DNA of 64,000 bases from Zingiber officinale. Taxonomy: Eukaryota; Streptophyta; Magnoliopsida; Zingiberales; Zingiberaceae. The translations under genes were made by a program, and so were the position numbers. How positions within the stretch are numbered: the stretch's first letter is position 1; each line of letters begins with the position of its first letter. The stretch is taken from positions 34,520,063 to 34,584,062 of the forward strand of contig NC_056002.1 in the NCBI RefSeq assembly GCF_018446385.1, in the 5' to 3' direction. Below are positions 1 through 64,000 of the stretch, piece by piece. Under the pieces are notes generated by a model, which was not told the DNA's origin, made no database searches, and worked only from the letters and a program-made list of their open reading frames with translations.

Positions 1-59
1 TTGAACTGTGCTAATACTTTATTTTACAGGATATACGTATTATATATTTGCCTCCGAAC
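1..59 (+). mobile_element. LTR X, left fragment (host of element B)
   Basis: These bases precede the TG start of element B. The other half of the broken LTR resumes at 23845. The left end of X lies outside the window, so its family cannot be judged from this piece alone. Confidence 0.5.
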
Positions 60-149
60 TGTTGGTGCGGGAAGCATCCGACGATCGAACCCAAGTTTTG
101 ATAATGGCAAAGGAGTCAAAGTTAAGCTTATTTGTGATCTAACATGTCT
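60..149 (+). mobile_element. 5' LTR of Copia element B, first part
   Basis: The stretch starts TGTTGGTGCGGGAAGC and matches the start of the complete 3' LTR at 22558-22647 almost base for base. It stops at AACATGTCT, where the A array begins. The 5' LTR resumes at 14536. The equivalent of 22648-23092 in the 3' LTR (about 445 bp) is absent here. Confidence 0.85.
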
Positions 150-155
150 TATTTG

Positions 156-1012
156 TGGGCATTACAAATAAATGTCCAAAGAGGATTAGGAAGACTCCAC
201 CGGCACCAAAAGTCAAGGAAGTCGGAGTCCCGATACGCAAAGGCAAGGAGCACGTGGTGTGCTTCCAATGCAAGCAAAGGGGACATTATAGGAGTCAATG
301 TCCAAGGGGGAGGCAACCTCACAAGGACAAGAGACCAAGCACATCTATAGGGGGAGCTAAGGCAAACCCTAAGGTATCCTTTAAGGCACATTCTTGCAAT
401 TCTAATAAGACACATGCTAGTAGTTTTATTGCAATTGTCAATAGTGATAAGCATGATAACCATAGAAACCGATACATGTGCTTAGGTGCCAAACATGTTA
501 GCCTAGATAAGGACAATGCTAGAAATGCCAACCCTAGAGTTAACTCATCTAAGGTTAAGGAAAACCTAGATAGGAATCCCAAAACAACTAGACATATGCC
601 TAGAAATACCTCAAAGAAAAATGAAAAATTAAAGCTTAAGGTATTAAAGAAGGAAAATCAAGTCTTGAGGTCAAGGCTTGACACTTTAGAAAAGGCTCTT
701 AAGAATTTGGAGAAGTCAACTCTAGGGTCTAAGGGTCAAAAATCAAAGCCCAAGGACATGAGAGGTTTGGGTCACAAACCTAAGTCTCAAGTGGTCAAGC
801 CCGCTTACCATAATGTTCCATTCGATTATGGAACAAGACCTAGGGCTAAGAAGACCATCACCAAGGTCACAAGGGGAGTCACCCCTAGAGTTGATCTTGA
901 TGAGTCCCAAATGACCAAGGCTTTAAAGCCTAGGAGGGTCATTAGGAGGGTTGCTAGGGAAGTCATCCCTAGTGAATATTTAGTGAACCCAATGAGCTCA
1001 AATAGGTATTGA
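156..1012 (+). pseudogene. gag fragment, array copy 1 (5'-truncated, premature stop)
   Basis: Homologous to the intact gag at 9639-11099 but starting inside the first zinc knuckle (GHY..KCPK-like residues remain). The second CCHC knuckle (CFQCKQRGHYRSQC), the basic region and the coiled-coil-like stretch KLKVLKKENQVLRSRLDTL are kept. The frame stops at 1010-1012, where TGA replaces the TGG tryptophan codon of the other copies, removing the last nine or so residues. It lacks the whole N-terminal gag domain, so it cannot act as Gag. Confidence 0.85.
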
Positions 1013-2796
1013 GTTCCTAGGAGCGTGATCCCTTCACGCTAGATGGTTTAGGGTGTGCCAACCTTAATTGGATAGGTAGTTAACCTACTCATGGCAAAAG
1101 GTGGCATTTTAGGAATTTTCAAGGTGTGTTCAAGCCTTGAAAATGAAATTAAAAATTATTCCTAAGGTGATTAGGATGTGCCAATCACATTTGAGGAGTT
1201 TTCTAGGGTCAATCTAATTGGCACATAGTGATCTAAAAATCTTTAGTATATGATTTTAGGTCTATTACACTTAGGAATATAGAATTTATGGTAAAATGAT
1301 CAAAATTATCAAAAATGGCAACTAAGGCTAGAATTAGGTATTTTCTATACCTTTATATGTTATTTGCCATACATTGTTTGTCATATGCCATGTCATGACA
1401 TCATCTTTATTTTATTATCATTTGAAATGTCATGATAATACTTAGGTTAGTTATATGTCATGCCTTATTTAAGTTTCATACTTGATGACATGACATCATG
1501 ACATTGGCACATATTTCCACTTATGATATTATTTTATGCCATGTCATCATCTCTTGCATTTATGATCAATTAATTTGATTTAAGGATAGAAACACAATTT
1601 GATATGGAGATCAAATTGTTGTTTAGAAAATGCATGAGAACTTAGCTTAAGATAACCTAAACCCATATCTCACATCAAAATTGACTTGGATGTGTTTGAT
1701 ACACCTTAGATGTGTGTGAGATATTAGGATGATGAGTTAGGATCAAGGTGCATAGTTCTTGTACCTAGATGAGCCTAATTCGAAATTGAGGATCATAGGG
1801 AAAACTTGTGTACAAGTCATGTACATTTAGCCCTAAGATTGTGGTCCTAAATTGAATGGTTTAAGATCATTTCAAAATTGATTTGAAAAACTTTAATGAA
1901 GCTTATCTAGTGATAGCATTCATCATTGAGCAAGTTGATACAAAGATGGATTAACCTTGAGCTATTTCAAAGTCTTTCGAACTTTGTATCAAGATTAAAA
2001 AATGGGAGTTATTTTCATAGAAAACTATTTTTCCATGATAATATATGTTATGAGGAATGTATCCTCAAAAATTTTACAAATTTTGGAATTTTCTGTAATT
2101 TTTTAGGGGTTTTTGAATTTCGGGAGAAAAATCAGAAATTCTTATCAGAGAATTGTGGACCGATCAGAGAAGATTCTGATCGGTCCAGGGAAGTCTGGAT
2201 CGGTCACTGGACCGATCCAAGGCAGTATGGATCGGTCTGGTGACCGATCCAGTGGAGCTCTGATCGGTCTGGTGACCGATCAGAGCGTGCCAAAATGCTG
2301 ATTTTCGACTGTTGTCTGAAATTTCAGCTATGGAAGTTGGTGTTTTAGATTTCTAAAGGGTTGAAACTCTCCAAGACATTGTTGGTGCAATGGTCAAGGA
2401 GGAGTTGACCTTTAGGGGGAGTTTTACCTATTGGTCAAGGGGGAGTTGACTTTTAGGGGGAGATTTTACTCGTCAAGATTTCTGAAGATGAGTGATATGG
2501 GATTATCACTGAGTTGATTGTTGATTTTAGTATCAAGGGGGAAATTAAGGGTTTCAATGAAAGGTATGGGATCTTCATTAGGAAGAAATTCTTGACCTTG
2601 ATTCACTCCTTTTTGATGTGTGTCAAAAAGGGGGAGAATATCCAGAGAATGTTTAAGGAAGAACATTGGAGTTTGGGGAGAATGTACAGAGAATGTTCAA
2701 GGAAGAACATTGGAGAACTATTGGAAAACCTAAGTTAGGTTATCGGGTTAACCTAACTTGATTATGGTTTTTGTCAAACATCAAAAAGGGAGAGAT
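1013..2796 (+). other. Non-coding tail of array copy 1, ending in polypurine tract
   Basis: There is no credible gene. The stretch contains an AT-rich part with ATGACATGACATCATGAC-like motifs near 1480-1505. Near 2155-2290 there are inverted units of GATCGGTC / GACCGATC type, the same kind that fill the LTR. The purine tract AAAAAGGGAGAGAT at 2783-2796 primes plus-strand synthesis next to the LTR. The same layout recurs at 6101-7834 and 11100-12820. Confidence 0.75.
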
Positions 2797-3003
2797 TGTT
2801 GGTGCAACCTTAGGTCAAGTTTGACCTGGGTGACCCGACTCGAGTTGACCTGACTCGAGGTATATTTTGATGTTTGACAAGAATGGAGAAGTTATATTTT
2901 GATGTTTGACAAGAATAGGAACTTGGGGGATTGTGGGTGCAACCTTTGGTCAAGATTGACATGGTTGACCCGACTTGAGTTGACCTGATTCGAAAAAAGT
3001 CCA

Positions 3004-3590
3004 AGTATGGAGACTTGGCACGGAAAAGTCCAAGTATGGACACTTGGCACGGAAAGGTCCAAGCAGGGAGCTTGGCACGGGAAAAGTCCAAGTATTGAGA
3101 CTTGGCACGGAAAAGTCCAAGCAGGGAGCTTGGCACGGGAAAAGTCCAAGCAGGGAGCTGGGCACGGGGAAAAGTCCAAGTATGAAAGCTTGGCATGGTA
3201 GGTCAGAGAGGGCTCGGTAGCTCGTTCTCTGGACTGGATGAAGTTGGAGAGGGCTCGGTAGCTCGTTCTCCGGACTAGGTCAGAGAGGGCTCGGTAGCTC
3301 GTTCTCCGGACTAGGTTAGAGAGGGCTCGGTAGCTCGTTCTCTGGACCGGACGTGGAAGTCGGAGAGGGCTCGGTAGCTCGTTCTCCGGACTAGGTCAGA
3401 GAGGGATCGGCAGCTCGTTCTCTGGACTGGACGTGGAAGTCGGAGAGAGCTCGGTAGCCCGTTCTCCGGACTAGGTCAGAGAGGACTCGGTAGCTCGTTC
3501 TCTGGACCGGACGTAGAAGTCGGAGAGGGCTCGGTAGCTCGTTCTACGGACTAGGTCAGAGAGGGCTCGGTAGCTCGTTCTCTAGATCAG
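3004..3590 (+). repeat. Two tandem-repeat blocks in LTR of element A
   Basis: Block one (about 3004-3200) repeats a roughly 30-bp unit around AAGTCCAAG...CTTGGCACGG. Block two (about 3205-3590) repeats GAGAGGGCTCGGTAGCTCG followed by TTCTC and GGAC at about 38-45 bp spacing. Homologous blocks lie in LTR 2 (about 8035-8585) and LTR 3 (about 13018-13572). Long open frames in this block are repeat translations rich in GLFRAKS / LDFSRAK and are not genes. Confidence 0.8.
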
Positions 3591-3614
3591 GAAGGCTTTA
3601 GGGTTTAAGGCTGG

Positions 3615-3960
3615 GAAATTGGATCGGTCTGCTGACCGATCCAGTGATACTATGGGTATCTGGATCGGTATGTTGACCGATCCAGTGATACACTGATTCT
3701 CACTGTGGGACATCTGATCGGTCTGGTGACCGATCAGTAACCAAACAGATTGGGAGGAGGAATAGGAGGGATCGGTCGGTGGACCGATCCACCTATGGCC
3801 TGATCGGTCCACAGACCGATCAGGGCTCGGTAACCAACTCACTGTGAAGAGTTGGGATCGGTCTGGGGACCGATCAGCCTAGGTCCTGATCGGTCCACAG
3901 ACCGATCAGGGATTTCCTGGACTGATCAGGCCATAATCTGATCGGTCCAGGTCTAGCCGT
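3615..3960 (+). repeat. Palindrome array GATCGGTC-N-GACCGATC in LTR of element A
   Basis: About eight inverted units such as GGATCGGTCTGCTGACCGAT lie between the tandem blocks and the TATA-like box. Unit number varies between LTRs: LTR 3 lacks one of the units after GGGGACCGATC. The same units occur in the interior tail at 2155-2290, 7215-7325 and 12215-12310. Their position upstream of the promoter suggests a regulatory role, but this is inference. Confidence 0.75.
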
Positions 3961-4575
3961 TGAGTCACAACGGCTAGATTTCTGTGTCTTCTTTGTTCTT
4001 CTTCGCAGGTTCATATAAATCAAGAGTTGGAGGTGGAGGGCCTGAAGAGATTCTGCTGGTTAACTTCTTCTTCCTTCCTGCGATCTGAGATTTGTTGAGC
4101 TCTCTATTGCTGAACCTTCGTGTGAGCTTCCCTCGGCTGGGTCTCCAACTGAACAGTTGCTGCTGTGGTTGGCATTCGTGAAGTTGCTGCTTCATCAACA
4201 GTCGACGAGAAGGCAAGCAAACTAGTATTTTTACATTCATATTGTTCTTGGCTTCTTCCTGTATTTCTTGTACTCTGATCTTGCTGTTGCAAGTGTGGCG
4301 AGGTTTCTCCACCCATAAGGAGTTTTCATTAGCCGATTTTCCGGGGTCTCATCCACCGACGGATTGATAGGATTCGTCCACCTTACGGACATGCCGAGGA
4401 GTAGGAGTATCATCTCCGAACCTCGTTATATCGTCGCATTTGAGGTTTGATATTCTCCCATTTCATTTTTATCTTTTATTTCCGCTGCGCTAACTCAAAT
4501 TATAGGAAGAAACGAGAATTTGGGGTCGGCTATTCACACCCCCCCTCTCTAGCCGCATCCGAAGATCCTAACAAG

Positions 4576-4587
4576 TGGTATCAGAGC
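4576..4587 (+). promoter_or_regulatory. Primer-binding site, element A copy 2
   Basis: TGGTATCAGAGC, two bases after the LTR end, complements the 3' end of initiator tRNA-Met, the usual primer of Copia elements. The copy-3 site is at 9579-9590. Confidence 0.9.
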
Positions 4588-4635
4588 AAGGTTGCTCTTC
4601 GTCGGAATAACACCCGGGGGAGCACGAGCTAGAGA

Positions 4636-6100
4636 ATGGATCAACTTGGAGAAGACGTCACGATTCCACCCTTCTACGATCGCGATGACTTCGCATATTG
4701 GAAGGTAAGAATGAAGTATTTTCTTATGACTAACCTAGTAAATTGGAAATTGTGTACAAGTAGGTTTTATTCCTCCGGTGGATAAAGAAGGAGAACCTCT
4801 CGAGAAGAATAAGTGGACGAAGGAACAAATCCACCAATCCATAATCAACGACGAGGTAACGAAAACCTTTGAATTTTCATTACCTAATGATATCTTGTGT
4901 AAGATAGGTAGATACAACAATGCCAAGGAGTTGTGGAACAACTTGGCTAAGTTCCATGAGGAGAGCTCCAATTCAAGTCATGAAGAGGAGTCAAGTGTGC
5001 CAAGTAGCTCACATCATGGAGGTATGGAATTAGAAGTTGAGGGCTACTCAACATCTAAGGAAGAAGAGGAGGAGAGTTTTTCTTCAAGACTGGAGCAAGA
5101 AGAAGAAGCCTCTACCTCCGGAAGGGATGAAAGAGAGAGCTTATATCCATCCTCAACCCTAGGTAACACAAGCAACTTAATTTCTAGTAAATTACATATA
5201 ATGTGCTTTGAGTGTAGGGAATATGGGCATTACAAAAGTAAATGTCCAAAGAGGATTAGGAAGTCTCCACCGGCACCAAACGTCAAGGAAGTCGGAGTCC
5301 TGATACGCAAAGGCAAGGAGCACGTGGTGTGCTTCCAATGCAAGCAAAGGGGACATTATAGGAGTCAATGTCCAAGGGGGAGGCAACCTCACAAGGACAA
5401 GAGACCAAGCACATCTATAGGGGGAGCTAAGGCAAACCCTAAGGTATCCTTTAAGGCATATTCTTGCAATTCTAATAAGACACATGCTAGTAGTTTTATT
5501 GCAATTGTCAATAGTGATAAGCATGATAACCATAGAAACCGATACATGTGCTTAGGTGCCAAACATGTTAGCTTAGATAAGGACAATGCTAGAAATGTCA
5601 ACCCAAGAGTTAACTCATCTAAGGTTAAGGAAAACCTAGATAGGAATCCCAAATCAACTAGACATATGCCTAGGAATACCTCAAAGAAAAATGGAAAATT
5701 AAAGCTTGAGGTATTAAAGAAGGAAAATCAAGTCTTGAGGTCAAGGCTTGACACTTTAGAAAAGGCTCTTAAGAATTTGGAGAAGTCAACTCTAGGGTCT
5801 AAGGGTCAAAAATCAAAGCCCAAGGACATGAGAGGTTTGGGTCACAAACCTAAGTCTCATGTGGTCAAGCCCGCTTACCATAATGTTCCATTCGATTATG
5901 GAACAAGACCTAGGGCTAAGAAGACCATCACCAAGGTCACAAGGGGAGTCACCCCTAGAGTTGATCTTGATGAGTCCCAAATGACCAAGGCTTTAAAGTC
6001 TAGGAGGGTTGCTAGGGAAGTCATCACTAGTGAATATTTAGTGAACCCAATGAGCTCAAATAGGTATTGGGTTCCTAGGAGCGTGATCCCTTCACGCTAG
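4636..6100 (+). pseudogene. gag, array copy 2 (frameshifted)
   Basis: This starts with the same MDQLGEDVTIPPFYDRD as the intact copy 3. Relative to copy 3 it has three extra bases near 4686 (in frame) and one extra A in the run at about 4746-4749, which shifts the frame. Downstream from about 4778 the frame is open to 6100 and carries both CCHC knuckles (CFECREYGHYKSKC, CFQCKQRGHYRSQC), the acidic serine-rich linker and the coiled-coil-like region. The Gag N-terminal UBN2-like domain is therefore separated from the nucleic-acid-binding part. It is probably non-functional unless frameshifting occurs. Confidence 0.85.
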
Positions 6101-7834
6101 ATGGTTTAGGGTGTGCCAACCTTAATTGCATATGTAGTTAACCTACTCATGGCAAAAGTGGCATTTTAGGAATTTTCAAGGTGTGTTCAAGCCTTGAAAA
6201 TGAAATTAAAAATTATTCCTAAGGTGATTAGGATGTGCCAACCACATTTGAGGAGTTTTCTAGGGTCAATCTAATTGGCACATAGTGATCTAAAAATCTT
6301 TACTATATGATTTTAGGTCTATTACACTTAAGAATATAGAATTTATGGTAAAATGATCAAAATTATCAAAAATTGCAACTAAGGCTAGAATTAGGTATTT
6401 TCTATACCTTTATATGTTATTTGTCATACATTGTTTGTCATATGCCATGTCATGACATCATCTTTATTTTATTATCATTTGAAATGTCATAATAATACTT
6501 AGGTTAGTTATATGTCATGCCTTATTTAAGTTTCATACTTGATGACATGACATCATGACATTGGCACAGGTTTCCACTTATGATATTATTTTATGCCATG
6601 TCATCATCTCTTGCATTTATGATCAATTAATTTGATTTAAGGATAGAAACACAATTTGATATGGAGATCAAATTGTTGTTTAGAAAATGCATGAGAACTT
6701 AGCTTAAGATGACCTAAACCCATATCTCACATCAAAATTGACTTGGATGTGTTTGATACACCTTAGATGTGTGTGAGATATTAGGATGATGAGTTAGGAT
6801 CAAGGTGCATAGTTCTTGTACCTAGATGAGCCTAATTCGAAATTGAGGATCATAGGGAAAACTTGTGTACAAGTCATGTACATTTAGCCCTAAGATTGTG
6901 GTCCTAAATTGAATGGTTTAAGATCATTTCAAAATTGATTTGAAAAACCTTGATGAAGTTTTTCTAGTGATAGCATTCATCATTGAGCAAGTTGATACAA
7001 AGATGGATTAACCTTGAGCTATTTTAAAGTCTTTCGAACTTTGTATCAAGATTAAAAAATGGGAGTTATTTTCATAGAAAACTATTTTTCCATGATAATA
7101 TATGTTATGAGGAATGTATCCTCAAAAATTTTATAATTTTTGGAATTTTCTGTAATTTTTTAGGGGTTTCTGAATTTCGGGAGAAAAATTAAAAATTCTT
7201 ATCAGAGAATATTCTGATCGGTCCAGGGAAGTCTGGATCGGTCACTGGACCGATCCAGGGCAGTATGGATCGGTCTGGTGACCGATCCAGTGGAGCTCTG
7301 ATCGGTCTGGTGACCGATCAGAGCTTGCCAAAATGCTGATTTTCGACTGTTGTCTGAAATTTCAGCTATGGAAGTTGGTGTTTTAGATTTCTAAAGGGTT
7401 GAAACTCTCCAAGACATTGTTGGTGCTATGGTCAAGGAGGAGTTGACCTTTAGGGGGAGTTTTACCTATTGTTCAAGGGGGAGTTGACTTTTAGGGGGAA
7501 TTTTTACTCGTCAAGATTTCTGAGGATGAGTGATATGGGGTTATCACTGAGTTGATTGTTGATTTTAGTATCAAGGGGGAAATTAAGGGTTTCAATGAAA
7601 GGTATGGGACTTTCATTAGGAAGAAACTCTTGACCTTGATTCACTCCTTTTTGATGTGTGTCAAAAAGGGGGAGAATGTCCTGAGAATGTTTAAGGAAGA
7701 ACATTGGAGTTTGGGGAGAATGTACAGAGAATGTTCAAGGAAGAACATTGGAGAACTATTGGAAAACCTAAGTTAGGTTATCGGGTTAACCTAACTTGAT
7801 TATGGTTTTTGTCAAACATCAAAAAGGGGGAGAT
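6101..7834 (+). other. Non-coding tail of array copy 2
   Basis: Homologous to 1013-2796, with no gene. The palindrome stretch near 7205-7325 is about 25 bp shorter than in copy 1. It ends in the purine tract AAAAAGGGGGAGAT at 7821-7834. Confidence 0.75.
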
Positions 7835-9576
7835 TGTTGGTGCAACCTTAGGTCAAGGTTGACCTGGGTGACCCGACTCGAGTTGACCTGACTCGAGGTA
7901 TATTTTGATGTTTGACAAGAATGGAGAAGTTATATTTTGATGTTTGACAAGAATAGGAACTTGGGGGATTGTGGGTGCAACCTTTAGACAAGATTGACCT
8001 CGTTGACCCGACTTGAGTTGACCTAATTCGGGAAAAGTCCAAGTATGGAGACTTGGCACTGAAAAGTCCAAGTATAGAGACTCGGCACGGAAAGGTCCAA
8101 GCAGGGAGCTTGGCACGGGAAAAGTCCAAGTATGGAGACTTGGCACGGAAAAGTCCAAGCAGGGAGTTTGGCACGGGAAAAGTCCAAGCAGGGAGCTGGG
8201 CACGGGGAAAAGTCCAAGTATGGAAGCTTGGCATGGTAGGTTAGAGAGGACTCGGTAGCTCGTTCTCTGGACTGGATGGAGTCGGAGAGGGCTCGGTAGC
8301 TCGTTCTCCGGACTAGGTCAGAGAGGGCTCGGTAGCTCGTTCTCTGGACCGGGCGTGGAAGTCGGAGAGGGCTCGGTAGCTCGTTCTCCAGACTAGGTCA
8401 AAGAGGGCTTGGTAGCTCGTTCTCTGGACCGGACGTGGAAGTCGGAGAGAGCTCGGTAGCCCGTTCTCCGGACTAGGTCAGAGAGGGCTCGGTAGCTCGT
8501 TCTCTGGACCGGACGTGGAAGTCGGAGAGGGCTCGGTAGCTCGTTCTCCGGACTAGGTCAGAGAGGGCTCGGTAGCTCGTTCTCTAGATCAGGAAGGCTT
8601 TAGGGTTTAAGGCTGGGAAATTGGATCGGTCTGCTGACCGATCCAGTGATACTATGGGTATCTGGATCGGTCTGTTGACCGATCCAGTGATACACTGATT
8701 CTCACAATGGGACATCTGATCGGTCTAGTGATCGATCAGAAACCAAACAGATTGGGAGAAGGAATAGGAGGGATCGGTCGGTGGACCGATCCACCTATGG
8801 CCTGATCGGTCCACAGACCGATCAGGGCTCGGCAACCAACTCACTGTGAAGAGTTGGGATCGGTCTGGGGACCGATCGGCCTAGGGCCTAATCGGTCCAC
8901 AGACCGATCAGGGATTTCCTGGACCGATCAGGCCATAGTCTGATCGGTCCAGGTCTAGCCGTTGAGTCACAACGGCTAGATTTCTGTGTCTTCTTTGTTC
9001 TTCTTCGCAGGTTCATATAAATCAAGAGTTGGAGGTGGAGGGCCTGAAGAGATTCTGCTGGTTAACTTCTTCTTCCTTCCTGCGATCTGAGCTTTGTTGA
9101 GCTCTCTACTGCTGAAGCTTCGTGTGAGCTTCCCTCGGCTGGGTCTCCAACTGAACAGTTGCTGCTGTGGTTGGCATCCGTGCAGTTGCTGCTTCATCAA
9201 CAGTCGACGAGAAGGCAAGCAAACTAGTATTTTTACATTCATATTGTTCTTAGCTTCTTGCTGTATTTCTTGTACTCTGATCTTGCTGTTGCAAGTGTGG
9301 CGAGGTTTCTCCACCCAGAAGGAGTTTTCATTAGTCGGTTTTCCGGGGTCTCATCCACCGACGGATTGATAGGATTCGTCCACCTTACGGACACGCCGAG
9401 GAGTAGGAGTATCATCTCCGAACCTCGTTATATCGTCGCGTTTGAGGTTTGATATTCTCCCATTTCGTTTCTATCTTTTATTTCCGCTGCGCTAACTCAA
9501 ATTATAGGAAGAAACGAGAATTTGGGGTCGGCTATTCACACCCCCCCCTCTCTAGCCGCATCCGAAGATCTTAACA
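7835..9576 (+). mobile_element. LTR 2 of element A
   Basis: The LTR runs from TGTTGGTGCAACC to GATCTTAACA, about 1742 bp, with the same order as LTR 1: CCAAG repeats, GCTCGGTAGCTCG repeats, palindrome array, TATA-like box. It is shared by copies 2 and 3. The primer site follows at 9579. Confidence 0.85.
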
Positions 9577-9638
9577 AGTGGTATCAGAGCAAGGTTACTC
9601 TTCGTCGGAATAACACCCGGGGGAGCACGAGCTAGAGA

Positions 9639-11099
9639 ATGGATCAACTTGGAGAAGACGTCACGATTCCACCCTTCTACGATCGCGACTTCGCGTATTG
9701 GAAGGTAAGAATGAAGTATTTTCTTATGACTAACCTAGTAAATTGGAATTGTGTACAAGTAGGTTTTATTCCTCCGGTGGATAAAGAAAGAGAACCTCTC
9801 GAGAAGAAGAAGTGGACGAAGGAACAAATCCACCAATCCATAATCAACGACGAGGTAACGAAAACCTTTGAATTTTCATTACCTAATGATATCTTGTATA
9901 AGATAGGTAGATACAACAATGCCAAGGAGTTGTGGAACAACTTGGCTAAGTTCCATGAGGAGAGCTCCAATTCAAGTCATGAAGAGGAGTCAAGTGTGCC
10001 AAGTAGCTCACATCATGGAGGTATGGAATTAGAAGTTGAGGGCTACTCAACATCTAAGGAAGAAGAGGAGGAGAGTTCTTCTTCAAGACTGGAGCAAGAA
10101 GAAGAAGCCTCTACCTCCGGAAGGGATGAAGGAGAGAGCTTATATCCATCCTCAACCCTAGGTAACTCAAGCAACTTAATTTCAAGTAAATTACATATAA
10201 TGTGCTTTGAGTGTATGGAATATGGGCATTACAAAAGTAAATGTCCAAAGAGGATTAGGAAGACTCCACCGGCACCAAAAGTCAAGGAAGCCGGAGTCCT
10301 GATACGCAAAGGCAAGGAGCACGTGGTGTGCTTCCAATGCAAGCAAAGGGGACATTATAGGAGTCTATGTCCAAGGGGGAGGCAACCTCACAAGGACAAG
10401 AGACCAAGCACATCTATAGGGGGAGCTAAGGCAAACCCTAAGGTATCCTTTAAGGCACATTCTTGCAATTCTAATAAGACACATGCTAGTAGTTTTATTG
10501 TAATTGTCAATAGTGATAAGCATGATAACCATAGAAACCGATACATGTGCTTAGGTGCCAAACATGTTAGCCTAGATAAGGACAATGCTAGAAATGCCAA
10601 CCCTAGAGTTAACTCATCTAAGGTTAAGGAAAACCTAGATAGGAATCCCAAAACAACTAGACATATGCCTAGGAATACCTCAAAGAAAAATGGAAAATTA
10701 AAGCTTGAGGTATTAAAGAAGGAAAATCAAGTCTTGAGGTCAAGGCTTGACACTTTAGAAAAGGCTCTTAAGAATTTAGAGAAGTCAACTCTAGGGTCTA
10801 AGGGTCAAAAATCAAAGCCCAAGGACATGAGAGGTTTGGGTCACAAACCTAAGTCTCAAGTGGTCAAGCCCGCTTACCATAATGTTCCATTCGATTATGG
10901 AACAAGACCTAGGTCTAAGAAGACCATCACCAAGGTCACAAGGGGAGTCACCCCTAGAGTTGATCATGATGAGTCCCAAATGACCAAGGCTTTAAAGCCT
11001 AGGAGGGTTGCTAGGGAAGTCATCCCTAGTGAATATTTAGTGAACCCAATGAGCTCAAATAGGTATTGGGTTCCTAGGAGCATGATCCCTTCACGCTAG
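9639..11099 (+). CDS. gag: Gag polyprotein of element A, intact copy
   Basis: An intact 486-residue frame starts 49 bases after the primer site. It is a Copia-type Gag expected to form cytoplasmic virus-like particles and bind element RNA. The N-terminus FYDRDFAYWKVRMKYFL resembles the UBN2/DUF4219 gag domain. An acidic serine-rich linker follows (about residues 110-175). Two CCHC zinc knuckles lie at about 189-202 (CFECMEYGHYKSKC) and 231-244 (CFQCKQRGHYRSLC). A basic stretch and a coiled-coil-like segment rich in K, E and L lie near 350-383. The C-terminus is WVPRSMIPSR. No protease or other pol domain follows, so it would depend on an autonomous partner. It is the only undamaged gag among the three array copies. 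Confidence 0.85.
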   Translation: MDQLGEDVTIPPFYDRDFAYWKVRMKYFLMTNLVNWNCVQVGFIPPVDKEREPLEKKKWTKEQIHQSIINDEVTKTFEFSLPNDILYKIGRYNNAKELWNNLAKFHEESSNSSHEEESSVPSSSHHGGMELEVEGYSTSKEEEEESSSSRLEQEEEASTSGRDEGESLYPSSTLGNSSNLISSKLHIMCFECMEYGHYKSKCPKRIRKTPPAPKVKEAGVLIRKGKEHVVCFQCKQRGHYRSLCPRGRQPHKDKRPSTSIGGAKANPKVSFKAHSCNSNKTHASSFIVIVNSDKHDNHRNRYMCLGAKHVSLDKDNARNANPRVNSSKVKENLDRNPKTTRHMPRNTSKKNGKLKLEVLKKENQVLRSRLDTLEKALKNLEKSTLGSKGQKSKPKDMRGLGHKPKSQVVKPAYHNVPFDYGTRPRSKKTITKVTRGVTPRVDHDESQMTKALKPRRVAREVIPSEYLVNPMSSNRYWVPRSMIPSR

Positions 11100-12820
11100 A
11101 TGGTTTAGGGTGTGCCAACCTTAATTGGATAGGTAGTTAACCTACTCATGGCAAAAGGTGGCATTTTAGGAATTTTCAAGGTGTGTTCAAGCCTTGAAAA
11201 TGAAATTAAAAATTATTCCTAAGGTGATTAGGATGTGCCAACCACATTTGAGGAGTTTTCTAGGGTCAATCTAATTGGCACATAATGATCTAAAAATCTT
11301 TAGTATATGATTTTAGGTCTATTACACTTAGGAATATTGAATTTATGGTAAAATGATCAAAATTATCAAAAATGGCAACTAAGGCTAGAATTAGGTATTT
11401 TCTATACCTTTATATGTTATTTGTCATACATTGTTTGTCATATGCCATGTCATGACATCATCTTTATTTTATTATCATTTGAAATGTCATGATAATACTT
11501 AGGTTAGTTATATGTCATGCCTTATTTAAGTTTCATACTTGATGACATGACATCATGACATTGGCACATGTTTCCACTTATGATATTATTTTATGCCATG
11601 TCATCATCTCTTGCATTTATGATCAATTAATTTGATTTAAGGATAGAAACACAATTTGATATGGAGATCAAATTGTTGTTTAGAAAATGCATGAGAACTT
11701 AGCTTAAGATGACCTAAACCCATATCTCATATAAAAATGACTTGGATGTGTTTGATACACCTTAGATGTGTGTGAGATATTATGATGATGAGTTAGGATC
11801 AAGGTGCATAGTTATTGTACCTAGATGAGCCTAATTCGAAATTGAGGATCATAGGGAAAACTTGTGTACAAGTCATGTACATTTAGCCCTAAGATTGTGG
11901 TCCTAAATTGAATGGTTTAAGATCATTTCAAAATTGATTTGAAAAACCTTGATGAAGCTTTTCTAGTGATAGCATTCATCATTGAGCAAGTTGATACAAA
12001 GATGAATTAACCTTGAGCTATTTCAAAGTCTTTCGAACTTTGTATCAAGATTAAAAAATGGGAGTTATTTTCGTAGAAAACTATTTTTCCATGATAATAT
12101 ATGTTATGAGGAATGTATCCTCAAAAATTTTACAATTTTTAGAATTTTCTGTAATTTTTTAGGGGTTTCTGAATTTCGGAAGAAAAATCAGAAATTCTTA
12201 TCAGAGAATTGTGGACCGATCAGAGAAGATTATGACCGGTCCAGGGAAGTCTGGATCGGTCACTGGACCGATCCAGGGCAGTATGGATCGGTCTGGTGAC
12301 CGATCAGAGCGTGCCAAAATGCTGATTTTCGACTGTTGTCTGAAATTTCAGCTATGGAAGTTGGTGTTTTAGATTTCTAATGGGTTGAAACTCTCCAAGA
12401 CATTGTTGGTGTTATGGTCAAGGAGGAGTTGACCTTTAGGGGGAGTTTTACCTATTGGTCAAAGGGGAGTTGACTTTTAGGGGGAGTTTTTACTCGTCAA
12501 GATTTCTGAGGATGAGTGATATGGGATTATCACTGAGTTGATTGTTGATTTTAGTATCAAGGGGGAAATTAAGGGTTTCAATGAAAGGTATGAGACTTTC
12601 ATTAGGAAGAAACTCTTGACCTTGATTCACTCCTTTTTGATGTGTGTCAAAAAGGGGGAGAATGTCCAGAGAATGTTTAAGGAAGAACATTGGAGTTTGG
12701 GGAGAATGTACAGAGAATGTTCAAGGAAGAACATTGGAGAACTATTAGAAAACCTAAGTTAGGTTATCGGGTTAACCTAACTTGATTATGGTTTTTGTCA
12801 AACATCAAAAAGGGGGAGAT
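11100..12820 (+). other. Non-coding tail of array copy 3
   Basis: Homologous to 1013-2796, with no gene. One palindrome unit is missing near 12300 compared with copy 1. It ends with the purine tract at 12807-12820. Confidence 0.75.
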
Positions 12821-14535
12821 TGTTGGTGCAACCTTAGGTCAAGGTTGACCTGGGTGACCCGACTCGAGTTGACCTGACTCGAGGTATATTTTGATGTTTG
12901 ACAAGAATGGAGAAGTTATATTTTGATGTTTGACAAGAATAGGAACTTGAGGGATTGTGGGTGCAACCTTTGGTCAAGATTGACCTGGTTGACCCGACTT
13001 GAGTTGACCTGATTCGGGAAAAGTCCAAGTATGGAGACTTGGCACGGAAAAGTCCAAGTATTGAGACTTGGCACGGAAAGGTCCAAGCAGGGAGCTTGGC
13101 ACGGGAAAAGTCCAAGTATGGAGACTTGGCACGGAAAAGTCCAAGCAGGGAGCTTGGCACGGGAAAAGTCCAAGCAGGGAGCTGGGCACGAGGAAAAGTC
13201 CAAGTATGGAAGCTTGGCATGGTAGGTCAGAGAGGGCTCGGTAGCTCGTTCTCTAGACTGGATGGAGTCGGAGAGGGCTCGGTAGCTCGTTCTCCGGACT
13301 AGGTCAGAGAGGGCTCGGTAGCTCGTTCTCTGGACCGGACGTGGAAGTCGGAGAGGGCTCGGTAGCTCGTTCTCCGGACTAGGTCAGAGAGGGCTCGGTA
13401 GCTCTTTCTCTGGACCGGACGTGGAAGTCGGAGAGAGGTCGGTAGCCCGTTCTCCGGACTAGGTCAGAGAGGGCTCGGTAGCTCGTTCTCTGGACCGGAC
13501 GTGGAAGTCGGAAAGGGCTCGGTAGCTCGTTCTCCGGACTAGGTCAGAGAGGGCTCGGTAGCTCGTTCTCTAGATCAGGAAGGCTTTAGGGTTTAAGGCT
13601 GGGAAATTGGATCGGTCTGCTGACCGATCCATTGATACTATGGGTATCTGGATCGGTCTATTGACCGATCCAGTGATACACTGATTCTCACTGTGGGACA
13701 TCTGATCGGTCTGGTGACCGATCAGTAACCAAACAGATTGGGAGAAGGAATAGGAGGGATCAGTCGGTGGACCGATCCACCTATGGCCTGATCGGTCCAC
13801 AGACCGATCAGGGCTCGGCAACCAACTCACTGTGAAGAGTTGGGATCGGTCTGGGGACCGATCAGGGATTTCCTGGACCGATCAGGCCATAGTCTGATCG
13901 GTCCAGGCCTAGCCGTTGAGTCACAACGGCTAGATTTCTGTGTCTTCTTTGTTCTTCTTCGCAGGTTTATATAAATCAAGAGTTGGAGGTGGAGGGCCTG
14001 AAGAGATTCTGCTGGTTAACTTCATCTTCCTTCCTGCGATCTGAGCTTTGTTGAGCTCTCTACTGCTGAAGCTTCGTGTGAGCTTCCCTCGGCTGGGTCT
14101 CCAACTGAACAGTTGCTGCTGTGGTTGGCATCCGTGAAGTTGCTGCTTCATCAACAGTCGACGAGAAGGCAAGCAAACTAGTGTTTTTACATTCATATTG
14201 TTTTTGGCTTCTTGCTGTATTTCTTGTACTCTGATCTTGCTGTTGCAAGAGAAATTGTGGCGAGGTTTCTCCACCCAGAAGGAGTTTTCATTAGCCGATT
14301 TTTCGGGGTCTCATCCACCGACGGATTGATAGGATTCGTCCACCTTACGGACATGCCGATGAGTAGGAGTATCATCTCCGAACCTCGTTATATCGTCGCG
14401 TTTGAGGTTTGATATTCTCCCATTTCGTTTCTATCTTTTATTTCCGCTGCGCTAACTCAAATTATAGGAAGAAACGAGAATTTGGGGTCGGCTATTCACA
14501 CCCCCCCTCTCTAGCCGCATCCGAAGATCCTAACA
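12821..14535 (+). mobile_element. LTR 3 of element A (right end of array)
   Basis: The LTR runs from TGTTGGTGCAACC to GATCCTAACA, about 1715 bp. It is followed not by a primer site but by TATACCTGGTC, which is LTR sequence of element B. This is the true outer end of the array. The five bases after it (TATAC) would be the target duplication, but the left partner is lost with the truncated left end. Confidence 0.85.
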
Positions 14536-15287
14536 TATACCTGGTCTAACTTTGTCTTGCAGGGTATGTTGTTGTTTTGGGATTAACATGTCTTGCAGGT
14601 ACAAAAGGAACAAGCTAAGCCTCGGATGAACAGTGTCCAAGGCGCCTCCATGGAGCTTGGAGGCGCCTCGGGTGCAAAACAGAAGTTGGCTGTGAAGAGG
14701 AGCTAGAGGCGCCTCGGATAGAGCTGGAGGCACCTTGAAGCAGGGCTTGGAGGCGCCTTGGACTGGCCATGGAGGCGCCTCAAGCAGGATAAGCGACGAA
14801 GATTTCTGCGCTGATCCACGCGACTGACTCGGGAGGCTTGGAGGTGCCTTGGATGAGGTTTGAGGTGCCTCCATCAATGAATAAAAGCAGGTCTCGAGGC
14901 AGCAGCTAGACAATCAATCCTTAAGCTATCTTTCATCAACGCGCTGCTCAAGAAACGCCCTGAAGTGCTGTTACAAGTCACCGACGACCCAAAGATTTGA
15001 GATTCCTAATTTGTGTTGTCGGTATAACTTTTTATTTGCACTTATTGTAATACACACTTGTAATCGTTTTGCGCCATTATAGTTGTTGCTCACCGAAAGC
15101 GATCAACGATCGCGGGCCTTAGAGTAGGAGTCGCCCTAGGCTCCAAACCAAGTAAACCCTAGGTGTCTTTCTATGTTTGTTGTTATTTATTTCTATTCCG
15201 CTGCTTACTCGTCGAGTTTTTCAAATCCGAAACGAGTGAAAGCCACGAGCGTTATTCACCCCCCCTCTAGCGCATCTCGATCCAACA
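14536..15287 (+). mobile_element. 5' LTR of Copia element B, second part
   Basis: Matches 23093-23844 of the 3' LTR. It contains several AGGCGCCT palindromes (14638-14850), AATAAAAGC as a possible TATA-like site near 14880, and ends CGATCCAACA. The primer site follows. Confidence 0.85.
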
Positions 15288-15289
15288 AT

Positions 15290-15301
15290 TGGTATCAGAG
15301 C
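15290..15301 (+). promoter_or_regulatory. Primer-binding site of element B
   Basis: TGGTATCAGAGC, two bases after the LTR end; complementary to initiator tRNA-Met. Confidence 0.9.
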
Positions 15302-15543
15302 GGGGTAGCTTTGATTTGGTGCAACCACCAATTAAGCATTCTTTTCGTGGTGTTTTTCAATTTTCAGAGTCGATTGGAATTAGCATAATTGCTACATTCT
15401 GATCCAGTTCTTCTCATAATCGTATTCTCTTCTCTAAGTTGGTGCAACAGCACTCGAGAACGCAATTTATTTCCATACCGCACTACTAATCTAGTATCAA
15501 GTCCTGGGACATCTTTTTATTTCTTTGTGTGCATATTCTCTAA

Positions 15544-17214
15544 ATGGCTCAACAAGAAGGCTACAGCACTGTCCGTCCCCCGCTCTTCACCGGAGAAGAC
15601 TTTAGTTACTGGAATGGCAGGATGGAAATTTTCCTGAAGATCCAGTTCAAGATGTGGATGATCGTCAAGACTGGGTTTGAACTACCGACTGATGGAGACA
15701 GTAAACCAGTACCCTGCGAAGACTGGGATCCAGCATTAATCAAGAAGGTGGAAGCAAATGCCAGAGCAACTTGCACCCTCCAGTGTGGACTAACAAAAGA
15801 GGATCTCAACCACGTCGGCCCTTTTTCCAGCGCTAAGGAGTTGTGGGAGAAGTTGATCGAACTTCATGAAGGAACATCCGACACCAAAGTAAGTAAAAGG
15901 GACTTAATATTTAATAAATTATATAATATTAAATTGCAGGAAGGCGAGACAGCTACCCAACTCCACGCCCGGATACAAGACCTACTCAACGGGCTTCATG
16001 CGATCGGGCAAAAGGTAGACAATCGGGACATCATCAAGTATTCCTTAAACGCCTTTCCGAGAAATACCTTGTGGGCATCTATGGTAGATGCCTACAAGGT
16101 TTCTAAGGACCTGTCTTTTATTAAATTAGATGAGTTGTTTGCTGAGTTTGAGCTTCATGAACAGATTAACTCACGTCCGACCGAGAAAGGTTTGGCTTTG
16201 ATTGCAGGTACAGGAAGAGCACGCGAGTCAAGATCAAAGCGCAGAACCGAACCGGAGTCAGAAGAAGAACCGGATTCGGACGATGACGACGATGAGCTCA
16301 CAGCCGAACTCGTCAACCTAGTGAGGAAACTCTACAAGAAAAATAAAGGCTTCAACAAGAAGGACCTCAAGAAGGTAATTCAATCCAAGGAGGCCCAAGC
16401 CAAGGTAAAGTTCGAGGTGACGTGCTACGGGTGCAATCAGAAGGGGCACATCAAGGCGAACTGCCCAAACCAGAAAGATCCAAAGAAACCAAGGAAGAAG
16501 AAAGCTCTGAAGGCAACCTGGGACGAGTCTTCATCAGAAGAATCTGATGACGAAGAACTCGAGCAGGCAAGCCTTCTCGTACTGACGGCCCGGGACTACA
16601 CCAACGAAACCGGAAGCGAGGACGAATTGGAAGTCGAGTCCAAGAGAAGCCATGGATCCATATCCGTTTCCGAAGGGCCAAACCCCACTGTAAGTATTAA
16701 TCTTCTTTATAATTTAATTAATTTTTTAATGCGTAAATTAGCTAAGTCTAATGTTCGGGTCAAGTCGCTTCTAAAAGAGGTAACATCTCTTAAAGAAGCG
16801 ACTAACACCAAATCTTTGACTGAATCTGTTCAGACTGGAACCTCAACTTAAGTCCAAAAGCTTGAGGAAGAGAATTCCAGCCTGAAAACTCAAATCAAAG
16901 ATTTGAAGACCGTATTGGAACGGTTTACACTGGGTTCCAAGAATCTTGACTTGATTCTTGGAAAACAGAAGGTCGTATACAATCGATCCGGACTAGGATT
17001 TAAAGCTAAAAAGAAATTTCATTCATATTTATCGCTTATTAACAGACCAAATAGTAAGATGGTCCAAGCATGGGTACCCAAGTCCAATCTGGTCAATCAA
17101 GTTGGACTTGGTCAATATTGGGTTTCCAAAGATCAAGTACATTACCTTGATAGACCATATCGAGCCTTTGATCCAGAGGGAGCAAGTAAGAAAAATATCC
17201 TGATAAAAAGATAA
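15544..17214 (+). pseudogene. gag: gag of Sirevirus-like Copia element B (one internal stop)
   Basis: One frame runs from the ATG at 15544 (MAQQEGYSTVRPPLFTGEDF) to 17214 with a single TAA at 16849-16851. It carries the Copia gag N-terminus (FTGEDFSYWNGRMEIFL), the UBN2 signature AKELWEKLIELHEGTSDTK, a serine/acid-rich linker, and one CCHC knuckle CYGCNQKGHIKANC at about residues 294-307. A K/E-rich coiled-coil-like C-terminal part continues past the stop (KLEEENSSLKTQIKDLK). The C-terminal WVPKSNLVNQ resembles the end of Gag in this lineage. The stop separates Gag from its tail, so the copy is probably dead. Confidence 0.85.
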
Positions 17215-18170
17215 ACCATTAAAGAAATATAACTCAAATTTAAGTCATAAAATTATCAATAATGTAGGAGGAGACTCCAGAATAGCTGGCACCTCCAAAA
17301 CTAACCTACCCGGCAGGGTAACCCAAACCAAGCTACCCGACAGGGTAATTAGGACTAATTAGAAAAGGAACAAGTTTAATTTGACCTATGGTACTGGTGA
17401 AATTTTGGATGATAGTACGTTAGGGAAGTTTAGTCTATGCATGTCTAGAAAGATATGGCTTCGACCTAGTGCATTTGGCTAAGTGGAACTAACCGAAGCT
17501 ACCCTTTATGGATCCTAACCAGTTAGACCAAGGTTTTGTACTAAGTTCAGTGGATAGGACTATTTGGAAAACCTCAAAGGTATGATTACTCTAATGATGT
17601 CCAGGTGACTCACCATAGCCCAGAAGTTTATCCAAAGAATGCCTATTTATTGAGCCCAAAGCTAAACCTAAATCTAACACAAAGTTAAATCAAACCCTAT
17701 AATTGAACCTAATTCATCTCACAAAATTATAGGATTCCCTGATTGAAAAAATTTAGATCGGGTGAGATGACTAAGGATTAAATTAAATTAATTAAAATTA
17801 AATTAATTAAATCAAATTAAATTAAACTTATTTAAAAATGTTTTAAAAACTTATTTAAAAATGTTTTTAAAACTCATTTAAAAATGTTTTTAAAACTTAT
17901 TTAAAAATCTTTTAAAAACTCATTTAAAAATGTTTTAAAAACTTATTTTAAAAAATTACAAATATTTTTAAAACTTATTTAAAAATGTTTTAAAAACTTA
18001 TTTAAAAATGTTTTAAAAACTCATTTAAAAATGTTTTAAAAACTTATTTAAAAACTTAATTAAAAGTTCTTTTAAAAACCTAGATTGAGTGATTAAGGAG
18101 CCAACATCAATCTATCTATTCCATCAAATAGATTCCAACTCAAATACTCCCTGTGTAGGAATTGGATCAA
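17215..18170 (+). other. Gag-to-protease spacer with AT-rich tandem repeat (element B)
   Basis: No open frame of note. 17265-17790 is closely related to 54995-55540 elsewhere in the window. 17790-18075 is a tandem array of a roughly 22-23 bp AT-rich unit around TTATTTAAAAATGTTTTAAA, with about eleven copies. Confidence 0.75.
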
Positions 18171-21170
18171 TGGATGTTGGATAGTGGATGCTCCAGATAT
18201 ATGACTGGAGATAGACTAAAGTTCACAAAGCTCAAACTAAAGAATTTATGATCTGTTGCATTCGGCAACGATGGTAAACTTAAGGTAATCGGAAAAGATA
18301 ACATCAAACTCAGTTCCGATTTTATTATTTGAAAGGTATTATTAGTTGAAAATTTTAACTTTAACCTACTCAGTATAAGTCAGTTATGTGATAGTGGTTA
18401 TTCAATAAACTTTACCAAATCTAGGTGTATAGTTGAAAATATTGATAACCCTGAAATCACACTTAAGGGCGTTAGGAGAAACAATGTCTACACAATTAAT
18501 CTACCAACATACTCAATAAAGTGTCTCCTGACACAACAAAAGGAAACTGAGTTGTGGCACAGGAGACTAGGTCACACTCACACTAGACTCATTTCAAAAA
18601 TGAGTCAAAATGGTCTAGTCAGAGGACTGTCCAAATTAAAATTTATTGCAAGTTCAATCTGTGATGCCTGTTAACAGGGTAAACAAACCAAATCAAACCA
18701 TAAATTTACCAATCTAAACAAAACTGCTTCAATACTTGAGCTCTTTCACCTAGACTTGTTTGATTCACACAGAGCCAAGTCACTAAGCAAAAACCAATAT
18801 TGCTTAGTAATAATCGATGACTACTCAAGATTTACTTGGGTAAAATTTATAAAAACTAAAGATAAAACTTTTGAAGTATTTAAAACTCTTTGTAACATAA
18901 TAGAAAATGAAAAAGATACACAGATAAAAAGAATAAGAAGTGACCATGGGGGAGAATTTGAAAATCATAAGTTTATTGAATTTTGTGAAATTAATGGATA
19001 TCAACATGAATATTCTTGCCCTAGAACCCCCCAACAAAATGGTCTAGTAGAACGTAAAAACAGAACCCTACAAGAAGCCACTAGAACCATGTTAAATGAA
19101 TACAATTTATCAAATCAATTTTGGGCTAAAGCAATTAACACAGCCTGTTATATACAAAATAGGATTTTAATTAACAAATTTCAGAATAAAACACCCTATG
19201 AAATATACTACAATAAAATTCCTAACTTAAACTATTTAAAAGTATTCGGGTGTAAAGTCTTCATCTTAAACACTAAAGACTACTTAGGGAAATTTTCATC
19301 AAAAACAACCCCAGGAATATTTTTTGGGTACTCAACAACTAGTAGGGCATATAGAGTTTATAACAAAAATACCCTAAAAGTTAAAGAAACAATAAGTATA
19401 ATATTTGATGAAGAAAATAAACTACCCGATATAAGAAATGAAAATAATAATACAAAAAATGTTAACACAAGAAATACAGAAGATGATGACAGAATTCAAC
19501 TTGAACCTAATGAATCTAAAGAACCAATTCCTAACCCAAATGTAAGACCAACAAGAACAATCACCAATCACTCATCTGACCAAATTTTGGGTGATCCAAC
19601 TCTAGGAGTCAAAACTAGGTCATCTTACAGGAACCTAAGCCAAATAGCCCTGATTTCTAAAATTGAATCAAAAACTATAGATGAAGCCCTACCAGACCCA
19701 GGCTGGACCTTAGCAATGCAAGAAGAATTGGCCCAATTTGAAAGAAACCAAGTCTGGGAACTAATATCTAAACCCATTAACAAAACAATAATTGATACAA
19801 AATAGGTTTTTAGGAACAAATTAAATGATCAGGGTGAAATAGTTAGAAATAAAGTAAGACTAGTAGATAAAGGGTTTAATCAAGTAGAAGGATTAGACTA
19901 TGATGAGACCTACACTCCTGTAGCTAGACTTGAATCCATTAGGATGCTGCTGGCTTATGCAGTACATAAAGGATTCAAGCTCTATCAAATGGATGTAAAA
20001 TCTGCATTCTTAAACGGGTTTATTAAAGAAGAAGTGTATGTTAGCCAACCCCCAGGATTTGAAAACCTAGAATATCCAGACCATGTCCTTAGATTAAAAA
20101 AAGGCTCTATATGAACTAAAACAAGCACCTAGAGCTTGGTATGAACGATTGTCTAATTATTTATTAGAAAAAGGATTTCACCAGGGTCAAGTAGATCCAA
20201 CCCTTTTTGTGAAAACCTTAGACAAAGATATTTTTATTGCCCAAATTTATGTAGATGATATAATATTTGGGTTGACAAATTCAAAATTCTTAAAAGAATT
20301 TACAAACCTAATGGAAAATGAATTTGAAATGAGTTTAGTAGAAGAACTTAATTTTTTCTTAGGTCTACAAATTAAGCAAACAAAAGACAGAATTTACATC
20401 TTCCAAACCAAATATACTAAGGAGTTAATTAAAAAATTTGGAATGGAAAATTCAAAAAATATTAATACACCAATGGCCACCAATATTATAATTGACTCAG
20501 ACTTAGAAGGAAAATTAGTAGACTTGAAATACTACCGCGGTGTGATAGGGAGTCTACTGTACCTAACTACAAGCCGACCAGATATTCTTTTCGCAGTAGG
20601 TATGTGTGCAAGATATCAATCTTGTACAAAAGAGTCACACTTAACTTATGTTAAAAGAATACTTAGATATATTAAGGGAACCCTAAATGTAGGACTATGG
20701 TACCCTAGGACTTGCACTCTTGATCTGACTAGCTATTCTGACTCAGACTATGTCGGGTGCAAGCTAGATAGAAAAAGCACAAGTGGTAGTTGTCAATTTC
20801 TAGGTCAGTGCCTAGTAAGTTGGTCAAGCAGAAAGCAACATTATGTTGCCTTATCAACCACTGAAGCTGAGTACACAGCCCTAAGAGAATATGCATCTCA
20901 ACTATTATGGATGATGCATACCCTAAAAGACAACCAATTTCAATTGACAACATAAGTTCAATTAATCTAACCAAAAACCCAATTCACCACTCAAGAACTA
21001 AACATATAGAAGTAAAACACCATTTTGTAAGGGATCACGTAGCTAGGGGTGATATTGTATTTAACTATGTTGAGTCCAAATCAAACCTAGCTGATATATT
21101 TACAAAACTCTTACCTGAACTTGAGTTCGGTGCACTTAGAAGACAAATAGGAATGTGCTTAGTAGAATAG
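18171..21170 (+). pseudogene. pol: pol of Copia element B (multiple stops and frameshifts)
   Basis: Order is protease, integrase, RT, RNase H, as in Copia. Protease: WMLDSGCSRYMTG at 18171. GAG-pre-integrase: ELWHRRLGHTHTRL near 18551, then CDAC followed by TAA instead of a sense codon. Integrase core: IDDYSRFTW, SDHGGEFE and PQQNGLVERKNR in the open stretch 18756-19805. RT: DVKSAFLNG near 19993 and YVDD at 20248-20259. RNase H: STTEAEYTAL and the end AINLTKNP-like SINLTKNPIHHSRTKH. Damage: TGA near 18250 and near 18330, TAA near 18674, TAG at 19803-19805, a one-base A insertion in the run near 20094-20101, and a frame change near 20930. Confidence 0.88.
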
Positions 21171-22557
21171 ACCTTATGTTCCTTATCTTTAATCAGCTTG
21201 GTTTTTGTATCCTTCAAAATTTTAGGAAAAATAATGTTTTGAAAATCTCAATTTTATTAGACTTTCAAAATTTGGACTTAGCCTAGGGCTTACCTTTAGA
21301 TATCATGTTCCCCTAGTTTCAGCCAAAGCATCTCACAAGCACACTAGGCTTAACTTGCTTGTGTTTGATAGAACTTAGAACGGTGTGAGATGCATAGGGT
21401 ACAGCCTAGACTTCAGAATGCTTATTTTTGTGCATCACAGTAAGTCCGGGTGTTAAAAACCATCATTACATTAATCAAGTTAAGTCATCCAGACACAGTC
21501 AAATCTAACTGGATCAATTGACTTAATTTGACTAACCAAGTGAAAGTTGTTGCCCTCTAAGTAATCAGCTAGTAGCTAAATGGTTAGACATGCGGTCAAG
21601 AGGATTAAATGTTTAATTTTAATATTTTTAGAGTTACTCATGCTTGGACTTTAGGACTTCTTCGAATTATGTGAAAATGGCCTTAGTTGCAACTTCACAA
21701 GCTTATCTTTTCTCAAAAGCTTTTTAAAACTTAGTCTTTTTCGGAATCTTTCCAAAAATCCAGGGTTTCAAATTACTTTACCAAATATTTTTCTTAGCTA
21801 GATATCTCTCAATAGGCTTGTTAAATTTAGCTAACTGTTTTTTGGCTTTTTCAAAATTAATAAATATTACTTTTGCAAAAAGCTTAGCTAAATCTTTTTT
21901 CAATTCTTTAATTAAGCTAAGTATCTTTCGAAAAAACTATTTAATTTTAACTTAATATTGATCAAAAAGCTTTTTGAAACTAAATATTTAACAGGCTTTA
22001 AGAATTTAACTACATATTTTTTTTAACAAAGCCTTTTAAATTTAACTTTTTAAGCATTTTACAAGCTTTTTAAGCCTGTCAATATTTTTCAAATTTAGCT
22101 GAGTTGCTTTTCAAAGTCAAAATAATTTTTCTTGGCTTAAGTCATTTTTCAAACTTAATCAAGAATATTAATTTCAGTAAATTAAAAGTTTCACTTAACT
22201 GAAAGTTTTACAATAATTTTAAAAAGCTAAGTATTAAAAGCCTTAATAGATATTTTTTTGACAAGTTAAAGACAAGCTAAGGCCGTTAATCACTATTCCT
22301 TTCTACTCCCTTGTTATTTTAATATATGGCAAAGGGGGAGAGTAGGAAAATTCAAAAAGCAAAAATTTAAATTAAAGAGCTCTTATTAAGGGGGAGCCTT
22401 ACATCGTTAAAAGTTTAAGTATGTTTTAGCTTAAGTTATGCATGCATTTAAATTTATTTACTTAAGCTTGCTTATGTTTCTTAAACTTTGAAGATCATTT
22501 ATGCATCTATTTTACTTAATTTTGAATTTCAGTTGTCATAATCAAAAAGGGGGAGAT
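21171..22557 (+). other. Post-pol non-coding region and polypurine tract of element B
   Basis: No env-like frame. Purine-rich GGGGGAG motifs occur near 22328 and 22391. The tract AAAAAGGGGGAGAT at 22544-22557 abuts the 3' LTR. A long 3' non-coding region with repeated purine tracts is a known feature of Sireviruses. Confidence 0.7.
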
Positions 22558-23844
22558 TGTTGGTGCGGGAAGCATCCGACGATCGAACTCAAGTTTTGAT
22601 AATGGCAAAGGAGTCAAAGTTAAGCTTATTTGTGATTTAACATGTCTGATGGAAATTGCAGGAAAGTCCTAAGTGTTCTTAGGCAAAAGTCCTAGCTGCG
22701 GTTAGGTAGGATGAAAACCCTAGGGGTGGTAACCCTAGGTGAAGGAAAAATCCTAAGGGGCGGCAACCTTAGGTCGTAGGGGGCGGTAACCCTAGGTGGA
22801 GGAAAATCCTAAGGGGGGGTAACCTTAGGTCCTAGGGGGTGGTAACCCAAGGTGGAGAAAAACCCTAGGGGGCGGTAACCCTAGGTCCTAAGGGGTGGTA
22901 ACCCTAGGCAGAAAGTACAGTTGGTCTGGAGGACCGGACTGGCATCAGGTAATCTCTCTTGAGGGAAGTAGGTGAGAGCGCGTTCCCCACAGAGGGAATA
23001 GTAGGCGTCAGGTCAACCTAGGGTTTCCGGACGAAAATCCGAAGTCAGACCCGGACAGTCTGATGACTGTCGATCACTTGATTTAACATGTTTATACCTG
23101 GTCTAACTTTGTCTTGCAGGGTATATTGTTGTTTTGGGATTAACATGTCTTGCAAGTATAAAAGGAACAAGCTAAGCCTTGGATGAACAGTGTCCGAGGC
23201 GCCTCCATGGAGCTTAGAGGCGCCTCGGGTGTAAAACAGAAGTTGGCTGCGAAGAGGAGCTGGAGGCGCCTCGGATAGAGCTGGAGGCACTTTGAAGCAG
23301 GGCTTGGAGGCGCCTTGGACTGGCTATGGAGGCACCTCAAGCAGGATAAGCGACGAAGATTTTTGCGCTGATCCACGCGGCTGACTTGGGAGGCTTGGAG
23401 GCGCCTTGGATGAGGTTTGAGACACCTTCATCAATGAATAAAAGCATGTCTCGAGGCATCAGCTAGACAATCAATCCTTAAGCTATCTTTCATCAACGCA
23501 CTGCTCAAGAGACGCCCTGAAGTGCTGTTACAAGTCACCGACGACCCAGAGATTCGAGATTCCTAATTTGTGTTGTCGGTATAACTTTTTATTTGCACTT
23601 ATTGTAATACACACTTGTAACCGTTTTGCACCATTATAGTTGTTGTCCACCGAAAGTGATCAACGATTGCGGGCCTTGGAGTAAGAGTCGCCCTAGGCTC
23701 CGAACCAAGTAAACCCTAGGTGTCTTTCTGTGTTTGTTGTTATTTATTTCTATTCCGCTGCTTACTCATCAAGTTTTTCGAATCCGAAATGAGTGAAAGC
23801 CACGAGCACTATTCACCCCCCCTCTAACGCATCTCGATCCAACA
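22558..23844 (+). mobile_element. 3' LTR of Copia element B (complete)
   Basis: TGTTGGTGCGGG to CGATCCAACA, 1287 bp, with TG/CA ends. It holds a tandem block (22690-22915) and AGGCGCCT palindromes (23195-23410). The following five bases CAGAC match the five bases before the 5' LTR (CGAAC) at only three positions, so the target duplication is decayed or the ends were exchanged. Confidence 0.88.
22690..22915 (+). repeat. Tandem repeat in 3' LTR of element B
   Basis: About five copies of a unit built on CCTAGGGGGCGGTAACCCTA with GGTGGAGAAAA spacers. The whole block lies in the part missing from the 5' LTR. Confidence 0.7.
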
Positions 23845-24402
23845 CAGACTAACGTTTTCTTTTAGGAAGGAAGCTGCTGGAAAACTGGGGTCCGGGAGCC
23901 CGGGATGGATCCGGGCGCCCGGAGGCAAAAACTTATTCTCAGCGTCACCTCGCAACATGGAGCTCCCTGGTTGGCTCGGCTACGTCATGTTCAGGGTGCC
24001 CTGAAGGTTCCAAGTGCCCCGAACCTCCTATATAAGGAGGGTCAAGGCTGAAGCTCCAACAACAACTCAGAATCTGCTTTCTTGTGCTCCTGTGACGCTG
24101 TGAAGCTACTCCGACGACGCGTTGTTCTGTTGTTTTCTTTCTTTTGTCGGTATTGCTTTCCTATTATCATTCCTGTAATTTAGTTTTTAATCAAATATTC
24201 GAATTGCTAGTGGATTGCCCATCGAAAGCACCCTTGCGTGCGGGTCTTGGAGTAGGAGTCAACAAATGCTCCGAACCAAGTAAAAAACGACTCTTATTAG
24301 CATTGCTTTATTCTTTTGTATTTACTTTTCCGCTGCGTACGTTCGACAAGTTTTAAATCGATATTCACCCCCCCCCCCTCTATCGAACTCTACGATCCAA
24401 CA
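23845..24402 (+). mobile_element. LTR X, right part
   Basis: An LTR end ACGATCCAACA at 24402 follows a poly-C/CTC stretch typical of the Copia LTRs here (ATTCACCCCCC...). A TATA box CTATATAAGG sits inside the near-palindrome CCTCCTATATAAGGAGG at about 24025-24040. GC palindromes (CCCGGGATGGATCCGGGC, GGGCGCCC) lie upstream. There is no primer site after it, so this is a 3' or solo LTR. It sits in the pol of element C, and element B is inserted into it. Confidence 0.7.
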
Positions 24403-26315
24403 TAATAAAGGTGTATCTTATTCATTAGTTGTTGAAACATGTTTAGCGGTGTTATCTATCGATACCTGGTGTGTAGATACAGGAGTCACTGATCATGTCT
24501 GTAATTCATTGCAGGGGTTCCAGGAAATCAGACAACTATATGAAGGGGAAATCACCATCTACATGGGCAATTCCATAAAAGTGGCTGTTGTTATAGTGGG
24601 AGATGTTTATTTATCCTTTGATAGGAATAAAATATTGATTTTTGAGAAATTATCTTTATGTACCAAGTTTTAGAAAGAACTTGATTTCAGTTTCTAAATT
24701 ATTTAAGGATGGATATTCTGTTTCTTTTTATGACAAAGTAGTTGTCAAGAAAAATAGGATGGTTATCTGTTCTGGTACGTTAGTTGACAATTTGTACACT
24801 CTTAATCCAATAACTTTCACGATGCAACAAATGGAAATTAATAACACGTCTTCTAATTCTAATAAGAGAAAGCAGCCTTCGAAAATGAACCAAACATATC
24901 TTTGGCATCTACGGCTTGGTCATATTAACTTAAGTAGGATTCAAAGGCTAATAGCCGATGGACCTTTGGGTTCATTGGTAGTGGAAGACTTTCCAACCTG
25001 CGAATCTTGCTTGGAAGGAAAAATGACCAAGAGACCTTTTAAGACCAAGGGGTATAGAGTCAAAGATGTATTGGAATTGGTTCATTCTGATTTGTGTGGA
25101 CCTATGACTATCCAGGCAAGAAGTGGTTTCGAATATTTTGTCTCTTTTATAGACGACTATTCGAGATATGAGTATATTTACTTGATGCGCCACAAGTCTG
25201 AGTACTTTGATAAGTTCAAAGAGTACAAAGCTGATGTGGAGAAACGTCATGGTAAAAGTATCAAGACACAATGGTCTGATCATGGTGGCGAGTACCTCTT
25301 AGGAGAGCTTAGGAATTACTTATCAGAGGCCGAGATTCAATCTCAACTGTCTACACCTGGTACACCCCAACAGAATGGTATAGTAAAACGAAGGAATAGG
25401 ACTCTTATGGAAATGGTTAGATCAATGATGAGTTATTCAGAATTACCAAATTCGTTTTGGGGATATGCTCTGGAAACGGCAGTGTACATTCTGAACTTGG
25501 TATCTTCTAAGTCAGTACCCTCTACTCCCACAGAATTGTGGATTAGGCGTAAACCTAGTATGAAGCATATTCGGATTTGGGGTAGTCCAGCACATGTGCT
25601 GAAGGGAGACACTGATAAGTTAGAATCATGTACAGAAGTTCGCTTGTTTGTGGGTTATCCTAATGGAACGAAAGGTGGTTTATTTTATAGTCCTAAAGAT
25701 CAGAAGGTCATTGTTAGCACCAATGCCCGATTTTTAGAAGAAGACTATGTAATGAACCACAAGCCCATGAGTAAAATTGTTCTTGAAGAAATAAGAGAAG
25801 ACACGTCTACTTTAGTACCAACGGTACAAGATGAGATACCATAAGAAACTGCAACATGTGTCACAAATGATGTACAATTACAAGCAGTGTCACGTCGTAG
25901 TGGGAGGGTTGTTCGGCAACCTGATAGATTCATGTTTTTGGGAGAGTCTTCGGACTTGATCCCTGGTGAACATGAACCTGATCCCTGGACATAAGATGAA
26001 GCACTCCAAGATAAAGATGCAGCATCAGTCTATCTATGGACTGAAGCAAGCTTCGAGATCTTAGAATATCCAGTTTAATCTTATGGATTTATTCAGTGTC
26101 CGGATGAGTCTTGTGTATACAAGAAGAATGATGAAAACATGGTGGTATTTCTTGTACTATACGTAGATGACATTTTGTTCATTGGCAACAATGTCAAAGT
26201 GTTGTCAGACGTAAGGGTATGGTTGTCCAAGCAGTTTGATATGAAGGTTTTGGGAGAATGTGGGCATATTATTGGGATCAAAGTAATAAGGGATCGCAAG
26301 AAAAGAATGTTGTGC
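24403..26315 (+). pseudogene. pol: pol of Copia element C, part 1 (protease to RT fragment)
   Basis: The 5' end is cut by LTR X. Protease-like WCVDTGVTDHVCNSLQGF lies near 24468. The frame then shifts near 24640, and the integrase part is open 24642-25844: an HHCC zinc region (LWHLRLGH...CESCLEGK) and core motifs [16 protein letters not shown] and [13 protein letters not shown] stop follows at 25842-25844. Near 26028 the text jumps to YGLKQASR, so most of the RT fingers are deleted. YVDD is kept at 26160-26171. The frame is interrupted at 26316 by the CACTA-1 insertion. It resumes at 34997. The copy is dead. Confidence 0.85.
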
Positions 26316-26720
26316 CACTACAACAAAAACTATAAACGACAACGGATATTATCCATTGTCGTAGGGTCAAAAAACCGTTGTAACTGAGGGCGTTGTAAAA
26401 TGTATTGCCCTACGACAACGGTTTTGAATCCGTTGTCTTTGTAGACATTCAACAACGATTTTTATCCGTTGTTGTTTATATACTCAAAATTTGTTTACGA
26501 AGGATACGAAAACGTTTTAAAACCGTTGTGATAGATAATTTTGACAACAGATATAAATCGTTGTGGTAGACTCTTTTTACAACAGATATAAACCGTTATG
26601 GTATATAATTTTAATATGTTTTACAACGGATAAAACCATTGTCTTTTATCACTTTTCACAAAAAAAAAAATCCATTGTGGTTACGTACTTTTTACAATGT
26701 TTCTGATCGTTGTCTTTAAT
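26316..26720. repeat. Left subterminal repeats of CACTA-1
   Basis: At least ten short motifs in both orientations, such as AAAACCGTTGT, CAACGGTTTT and GACAACGGAT. Similar motifs (AACGATTTTC, AATCGTTGTCGTA) lie at 34690-34993 on the right. In CACTA elements such repeats bind the transposase. Confidence 0.8.
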
Positions 26721-26904
26721 GTTCATGTTGTAACATGAAATAACAAACAATCAATCTTTATTTAATATAAAGAAACCACTAATACAAAACTAAATATTTA
26801 CTACATTCAATCCATGAAAATGTTATCTTCAAATTTCAAAAATTAATTACACACATCAAAATGAGAAAATAATAGTTGTGTAATCGAAATCCAAAATATG
26901 TCAG

Positions 26905-27005
26905 CTAAAATCCTCTTCCCAACTGAATCTTTAAAGCCTTTTCCAGCAACTTACTAGCTGCATCTTCACGTGACTGAGTATACAAATTTCCCTTGGCAAT
27001 CAAAT
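26905..27005 (-). pseudogene. Unidentified host-gene terminal exon in CACTA-1
   Basis: On the minus strand an acceptor-like TTCTGCAG precedes an open stretch reading DLIAKGNLYTQSREDAASKL, then LEKALKIQLGRGF and a TAG stop. The composition looks like a real amphipathic coding exon, not repeat. I do not recognise the family. It lies downstream of the FEI-like exons in the same orientation and could supply the stop of a chimeric transcript. Confidence 0.4.
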
Positions 27006-27594
27006 CTGCAGAATTAAGATGTAGGAGCTGATAAAAATAAATAAATTATAAAGACATTAAAAGATAAAATATACATGTAAGCAAATAAGAATTATCTTAA
27101 CCTGCTGAAACACATACAGATTGATGATACAATTAAGATTTTCACTACTGTTGTCTTATTTGTGTAGCATGTTATTGGAAATTAGCAGCTGGTATAGAAG
27201 GAAAAGAAATTGCATAACATCCACAGCTATTTGGCAATTTGCAACGATCTCAATCATATAAATCATATGGTTCTTCATTGAGTTCAATTTAGCCCAATAG
27301 CATATTCAAATCAAAGCATGATACTTTAAGGTTGGCAATGCCATAAAACTTATCCAACAAACACTGAAAGGTCAAATGCAAAGTGCTAACATAACACATT
27401 CTAACACTGAGCAGAACTAATAAGATATTTTCACCCAGAACGCTAGTTATGATCTATATGTCAAATAAAAAGATAGAAGAGAACGCTTGTGTAATGGGGA
27501 AAAAAACTTTAGTTGCCCAAGTAGAAAACAATTGGATAACATGTAACAATTAATGGAGCAAGCCAATGAAGCATCAAAGAGAATAGAAGAGTTA
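27006..27594. other. Intron-like or unassigned CACTA-1 interior
   Basis: AT-rich and without a frame I can assign. It lies between the FEI-like exons and the terminal exon-like piece. Confidence 0.4.
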
Positions 27595-28542
27595 CTCATG
27601 AAGTGCTTTGGAAAGTTACAAGGATTCCAACAGTTGGAACCTCACCAGATAAGAAATTTGTTGATAAATTCCTACAGTTGTTAAAAAAATCATAGTCAAA
27701 CAGTTAACTCTGCAACAACAAACTGCCTAGCCACCAATAATCACATGAACACTCACAGAAATCGTAATTGGTTCAGAGAGCCAATAGATGGAGGAATTGT
27801 GCCCCTAAGCAAATTGCTTGACAAGTCCCTACATTTTTTTACATCAAGCTCAAGAAAACTGATTAAAGAAACAACTATATAACAAAAGAAAATAAGGGGA
27901 TGTAATAATTACAGGATGGTAAGGTGCACAAGTTCTCCAATCTCGGGTGGAATGTTCCCTTGAAGGTAATTAGCTCTCAGATACCTTGAAAAATAAGTAA
28001 TGTAACAACTTCATGCAACAATATATAGTAAATTCTCATTGCCAATAACTATAATCGATAAAAAAAATATATGAATAGAAGAAAACGCATACAATGCTAT
28101 TAGCTCAGTGCAGTTCTTTATGGAATAGGACCGTGCAAGCAGTTTTGGTGCAAAGCCCTGCCACAATGATAATTTCATCCTTGAAAGAATTCCATCACTA
28201 TAGCTACTTAAGATTAGAAATTTCATCTTCAGTACTATCTCAAATCTAGATCAAACACTAGCAAGAGAAATGCAATTAAGAAAGAGTATATTAAATAGAA
28301 CAATTTAAAAATTAATATGGTGATCTACCAAATGGTGGTTCACAGTCTCCTTGTTTGGGATTTCATATTTCATATTACATCGTTTCATTTTTTTTTTTTT
28401 GTCAGAATCACCATGCATTCGAAGGTGTTCTAGTAAGAAAAAAAAAGAACTAAAAGAAAAATGTGCTTATAATCTTTGAAGCCTCCGAATCCGGCCAATG
28501 CTCAGGGAGATGATGCCACTGAGCTGCATATAAGGAAAGTCA
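27595..28542 (-). pseudogene. Captured LRR exons of a FEI-type receptor kinase
   Basis: Five exon-like pieces occur in gene order on the minus strand. Exon 28471-28542 reads DFPYMQLSGIISLSIGRI. Exon 28093-28157 reads ALHQNCLHGPIP then, after a frame break, NCTELIAL. Exon 27913-27984 reads YLRANYLQGNIPPEIGEL. Exon 27757-27828 reads DLSSNLLRGTIPPSIG. The last, about 27595-27672, reads NLSTNFLSGEVPTVGIL. Three are exactly 72 nt with AG acceptors and GT donors, the LRR exon size in this kinase family. The second is 65 nt, a 7-nt loss. Signal peptide, membrane segment and kinase are absent. FEI kinases act in cell-wall signalling; this piece can only encode part of an LRR ectodomain. Confidence 0.85.
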
Positions 28543-28690
28543 CTGCAATGGAAATAGGAATTGGTAAGGCAAGCTTCCAAAACCTAAAATACTAATACAG
28601 ATAAAAGAAAATACATCCATCAATAATACATCCATGTTAAAAAATACATCCATGAACAGGAATAAAAAAATTGGAACAAGAATAATATAA
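28543..28690. other. Unassigned CACTA-1 interior left of element D
   Basis: No gene seen. The last five bases (TATAA, 28686-28690) are the left target duplication of element D. Confidence 0.6.
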
Positions 28691-29618
28691 TGTTGGTCGC
28701 CGTGGGTGTTTTGATGTGATCAACCAAGTTGGTTAGGTCCTGCTTTATGTTTGATCCCTGTGTCTGAGTGTGCAGGAGCTTAGGAGTGCAGGAAGTTGAG
28801 CGGAAGACGCAGCTAGCGAGAAGGATGGCATGGGAAGGGAGCCGACGGGCTCGGTGCGTCCGAAGGACGAGAGAGCTGCGGAAGAGTACTCCGGTGGACG
28901 AGAAGAACGTGCACGGCGTTCGAGGGACAAGAAGCCGGACGGAAGACTGCTCGAGGAGAAGGTCATAAATTGGGTTCGGGTGAGCCCTATTTCGGTTGCC
29001 CGCAATCACCTAACCAAGTGAAGCTTCGGAAGTCAAAGCAAAGGAGAAGATGTGCTAGAAATACAGCTCAAGGTGCCTCAAGCAGTATTTGAGGCCCCTC
29101 AAACCTTTGAGGTGCCTCAATCAAGCTTGGAGGTGCCTCAAACATTTGAGGTGCCTCCAAGTTTGTTTAAGGCGCCTCAAGCCTAGTCAAAAGAGTCGTT
29201 CGAGCACGGATAGAGTTCTATCCGGTCAAAAGTCAATGGAGGTGCCTTCAAGGTTTATAGAGGCGCCTTCAACCCTCGGGATAGACTTTCCAGGAGCTAT
29301 ATAAAGGCCCCTGGAGCTAGGAAAGAAACAACAACTCAAGCAATCAATTCTGTAGTCTTTCTTAGCAACTTGTGAGCGTTTTAAGTGTGTAAAAGGCTTC
29401 TCCACCTTCAGCAAAGGCGATCTTCTACTGCGCCTTTCTTACTACCCTGCATTAACAACCCTCTTGGTTGTAACCAGGTTAAATTTCTGTCTCCTTTTAT
29501 TTCTGCTCTTAATTTTATTATAGTTGCTTATCTTTGAGTTGAAAGATCCGAGGAGGGTATCGTTTTAATGTTTTAGAAGCAATTCACCCCCCTCATGCCG
29601 GCCTCCGCTGCACCTACA
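28691..29618 (+). mobile_element. 5' LTR of element D
   Basis: TGTTGGTCGCCG to CACCTACA. A TATA box TATATAAAG at 29298-29306 follows several GAGGCGCCT / GAGGTGCCTC half-palindromes (29075-29270). C-to-T changes have eroded many of these sites compared with the 3' LTR, consistent with methylated-cytosine decay. Confidence 0.85.
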
Positions 29619-29620
29619 AT

Positions 29621-29632
29621 TGGTATCAGAGC
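29621..29632 (+). promoter_or_regulatory. Primer-binding site of element D
   Basis: TGGTATCAGAGC, two bases after the LTR; initiator tRNA-Met type. Confidence 0.9.
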
Positions 29633-29683
29633 CAGACCGCCTCAGAAGGACTAACCGCCGACTGAAGCACAACGATCAAGACG

Positions 29684-31138
29684 ATGGCCGGAGCAAATAT
29701 TCATCCTCCAAAGTTCGACGGAGATTTCGCTACATGGAAGCGAAAAATAGAGGTATTTTTTAAAACTGAATTTGATATACTTTTAATAATGAAATATGGA
29801 TATGCAGCGCCGAAAGATAAAGAAGAAAACAGGTGGAGCAAGAAGGAGCAAACCGATTTTGTCGCCAACGGAAAGGCTGAGTTCCACCTGCTCAGCGTTC
29901 TGCCACCTTAGGAGGTAAATCGGATCGGAAGCTACGACTCCGCGAAAGATCTCTGGGAAAAATTCCTGGAGCTTCACGAAGGTACCTCCGAAGCGAAGCT
30001 AGCGAGGCGCGACATCCTCCGGACCCAATTGACGAACCTCCGGATGAACCAAGGCGAGAAGGTAGCACAACTCCAAGCAAGGATCAAAGAGCTGATCACG
30101 CAACTAACCAATCTTGGAGAAGAAGTAACGAACCGAGACTCGATCCGATATGCGCTCAACGCCTTCCTGAGAACTCAAGAATGGGCATCCTTAGTAGATG
30201 CATACTACATCTCTAAGGACTTCGAGGTAAGTACTCTAGAAAATCTATTTTCAACTTTTGAACTTCATGAATCTCGAATTGCAGAGCCCATTGGAGTAGA
30301 AAAGACGAGTCAGAACATTGCTTTGAAAGCAAGAGCAAACGGTTCTGACTCCGAAGCCTCGATCGACGAAAACGAGGCTACATTAATGGTAAGACGATTT
30401 AATAAGTTTTTTAAATCTAACAAATTTAGATCGCAGAAGCATGAGCAAAAAAGGAGAACGATTCGTTGCTACAACTGCAACGAAGAAGGGCACATCAAAG
30501 ATGATTGCCTGAAATTAAAGAGCAAGCAGAAAGAAAAGGTCAAGTACAAGAAGCCAGAATCCTCCAAGCACAAGAACCTGAAGGCAACCTGGTCAGATTC
30601 GTCTTCTTTTGAATCAGACGTCGAAGCCTTTTCAGGGTTAGCTCTACTAGCTAACCATCAGATGGAAGAAGAGTCAAGCTCAAAGATGAGCATCGATGAA
30701 GGGGGAGGAACATCAGAAGAGGAAAGCTGCAATGAAGGGGGAGCCTCACCGAGTCAGGTAAGTCAGGTATGCAATCTAACCCCGACTCAGTCTTTTCGCT
30801 TTATTAAGTTTCTTTCTAAAGACTTATTCAAATTAGAAAAAGAAAATGCTAAATTAAAATTGAACCTAGCAAAAGCATGCCCGTTAGAAATGTATGATCA
30901 TCTAAAATCAGAAAATGACAAATTAAAATTAGAAATTGAAAAATTGAAATCCGATACATGTTTAAAAACAAATAAATTTCCAAACTCAAAATTAAAAATT
31001 AATGGAAAATTGAATTGGTACATTAGAAACCATCAGGGTCAACTTAAAAGAGTACCCAAGAACTATGTACCCCCTAAATTTTTTAATAACCCTGTAGGAA
31101 GGAACCTCTATTGGGTTCCGAAATCTGTGCTAAATTAA
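29684..31138 (+). pseudogene. gag: gag of element D (one internal stop)
   Basis: Starts MAGANIHPPKFDGDFATWKR 51 bases after the primer site. The frame runs to 31138 with one TAG at 29909-29911. It has the Copia gag N-terminal domain, the UBN2 signature SAKDLWEKFLELHEGTSEAK, a CCHC knuckle CYNCNEEGHIKDDC, a serine/glutamate-rich linker and a K/E/L-rich coiled-coil-like region (KLKLEIEKLKSDTC). It ends YWVPKSVLN, like the B and A Gags. After the stop the frame is open for 369 codons from 30029. No protease or RT follows. Confidence 0.85.
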
Positions 31139-31734
31139 TCTATTTAATTAAGGCTTTCAGAAGAAAAATTAAATGTTAAAATTTCTTTATGAAGCTTTGT
31201 CTAAGGAAGTGGTTGTTACTCCAATAACCAAGAAGGTCTAGTGCCTCGCCATGACCTGGAAGCTGAAATATTGAAATAAAATATTTAATTAAACTTTCTG
31301 AAAAAACATTAAACTAGAATTAAATAATGCTTTGAAAGTTTTTTCAAACATTTTTAAAATTAAATATTAATTTTTGACTTAGACATTATTTTTGAAAAAT
31401 TCTAAAAATTATGTTTACTTAGAAATTTTTTTTGGAAAATTCGTTTTACACAAATTTTTTCTAACTTAAAAATTTGCTAAAAAAATTTTTCTGTTACCCC
31501 GCTTTTTGCTGTGATCAAAGGGGGAGAGAGAGGTACAAGTTTAGAGAGGAGAGAATTTTTTAAATTAAAATTATTTTTTTTCTCTGGTTAACTCTTAATT
31601 TAGTAGTTGCAATTTTATTTATTGCAAACTAATGCTTAACATGCTAGTTTAGTAATTTTCTTTAAAATTACTATTTTGTGTCTATTTTTACCCTAACTTG
31701 AACTTGGGTTGATGCACATCAAAAAGGGGGAGAT
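31139..31734 (+). other. Non-coding tail of element D with purine tract
   Basis: AT-rich, with no gene. GGGGGAGAGAGAG near 31521 and the tract AAAAAGGGGGAGAT at 31721-31734 next to the LTR. Confidence 0.75.
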
Positions 31735-32664
31735 TGTTGGTCCCCGTGGGTGTTTTGATGTGATCAACCAAGTTGGTTAGGTCCTGCTTTGTGTTTGATC
31801 CCTGTGTCTGAGTGTGCAGGAGCTTAGGAGCGCAGGAAGTCGAGCGAAAGACGCAGCTAGCGAGAAGGACGGCACGGGAAGGGAGTCAATGGGCTCGGTG
31901 CGTCCGAAGGACGAGAGAGCTGCGGAAGAGTACTCCGGTGGACGAGAAGAACATGCACGGCGTTCGAGGGACGAGAAGCCGGACGGAAGACTGCTCGAGG
32001 AGAAGGCCGAAAATTGGGTTCGGGTGAGCCCTATTTCGGTTGGCCTCAATCACCCAACCAAGTGAAGCTTCGGAAGTCAAAGCAAAGGAGAAGATGTGCT
32101 GGAAATACAGCTCAAGGCGCCTCAAGCAGTATTTGAGGCGCCTCAAACCTTTGAGGCTCCTCAATCAAGCTTGGAGGCGCCTCAAACATTTGAGGCACCT
32201 CCAAGTTTGTTTAAGGCACCTCAAGCCTAGTCAAAAGAGTCGTTCGAGCACGGATAGAGTTATATCAGGTCAAAAGTCATGGAGGCGCCTTCAAGGCTTA
32301 TAGAGGCACCTTCAACCCTCGGGATAGACTTTTCAGAAGCTATATAAAGGCCCCTGGAGCTAGGAAAGTAAAAAAAATAACTCAAGCAATCAATTCTGTA
32401 GTCTTTCTTAGCAACTTGTGAGCGTTTTAAGTGTGTAAAAGGCTTCTCCGCCTTCAGAAAAAGAGATCTTCTACTATGCCTTTCTTACTGCCCTGCATTA
32501 ACAACCCTCTTGGTTGTAACCAGGTTAAATTTCTGTCTCCTTTTATTTCTACTCTTAATTTTATTATAGTTGCTTATCTTTGAGTTGAAAGATCCGAGGA
32601 GGGTATCGTTTTAATTTTTCAGAAGCAATTCACCCCCTTCTTGCCGGCCTCCGCTGTACCTACA
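31735..32664 (+). mobile_element. 3' LTR of element D
   Basis: TGTTGGTCCCCG to TACCTACA, 930 bp. AGGCGCCT palindromes are better kept than in the 5' LTR (32115-32300). A TATATAAAG box lies near 32341. Confidence 0.85.
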
Positions 32665-32669
32665 TATAA

Positions 32670-33317
32670 TTCAAGTATGGTTGTTAATCACAATTTGTCT
32701 CACGAATTTCTGATGCTCCAGCCCAAAATGGTCCAAACAAATATGGATACAAAGTAGGAACTAAATTGAGTAGAGATCTCATGATCACTATGATCCAACC
32801 CTATGCTCATTCACCAATCCTACTTAAGATCTAAGTCTTGAAAGCCTCCACTTAATCAAATATATAATTACAGTATTGCTAACTTCATAGTAGATCATTT
32901 CGTACCATGTCACCTAAGAAATTTTTTTATATATGATAACCAATTTTAACTTCAGAGTATAAGAAACGTTACTAACTTTTATGATCATCATCCATCTTAG
33001 AGGAGTACCATATAAAAATGCAACCCCTACTAGTTATAATGCATTGTTCATATATCTCCTACATGAATAATATTAGTCATCCTTAGCCATAAATTTTGGC
33101 TAACAAAACTAGATATCGAAAGATAATCCATATGATAAAATCACAAATACCAAATATAATTTTTGAATAAATATTTTGTTAAGCATTGGGATCTTAAGAT
33201 CCTATGACTCCACAATATTTCTAGATAGGATCTTAATCCAAAACAAACAAATATGTCAAGAGATACAACTTACAGTGTTATATTAGATATAAATTTTTTG
33301 CAATGATACTAGATTAC
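32670..33317. other. Unassigned CACTA-1 interior right of element D
   Basis: Mostly AT-rich and intron-like. On the minus strand near 32684-32780 there is a short open stretch (NLVPTLYPYLFGPFWAGAS) ending in TAA that could be another captured exon; I do not recognise it. Confidence 0.4.
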
Positions 33318-33530
33318 CTGTCAAGTGTGCCACTTATGACGAATGCCTGACCAGCTAAATAGTAAGGAGCACCTTCTGGAACTTCCTACTCAACCAGAGA
33401 AACAAGACTAAAGCATGGAAACTAGATAGATTTATTAAAGTGAATAATATCATTATTTACCAATTACCTTCTCTCCTTTGTGTGGAGGATCATTCCTCTC
33501 TCCAAAATTCATAATCCTTTTGTTCATTGC
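33318..33530 (-). pseudogene. RFC1-like: Captured exons of replication factor C subunit 1 (BRCT start)
   Basis: Two adjacent minus-strand pieces with splice signals. The upstream piece, ending at 33468, reads MNFGERNDPPHKGEK and is followed by a GTAATT donor. The next exon, 33318-33385, begins after TAG and reads EVPEGAPYYLAGQAFVISG, followed by GTAATC. In plants this order is the segment just before and into the BRCT domain of the clamp-loader large subunit RFC1. The rest of BRCT, the ATPase core and the C-terminus are missing. The fragment has no function of its own but shows gene capture. The assignment rests on remembered family signatures. Confidence 0.75.
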
Positions 33531-33701
33531 AAATATCGTGAATAGCATACCAGATATTATGGTGTGGAATCATGATCCTTTTGCTCATTGCAAGATACCC
33601 TTTTATTAATCCTAGGGGAATTCATCAATTGTTGATTACTACCTAAAAATAATTAATTTGTCTTTAAATTAATCCTCATAAAATATGATGGCAAAAAGTA
33701 C

Positions 33702-34261
33702 CTGTCATCGAGAGAACCATTACACTGAATTGGAGTAGATGGTGGATGTCTTCCAGGAAAAGGAATAAGTAATATTTTGTGAGCAAACAATTGAAGATAT
33801 GTTGTTAGACCATTAGTTCTCTTGATATCTGTAATCTTTCATAAACAAAAGAGAACACTCTCAGTGCTAACCAATCTGCACTTGTCACTAGATGCTTTAA
33901 AGATCTAAAAGTGAAAAACTATGGAAAATTGACAAATATTAATCAAAGGACTACATAATGGAGAGAAAGAATAGCAACATCTAATAGTTATCACACATTT
34001 ACTGATTTAGGATTCAAGAGAAATAAGTAAAACCAAGATTTTTTTTAGCAATATTCATCAAAAGAAACTTTTTTCCCCTCATTTCTGAAACAAGATCAAC
34101 ATTTAGTAAAGAAAAATCCGAATTACCTCAACACCGTACTTTATGGCGATGCCTGCAAGTGTGTCCAACTTGGATACATGATGCTCGATGTACTTCAACG
34201 CACAAGGAGACGAGGGAGGAGCAAAGGTATCATATTTTCTCTCATGGGAAAAAGATTCCAT
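33702..34261 (-). pseudogene. Captured 5' exons of a LysM-domain protein gene, with start codon
   Basis: Exon 1 (34127-34261) opens with ATG and encodes 45 residues: MESFSHERKY, then the LysM core IEHHVSKLDTLAGIAIKYG, ending at a GTAATT donor. Exon 2 (33702-33828) follows a TTACAG acceptor and contains LFAHKILLIPFPGRHPPS, ending at GTAC. LysM folds bind chitin-like or peptidoglycan-like sugars; plant proteins with this exact VSKLDTLAGIAIKYGVE type are small soluble LysM proteins. The phase between the two exons seems off by a few bases, so correct splicing is unsure. This is the 5'-most fragment of the cargo and may bring its own 5' flank. Confidence 0.8.
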
Positions 34262-34690
34262 CGCTATAGGGTGAATGCGACAAAAAAAAATGAGGGAGAA
34301 AACCTAGAATGACATCAGTTTCTTCGATCGGCGACGCAAGTAGGTGGAAGAAGGTGGGCAAATCAAAATAAAAGAAGGAATTCGCAACACAAACAAACCA
34401 AGAAATAGAAAGTAACCTAGATCAGTAGATCTGGAACTCTAGATCACGTCCTGGCCTCCGTCGCGCACGCTCCCATGATCCGGACCCTCGCTATCGCCCT
34501 GCGATCGCTCTTCCCGGCTGTTGCTACTCCTACGTGGCTCCAGTGAGAGAGAGATTGTGAGAAAAGAGGGACGAAAATGCTTAGGGATAGAGAAGGTAAG
34601 GGGGGAATGCGGCGGCAAAAAAATTTCGGGGAGATGGAAAGAAAAAAAGCGGCGGTAAAAAATGGCGAAGGGGAAAAACCGGCGAAGGAA
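34262..34690 (-). promoter_or_regulatory. Possible captured 5' flank of the LysM gene
   Basis: Upstream (minus sense) of the LysM start codon, with GC-rich stretches near 34440-34540 and CT-rich tracts typical of plant 5' UTRs. No clear TATA box was found. The role as a promoter for the chimeric unit is inference. Confidence 0.3.
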
Positions 34691-34993
34691 AAAAACATCG
34701 GTATTCAACATCACTTAATAGACAACGATTTTCAAAAATCGTTGTCGTAATTTCAAAAAAGCACACAAAGACAACATTTTCAAAAACTGTTGTCGTAGCC
34801 TTTAAAAATCGTTGTCGTAGCCCTAAAAAAACATAAATGGACAACAATTTTTAAAAACCATTGTCGTAGGCCAAAAAAAACTGCTAAAAGACAACGATTT
34901 TTGTTAAAACCGTTGTTAAAAGGTAAAACAACAATGATTTGGCATAAAACCATTGTCGTTTCAGTGTTGTTGAATGAGGATTTTGTTGTAGTG
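34691..34993. repeat. Right subterminal repeats and terminal inverted repeat of CACTA-1
   Basis: Repeated ACAACGATTTT and AACCGTTGT/AATCGTTGTCGTAG motifs, mirroring the left end, close with TTTTGTTGTAGTG. Confidence 0.8.
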
Positions 34994-34996
34994 TGC

Positions 34997-35775
34997 TTAT
35001 CCCAAGCTTCATACATCGATACTATCCTAGCTCATTTTAGCATGCAAAACTCCAAGAAAGGTTTTCTACCTTTTCGGCATGAAGTACCTTTATCTAAAGA
35101 GATGTGTCCTAAAACATCAAAGGAGATAGAGGACATGAAGGCAGTTCCTTATGCTTCGGCTATAGAAAGCCTAATGTATGAAATGCTATGTACGAGACTG
35201 GATATCTATTTTGCCGTGGGCATGGTTAGCAGATATCAAAGTAATCCAGGACAGAGACATTGGACTGCCGTAAAGCATATATTAAAGTATCTAAGAAGAA
35301 CTAGAGATTATATGTTGGTTTACTAGGCAGATGATTTACTCCTTGTGGGTTACACAGATTCTGACTTCTAATCAGATAGGAACAATAGTAAGTCGACCTC
35401 GGGGTATGTGTTTACTTTGGGAGGTGGAGTCATAGCATGGAGGAGTGTTAAGCAGAAATGTGTTTCGGACTCTACCATGAAAGCTGAGTATGTGGCAGCC
35501 TCTGAGGCAGCCAAAGAAGTTGTATGGCTCAGAAACTTCTTGATGGACTTAGATATGATTCCTGGTTTGCCCAAAATTATCATAATTTATTGTGATAATA
35601 GTGATGCAGTAGCAAACTCGAAGGAACCATGAGCCCATAAGGCAAGTAAACTCATTAAGCGCAAGTACCACCTAATACGAGACATCGTAAAATGAAGAGA
35701 AGTTGTTGTCGGCAAGGATGCATCAGCAGATAACCTGGATCTTTTCACTTAGGCCCTTCAGGCGAAGCTTTTGAT
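34997..35775 (+). pseudogene. pol: pol of Copia element C, part 2 (RT end and RNase H)
   Basis: Resumes directly after the CACTA-1 target duplication: LSQASYIDTILAHFSMQN, then the RT/RNase H connection (ASAIESLMYEMLCTRLDIYF). RNase H motifs are TDSDF, KSTSGYVFTLGGGVIAWRS, STMKAEYVAASEAAKE and YCDNSDAV. Stops occur at 35323-35325, near 35370, at 35630-35632, and further on. This is the expected C-terminal third of Copia Pol; it is inactive. Confidence 0.85.
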
Positions 35776-36949
35776 GAGCATGTTGAGGGGATGAGAATCA
35801 GATGTATGGTAGCATATATGGCAGCATAGTTTTTAGTATAAGTGGAAAATTGTTAGGATGTATACTAAAAATCTAACTTTTTGTATGAATATTTATTTTG
35901 AAATGAAAATCACATTGGTCAAATGTCTGCATTTAGTAAAATGCAGTTGTCCATTTAATTTATATTGTAGATAACATGGTGCGTGATGTCACATAGAAGA
36001 TCATGTTATCAGTTCCTTATAAATTATAAATAGTAGCTCACAACCAAGATGGATTGGGACAAACCATTGGAATGGTTGTAGTTTAATTTGGTACTAGTTT
36101 ATCTTGACTATAAAATTACACTAGTACACTATGTGTGTATTGAGCAGGACCATTTGAGGTTGTTCCTTTTATACTGACTGCACAAAAAAACATAACCTCT
36201 GTTATTATGGATGTGCGTACTCTTAATCCCGATATAATAACAAGCACATATACTTAGTATTTATTTCTTTAATTTATCAATGGGTGAGATTTATTCGTTA
36301 AATCAATAGGCCCGATAAGTTGGGAAATAATATTATTTACATGGTGTGTTGTTAATTATAGAAGGAAACTGTGTCCTAGTTATCTAGGTTGATGATGTCC
36401 CCTTGAGGAGCTCATAAGGATTGTCATGTAAACCCTGCAAGTGGGCTTAGTCCGACATGACAATAAAGTTGAGTGGTACTATTCTTGGAGCTAGATATTA
36501 ATTAAGTGAGTTGTTAGTAACTCATTTAATTAATGAGCATTTGATATCTTAAACACTGGGAGATTAATGCACTCATGATAAGAAGGAGCCCATAATGTAA
36601 TATGAGATTGGTACGGTAGTTCAATAATAACTCTTTAGTGGTATGAGTTATTATTGATGGACTTGAGTTGGGTGTTTGGGTCGAACACAGGAAACTCAAG
36701 CTCATCAGGAGGCCAAAATCAATTTCTCCTCTCGGCTCCTACTGTAGCCTCTATAAAGTCTCGTGCTCACCCGTTTTGATTTTCCTTCTTACCCAAATGA
36801 GGGGTCGGCCACATCCTTGCTTGGTGCCCAAGCAAGGGGTCGATCAAGCCCTCTTGGTGCCCAAGATGTGGGTCGGCCAAGCCATGCTTGGTGCCCAAGC
36901 ATTGGGGTCGGCCATACAAGAAGAGAAAAGGAAGTTTTGTTGAAAACAA

Positions 36950-37275
36950 AATTTTGTTAAAATCTTTCCTTTTATAGCTTTCTACAATGGATTAAAAGAA
37001 AATTTTTAATTTTGTTCAAAATCTTTCCTTTTTTGTAGTTATCTACAATGGTTAAAAGAGATATTTTAATTTTGTTAAAATCTTTCCTTTTTGTAACCAA
37101 CCATTATAGGAATAAAAGGAAGAGTTTGTTTAAAATAAAATTTTGTTATAATCTTTCCTTTTATAGCTATTTACAATGGTTTAAAAGAGAGATTTTAATT
37201 TTGTTAAAATCTTTCCTTTTTGTAACCATCTACAATAGCAAATAAAAAGAAATTTTATTAAAAACTTTCCTTATT
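36950..37275 (+). repeat. Tandem repeat in LTR of element C
   Basis: About four imperfect units of 70-100 bp with the core TTTTGTTAAAATCTTTCCTT and TACAATGG...AAAAG. It is absent or reduced in solo LTR F. Confidence 0.65.
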
Positions 37276-37864
37276 AGCCGCTAGTAAAGATTATAAAAGA
37301 GGAGGAGGGGATGCTCCTAAAACACAACCTATCTTCTAATTTCTTGCGGCCGGCTCTTCCCTCTTTTCCCTTTCCTCTTCATAAGGGTCGATGGCACTTG
37401 GAGAAGGACCTTCACCTTGTGGTCGGTTGCTTGGAGGAGAAGAAGAAGGAGGCCTCTTCACTTTGCATTCTTTGGTGGCCGAAAGTTTGGAAAGGAAGGA
37501 GAAGGTCGGGTGTTTTCATCTTAGTAGATCGTCGCTCACACAACGTCCAAGAGGAGGAGAGAAATACAGCAGAAGATCAAGAGATCTTTAAGATACAAAG
37601 AAAGGTATAACTAGTTAATTTATTCCGCAGCGAAACTAGTTTAGTTTTTCTTTGTATGGATCCTGAAATACCAACACAAGAGGCTATCGATTTTGTGTTT
37701 CGATTTTGATCTCTGTAGTTAAACCTAAGGTTACTGTAAGAAGTTTAAATATTCAATTTCTTTGAAAGGTTTTGTCTAGGAAGTGGTGGATGATCTCATA
37801 CCTAAGAAGGTCGAGTGTCTCACCATGTTTAACCTGGAAGCTAATCTTTGAAATAGATATTTAA

Positions 37865-38030
37865 TCAACTTCTGTAATATGGTTTAACTTCTGAAGAACA
37901 CATGGGTTGAACTTGGAGTAAAAATGTTAAGTTTCGTTTCCAATCCAAATTTAACTTCTGAAGAACAACTTGGATTAAAAATGTTAAGTTTTGTTTGCAA
38001 TCCAAGTTTAACTTCTGTAGAGGACATGGG
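37865..38030 (+). repeat. Short tandem repeat near the end of LTR C
   Basis: About three units of TTTAACTTCTGAAGAACA followed by TTGGA...AAAAATGTTAAGTTT. Confidence 0.6.
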
Positions 38031-38105
38031 CTGCTAGGAAAAGTTCTGTTCTTGTACAAATTTTGTACAAAGGAAATAGAACGGAATTCCAAGTAACACC
38101 CATCA

Positions 38106-39848
38106 GACTTAACTAGGACAGAAAATTGAAACTTGAAAAGTTTAAGTTACTTATTGCACCAAGCACAAAGAACTTATGATTAGGCCATACATAGGTTACT
38201 CCATAATCGTATTTATCAATGAAACTAGTTGATAGAATTAGGCGAATTCACTAAGGATTATGAAACACTGTCAGGCGCTCATGAACATAGTTTGCAGCAT
38301 TTTGCTTGAGGACAAGCAAAGTTTCAAGTCTGGGGGTGTGATGTACGTAAATATTATGATCGTTTATGCATGTTTTAATGCACATTCACTTGCTTTATAT
38401 GTATATATTATTTGCATGATCGCCTCTTTTATCATGTATTCATCATATATACTCTTTTGTTCAGATATCTGCTCTTTGTTTAGTTTTGTGTTGACAGGGA
38501 CAACTTTCGGAGCAAAAACAGCAATTGTCGACGCACCGGAACGAGCCAAAGAACACGGCTGTGCAACCTCGCATAGTCGTGTGGCCAAACAGAAGAGAAG
38601 CAGTGCACGGCCGTGCAACTCTTGCACGGTCGTGCGGTCAACCAAAGGCAGATCAGAGCATGGTCGTGTATCCTGCACGGTCATGCCCCCCCCCCCAATG
38701 ACCAAAGGCAAGCAAGGAACGGTCGTGCAACCCTGCACGACCGTGTCCTAGGAGCCGAGCTCAAAGTTCACACGGTCGTGCCAATTGGCACAGCCATGCA
38801 GCGCAGCCAGAGACAAGAAAAGGCACAGTCGTGCCATATTGGCACGATCGTGCCGCCACAACCGTGCCCTATCCTATAAAAGGGTTTTAACCCTTTTTCT
38901 CAAGGGGGGAGAGCTGAGAAGTGAGCCGTCAGCAGGAGAATCACCTTGGTGTTGTTCCATGCCGTCCAGGACATCGGTCCAGCAATCTTTCATCACCACA
39001 TCAACTCCAGAAGCAAAGGATTGGATCCAAAGATCACTCGTCATCGTTGGATAAGCATATTTCTTCTTTCTCTCTTCTTGTTTGAGAATTGTATGTTTAA
39101 ATACACTATGTCTTCGGGTTTTTCTCCAACGTCTATGGAGTAGAATCCTTGTTCTAGGATAAGGGAGTAATTGTGGATTAGTTTTGATGTAAGACTCATA
39201 TTTATGCTTTATTTTATTGGATGATTTTGCTTGCTTTGTTTCGACTACTCGATTTCTATATCGTGTTAATTGATTGTGTAGGAATTTCCAATCTCGTAGA
39301 GGGATATCTTAGATTGTACACCCGAGGGGGCTTAGTGACAAGGGTAACCCGTTCACGGACATCTAGGGTATTTCCTTGAAAGGAGAGGCAACTTCTCCAC
39401 ACGGAAGTAAGAGATCAAACTAAGCTCCTTATTTCTTTCCTTAATAACACCAATTAGAGTTGCATTCTTGTGATCTACCGAGGCGCTCTAATGACAGGAG
39501 TTAACCGTAACAGGATTTCATAGGGATCTTCTTTGTTTGGTACTTAAGGATAGTTGCTTCAGCTTCCGGCGAATGCATGCTGATGGACAATGAGTATAGG
39601 ATAGTATGTGATACATCAATACCACCACAATGAAACCAAACTCCTAGAACTCTTCATAAACCAAGTTAATTACTTCTTCGTTGCTAGTTCTCATTTTTGC
39701 TTCCCAATCTCTTTTCTTTACATAACTTACAACTATCAGTAGTTTAGCTAATCCTAAGTGAACCATTGCTAGTGCTTATAACCAGTGCTCGTGGGATCGA
39801 TAATCTTTATTACTGACAACGAATCCGTGCACTTACGGAATCGTAACA
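38106..39848 (+). mobile_element. 3' end and LTR of a Gypsy-type element (L)
   Basis: GAGGACAAGCAAAGTTTCAA, then GTCTGGGGG at 38308-38336, is the kind of 3' tail and purine tract seen in Tat/Athila-class Gypsy elements. The LTR starts TGTGATGTACG at 38337 and ends CGTAACA at 39848 (about 1.5 kb). Palindromes such as GCACGGTCGTGC fill 38540-38870, just before a TATA box CCTATAAAAG at about 38873. There is no primer site after it and no coding interior, so only the right end remains. Confidence 0.6.
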
Positions 39849-40206
39849 ATCGGGAGGAAGAAAGGGCGCCGGTGTGTGAAGGCTCGAGATGGGTTCGGCG
39901 TCGGGCGTAGTTGAGGAAATGAAGGAAAAGAAAATAAAAGAAAAAAGAAAAGAAAACTAGATATTTCCTCGTTTAAACGGGGTAGCCTAAACAGGCTTTC
40001 CCGTGGCCCAAATTTTATCCTCATAACCTAGACCATACGGTCTCCGAAAAATTCCAAGAAAATTTCTAAAAATTTCGAAAAATTCCATTAAGGTTATTCC
40101 TCTATTTAATTCCTCTATTTGTTGCCGAAAAATTCCTCAAAGTGTTAACTTTAACAAGATTGGGTTAACTACCCTTCTAATTAAACTTGACACTCTCTAA
40201 ACTCAT
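39849..40206. other. Unassigned stretch between Gypsy LTR L and element E
   Basis: No gene. 40050-40130 holds degenerate AAAAATTCC...AAATTTC repeats that look like old LTR sequence. The part next to 40207 is probably the 3' non-coding region of element E. Confidence 0.5.
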
Positions 40207-43200
40207 CTAGGGGGTAGAGAACACACTTTTAGGAACACAAAATTTATTTGTGCTCATTGGGTGTTCTAGATATTTATTAGGGATAACTTCCCTTAATACT
40301 TTCCTAATGACCTTTCTAGGTTTCATAGAAGTCTTGATCATACTAGACTCCTCACGGTCAACTCTAGGGATAACTGTTGGGATGTATACTATATGCCTAA
40401 CTTTTGTATGAACATCTGTTTTGAAATATTTTGAAATGAAAATCACTTTGGTCAAATGTCTGCATTTTATATTTATATATATGTCAATGCAGTTGTCCAT
40501 TTAATTTATATTGTAGATAACATGGTATGTGGTGTCACACAAACGATCATGTTATCGGTTCCTTATAAATTATAAATAGTAGCTCACAACCAAGATGGAT
40601 TGGGGCAAATCATTGGAACGATTGTAGTATAATTTGGTATCAGTCTGTCTTGACTATAAAATTACACTAGTACACTATGTGTGTATTGAGCAGGACCGTT
40701 TAAGGTTGTTTGATTTGTACTGACTACATAAAAGAACAGAACCTCTGTTATTATGGATGTGCCTCCTCTTAATCCCTATATAATAACAAGTATGTATACT
40801 TAGTATTTATTTCTTTAACTTATCAATGGGTGAGATTTATTCGTTAAATCAATAGGCCCGATGAGTTGGGAAATAGTACTGTTTATATGGTGTGTTGTTG
40901 ATTATAAAAGGAATATGTGTCTTAATTATTTAGGCTGATGATGTCCCCTTGAGAAACTCATAAGGATTATCATATAAACCCTGCAGGTGGACTTAGTCCG
41001 ACATGATAATAAAGTTGAGTGGTACTACTCTTGGAATCATATGTTAATTAATTGAGTTGTCAGTAACTCATTTAATTAACGGGCATACGATATCTTAAAC
41101 ACAGGGAGATTAACGCACTCATGATAAGAAAGAACTCATATTGTAATATGGGATTGATGCGATAGTTCAATAATAACCCTTTAGTGGTATGAGTTATTAT
41201 TGATGGACTTGAGTTGAGTATTCAGGCCGAACACAGAAAGCCTAAGCTCATCAGGAGGCCTAAACCAATTCCTGCTCTAGGTTCCTGTTGTAGCATCTAT
41301 ATAAAGCTTCGCATCCACACATCCAAGGTGAAGTTTTTGGTTTTCTCCACTTCCTTCCTAGGGTCGGTGCCACATCTTCTCTTCCTTGCTAGGGTCGGCG
41401 GTCTCCTCCACCTTGCTAGGGTCGACGCCTCTTGCTTGCTAGGGGTCGACACCTCTTGCTTAGATCCCTTCGTGGTCGGCGGCTTGGAGAAGAAGAAGAA
41501 GAAGAGAAGAAGGAAGAAGAGAAGAAGGCAACCCATCCTAGAGCCTCTCTTGGTGGCCGGTGATTTGGGAAAAAAGAAGGGAAGGGTGTTTGTCATCTTG
41601 GTAGATCGTCGCCCACACGACGTCCAAGAAGAGGAGAGGAATACAACAGAAGATCAAGAGGTTTTTAGCTACAAAGGAAAGATATAACTAGTTCTTTGAT
41701 TCTGCTGCGTAATTAGTTTAGTTTTCTTTGTATCGATTTTGAATACCAACACAAGAGGCCAGCGATCTTATACTTCGATCAAGGTGTGCTTTGATCCGTC
41801 AAGAATTTGCTTGATTGATCAAACACATGTCTGATCGAACTGCGGGTTGCTAGAAAAAGTTCTGTGCTTGTATAATTTTTGTACAGGGAAATTGAAACAG
41901 AACGGAATTCCAGCGCCTTCAATAACTTCTCTTGTGACCTTCTTAGTGACTTTTTTAGGCATCTTAGAAGCCTTAGACACACTAGTATTTTCACGGTCAA
42001 CTCTAGGGATAACCTCCCCTATGACATTTTTAATGACTTCCCTAGGCTTCAGATTAGTTCTATAGCTATATAGAATTATATGGTATGAGGGCATATTTTC
42101 TTTAGCTTTTGGTTTGTATCTCAAACCTCTCTTACCATTGAATTACTCTTACCTATCTACCTCTTGATTTTGCTTCTTTAACCCTATGACATTCTTTGTC
42201 ATTTTCTCTAGGGTCATTTCTAATTTATTAAGCATTGACCTCAAAACTTGATTTTCTCTTCTTTTATCCTTGAATTTGGATTTTTCTTAATTTCCTTGGG
42301 CATTTTTATTTTTGGCATATACCTAAAATCCTTAGAGTTCTTACCTAAATTATTATCTACTTTCCTAGCCTTATGTAAGGTAATCTTAGTATGAAATGAT
42401 TTATAATTAACCCTAAGATTTTCATATTTTCTATTTTTATGATAAATAACATTAAAATGATAAAATTTAGATCTAGTATATTCTTGATCATGACACAAAG
42501 AAATACTATTAACTAATGGTACCTTAGTGTTATTCTTAGAAGCTCCCCCTCGACTTGAGCTTCATCATTTTTTCTTAGTCGGATCTCTTCCCTTTAGGCA
42601 TTGGTTCCGGTAATATCCCTTTTGATTGTAAGAAAAGCACACAATGTGTTCCTTTCCTTTGTGTACCACTGGGTCAACTTCCTTTGGCTTCTCTTTGCCC
42701 TTGTATGTCACTTGACTCTTCTTATTGGTCAACTTTGGATACTTGCTCTTGTAGTTCCTATTTCTATTTTTATCCTTATGAATTGAAATTATTATACCTT
42801 CATGAATTTTTCTTGTAGAAGTGACACTTTGTTCTTTCTAATTGATTCCGGATGATGAAGATTCTTCTTATTCCGATATCAATGATTTCTCTTCCTCAAT
42901 CCTTGAGATGGATGTTTGTTCAATTTCTTCTTTGGATGTTGAACACCTTTAAACTTCCGAATTCTCTTCCTCTTGATCCAATGAGTCTCACTTTTTAGAT
43001 TTTTCTTGATTTAGCAAAGTGGAGGGATTTTCATAGAACTCGACCAACTTGCTCCACAACTCATTTGCACTCTTATAATCCCCTATATTGCACAAGACAT
43101 TGTCAGGTAATAAATTAATTAAAATTTTGGTTACCTTATCATTGGCCTAAGATTTTCTCAGTTGCTCCTTGGTTCACTTTCTTTTCTTGAGGAGCTTCCT

Positions 43201-43498
43201 TTGTTATCCATTGGAGCTTGAAACTCTTTCATTAGAGCAAACCATTACTCTATCTCTATTATGAAAAAATTTTCAACTTTGATTTCTAAAGATCGAAGCT
43301 TCTAATTCCGTAGGGTGGAGGTGCTCGGATATCGTATCTGAATTCATTTCTAAACCCCATTTTTGAACTTGAGCTCTTTTAATAATAATTTCTTGACTTT
43401 GAAATTAGGGCTTCAAGTTTCATTGTCTTCTTCTTCCTCTAGCTCATTTCTCTCTTAGCGATTAGTCCAATGAAGAGCAACCTCACTTTGATATTACT
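40207..43498 (-). pseudogene. gag: gag of minus-strand element E (decayed, split by solo LTR F)
   Basis: Minus-strand pieces match the element A Gag in order. The N-terminal domain lies near 43050-43370 (YKSANELWSKLVEFYENPST). The knuckle region near 42600-42760 has lost zinc ligands (KGKEHIVCFSYNQKGYYRNQ). The basic region is at 42241-42498 and the C-terminal repeats at 41927-42124. The C-terminus REVIPNKYLEHPMSTNKFCV lies at 40207-40369. There are many stops and frameshifts. The solo LTR F breaks it at 40375-41921. A degenerate primer site, reverse complement of ACTTTGATATTA, is at 43485-43496. No pol is seen, although the 3' side is truncated. Confidence 0.75.
40375..41921 (+). mobile_element. 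Solo LTR F (same family as LTR of element C)
   Basis: TGTTGGGATGTATAC to GCGCCTTCA, 1547 bp, flanked by a perfect 5-bp duplication ATAAC (40370-40374 and 41922-41926). There is no interior or second LTR. It shares most of its length with 35851-38105. A CTATATAAAG box is at about 41298. It interrupts the gag of E, and removing it with one ATAAC rejoins the gag text (VTREVI then PRVDREE). Solo LTRs arise by LTR-LTR recombination. Confidence 0.88.
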
Positions 43499-43799
43499 TA
43501 TTAGGACACTCTGACAAGCTAGAAGGGGTGATTACACTGCAACAAATTTAACTTTCCATAGCACATAATTATGTTATCCTCAATGTGCATTGCATGTTGC
43601 ACAACTACAAGCTATTGAAAGTCATAAGACATCGATAGCGCACACCGCGCACTACGTACTGCGATTAAGAACATTCACAACGCGCACCATGTGCTGCAAA
43701 TAAGAGCATTAGTAGCGCGCACTATACACTACTGTTAAGAACATTTGCAATGCATGTTACGGATAAGAGCATTCACAACATACACCATGTGTTGTAGTT

Positions 43800-45619
43800 A
43801 GAATGTGATATAATTATCAACATCATACAATTATCCTTAATATTTATTTAAAATATATAATCCAAATTTAAAATGTAGACATCATTACAATTCATTTATC
43901 ATATAAAATAAAAATAAAAATTTTCAAAATACAATCAAAAGCGAATACATAATTTTAATTTTTATCCATCTAATAAATATTTGAGTCAATTTTGTAAATG
44001 AAATACTAATGATACATCTTTTACATTCAAAGCTAATATAACATTAGAAATAATTGAAAAGGAACTTATTATCGCAGATAACTAAAAAGATTTACTGGTG
44101 CACATAATTATATACCCTCTCTGTGCTTAGATTTATCAACTGTCAAAGAAAGTCTACATTGTCTCTCTTTATCCAGATAGCTTTGGATTATTTTGTCCTG
44201 TGAATACATGAATAGTGCACTTCTTCAATTTTGGGATTGCACCATGAGGAACCTACAACAAGCAAAACAACATAACTACTAATAGAAACAATTGTAGACT
44301 CATACAATCCAAAAGTAACAAAATCATTGCGTTTAAAAAAATTGAGCAGGATTGAAATTTTGAGCAAGGATGCACCAGTTTTATAATGATATATACTGGG
44401 ATATGGAACAACTCCTTGGCTATATCATATCAGCCCATAATTGTACAGTTAGATGTGTGTCAGTTAGTACTGAATCCATGTATTGTAGTGTTTAACATCA
44501 TTTAGTATTGAATCCATCACATACATCTTATCAATGCATGTGCTGAGCTATATGAAATGAAATGCATACATTATGAAATGCTATAATGAAATGCATACAT
44601 TATTGCCTACAGAAGCTAAGCATTTCCGGTCCTATTAAGCTAAATCGATAAAAATAAATAAATCATATCCCCCAAATAAAATAGTTACCACAAGGTAAAG
44701 ATTTGAAGACGAATTTCCTTTCTGCATCAAAAATGACATGGCAAAGAGTAGGTTCTTGCCTAGCTAGGTCCATTACCAGGACCTTGTGGGCAATACACGT
44801 CCACTACATCAGCTGAATATAAAAAGATATGCAATTGGATTTCCCTGCCATGAATAAGCAAAGGATCATTTAGGTAATATAAAGTGTAATTACAACATGA
44901 AGTCAAGCAAGAATAAAATAAACATATGCAGAGAAAACAAGGCTAAGGCAACATTTGGTATTTAGTTAGTGCTGACCATCTCATTTTACTAGGGGTTCAT
45001 GAACAGTTCATTCAACTGTGTTTTTTATTGGTATATGATGTGTGTGAAGTGATTTTTTTGTCTATTATGCAATATTTTCATGTTTGATGGCTAAGCAATA
45101 TAGTAAAAGGGAATGAACTTTATGGTGATGAAGTCACTTCTGTTGGACCAACAAGAACAGAGTTTGAGTTAAGAGGAACAACCTATTTGAGCATAGGATC
45201 TATTGTTTGTATATTAAGAGCCCTCAGTAGGCCTTGCATTAATGAGAGGTTTTTGGGCTATGTTTACCTTAGGAGGCAATTCCAATGCTTAGTGTACTAG
45301 GTCACTTGTGTTTGAATCTGTCTCATAAAAGCAAATTTCACACATTAATACAAATAAAGCAGGTACCTTGAGCCGATTCCACTAGCCATTTAGAGAAAAT
45401 AAAAGTGAAATATATTACAAAGGCTTAGGATCAGTCAAAATTTAAGTAAAGAACATTGGTAAAGGGCTTATTTTGAACAACTTACTATATTCTGTATACC
45501 AAAAGTTTAGTATATAGTCAAAAGAACGTTGAACAGAAAAGTCATATTGTCTCTTAAACAAAATAAGAACAAGATGACAATAGTTATCTAAGTCACAAAT
45601 TAAAATGTGAATGTATTAC
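43800..45619. other. CACTA-2 interior, possible minor gene fragments
   Basis: Mostly AT-rich and intron-like. Two minus-strand open patches look exon-like: about 44690-44800 (VLVMDLARQEPTLCHVIFDA) and about 44170-44260 (VPHGAIPKLKKCTIHVFTG, vaguely LRR-like). Neither is identified with confidence. Confidence 0.35.
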
Positions 45620-45718
45620 CTGTATGAGGTGCCACACACAATGCCATGCAGAACGAGAAAAAATAGGAGTCATCCCTTCAACCCATCTAACATGACAACT
45701 TGGAAACAACCCAAGATC
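45620..45718 (-). pseudogene. Captured exon of a DUF707-family gene in CACTA-2
   Basis: A 99-nt minus-strand open exon lies between an AAAG acceptor and a GTAATA donor. It encodes 33 residues including WVEGMTPIFSRSAWHCVW then HLIQ. This matches the remembered signature of plant DUF707 proteins (EGMAPVFSRSAW...W.LIQND), whose biochemical role is not established. Neighbouring DUF707 exons were not recognised. Like the CACTA-1 cargo, it is a fragment and not a working gene. Confidence 0.65.
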
Positions 45719-46529
45719 CTTTATGCCAAAGCAAGTTACCAATTTACCTAAAAGGGCAAACTGAAATCATGGTGCCAACTTCCAAGAATGCATATAATAA
45801 TGAATAAAGAAAGCAAGGAGAATACAACAGATTAGCAAGCAAGGAGAATAGTACAGATTAGCAATCCAAAAGTATTTTTCTTTTCATTGACAGGAACATT
45901 AACATGTAAAGAAGGTTTAAAAAAAAAAAAAAAGTCAATTTCCCAATATCCAATTGAAGATAATTTAATACAGGATGTGCCTATGAATGGACTAGCAGTT
46001 TTAACTTGCAAATTAATAGATAATAATGATTCATGCACTAAGTTACTATACATGGTGGTGGTACTCAAGAGTTTCCTCAAGATCTTTAGAGAGAATGGTC
46101 TTTCTTGCACAAGGCAATGTAGAGGTATAAGCATATATGAACATTTGGTCCTTCAATTTAGTGAAGCAGGTTCTCGATCTATAAAAACATTTTTTTTCTT
46201 TCAAGAATTCATCACATATCATATGATACAATTAAACACAAACCAATCATCCTAATTGGTGAGTCTCCATGAACGACAAACTCTCCCATTTGTAGTTGTA
46301 GTTGATTCCTCCTTGCACGATGGCTATATCTTTACAACCAAAGGAATCGTCAGATCACTAATTCTGTAATGCATATTCATATCAAGGGTTCCATGTCCAC
46401 AAACATAGAAGCCTAAATGCAGATGCACATCTAAATGATACCAAGGCTTCTTGAAAAAAAGTTCAACATATAAATGCAAACCTTTCTCTGCACGCATAGG
46501 GCTTCAGGAGGTCCCTAAAAACACATAGG
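45719..46529. other. CACTA-2 interior without assigned gene
   Basis: AT-rich, with a poly-A run near 45920. No coding region I can support. Confidence 0.5.
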
Positions 46530-47227
46530 ATCGGTGGTAGACTCGATGTTGATGACGAGATTCAAGCAGTAGAGAGACGGGAAATCGTGCAACGGCGAAG
46601 GGCCTAATGGGGGACTAAGATGCGACGAGGCTTGGTGGGATCAGCGGTAGAAATGGTCACGACGAGATGCTCCGAAAATAGGGAAGAAAGGGCTAGAGCG
46701 CTCGCCCGCGGGTTCGGCAAGGGAGGGTTTTCGATGTATGATTCGGTGCTGGCAGGATTAAAAACACATGGGTAAGACTTTTAATAGCGAGCACAGAAAG
46801 CGTGCCATCAAAATTTTAATTTTTAAAATTATGTAATATTTCTAATAGCACACTTTGCGTGCTACACATAGGATCGGTGGTAAACTCGATGACGATGACG
46901 AGATTTGAGCGGTAGAGAGTCGGGAAATCGTGCAACGGCGAAGGGCCGAACGGGGACTAGGCTTGGTGGGGCCGGCCGCAGTAGTGGTCACGACGAGATG
47001 CTTGCAGGCGACTGAGGGTTGAGGATTGCGAACTAGGAGTAGGGATTTTCCAGTCCGCACATGTCTTGATCCATTATAATTATCGGAGGAATTTAATGGT
47101 CATCATCTACTAAATAAATGAAGATCATTCAACCCTTCTAATTATTGAGGATAAATCTTCTAGTCTATAATTTATGAAATAAGGGATGATCTACTATTGT
47201 AAATCTTTGATTTGGATGGATCCTACC

Positions 47228-48153
47228 TAGGGTTGGAAAAATTCCCGAAAATCCCGACCCTTCCCGAATCCCATCCCATTTCCGACCCGAAAATATTCCG
47301 ACCCGACATTTTCCCGACCCGAAGGTTCGGGATTTTTCCCGTCCCGATCACTATCGGGAAAGGGATCGGGAATTATTTTTCTCCCAACAGAAATCCCGTC
47401 CCGACCCGATTATATTATAATATTATTTTTTATATTAAAAATAATTTTTTTATATTAAAAATATTATTTTTTTATACTAAAAATATTATTTTTTATATTA
47501 TATTTTTATATATTTTAAGCATCTAACTATTATGTTTATTTTTTTTCTCTCCATTTTTCTCATACTTCATCATAATTTTGTTTCTAAATAATTTATTGGC
47601 AATGTATGAAGAGGATAATCAATTAGTTTATTTTAGCATATGAAAACTGATAAAATAATATAAAGAATAATTTTTATGATTTTTTTTTCTGTAAGTTGAA
47701 TCCAAACATTTCTAAGACTAAGGTCACCATATCATCAATTCATTATTGATATAATGGTTGACATGACAATTTTTATTTTTGGATTTTCTTGTATTAGGTA
47801 TAAAGTATAAACTAAGTAGTAGTTTTAGTTTTTTTTATTAGTTTTAATATATTTATGATGTCTTAGGAAGATATTTTAGCTTTTAATGGTTAAGTACCAC
47901 GAAATTGTTTTAATTTATTTGTATTGTACTAAAAATTCGTTTGAGTCTCTATAGATTTTTTAAAAAAAAAAAAATATTTTTCGGGATATTCTTACGGGTC
48001 CCTACCCGATCCCGAACATTCGGGATCCCGAGCATTCGGGTCCCAACACTTTTCGGATACGGGATCGGGAGAAAAAATAAATTCCTAATTCTTATCGGGA
48101 CGGGTATTCGGTAAGGAGGTTACAGGACGGGTCCCGACCCTATCCCGCCCCTA
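47228..48153. mobile_element. Non-autonomous hAT-like transposon
   Basis: Ends TAGGGTTGGAAAA and, inverted, TAGGGGCGGGATA. Flanks ATCCTACC (47220-47227) and ATCCTATC (48154-48161) agree at seven of eight bases, as expected of an 8-bp hAT duplication. About 200 bp at each end is rich in CCCGACCC / GGGTCGGG inverted repeats; the centre is AT-rich and non-coding. Length is 926 bp. Confidence 0.75.
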
Positions 48154-48161
48154 ATCCTATC

Positions 48162-48296
48162 AACTTAAAAGTAAGCTCCATTCAAATCAATAGTCCTCAT
48201 ACAGTGAATCATCCCTTAGTCTACAAATTATGAATCAGAAAATTCGGCTCACCAATTATTACCTCTGGTCCAAGAATATATTAGAACAGACGGGAC
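48162..48296. other. Flank of the hAT element inside CACTA-2
   Basis: No gene. ATCATCCCTT at about 48207 is inverted relative to AAGGGATGAT at about 47181, suggesting that the hAT landed in a smaller inverted-repeat element. Confidence 0.35.
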
Positions 48297-49376
48297 CAGA
48301 GGAACTCGGAAAATGCCGAAAATAGGGAAGAAAGGGCTACAGCGCTCGTCCATGAGTTCGGCGATGGAGGGTTTTCAATGTATGATTCGGCGTAACAAGA
48401 TTAAAAACACATGGGTAAGACTTTTAACAACGAGCACAGAAAGCGTGCTGTCAAAATTTTAATTTTTAAAATTATATAATATTTCTGATAGCACACTTTG
48501 CATGATGCTAAAATTCTATTCCTTAAAATTTATAATACTTTTAACTATGTAAAAAAAAAGGCATTGTTAATATTTAATATTAACTGCACATAAATTTTTT
48601 TACATGATATTATTTGTATTAGTATAATACTATCTGCAGCGTACTTGATTGAGTATACTATAAAAATTATTATTAACGATGTATCTTAACTACGTGTTAT
48701 TGATGACACGTTGCGAAAAGTCATATTTGTTATAGTATTAGCTCAAATCGCTTCATTAATGATTATTGTAGCGGAAACTTGAAGTGAAGACTTCACAATG
48801 CTAATAACTTTGATTTTACTTGGTATACATCTCCTTGAGGTAACTAATCCAAGAGTTTACTTCTCATCACTCACAGATATACTATGAAAACCTCCTTCAT
48901 GGAGGTGGTGAAGCCTTGTACAAAACTCAAACATAAGAGTACACGAGCGAATATAATAATAGATGCAACAAGAACAAGTAAATGAATACAACAATATGAA
49001 TCATTGCTCTTGATCTCTTGTTAATCTGGAAATGCCTCTTGTAGACTCGGAAGTGCAGTAACACTTCACCTTGAATCGCCCAAGAATCGACGATGAAGAA
49101 TGGAGAAGAAGAGTTATGCGTTTGAATTTTCGTCGTCGACTTTATATCCCATGGATTAGGGCTCCCAATCAATTGACCTTATCCCCAATCGATTGTCATG
49201 TCAAATCCGAGTACATCCCGCCATCTAAACCTCGCAACAACTCTTTTCTTTGCCACTTAATTGATTAGTCAATCGATTACAAGCCTTCATAATCAATCAT
49301 TCAATCGATTACGAAGCCTTACAGAATTTTTAGAGTAGCGGAAGTAGCAAAAACAAATAGAAACGTAAAATAGCTT

Positions 49377-49452
49377 AAGCGGGAATTGAACCCGAGACCT
49401 AGCGAACTCTATGCCTTATAGGGTGACTCTAGTAACCAAGTGAACCCAGCAA
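49377..49452 (-). other. tRNA-like sequence within LTR H
   Basis: On the minus strand a perfect Pol III B-box GGTTCAATTCC (49382-49392) sits in a T-arm-like hairpin CGGG/CCCG. About 40 bases upstream is a D-arm-like TTGGTTACTAGAGTC. No pairing acceptor stem is visible, so this is not called a tRNA gene. It may be a tRNA-derived relic. Confidence 0.35.
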
Positions 49453-50989
49453 AGCCGTGCTGAAAGAAAAGGGAATCAATTATATTTATGTTAGAGTTGG
49501 GCCGAATAAACCACTTAATATAAATAGGAAATTATTAAGTAGAGAATTGTTTAACGACAATTCTTTTCCCCTCAAACCCTTACACGCCGCCTCTTCCTTC
49601 TCTTCTCCTCTCGGCGCACCAAGCCCCAAGGGCTAGGGTTTCATTCCAAGGGCTTCAAGAGCACCTTCCGGCGACGACTCCAGCACGAGAACATTCCTCT
49701 CCGCGAGAAGGGCACGTAGACGCGAGGAGATCGACAAAGGGATCTTCTCCACCGGAAACCTATCGTTTAGATTTGTAAGAAACTTGGAGCAGGAGGTAAG
49801 AAACTCCTCACCTGCAGTATAAGTAGCTATTCGCATGTTTTTTCTGCATTAGTTTAGTTGTGTACAGCTTTTTAGTACGTAGGGTGTGGTTTAGTGTACA
49901 CCAAGTATTTGACAGAATGTTTAGATCAGTAAAATGATACAGTAGGCATTTTAATAGCTCAGTAAATGCAATAGAAGCATTTAAAATAGCATATTAGTCT
50001 TGCTACAGCTTTTATAGGACTACGGTCCAATGGGTGGGCTCCCACAGTCGCCTCTAGGTTCAGATAACCTAGTTCTAGGTTCAGATAACCTAGTAAGAGC
50101 AAGATAAGGTATATTAGTTACAAATTAGTATTTTACTTTTCAGTGGCACTGTACTGGACTTCAGTTATCCTTGGGCTGGGCTCCCATAGTCGTCCCTAGG
50201 TTTAGATAACCTAGTAACTCTACTAAATTCGGGACTTGCAACCCCGGGTCTAGTTAGGGATGCGCGCATAGCACATACAGTTGTCGGGCCCATTAGCAGT
50301 ATGATTATGTATTTTCACCTATTTATGATAAATAGCTTTCAAAACTTCACAATATAGTTTATGTGAATACAGAGCAGCTTAGCATCAGTTAGCAGTAGCG
50401 TAGCTTAGCTTTTATTTCAGTTTAATTCTTATGGATCCACATGATGGTTTTACGCTTAGCTATGATTGTCATGTATCGCATGTGATTATGCCATGTTTTA
50501 GAATCCATGTTTAGCAATGTTCAGCATATATTTCAAATAGCATGTTTTTAAAAGCATAAATCGTATCGTATGCATGTTTTGTGAGGTAGATGGTTTCTTA
50601 CTAAGCTCCCAAGCTTACAGATACTTCTTTTCCTTATACTGCAGATAAAGGTAAAGGAAAGATGGACTAACGGAGGCTGGACGTCAATGCTACGAAGATG
50701 TGTGTGGGCAGGAACTTGGAATGAAGACCCTTGGGAACTAGCAAATTTAAAGAATTAGAACCTTTTGTTCTTTTTAATGTTTATGCACCTTTGGAATGTT
50801 TAAGAATTCTGAATTGTGAAACCATGCTTATGCCATGCCTAGGACACTAGTTAGCTTATTGATGAGTAGTAAATCATGCATAATGTTAGTGAAGACCTAT
50901 TACAATGTTCTCTAGGCATTTTAGGTTTATTATAGTGAGTTGTGTATGATCGAGCTCTGAAATCAGGGTTCTGCAGCGAAATCAGAAAC

Positions 50990-51350
50990 TCCAATCGATC
51001 AACCGATCGATTGGAGGGACCTCAATCGATCGGTTGATCGATTGAGAGCTGATTTCCGTGAACAGTAAGCTCTGGAATCGATCACTGGATCGATCGAGGA
51101 ATTAGCCTCGCGAACAGAGAGCTTCTGAATCGATCACTGGATCGATTGGTATAGCTGGATCGATCAGCCGATCGATCCATAACTTCTCCCGTGCACAGTA
51201 GCACGCTGAATCGATCACTGGATCGATTAGTCATAGCTGGATCGATCAGCCGATCGATCCATAAATTCTTTCGTGCACAGTAGCATGCTGAATCGATCAG
51301 GGAATCGATCAAATGACTCCAATCGATCAGCCGATCGATTGGAGTGTCTA
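50990..51350 (+). repeat. ATCGAT palindrome array in LTR H
   Basis: Repeated inverted units such as CAATCGATCGGTTGATCGAT and GGATCGATCAGCCGATCGAT, ten or more half-sites, lie 200-550 bp before the LTR end. Unit spacing is about 60-100 bp in the middle part (CACAGTAGCACGCTGAATCG). Confidence 0.8.
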
Positions 51351-51583
51351 ATTTCAGCTGGAAGGGTCTCATTTCAGTCTTTTGAGCAAAAAGAAAGTTT
51401 GGGTTCCTTCCCTAGTGCATGTATGTCAGAGGAAAGGTCTTTGAACCTAATCTTACATGCTGTAATAGTCATTAGCAGAGTAAGATTTTAAATAGCGCAG
51501 ATTTCCGCACCTTATAGTTAGCACAGCATAATGTGACGGTCCGGCCTCGCAGCCTAGTTAGTAGGAGGTGGGTTGTTACAGAA

Positions 51584-51595
51584 TGGTATCAGAGC
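51584..51595 (+). promoter_or_regulatory. Primer-binding site of element H
   Basis: TGGTATCAGAGC three bases after the LTR end; tRNA-Met type, used also by Gypsy chromoviruses. Confidence 0.85.
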
Positions 51596-51793
51596 AAAGT
51601 TCCATACTTCCTACACACACATCAGCATTGAACCTGCAGCTTCCAAGTAAGAACATCTCTCACTTTACTTATGTTTCTTGTTTCATGTTTAGAGATAACT
51701 AAAGCATGTTTGTTTATAATAGTATTTAACATGATAACAGTAATTACGCAATTATGATTGTATTAGTTATGTATGTCCTCTATGTCTCCAGAA

Positions 51794-52880
51794 ATGGCAC
51801 GAGGACGTCCAGCTAGAAGGGCACCAGCCACTGAGCCCTAGCACGAGGCAGGCAGATCAGTGCCTCCTCCAGACCTTACAACAGTAGTGGCTCAGTTACA
51901 GCAGCAATTAGCTGAACAGCAACAAGAAATAGTCACTTTAAGGGCTAATCAGCAGAACACTCCCACTGTCACTCCAGAGCCTAACTTGGCAACTCCAGTA
52001 GTGATAGAGGTTCCACCAGTCCAACCTGTAGCACCAGTGGCCCCAGCAGCGGGGACACAGAGAGAAGCCTATCTGATCCAGTGGCAGAAAGTCAAGCCGG
52101 AGAATTTCTTAGTCACCAGTGAACCATGGGATGCTCAAGCCTGGTTCAAAACACTGGAGAGTACGATAGAACTTCTGGACTGGCCAGAGCATGAGAAGGT
52201 GAAGTGCGCCTCTTTCTGTCTGACAGGAGACACACGTATGTGGTGGGAGAAAGTTAAAGCGAAGCGCCCAGTGAATCAGATGGCATGGGCTGACTTCGAA
52301 AAGGAATTCTTCGAGGAGTTCTTCCACATGCGGGTCACAAACCGCCACTACGACGAGTTCACTGAGTTTCGTCAGGGCAACCTTTCAGTTGAGGAGGCTG
52401 TGAGGAAATTCAACAGACTGGCTCGTCTATGCCCGGAACTAGTCAGCACTGAAAGGGAACGAGCCCGATTGATGCTCAAGATGTTAAGGCCGGAAATAGC
52501 AATGAATGTGGCCAGCGGTGTCCGTAGGCCGCAAACCACAGAAGAACTAGTGAGCAGTGCTTTAACCACCGAGCATTACCAGAACAGTATCAAGCAGCAG
52601 AAGCAAGTCCTCTCAGAGTTGAAAGGCCAATGTGTGGGCTCAGGTACTCAGAAACACCAGGGCCACAGCTCCCACGGCTCTAACTGGAAAGGGAACTCCA
52701 GCAACAAACGCAAACCAGGGAGTTACCCGAAAGGAGGACCAGCTAGTAAACAGCCCAGCTATCCCAAGTGTTCCACTTGTGGAAAATTTCACCCAGGAGT
52801 TTGTCGCAAGGGCACTCGTGGATGTTTCGAATGTGGCTAGGAAGGGCATATGGCTAAACAATTCCAAACAAGACCAGCTT
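51794..52880 (+). pseudogene. gag: gag of Gypsy element H
   Basis: Starts MARGRPARRAPATEP, then TAG at 51839-51841; from 51860 the same frame is open to 52840. It contains a glutamine-rich coiled-coil-like start (VAQLQQQLAEQQQEIVTL) and the Retrotrans_gag region (WEKVKAKRP...FFEEFFHMRVTNRHYDEFTEF, YxxF-rich). Then come a CX2C knuckle (CSTCGKFHPGVC) and a CCHC knuckle broken by TAG at 52838-52840, with its last cysteine changed to F. The frame shifts into pol between 52841 and 52879. Capsid-type Gag, dead copy. Confidence 0.82.
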
Positions 52881-54273
52881 GCCTCCAGCACAGCCGATTC
52901 AGTACGAAGTCAAGTCAGCACAGTTGCATCAGATGCAGGCTGCTTTAGACGATCCACACATCAGCCAGGGCAGATTAGAAGCCCCCTCAGCCACGACAAA
53001 TGCGAGGATCTACTCACTCACCAGAGAGGACGTAGCGAATGCCTCGACAGTTGTTACAGGTCAGATTAGTATTTTACAGCAAAGTGCAACTGTCTTATTC
53101 GATACTGGGGCAACCCATTCTTATATATCCAGGGCATTCGCCGAAAAGTTAGCAAAACCTCCAGAGGTACTCAGCAGTCAGTTCTTGACGACGCTACCTT
53201 CGGGAGAGATTATGGCGTCCACGCACTGGCTCCGAGCAGTGTCGATCATCATAGCAGACAGAGAGCTTTTTGGTGATCTGATAGTATTAGATATGGCTGA
53301 CTACGACGTCATCTTGGGAATGGACTTTCTGATGAAGTACGGCGCCTCCATAGAGTGTCGTAAACATAGAGTTGTATTCCAACCCGAAGCAGAAGTGCAG
53401 TTTGAGTTCATCGGAGAACCAAAGAGAAAGGCCAAGGAATTTCTCTCAGCTCTGAAAGCACAGAAACTAATGGATTCAGGATGTATGGGATTTTTAGCAC
53501 ATGTAGTCAGTACCAGCCAGGACAAGGACCGAAAGCTAGAGGAGATCCGAGTCATATGTGACTACCCAGCAGTCTTTCCTAAGGAATTACCAGGCCTAGC
53601 ACCAGACAGGGAGATAGAATTTGAGATAGAGCTCATACCCGGTACAAATCCCATCTCCAAAGCATCCTATCGCATGGCTCCGGCCGAACTGAAAGAACTT
53701 CATAAGCAATTGCAGGAGCTGCTCGACAAGGGCTTCATACACTCTAGTCACTCACCATGGGGAGCGCCTGTATTGTTCGTGAAGAAGAAGGACGGGAGCA
53801 TACGCCTGTGTATAGACTACCGGGCACTAAACCAAGTCATGATTAAGAACAGGTATCCTCTTCCCAGAATAGATGACCTGTTTAATCAGTTAAAGGGAGC
53901 AGCAGTGTTCTCTAAAATAGACCTCAGATCGGGATATCACCAGGTTAGAGTTAAAGAAGGTGATATACCCAAGACAGCCTTCAGGACCAGATACGGACAT
54001 TATGAGTTCGTAGTCATGCCCTTTGGCGTGACAAATGCTCCAGCTACCTTCATGGATCTCATGAACAGAGTATTCAGGGAATACTTAGATAAGTTTGTTA
54101 TCGTGTTCATCGACGACATTCTTATCTATTCCAGAACTCAGGAAGAACACGCAGAGCACCTGAAGACAGTACTACAGATCCTTCAGCAGAACCAGCTGTA
54201 TGCCAAGTTCACGAAGTGTGAATTCTGGCTTGATCAGGTGTCCTTTCTGGGTCACATCATCTCCAAGGATGGT
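52879..54273 (+). pseudogene. pol: pol of Gypsy element H, truncated after RT
   Basis: An open frame has the aspartic protease motif [12 protein letters not shown] near 53095, the [22 protein letters not shown] protease end, and the RT core: [30 protein letters not shown], and the catalytic FIDDILIYS near 54105. It stops being Gypsy after [11 protein letters not shown] at about 54273, where AT-rich Copia sequence begins; the frame then runs on as an asparagine/lysine-rich chance extension to 54456. RNase H, integrase, chromodomain and the 3' LTR are absent. Confidence 0.85.
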
Positions 54274-55549
54274 GTTATAATTAATTCAGAAAATACCCCT
54301 AGGATATTTTCTGATAAAACAAATATAATTAATTTAGAAAATACAGAAAATCTGAAAATAATTAATAAATCTAAAAATTTAAATTTAAACATAAACAAAT
54401 TTGAAAATTCAAACAAAAAGGATGACAAGGTCAATATTGATCTAGATAAAAATTAATAAATTATTTAATCTAGACAATATTAATCTAGAAAGTCTTATTA
54501 GATAATCTAATTAACAAAAAATTAAATATTAAAGATAAAACTTATCTAATAAATTCAACCAATTATATCAACTTAAAAGATAAAGAAAATACAAGGATAA
54601 ACCCAAACACTCAAATAAAAATAAAAATAAATTTAACAAATTTAAAATTAAATATTAAAGATAACATATTCAACAAAGATAATTTGAAAATTTTGAAATT
54701 AACAGCTAATAAAAGATTAAAAGATAAACCCTTTAAAGAAATATAATCTAATTAATTCAAATTTAAAAATAAATAAAAAATTAAACTTTAAAAATAAACT
54801 ATTAAAGAAAGATAATTCAATTAACCCAATAAAATTAAAATTGAAAGAAAATTTAAAAATTAAATATACTCTTTTAAAGAAAGATAATTTGACCAATTTA
54901 ATTAATTCAAAATTAAAAACTTAAATTTAATTAAGGATTAAAACTTAACTAAAACCAACTCTAATTATACAAAAATCTTAAAATAAAGGCCAATAATTCA
55001 GGGGGAGGCTCCAAAATAGTTGGCACCTCCAAAAATAATTTACCCGACAGGGTAACCAAAACTAACCTACCCGGCAGGGTAACCCTAACCAACCTATCCG
55101 ACAGAATAATTAGGACTAGTTAAAAAGGGTTCAAGTTTAACTTGAAAAATGATACTGGTGAAATTTTGGATGATAGTACGTTAGGGAAGCTTAGTCTATA
55201 CATGTCTAGAAAGACATGGCTTCGACCTGGTGCATTTGGCTAAGTGGAACTAGCCGAAGCTACCCTTTATGGATCTTAACCAGTTAGACCAAGGTTTTGT
55301 ACTAAGTCCAGTGGATAGGACTATTTAGAAAACCTCGAAGGCATGGTTACTTTAATGATGTCCAAGTGACTCACCATAGCCCAGAAGTTTATCCAGAGAA
55401 CGCCTATTTGTTGAACCCAAAGCTAAACCCGAATCTAACACAAGTTAAAAATAAACCCTAAAATTGGACCTAATTCATCTCACAAAATTATAAGATTCCC
55501 TAATCGAAAAAGATCGGGTGAGATGACTAAAGACCTAAATTAAATTACT

Positions 55550-56480
55550 TAAATTAAATTAATTAAATTAAATCAACATTTTAAAATTAAAACTAAAATT
55601 CTTTTTAACTTAAAAAATTAAACTTAATTTTTTAACATAAAAATTATTTTAAAAATTAAACTTAAATTTTTTTTAACTTAAAAATATATTTTAAAAATAA
55701 ACTTAAATTTTTTTTAACCAAAAAAAAACATCTTTTAAAAATTAAAATTAAATTTAACTCTCGTAATTTAAAATTCTATTTTAATTTAAAATTTTATTTT
55801 TAACTTTAAAAATTTACTTCAAAATTTTCATAAAAAAAGTCTTTTAAAAATTATTTTAATTTAAAAAAAATTCTTTTAAAATTCTTTAAAGAATTATTTT
55901 AAAAATTCATTAAAAACTATATTAAAAATTCTTTAAAAAGTATTTTAAAAATTCTTTTAAAACTATTTTAAAAATTCTTTAAAAATTAATTTTTAAACTA
56001 TTTTAAAAATTCTTTAAAAATTATTTTAAAAATTCTTTAAAAACTATTTTTAAATTATTTTAAAAAATTTTTAAAAAAAATATTTTTAAAAAAACTTTAA
56101 AAAATAATTTTAAAAAGAATTTTAAAAATTATTTTAAAACCTTTAAAAAACAATTTAGAAACTCTTTTAAAAATTATTTTAAAAACTTTTAAAAATTATT
56201 TTAAAAACTTTTAAAAATCATTTTAAATAGAATTTTAAATATTATTTTAAAACTTTTAAAAATCATTTTAAAAACTCTTTAAAAATTATTTTAAAAACTT
56301 AAAAAAAAAACATTTTAAAAACTCTTTTAAAAATTATTTTAAAAACTTTTATAAATTATTTTAAAAACTTTTAAAAATCATTTTAAAAAGATTTTTTTTT
56401 AATTATTTTAATTTTTTTTAAAAAAAACTTTAAATCATTTTGAAAAATTCTTTTAAATATTATTTTTCACTTTAATAAAA
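55550..56480 (+). repeat. AT-rich tandem repeats in remnant I
   Basis: A long, degenerate array of roughly 20-24 bp units like ACTATTTTAAAAATTCTTTA, homologous in style and position to 17790-18075 in element B but about three times longer. Confidence 0.75.
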
Positions 56481-57259
56481 TTTTGTTAACTTAAAAAATA
56501 TATGGTATCAATTATTTTCATAATTTTCACTTTAATAATAAAAAAATTTTCACTTTAAAAATTATTTTTTAGACTTTAAACTTATTTTTAAACATTATTT
56601 TAATCTTAAATTATTTTTAAATTTAACTTAACTCAAATTAAAACTTAATATTGAAATTACAATTAAAGTTTAAAAAAAATTAACTTAAATTTAAAATTAA
56701 AATTAAACTTAAACTTAAATTAACCACTAATATTAATTTAAATCTAAACTGAATCAAACGGATGTTAATTGTCATGAAACATATTATAAAAATTATTTTA
56801 AATTCCTTTTAAACACTGTTTTAGAAATCCTATTAGAAATCCATTAAAAAAATAAAAATAAATAATAAATAATAATAATAAATATTTTTAAATTCATTTA
56901 AAACTTAGACATCTATCTTAAAAACTTAAATTCCAGTAACTTTAAACCTAATTAGGTATAACTTAATTGTTTAAGTCTAACTTTAGTTGAGAACTAAAAT
57001 TAACTTAAATTAAACCTCACTTAATTGTGTTTAATAACTTTAACTTCATGCTAACTTCAAACTAAATTAATCATACTTAAAAGGAAGTAAATAAATAATA
57101 ATAATAATTATAACTAACACTTTTATTGACCAACTCAATCAATTAATACGAAATTTAAATTATTTCACTAAGTATTAAATTATTAAATCAAGTAAAAACT
57201 AATCAATAAATTATTGATAATGGTTAACTGTTATTGAATTAATAAAATCTTATCTTATT
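56481..57259 (+). other. AT-rich non-coding part of remnant I
   Basis: No gene or clear repeat family seen. Confidence 0.5.
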
Positions 57260-57264
57260 TAACA

Positions 57265-58416
57265 TGTTCCGGTCGGGAAGCTGAGAAGACGAACCTGCCG
57301 GTATGACGTGTCTGGAGGGTTGACCGCATCCTCTTGACCCGGTTGATGATCTGTCCACTGCGTTGACCAGATCGTCAGAAAGCCTCCTCCGGTCAACTGT
57401 ACCTGTATCCATCGACCGGGTTCCCCCGGTCTCTGGTACCTCGGTGCTCGAGGCGAATCCCACAGACATATAAGTAACTGTATAATAGTATAGCGATAAA
57501 ATGAACAGATACCGAGTACGAGAACTTACCCTGACCCAGGGGGGCGCCCTCGGATGGATGGATGAACTGATTGGGATACTGACCGAGTCGCCACGGCTCT
57601 GAATAGTAGATATATGTCCGCCCAGTGAGTAGTTGGCTCCAGTGGCTCGGAGCCTGATGCGATATGGATCCGTAGGATGACACACTGTCCGACTACAATC
57701 TCGGCTCGCAGGCCGGAATACAACAGCGGCACGAAGGCCGAATACCCTCTCGGCTCGCAGGCCGGCATACAGACATAGTACGTTACATGGACGGCGGCTG
57801 CTCGGAGGGTGGAGACGACGACAATCGCTATAGATGACGGGGGCAGCCGCTGGAGGCGATAGCGCTGGCCGTGGCTGCACGGGGCGATGGCACTGGTGCC
57901 CGGAGACGGCTGCGACTGTGGCTGCAGCGAGAGGTGCCAGCGGCGGCAGCCTCTGGAGCCCGGCGATGGTGACTGCTGAACTCAGCGGTGATCGCTGGAG
58001 TCTCCCACGCTGTGAAGAGGAGGAGGGAGGAGGTGGCCCTCTGTCACCGGTAGCTCTTTCCGGCGACGATAGCGAGGGACTGAGAAGCCTTTGCTTCTGT
58101 CCCTGATGGTGACTGCGGACAACAAAAGCGCTCCGAGGGGGCCATCGGCGGAGAAAACCGGAGAAGAGAGGGGCGGCGGCGATTTCAACAGTGCCTCTTG
58201 TTTCGCGGTGGTTCCTGCTCGAAGAACACCCCCTGCCCTTCATTTCTCCTCCTCCCTCCTTCATCTCTGCCGCCGCCCCTTTTCCTCTCTCTCCCCCGCC
58301 CCCTTTTCCCAAACACGAGCCCTCTCTCCCTTTAAAGCCCTAGCAATGTTCAATGACGAAAATGCCCCTGACATCTTCTCTAATTACTTCTCATGCCCTA
58401 ATTTACCTCCGGATCA
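57265..58416 (-). mobile_element. 3' LTR of element J (left copy)
   Basis: 1152 bp. Almost identical to the right copy except for one block, 57783-58012, which has no similarity to the matching block 61274-61476. The flanking segments on both sides align nearly perfectly. The long minus-strand open frame across it (57239-58312) is low-complexity LTR sequence, rich in R, P and G, and is not called a gene. Confidence 0.85.
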
Positions 58417-60738
58417 CAAGCCTTCCGCTCGAGTCTAGTCGAAGGAGGTGCAAGTCCGACTGACTAGACAAGTCTATCGCAAAGGGCTGAATCGCTCTCG
58501 ATATCAAAATCAGATTGCTGAACCCCCTGTACAATGTCACACGAATGGCCGGTATAGCAGTGGCATAGCGTGAGATGGCAGCAATGCCAAGCGAACCGAG
58601 TCGATAATGCAGCAGATGCCAAGCGAGCGGTAAAATAGCAAGAGCGATGAGTAAAACAATAACTGACCGAGCGATACGTAGAGTGCCGAGTAGGCCAAGT
58701 CAATGATCAAACTGATGCTGAGCAAGCGACACAACGTCAAGCGAGTGCCCAAGACAACAAGCAAGCGACGAGTGCCATGATAGTAGACCGAGCGACACGA
58801 TGGACCACGAATAGACCGAGTGGACAAGCGATGCTGAGTGCGCGACCGCGGAGATGCCGGATAAGAAACAAAAACATCTCTGCAAGCGATGACGATGTTG
58901 GGCACACGACACCGAAGATGTTGAGCGAGTGATCGGAATGATGTCGATCGGACGGATAGATGTCGGACGGACGATGTCGTGCGTGCGACCACGAAGGTGC
59001 TGACCAAGCACTCATAGGAACGGAAATCGATGTCGGACGAACGATGTCGGGCGTGCGATCGAGCTGATGTCGATCGGCATAATAGATGTCGAGCGTGCGA
59101 TCGGAATGATGTCGATCGGAATAATAGATGCCGAGCGGGCGATCGGAATGATGTCGATCGGAATAATAGATGCCGAGCGGGCGATCGGAATGATGTCGAT
59201 CGGACGGCTATGAAAGTGCTAACTGCGCAGCCTCAATAATAGTCAACGGGCGATCGTAAGGTGCCACCCAGCAATCGAGTAAAGTAAATGGCCGGTGCCA
59301 TACGGGCGTATCATGCGCCAACAGCGCTGGGGTGTCGTGAGCCGAATAAGCGCAAAGCCCAGAGATCCTAGTCCACAACCAGTGGGGGTACTCCTGCCCG
59401 TGACCATCGGAGATAGCTCGACCCCGATCGGGGGAGATAAGAAATACTATATGCTGATAAGCTGGCTCGAGGCCAGTTATAATCGCTCGACCCCGAACGG
59501 GGGAGATAGAATATCTGAAGCTGGTCCGAGACCAGTGGCGACCGCTCGACCCCGAACGGGGGAGATAGAATATCTGATAACTAGTCCATGCAGCGGTCTT
59601 CAAGCCGGGGTTTTATAGTCGCCGGTTCGACTCTACGGTTTAACGTTTGGGCTAGACGGTCTTCAAGCCGGGGTTTTTATAGTCGCCGGTTCGACTCTAT
59701 GGTTTAACGTCTGGGCTAGACGGTCTTCAAGCCGGGGTTTTTATAGTCGCCGGTTCGACTCTACGGTTTAACGTCTGGGCTAGACGGCCCTGAGGACTAA
59801 TTCAAACCCGGTCGATCGGCTCGGGGGTCTTCGCCATCGAGCCCGTGGCAGCCACGGGCTCGTATATAATCCTCCCGGCCGATCGGCTCAGGGGTCTTTG
59901 CCATCGAGCCCGTGGCTCGGATATAATCCTCCCGGCCGATCGGCTCGGGGGTCTTCGTCATCGAGCCTGCAGCTCGTATATAATCCACCCGGCCGATCGG
60001 CTCGGGGGTCTTCTCCATCGAGCGTGCGGCTCGTATATAATCCGCCCGGCCGAACGGCTCAGGGGTCTTCTCCATCGAGCGTGCGGCTCGTATATAATCC
60101 GCCCGGCCGAACGGCTCTGGGGTCTTCGCCATCGAGCCCGTGGCAGCCACGGGCTCGTATATAATCCTCCCGGTCGATCGGCTCGGGGGTCTTCGCCATC
60201 GAGCCCGTGGCAGCCACGGGCTCGTATATAATCCTCCCGGTCAATTGGCTCGGGGGTCTTCGCCATCGAGCCCGTGGCAGCCACAGGCTCGTATATAATC
60301 CTCCCGGCCGATCGGCTCGGGGGTCTTCTACATCGAGCGTGTGGCTCGTATATAATCCGCCCGGCCGATCGGCTCGGGGGTCTTCTACATTGAGCGTGTG
60401 GCTCGTATATAATCCGCCCGGCCGATCGGCTCGGGGGTCTCCGTCATCGAGCCTGCAGCTCGGATATAATCCGCCCGGCCGATCGGCTCGGGGGTCTCCG
60501 TCATCGAGCCTGCAGCTCGTATATAATCCGCCCGGCCGAACGGCTCGGGGGTCTCGCCATCGAGCCCGCAGCTCGTATATAATCCTCCCGGCCGATCAGC
60601 TCGGGGGTCTCTGTCATCGTGGGACTAATACAGATCATATAAATAACCGAGAACAGATAACGGAAAAACTGGCCTAGGTCATGAGAATGGCAGAACTATC
60701 CGGTGTCGTCCATCTTCACGTTCCAGATCAGGCGCGTT
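58417..60738 (-). repeat. Interior of element J: series of minisatellites
   Basis: Left to right: irregular GAGCGA-type repeats (58570-58990); a 42-bp unit with GCGGGCGATCGGAATGATG (about 59050-59210); a roughly 60-bp unit with CGACCCCGAACGGGGGAGAT (59390-59600); a roughly 64-bp unit with GGTCTTCAAGCCGGGG (59592-59790, three copies); and a 57- or 67-bp unit with CCGATCGGCTCGGGGGTC and CTCGTATATAATCC (59805-60620, about 14 copies). The longer units add a GCAGCCACGGGC hairpin and break reading frame, so repeat-rich frames here are unlikely to be proteins. Confidence 0.8.
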
Positions 60739-60754
60739 CCCACAGACGGCGCCA
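60739..60754 (-). promoter_or_regulatory. Primer-binding site of element J
   Basis: Minus-strand TGGCGCCGTCTGTGGG, three bases from the LTR end. Confidence 0.8.
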
Positions 60755-60757
60755 ATT

Positions 60758-61902
60758 TGTTCCTGTCGGGAAGCTGAGAAGACGAACCTGCCGGTATGAC
60801 GTGTCTGGAGGGTTGACCGCATCCTCTTGACCCGGTTGATGATCTGTCCACTGCGTTGACCAGATTGTCAGAAAGCCTCCTCCGGTCAACTGTACCTGTA
60901 TCCAGCGACCGGGTTCCCCCGGTCTCTGGTACCTCGGTGCTCGAGGCGAATCCCACAGACATATAAGTAACCGCATAATAGTATAGCGATAAAATGAACA
61001 GATACCGAGTACGAGAACTTACCCTGGCCCAGGGGGGCGCCCTCGGATGGATGGCTGAACTGATTGGGATACTGACCGAGTCGCCACGGCTCTGAATAGT
61101 AGATATATGTCCGCCCAGTGAGTAGTTGGCTCCAGTGGCTCGGAGCCTGATGCGATATGGATCCGTAGGATGACACACTGTCCGACTACAATCTCGGCTC
61201 GCAGGCCGGAATACAACAGCGGCACGAAGGCCGAATACCCTCTCGGCTCGCAGGCCGGCATACAGACATAGTACGAGCGCAGAGCACAAGTTTGGGAGAG
61301 GACGAAAATCGCAGGAATGGCCGTTGGGGAAGCGAGAAAAAGAGGAAAAGCGAGGGACGAAAGAGAAGATATGCTTCATAATTTGTAGGGGGGATGCGAC
61401 GACAACCACAATGCGAAGCTCGGCGACGGGTGGCGATGGAAGGGAGATGCACTAGGGATGATCGCAGTTACTGCAGTGAAGAGGAGGAGGAGGTGGCCCT
61501 CTGTCACCGGTAGCTCTTTCCGGCGACGATAGCGAGGGACTGAGAAGCCTTTGTTTCTGTCCCTGATGGTGGCTGCGGACAACAAAAGCGCTCCGAGGGG
61601 GCCATCGGCGGAGAAAACCGGAGAAGAGAGGGGCGGCGGCGATTTCAACAGTGCCTCTTGTTTCGCGGTGGTTCCTGCTCGAAGAACACCCCTTGCCCTT
61701 CATTTCTCCTCCTCCCTCCTTCATCTCTGCCGCCGCCCCTTTTCCCCTCTCTCCCCCGCCGCCCCTTTTCCCCTCTCTCCCCCGCCCCCTTTTCCCAAAC
61801 ACGAGCCCTCTCTCCCTTTAAAGCCCTAGCAATGTTCAATGACGAAAATGCCCCTGACATCTTCTCTAATTACTTCTCATGCCCTAATTTACCTCCGGAT
61901 CA
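60758..61902 (-). mobile_element. 5' LTR of element J (right copy)
   Basis: 1145 bp. Carries the alternative block 61274-61476 and a short tandem duplication of a CCCCTTTTCCCCTCTCTCCC-type stretch near 61735-61790 that the left LTR lacks. Confidence 0.85.
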
Positions 61903-61907
61903 TAACA

Positions 61908-62556
61908 TTAAACTAAGGTTAAGCACCTGAATTTAAAATTAATTATTGAATTTATCAAACTCAAAGAAACAGTTATACCAAGGATATAGAGATAATCATG
62001 TGTTACTAAATCTCCTAGAACACTTAGGTAGATAAATGTGTTAGGGTTTTAAAATTTAACACACTCAAACTTTAGCATTATATTAAGGGGAATAATAAAA
62101 TAAGGAAGATTAATAAATTAAGGGAGAGTAATAAATTAAACTAGTATCAAATTCTGGGGGGGGGGGGGTTTATTTTTTTTCCCCTTAAGTGTCATTTTTT
62201 CTCTTTAAAATAAATCTCTTTAGAAAATTCTACCTCAATTTATTTAAAAAAATTTACTTTGAAAATCTTATATTAAATATTCTTAGCAAATATTTTCAAA
62301 AGCCTTATTTTAAATGTCAGGTTTAGGGGAAGGATTAAATCAATCTATTTCCATACTTAATACCAAAATTATTGTCTTTTCTTAAAAATTTTCTAAAACC
62401 TGATCTTTAGAAATCTAATTTGATAAATCTATTTTTGAAAACTAGCTTTTATAAAACTAAATTTTTAAATTAGATTTTATAAACTAAGGTTTTGAAAACT
62501 AAATCTTTTACAAACTTAGTGTTGAAAAATAAATTTTAATTAGCTTTAAAAAGTAG
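61908..62556 (+). mobile_element. Remnant of Copia element I, right part
   Basis: AT-rich continuation after the J insertion. No gene. A run of 13 G at 62156-62168 is followed by TTTATTTTTTTTCCCC, possibly a decayed purine tract. Confidence 0.5.
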
Positions 62557-63312
62557 TGATCCTGTCCGAGTCGCTGAATCGACGGACGCTGGGCACGTGG
62601 CGCTCTCCTCTATCTCCGACCAGCTGCACCGACCTCCGGCGAACCTGCACAGAAGTTGGGCCGGGGAGGGGTCCCCGGCGACGACCCTCCGACGCTCAAG
62701 TCAGGCAAGCAGACAGCAGATATGAGGCTCCAACATGCGAGAGAGCGTACCTCCGGCGAAGGGTGAGGACCCTTATATAGGGCTGTGAAAAGGCATGTGC
62801 ACTCATACCGAGGTGCGCACGTGTTCTGTGTCATACCTTAGTATGGGCTTGTCAGATGAGCTTGCCTGACCCCTTACCGCTACAGTCCGAGCACGTCTCT
62901 GATGGGACAGTGAGCCCATGCCCTAAGATCCTGCGTATCACCTGCTGTCAGAGGATGTTTCTGTCCTTGTCTCCATGCCGAGCGTCCGACCGGTCGGCGG
63001 TTTCCTCACGTCCGACCGGTCGGGTGTGCTGATCCGCTCGGGAGCTTCCTGGTCGCGTGCTCGGGACTGTTCGCAGTGTTGATACTTTATTCTTTCGGCC
63101 GAGCGGGCCATCCGCTCGGCACTACTATACTGTTCATCATGAGCGTCGGAACCCCGACTCCCCGCCGGGGTGTATCGCTTCCGCTCGGAAGCTTTAGCCG
63201 GTCGTCACCATCATAATCAGCTCGGCAAAGCTTCTGGTTGGCCTTTTACCTTTCGACCTCCACGTGGCGTTGACTCTGCTAAATGGGGTCCCCCATTCTT
63301 ACTGCCGGATCA
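62557..63312 (-). mobile_element. LTR of minus-strand element K
   Basis: In the minus sense it starts TGATCCGGCAG at 63312, matching the start of the J LTR, and ends GGACAGGATCA at 62557. A minus TATA CTATATAAGG lies at 62771-62780. TCCGACCGGTCGG palindromes occur near 62985-63020. A minus-sense purine tract (reverse of CTTGCCTCCCCTTCAAG) at 63313-63330 abuts it, so this is the 3' LTR and the interior extends to the right, beyond the window. Confidence 0.65.
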
Positions 63313-63967
63313 CTTGCCTCCCCTTCAAGTCTAGTCGAAGGAGGCGATTAAGTCCGACTGACTGGACTGTGTGTCCGAGCGGGTGCTCGTCGCCTTTTGT
63401 TTTACAAGTAATCCACAGGCCGCTCGGCGTGTGCGCCGAATTCAGCCGTTCGACGCTCGCTCAGATGTGACTCATGCGGCCTGCCGTCGTTGCCGCCTGT
63501 CCGAATCCCCTCGGGAACGGCGGCAATCCATTCCATTAAGGTTGCGCGTGCGTGGTATGGTGCACATTGAATGCGCCGAATCGCTCAGCGCCACGCGTCG
63601 ACCATTGCGTGGCGGCGGCGTTACTTATGATGGGACGCCATCGTTTGAAATGGACGGCCCGACGGCGTCCTTGTTTCTCGTGACCAGGATCGGACGGCGG
63701 AGGCCGACCGGCCTCGGCCGTATAAAACCCCAGTCCCCCTCTTCTGTCGCACGCTTGCTCGTGCTTTGTCCTTCTGCCTCTTCTGCTGCTGCGGCTTCCG
63801 GCGATCCAGTTCCTATTTTTTGGCGGCTACCATCTCACCGGTGATCTTTTCCGCCCGTCTCCTTCTCAGTGAGCCTTCTTTCTTCGTTTACTAGGTCTTC
63901 CCTACTCATTTTGCCTCTCTTTCGTTCCCATCCCTTCGATTTCTTGCTGTCCTTTTGTCTTTTCGAG
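63313..63967 (+). promoter_or_regulatory. 3' interior of element K with a plus-strand promoter-like region
   Basis: TCTAGTCGAAGGAGGCGATT and AAGTCCGACTGACT near 63330-63365 are shared with the J interior at 58433-58475. TATAAAACCCC at 63721 is followed by a CT-rich leader (63745-63960) leading to the ATG at 63968. This is promoter-like and opposite to the transcription of K. Confidence 0.45.
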
Positions 63968-64000
63968 ATGGCGAGTTCTTCCGAATCCGCTACCAACATT
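63968..64000 (+). CDS. Start of a plus-strand ORF, truncated by window edge (possible antisense ORF of element K)
   Basis: ATG with downstream MASSSESATNI open to the last base, in a GAG-ATG-GCG context favourable for plant translation. It lies just inside the 3' LTR of a minus-strand Gypsy-type element and opposite to it. Tat-lineage Gypsy elements are known to carry an antisense ORF at this place. Only 11 codons are visible, so the product cannot be named; a host gene remains possible. Confidence 0.4.
   Translation, partial: MASSSESATNI

Follow-up and report, generated by a model that had tools for sequence, protein, structure and literature searches.

The CACTA element Tgm-Express1 of soybean was described as carrying parts, introns as well as exons, of five host genes unrelated to one another (Zabala and Vodkin, 2007; PMC1947982). 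It lies in an intron of F3H, where splicing can bring these parts into chimeric RNAs of that gene, and chimeric cDNAs were cloned (PMC1947982). Pack-CACTA elements are also described from Arabidopsis (Catoni, 2019; PMC6379663, as cited in PMC8903248 and in the review PMC13317346). Within Pack-TYPE families, the members have certain parts in common but not the rest, which was explained by the fusion of neighbouring insertions (Gisby and Catoni, 2022; PMC8903248). Furthermore, the Pack-MULEs of rice are reported to have captured fragments of many host genes, some of which are expressed as chimeric transcripts (PMC13317346).

In this work, a window of 64,000 nucleotides from contig NC_056002.1 of ginger (Zingiber officinale) was analyzed, and a CACTA element holding pieces of host genes was found (Table 1). 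We put the probability at about 85% that this is a non-autonomous ginger transposon of the CACTA superfamily (Pack-CACTA/Pack-TYPE), put together step by step from parts of four host genes and afterwards multiplied. Like Tgm-Express1, it combines CACTA ends with exons and introns from several unrelated host genes. On the other hand, Tgm-Express1 as described sits in the F3H intron and has cloned cDNAs, whereas the ginger element sits in a copia retrotransposon interrupted by stops and is known from DNA alone; it also captured other genes, and several sister combinations are seen as predicted proteins. With the Pack-CACTA and Pack-TYPE elements described so far in these sources it shares terminal inverted repeats enclosing host coding DNA and, judged from protein models, putative members that are alike in some parts and unlike in others. 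The two families detailed in section 9 of PMC8903248, Pack-PIF and Pack-Mariner, contain one or two gene pieces, compared with 11 exons of four genes in ginger, and Zingiber, ginger and Musa are absent from the main text of that article. The rice Pack-MULEs are alike in capturing fragments of many host genes but, as reviewed, belong to a different transposon superfamily, whereas the ginger element has CACTA ends and a 3-bp duplication. The ginger element is a new example of the known Pack-CACTA process, to be compared with Tgm-Express1. An earlier note had suggested that the assembly may be undescribed; this stands in so far as no ginger Pack-CACTA was among the literature matches listed (open-licence papers, titles and starts of abstracts), but the kind of element is well described.

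Table 1. Positions of the ginger CACTA element, its captured fragments and its surroundings in the window.
Feature	Position	Strand	Remarks
Host copia retrotransposon, upstream part	24639..26315	+	integrase then reverse transcriptase; stops interrupt frame; resumes at 34997
Target-site duplication TGC, left	26313..26315		
Non-autonomous CACTA element	26316..34993		8678 bp in all; 4699 bp after subtraction of the nested retrotransposon and one copy of its duplication
Terminal inverted repeat, 13 bp	26316..26328	+	
Left subterminal block	26316..26760		11 CAACG/CGTTG motifs
Terminal exon from LOC122037411 (ginger, P0059)	26905..27027	-	stop codon directly where source homology ends (GRGF*)
End of preceding LOC122037411 exon	27099..27137	-	matched stretch LNCI..FQQ; tblastn to P0059 230-242; CAGCAG ends at 27102, then GT donor
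FEI exon e	27600..27671	-	72 nt; donor AT, not GT
FEI exon d	27757..27828	-	72 nt
FEI exon c	27913..27984	-	72 nt
FEI exon b	28093..28157	-	65 nt, frameshifted
FEI exon a	28471..28542	-	72 nt; donor AT, not GT
TATAA duplication of nested retrotransposon	28686..28690		second copy 32665-32669
Nested LTR retrotransposon	28691..32664	+	LTRs 28691-29618, 31735-32664
RFC1 exon ii	33318..33385	-	start of BRCT domain
RFC1 exon i	33468..33522	-	RFC1 homology from MNFGER; LysM-side sequence joined upstream
LysM gene exon 2	33702..33835	-	
LysM gene exon 1, with start codon	34127..34261	-	
Sequence upstream of LysM start codon	34262..34689	-	outer 249 bp GC 0.546; possibly a captured 5' UTR/promoter
Right subterminal block	34690..34993		5 motifs; inverted 13-bp end at 34981-34993
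Target-site duplication TGC, right	34994..34996		

The ends of the element are CACTACAACAAAA and its inverted copy, identical in 13/13 bp, and TGC on both sides forms a 3-bp target-site duplication, as the earlier note had read them. The window was scanned for perfect 13-bp inverted pairs at a distance of 300-15,000 bp with equal 3-bp flanks; six pairs were found, three of them with more than two letters, and 26316-34993 is the only one that starts with CACTA. The two terminal blocks, chosen by eye, contain 16 CAACG/CGTTG motifs, a number far from that of 5000 random placements elsewhere, which never gave more than 4, and the rest of the element has only two. When the flanks are joined, a frame of 188 aa is open. 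The left flank alone matches reverse transcriptase (Pfam RVT_2, E 5e-12) and the right flank alone has no Pfam match, and the two match residues 26-98 and 103-202, respectively, of another copia polyprotein within the window. The borders, the duplication and the adjoining copia flanks show that the CACTA element inserted into a copia element. An ordinary fusion of host genes with CACTA ends arising by coincidence is ruled out by these flanks, since they adjoin each other in a single copia polyprotein; every fragment, moreover, lies between the 13-bp inverted ends with their target duplication, no supporting point for such a fusion was found, and its probability is practically negligible.

Among open segments contained entirely within the element, the only one of at least 130 aa is the gag of a nested LTR retrotransposon, whose single long ORF encodes this protein with a zinc knuckle (gag-only). 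No intact transposase ORF was found inside the CACTA element, where the domain scan covered the gag ORF only, and blastn (E 1e-3) gave no second copy of the element within the window. The LTRs of the nested element differ at 49 of 924 sites over 925 and 927 bp (K2P 0.055), which corresponds to an age of about 2.1 My at an assumed rate of 1.3e-8 per site per year. With up to three mismatches, the 13-mer end occurs at 41 sites in the window versus 28.6 expected, a count reached by 0/100 shuffles. The best internal match is one site with two mismatches at 26777-26789 (+), immediately on the inner side of the left block; with five such sites in the whole window, it is not convincing as a direct relic of an internal terminal repeat.

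All captured fragments lie on the minus strand and comprise two exons of a LysM protein gene, two of RFC1, five of FEI1 and two of LOC122037411, i.e., 11 exons of four source genes. Because introns lie between the exons, the fragments were copied from DNA. The identities were obtained by searching against 5.8 billion proteins, where the matches expected for the LysM, RFC1 and FEI families were significant: the LysM fragment matched the intact LysM gene LOC122027784 (P0003, E 4.3e-43), the FEI fragment FEI1 P0068 (E 9.2e-65; 93% versus 88% for Curcuma) and the RFC1 fragment ginger RFC1 P0190 (E 1.3e-12, 89%). These matches and the CACTA borders bear out the chimeric Pack-CACTA with LysM, RFC1 and FEI fragments in one orientation that had been proposed. 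The proposal of at least three source genes was right for those three and overlooked the fourth, LOC122037411, which turned out to be the source of the suspected terminal exon with a stop (40/43 residues identical to P0059 over 27036-26908). A Pfam search with its protein gave nothing at E 10, which leaves the gene behind the terminal exon without a functional name. Ginger gave the top match for the LysM, FEI and terminal-exon fragments. For the two-exon RFC1 query, the first rank went to Penstemon RFC1 P0188 with 60% identity (E 7.2e-51). The chimeras of ginger and its RFC1 (89% and 87%) followed below, and 87% was also reached by many other plants; the RFC1 piece by itself therefore does not prove an origin in ginger. 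RFC1 exon ii alone (23 aa) had no match in Pfam or PDB, its identity coming from the two-exon query, and a PDB search with the FEI exons returned many LRR receptors among which FEI was not singled out.

The same modules occur in overlapping combinations in 10 other predicted ginger proteins on eight contigs (ZIOFF_059335, 001398, 013669, 071405, 073287, 070907, 008143, 011919, 072683 and 036297); some of these proteins may be allelic pairs of the two-haplotype assembly. The loci are known from predicted proteins alone and their CACTA borders are presumed. P0001 and P0002 have an in-frame LysM-RFC1 join, P0189 has a longer RFC1 joined to FEI a-c, and P0063 and P0067 have RFC1ii-FEIa, P0063 additionally with FEI d and a part of the terminal exon. 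The ankyrin models P0060, P0061 and P0064-P0066 have the terminal exon in 5/5, which in P0060, P0061 and P0066 is the sole module in common with the element; P0064 and P0065 also contain FEI d. All five end exactly at GRGF, as does the window copy, whereas the source gene continues beyond this point. Two derived changes in RFC1 exon ii, from DC/EC to YY and from T to A, are present in 5/5 sequences (the window, P0001, P0002, P0063 and P0067), while DC/EC and T are found in 4/4 RFC1 genes from ginger, Curcuma and Canna; in P0189 neither YY nor A occurs there, but exon i has the shared N for K. FEI exon b is out of frame also in P0189 and P0002. Since the module combinations overlap and the derived residues and the 3' stop junction are shared, a single stepwise origin of the assembly, followed by spread and recombination, is probable.

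The splice sites and 72-nt exons, stated earlier to be kept, are so in part: GT is present at 8/10 donors and AG at 8/9 acceptors, but two FEI donors read AT, FEI exon b measures 65 nt and has lost its frame, and AG is missing at the LysM/RFC1 junction, at the start of RFC1 exon i assigned by analogy with P0001/P0002. A spliced chimeric transcript, which the earlier note thought conceivable, is so for the family, given the compatible phases and the LysM-RFC1 join in the models P0001 and P0002, but this copy has a missing acceptor, two altered donors and a frameshift. It could be argued that the family is, or formerly was, a working mobile chimeric gene, in which a LysM-RFC1-FEI fusion protein is expressed from the promoter and start codon of LysM and selection maintains the common orientation and phases. 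The phases of LysM2-RFC1i-RFC1ii-FEIa are compatible, the whole chain from LysM1 is open if the junction acceptor is granted, two ginger models contain the LysM-RFC1 join in frame, and FEI c-e differ from the source protein at 0/72 residues versus 6/45 in a+b (Fisher p 0.0026, post hoc). However, no open spliced frame with usable splice sites runs through the fused exons of this copy, and only 1 of the 256 in-order subsets of the eight exons downstream of LysM1-LysM2 reaches the terminal stop in frame, namely RFC1i with the terminal exon, which requires the absent acceptor. P0064 and P0065 read FEI d in a different frame, and the chimeric models have ZIOFF_ names in 10/10, with a LOC name for none of them in the search listings, where P0003 and P0059, the intact sources, do have one. 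The uniform orientation, once taken to suggest selection or transcription-linked capture, does not carry that claim: agreement has a chance of 0.125 for four fragments and 0.25 for three, and gene models are able to display same-strand exons only. We therefore regard a working gene as quite unlikely. Most likely, no chimeric protein is made by the copy in the window; transcription from the LysM side, should it occur, would give aberrantly spliced RNA, perhaps a source of small RNAs against the parent genes.

Multiple gene fragments on the same strand are typical of Helitrons, and the fragments seen here would fit them too, so that a Helitron or another capturing element could have gathered the fragments before being engulfed by the CACTA element. 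Nevertheless, a scan inside the element for a perfect hairpin followed by CTRR-T failed to support a Helitron origin; its sole hit was a weak site at 33076 (minus strand, 7-bp stem), which lies between the modules and is unable to bound them all. This explanation is very unlikely.

How Pack-type elements acquire gene pieces is still a model. Because the RFC1-FEI join is found in five sequences (the window, P0002, P0063, P0067 and P0189) and the LysM-RFC1 join in three (the window, P0001 and P0002), and copies that differ in their 5' genes have one 3' stop junction in common, the capture order is readable from the ginger joins at the protein level, and the DNA offers a test of the fusion model. 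For the stepwise Pack-CACTA assembly, we hypothesize that RFC1 was joined to FEI in the first step, and that the LysM 5' end later replaced the upstream part of RFC1 in a sub-lineage. In other members, a fragment of an ankyrin gene would have been joined to the FEI/LOC122037411 end. Such exchange may have proceeded by neighbouring elements fusing and being re-mobilized as one unit, as proposed for Pack-CACTA, with a CACTA transposase from elsewhere moving the element. The window copy afterwards received the LTR retrotransposon and decayed. A bolder view, which we consider unlikely, is that of a mobile cassette for exon assembly: the 3' block of FEI exons and the terminal exon, with the stop made at the capture junction, would stay fixed and repeatedly get new promoter-bearing 5' gene starts (RFC1, LysM, ankyrin gene), always in sense; new spliced chimeric genes would thus arise at many loci, and some would be expressed and retained. 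Whatever the mechanism, the sister models are a warning that the gene sets of ginger include chimeras, probably made by transposons, which are labelled as LysM, chorismate synthase or uncharacterized proteins.

The CACTA element spans 8678 bp, or 4699 bp once the nested retrotransposon is subtracted together with one copy of its TATAA duplication. As described in the earlier note, it is closed at both ends by perfect 13-bp inverted repeats (CACTACAACAAAA) with TGC on either side. A scan of the whole window for perfect 13-bp inverted pairs with 300-15,000 bp spacing and equal 3-bp flanks returned six pairs, three of which are built of more than two letters, and the only one starting with CACTA represents the element's own ends. 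In the terminal blocks (445 and 304 bp, limits picked by eye) there are 16 CAACG/CGTTG motifs, versus at most four in 5000 random placements elsewhere. The element is located in a copia polyprotein gene, and an open frame of 188 aa is obtained when the flanks are rejoined at a single TGC copy. The left flank alone (79 aa) matches RVT_2 (E 5e-12), no Pfam match was found for the right flank alone (109 aa), and the ORF upstream of the insertion site contains integrase domains. The left and right flanks match residues 26-98 and 103-202, respectively, of another copia polyprotein in the window (29 and 36% identity), and thus are neighbouring parts of one protein.

Features of the CACTA element and other repeats in the window (exon limits in the element fixed by homology)
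Feature	Position	Strand	Remarks
Tandem LTR-retrotransposon array	1-14200		three head-to-tail units, ~5.0 kb each
Copia polyprotein	20098-20955		compared with element flanks
CACTA element	26316-34993		
LysM exon 1	34261-34127	minus	start codon included
LysM exon 2	33835-33702	minus	homology
Direct repeat, LysM/RFC1 junction	33509-33593		24 bp, 92% alike, copies 61 bp apart
RFC1 exon i	33522-33468	minus	RFC1 homology starts at MNFGER
RFC1 exon ii	33385-33318	minus	homology
Nested LTR retrotransposon	28691-32664		LTR similarity; LTRs 928 and 930 bp; TATAA both sides
FEI exons a-e	28542-27600	minus	72, 65, 72, 72, 72 nt
Preceding exon, LOC122037411	27137-27099	minus	protein homology
Terminal exon, LOC122037411	27027-26905	minus	40/43 residues identical over 27036-26908
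Minisatellite	59857-60610		57 bp, 12.7 copies, 89% matches

Homology matches and coordinates confirmed the LysM, RFC1 and FEI fragments, all on the minus strand, and the 5'->3' order is LysM, RFC1, FEI, LOC122037411. The LysM exons carry a LysM domain match (E 5.8e-07), and the nearest intact gene is LOC122027784 (P0003; ~85% per exon). The RFC1 piece is 89 and 87% identical to the ginger RFC1 proteins P0190 and P0192; 87% is also reached in many plants, so ginger is only slightly ahead, and the top row of the protein search was Penstemon RFC1 (P0188, 60% identity, E 7.2e-51). Among the best 120 of 434 matches, the FEI exons are closest to ginger FEI1 (P0068, E 9.2e-65, 93%), with Curcuma at 88%. 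Compared with the ginger FEI1 protein, 0/72 residues are changed in FEI c-e versus 6/45 in a+b (p 0.0026, post hoc), which may reflect later recapture, gene conversion or chance. The suspected terminal exon with a stop exists, and its source, left unnamed in the earlier note, is LOC122037411 (P0059), a protein with no Pfam match. The source reads GRGFYGECL, while homology in the element stops after GRGF, followed by the stop codon. Z. officinale provides the closest LysM, FEI and terminal-exon sources as well as all 10 chimeric relatives described below, so the window probably derives from this species, or else perhaps from a close Zingiber.

The claim that splice sites and 72-nt exon sizes are kept holds for GT donors in 8/10 exons, AG acceptors in 8/9 and four FEI exons, but not for FEI a and FEI e (AT donors), the acceptor at the LysM/RFC1 junction, or FEI b, which lacks 7 nt relative to the 72-nt exons beside it and is frameshifted. 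The predicted proteins P0001 and P0002 read S-KRIMNFGER at the LysM/RFC1 junction, a reading that an AG acceptor at that point would explain. The outer copy of the direct repeat at the junction has AG and the inner copy lacks it. When all listed exons were joined regardless of sites, a LysM-RFC1-FEIa frame of 167 aa ended at a stop in FEI b. Among 256 exon subsets, joined without the short first LOC122037411 exon, the longest frame was 235 aa, and only one (RFC1i plus terminal exon) reached the terminal stop in frame, which requires the missing acceptor. Thus, the window copy does not encode a full chimeric protein.

Another 10 Z. officinale models with element modules, on 8 contigs distinguished by length, emerged from two of the three protein searches; these are predicted proteins, and some may represent the two haplotype alleles of a single locus. 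P0001 is composed of P450 followed by LysM-RFC1, P0002 of LysM-RFC1-FEIb followed by chorismate synthase, and P0189 of copia reverse transcriptase followed by a longer RFC1 piece and FEI a-c. RFC1ii-FEIa occurs in P0067 and in P0063, and in the latter FEId and a portion of the terminal exon are present as well. Ankyrin repeats precede FEId and the terminal exon in P0064 and P0065, and the terminal exon in P0060, P0061 and P0066; all five end at the GRGF stop exactly as the window element does. In RFC1ii, the window, P0001, P0002, P0063 and P0067 share YY and A, in place of the T and the DC or EC found in the RFC1 genes of ginger (two), Curcuma and Canna. At these sites P0189 reads GC and T, but in exon i it has the N for K in common with the derived copies. 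Extra stretches in P0063 and P0067 weakly match helicase (ResIII), and one in P0067 weakly matches a ubiquitin-protease C-terminal domain, so both may hold further captured genes.

The nested retrotransposon is probably itself non-autonomous, because its sole long ORF has gag and zinc-knuckle matches. Its LTRs differ at 49/924 compared sites (K2P 0.055), which corresponds to ~2.1 My if 1.3e-8 substitutions per site per year are assumed. Since it lies between RFC1 and FEI, the captures of both are probably older. A GAGGCGCCTC-type palindromic motif recurs in the LTRs of this retrotransposon. The array units at the window start are mostly 97-99% alike per compared 300-nt stretch, with a few stretches lower, and have copia-type gag-like ORFs with zinc-knuckle motifs judged by eye.

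The fragments contain introns and were therefore copied from DNA, not from spliced RNA. In the published Pack-CACTA model, as outlined in a paper (PMC8903248) and a review (PMC13317346), two adjacent elements fuse and are afterwards mobile as one. Families alike in one half and unlike in the other fit such a fusion; on the other hand, no convincing relics of internal ends were found within the element, which counts against it. The 13-mer end has one 2-mismatch copy inside (26777-26789), with five such in the whole window, and two CAACG/CGTTG motifs lie in the remainder of the CACTA element, apart from the terminal blocks and the LTR element. The earlier note had taken the uniform orientation to suggest selection or transcription-linked capture; by chance it would arise with a probability of 0.125 for four genes or 0.25 for three, and the models by their nature can display exons of a single strand only, so no special cause is needed.

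No ginger Pack-CACTA was found among the matches listed in titles and abstract openings of the open-licence literature surveyed, and CACTA does not occur in the main text of one ginger genome paper (PMC8342499). Like the ginger element, soybean Tgm-Express1 is a CACTA with multiple gene fragments, in that case from five genes and spliced into chimeric RNAs (PMC1947982). We hypothesize that, in the simplest history, a single RFC1-FEI joining would have come first, after which the upstream RFC1 part would have been swapped for the LysM 5' end in one sub-lineage, and the FEI/terminal end would also have been joined with an ankyrin gene piece in other members.
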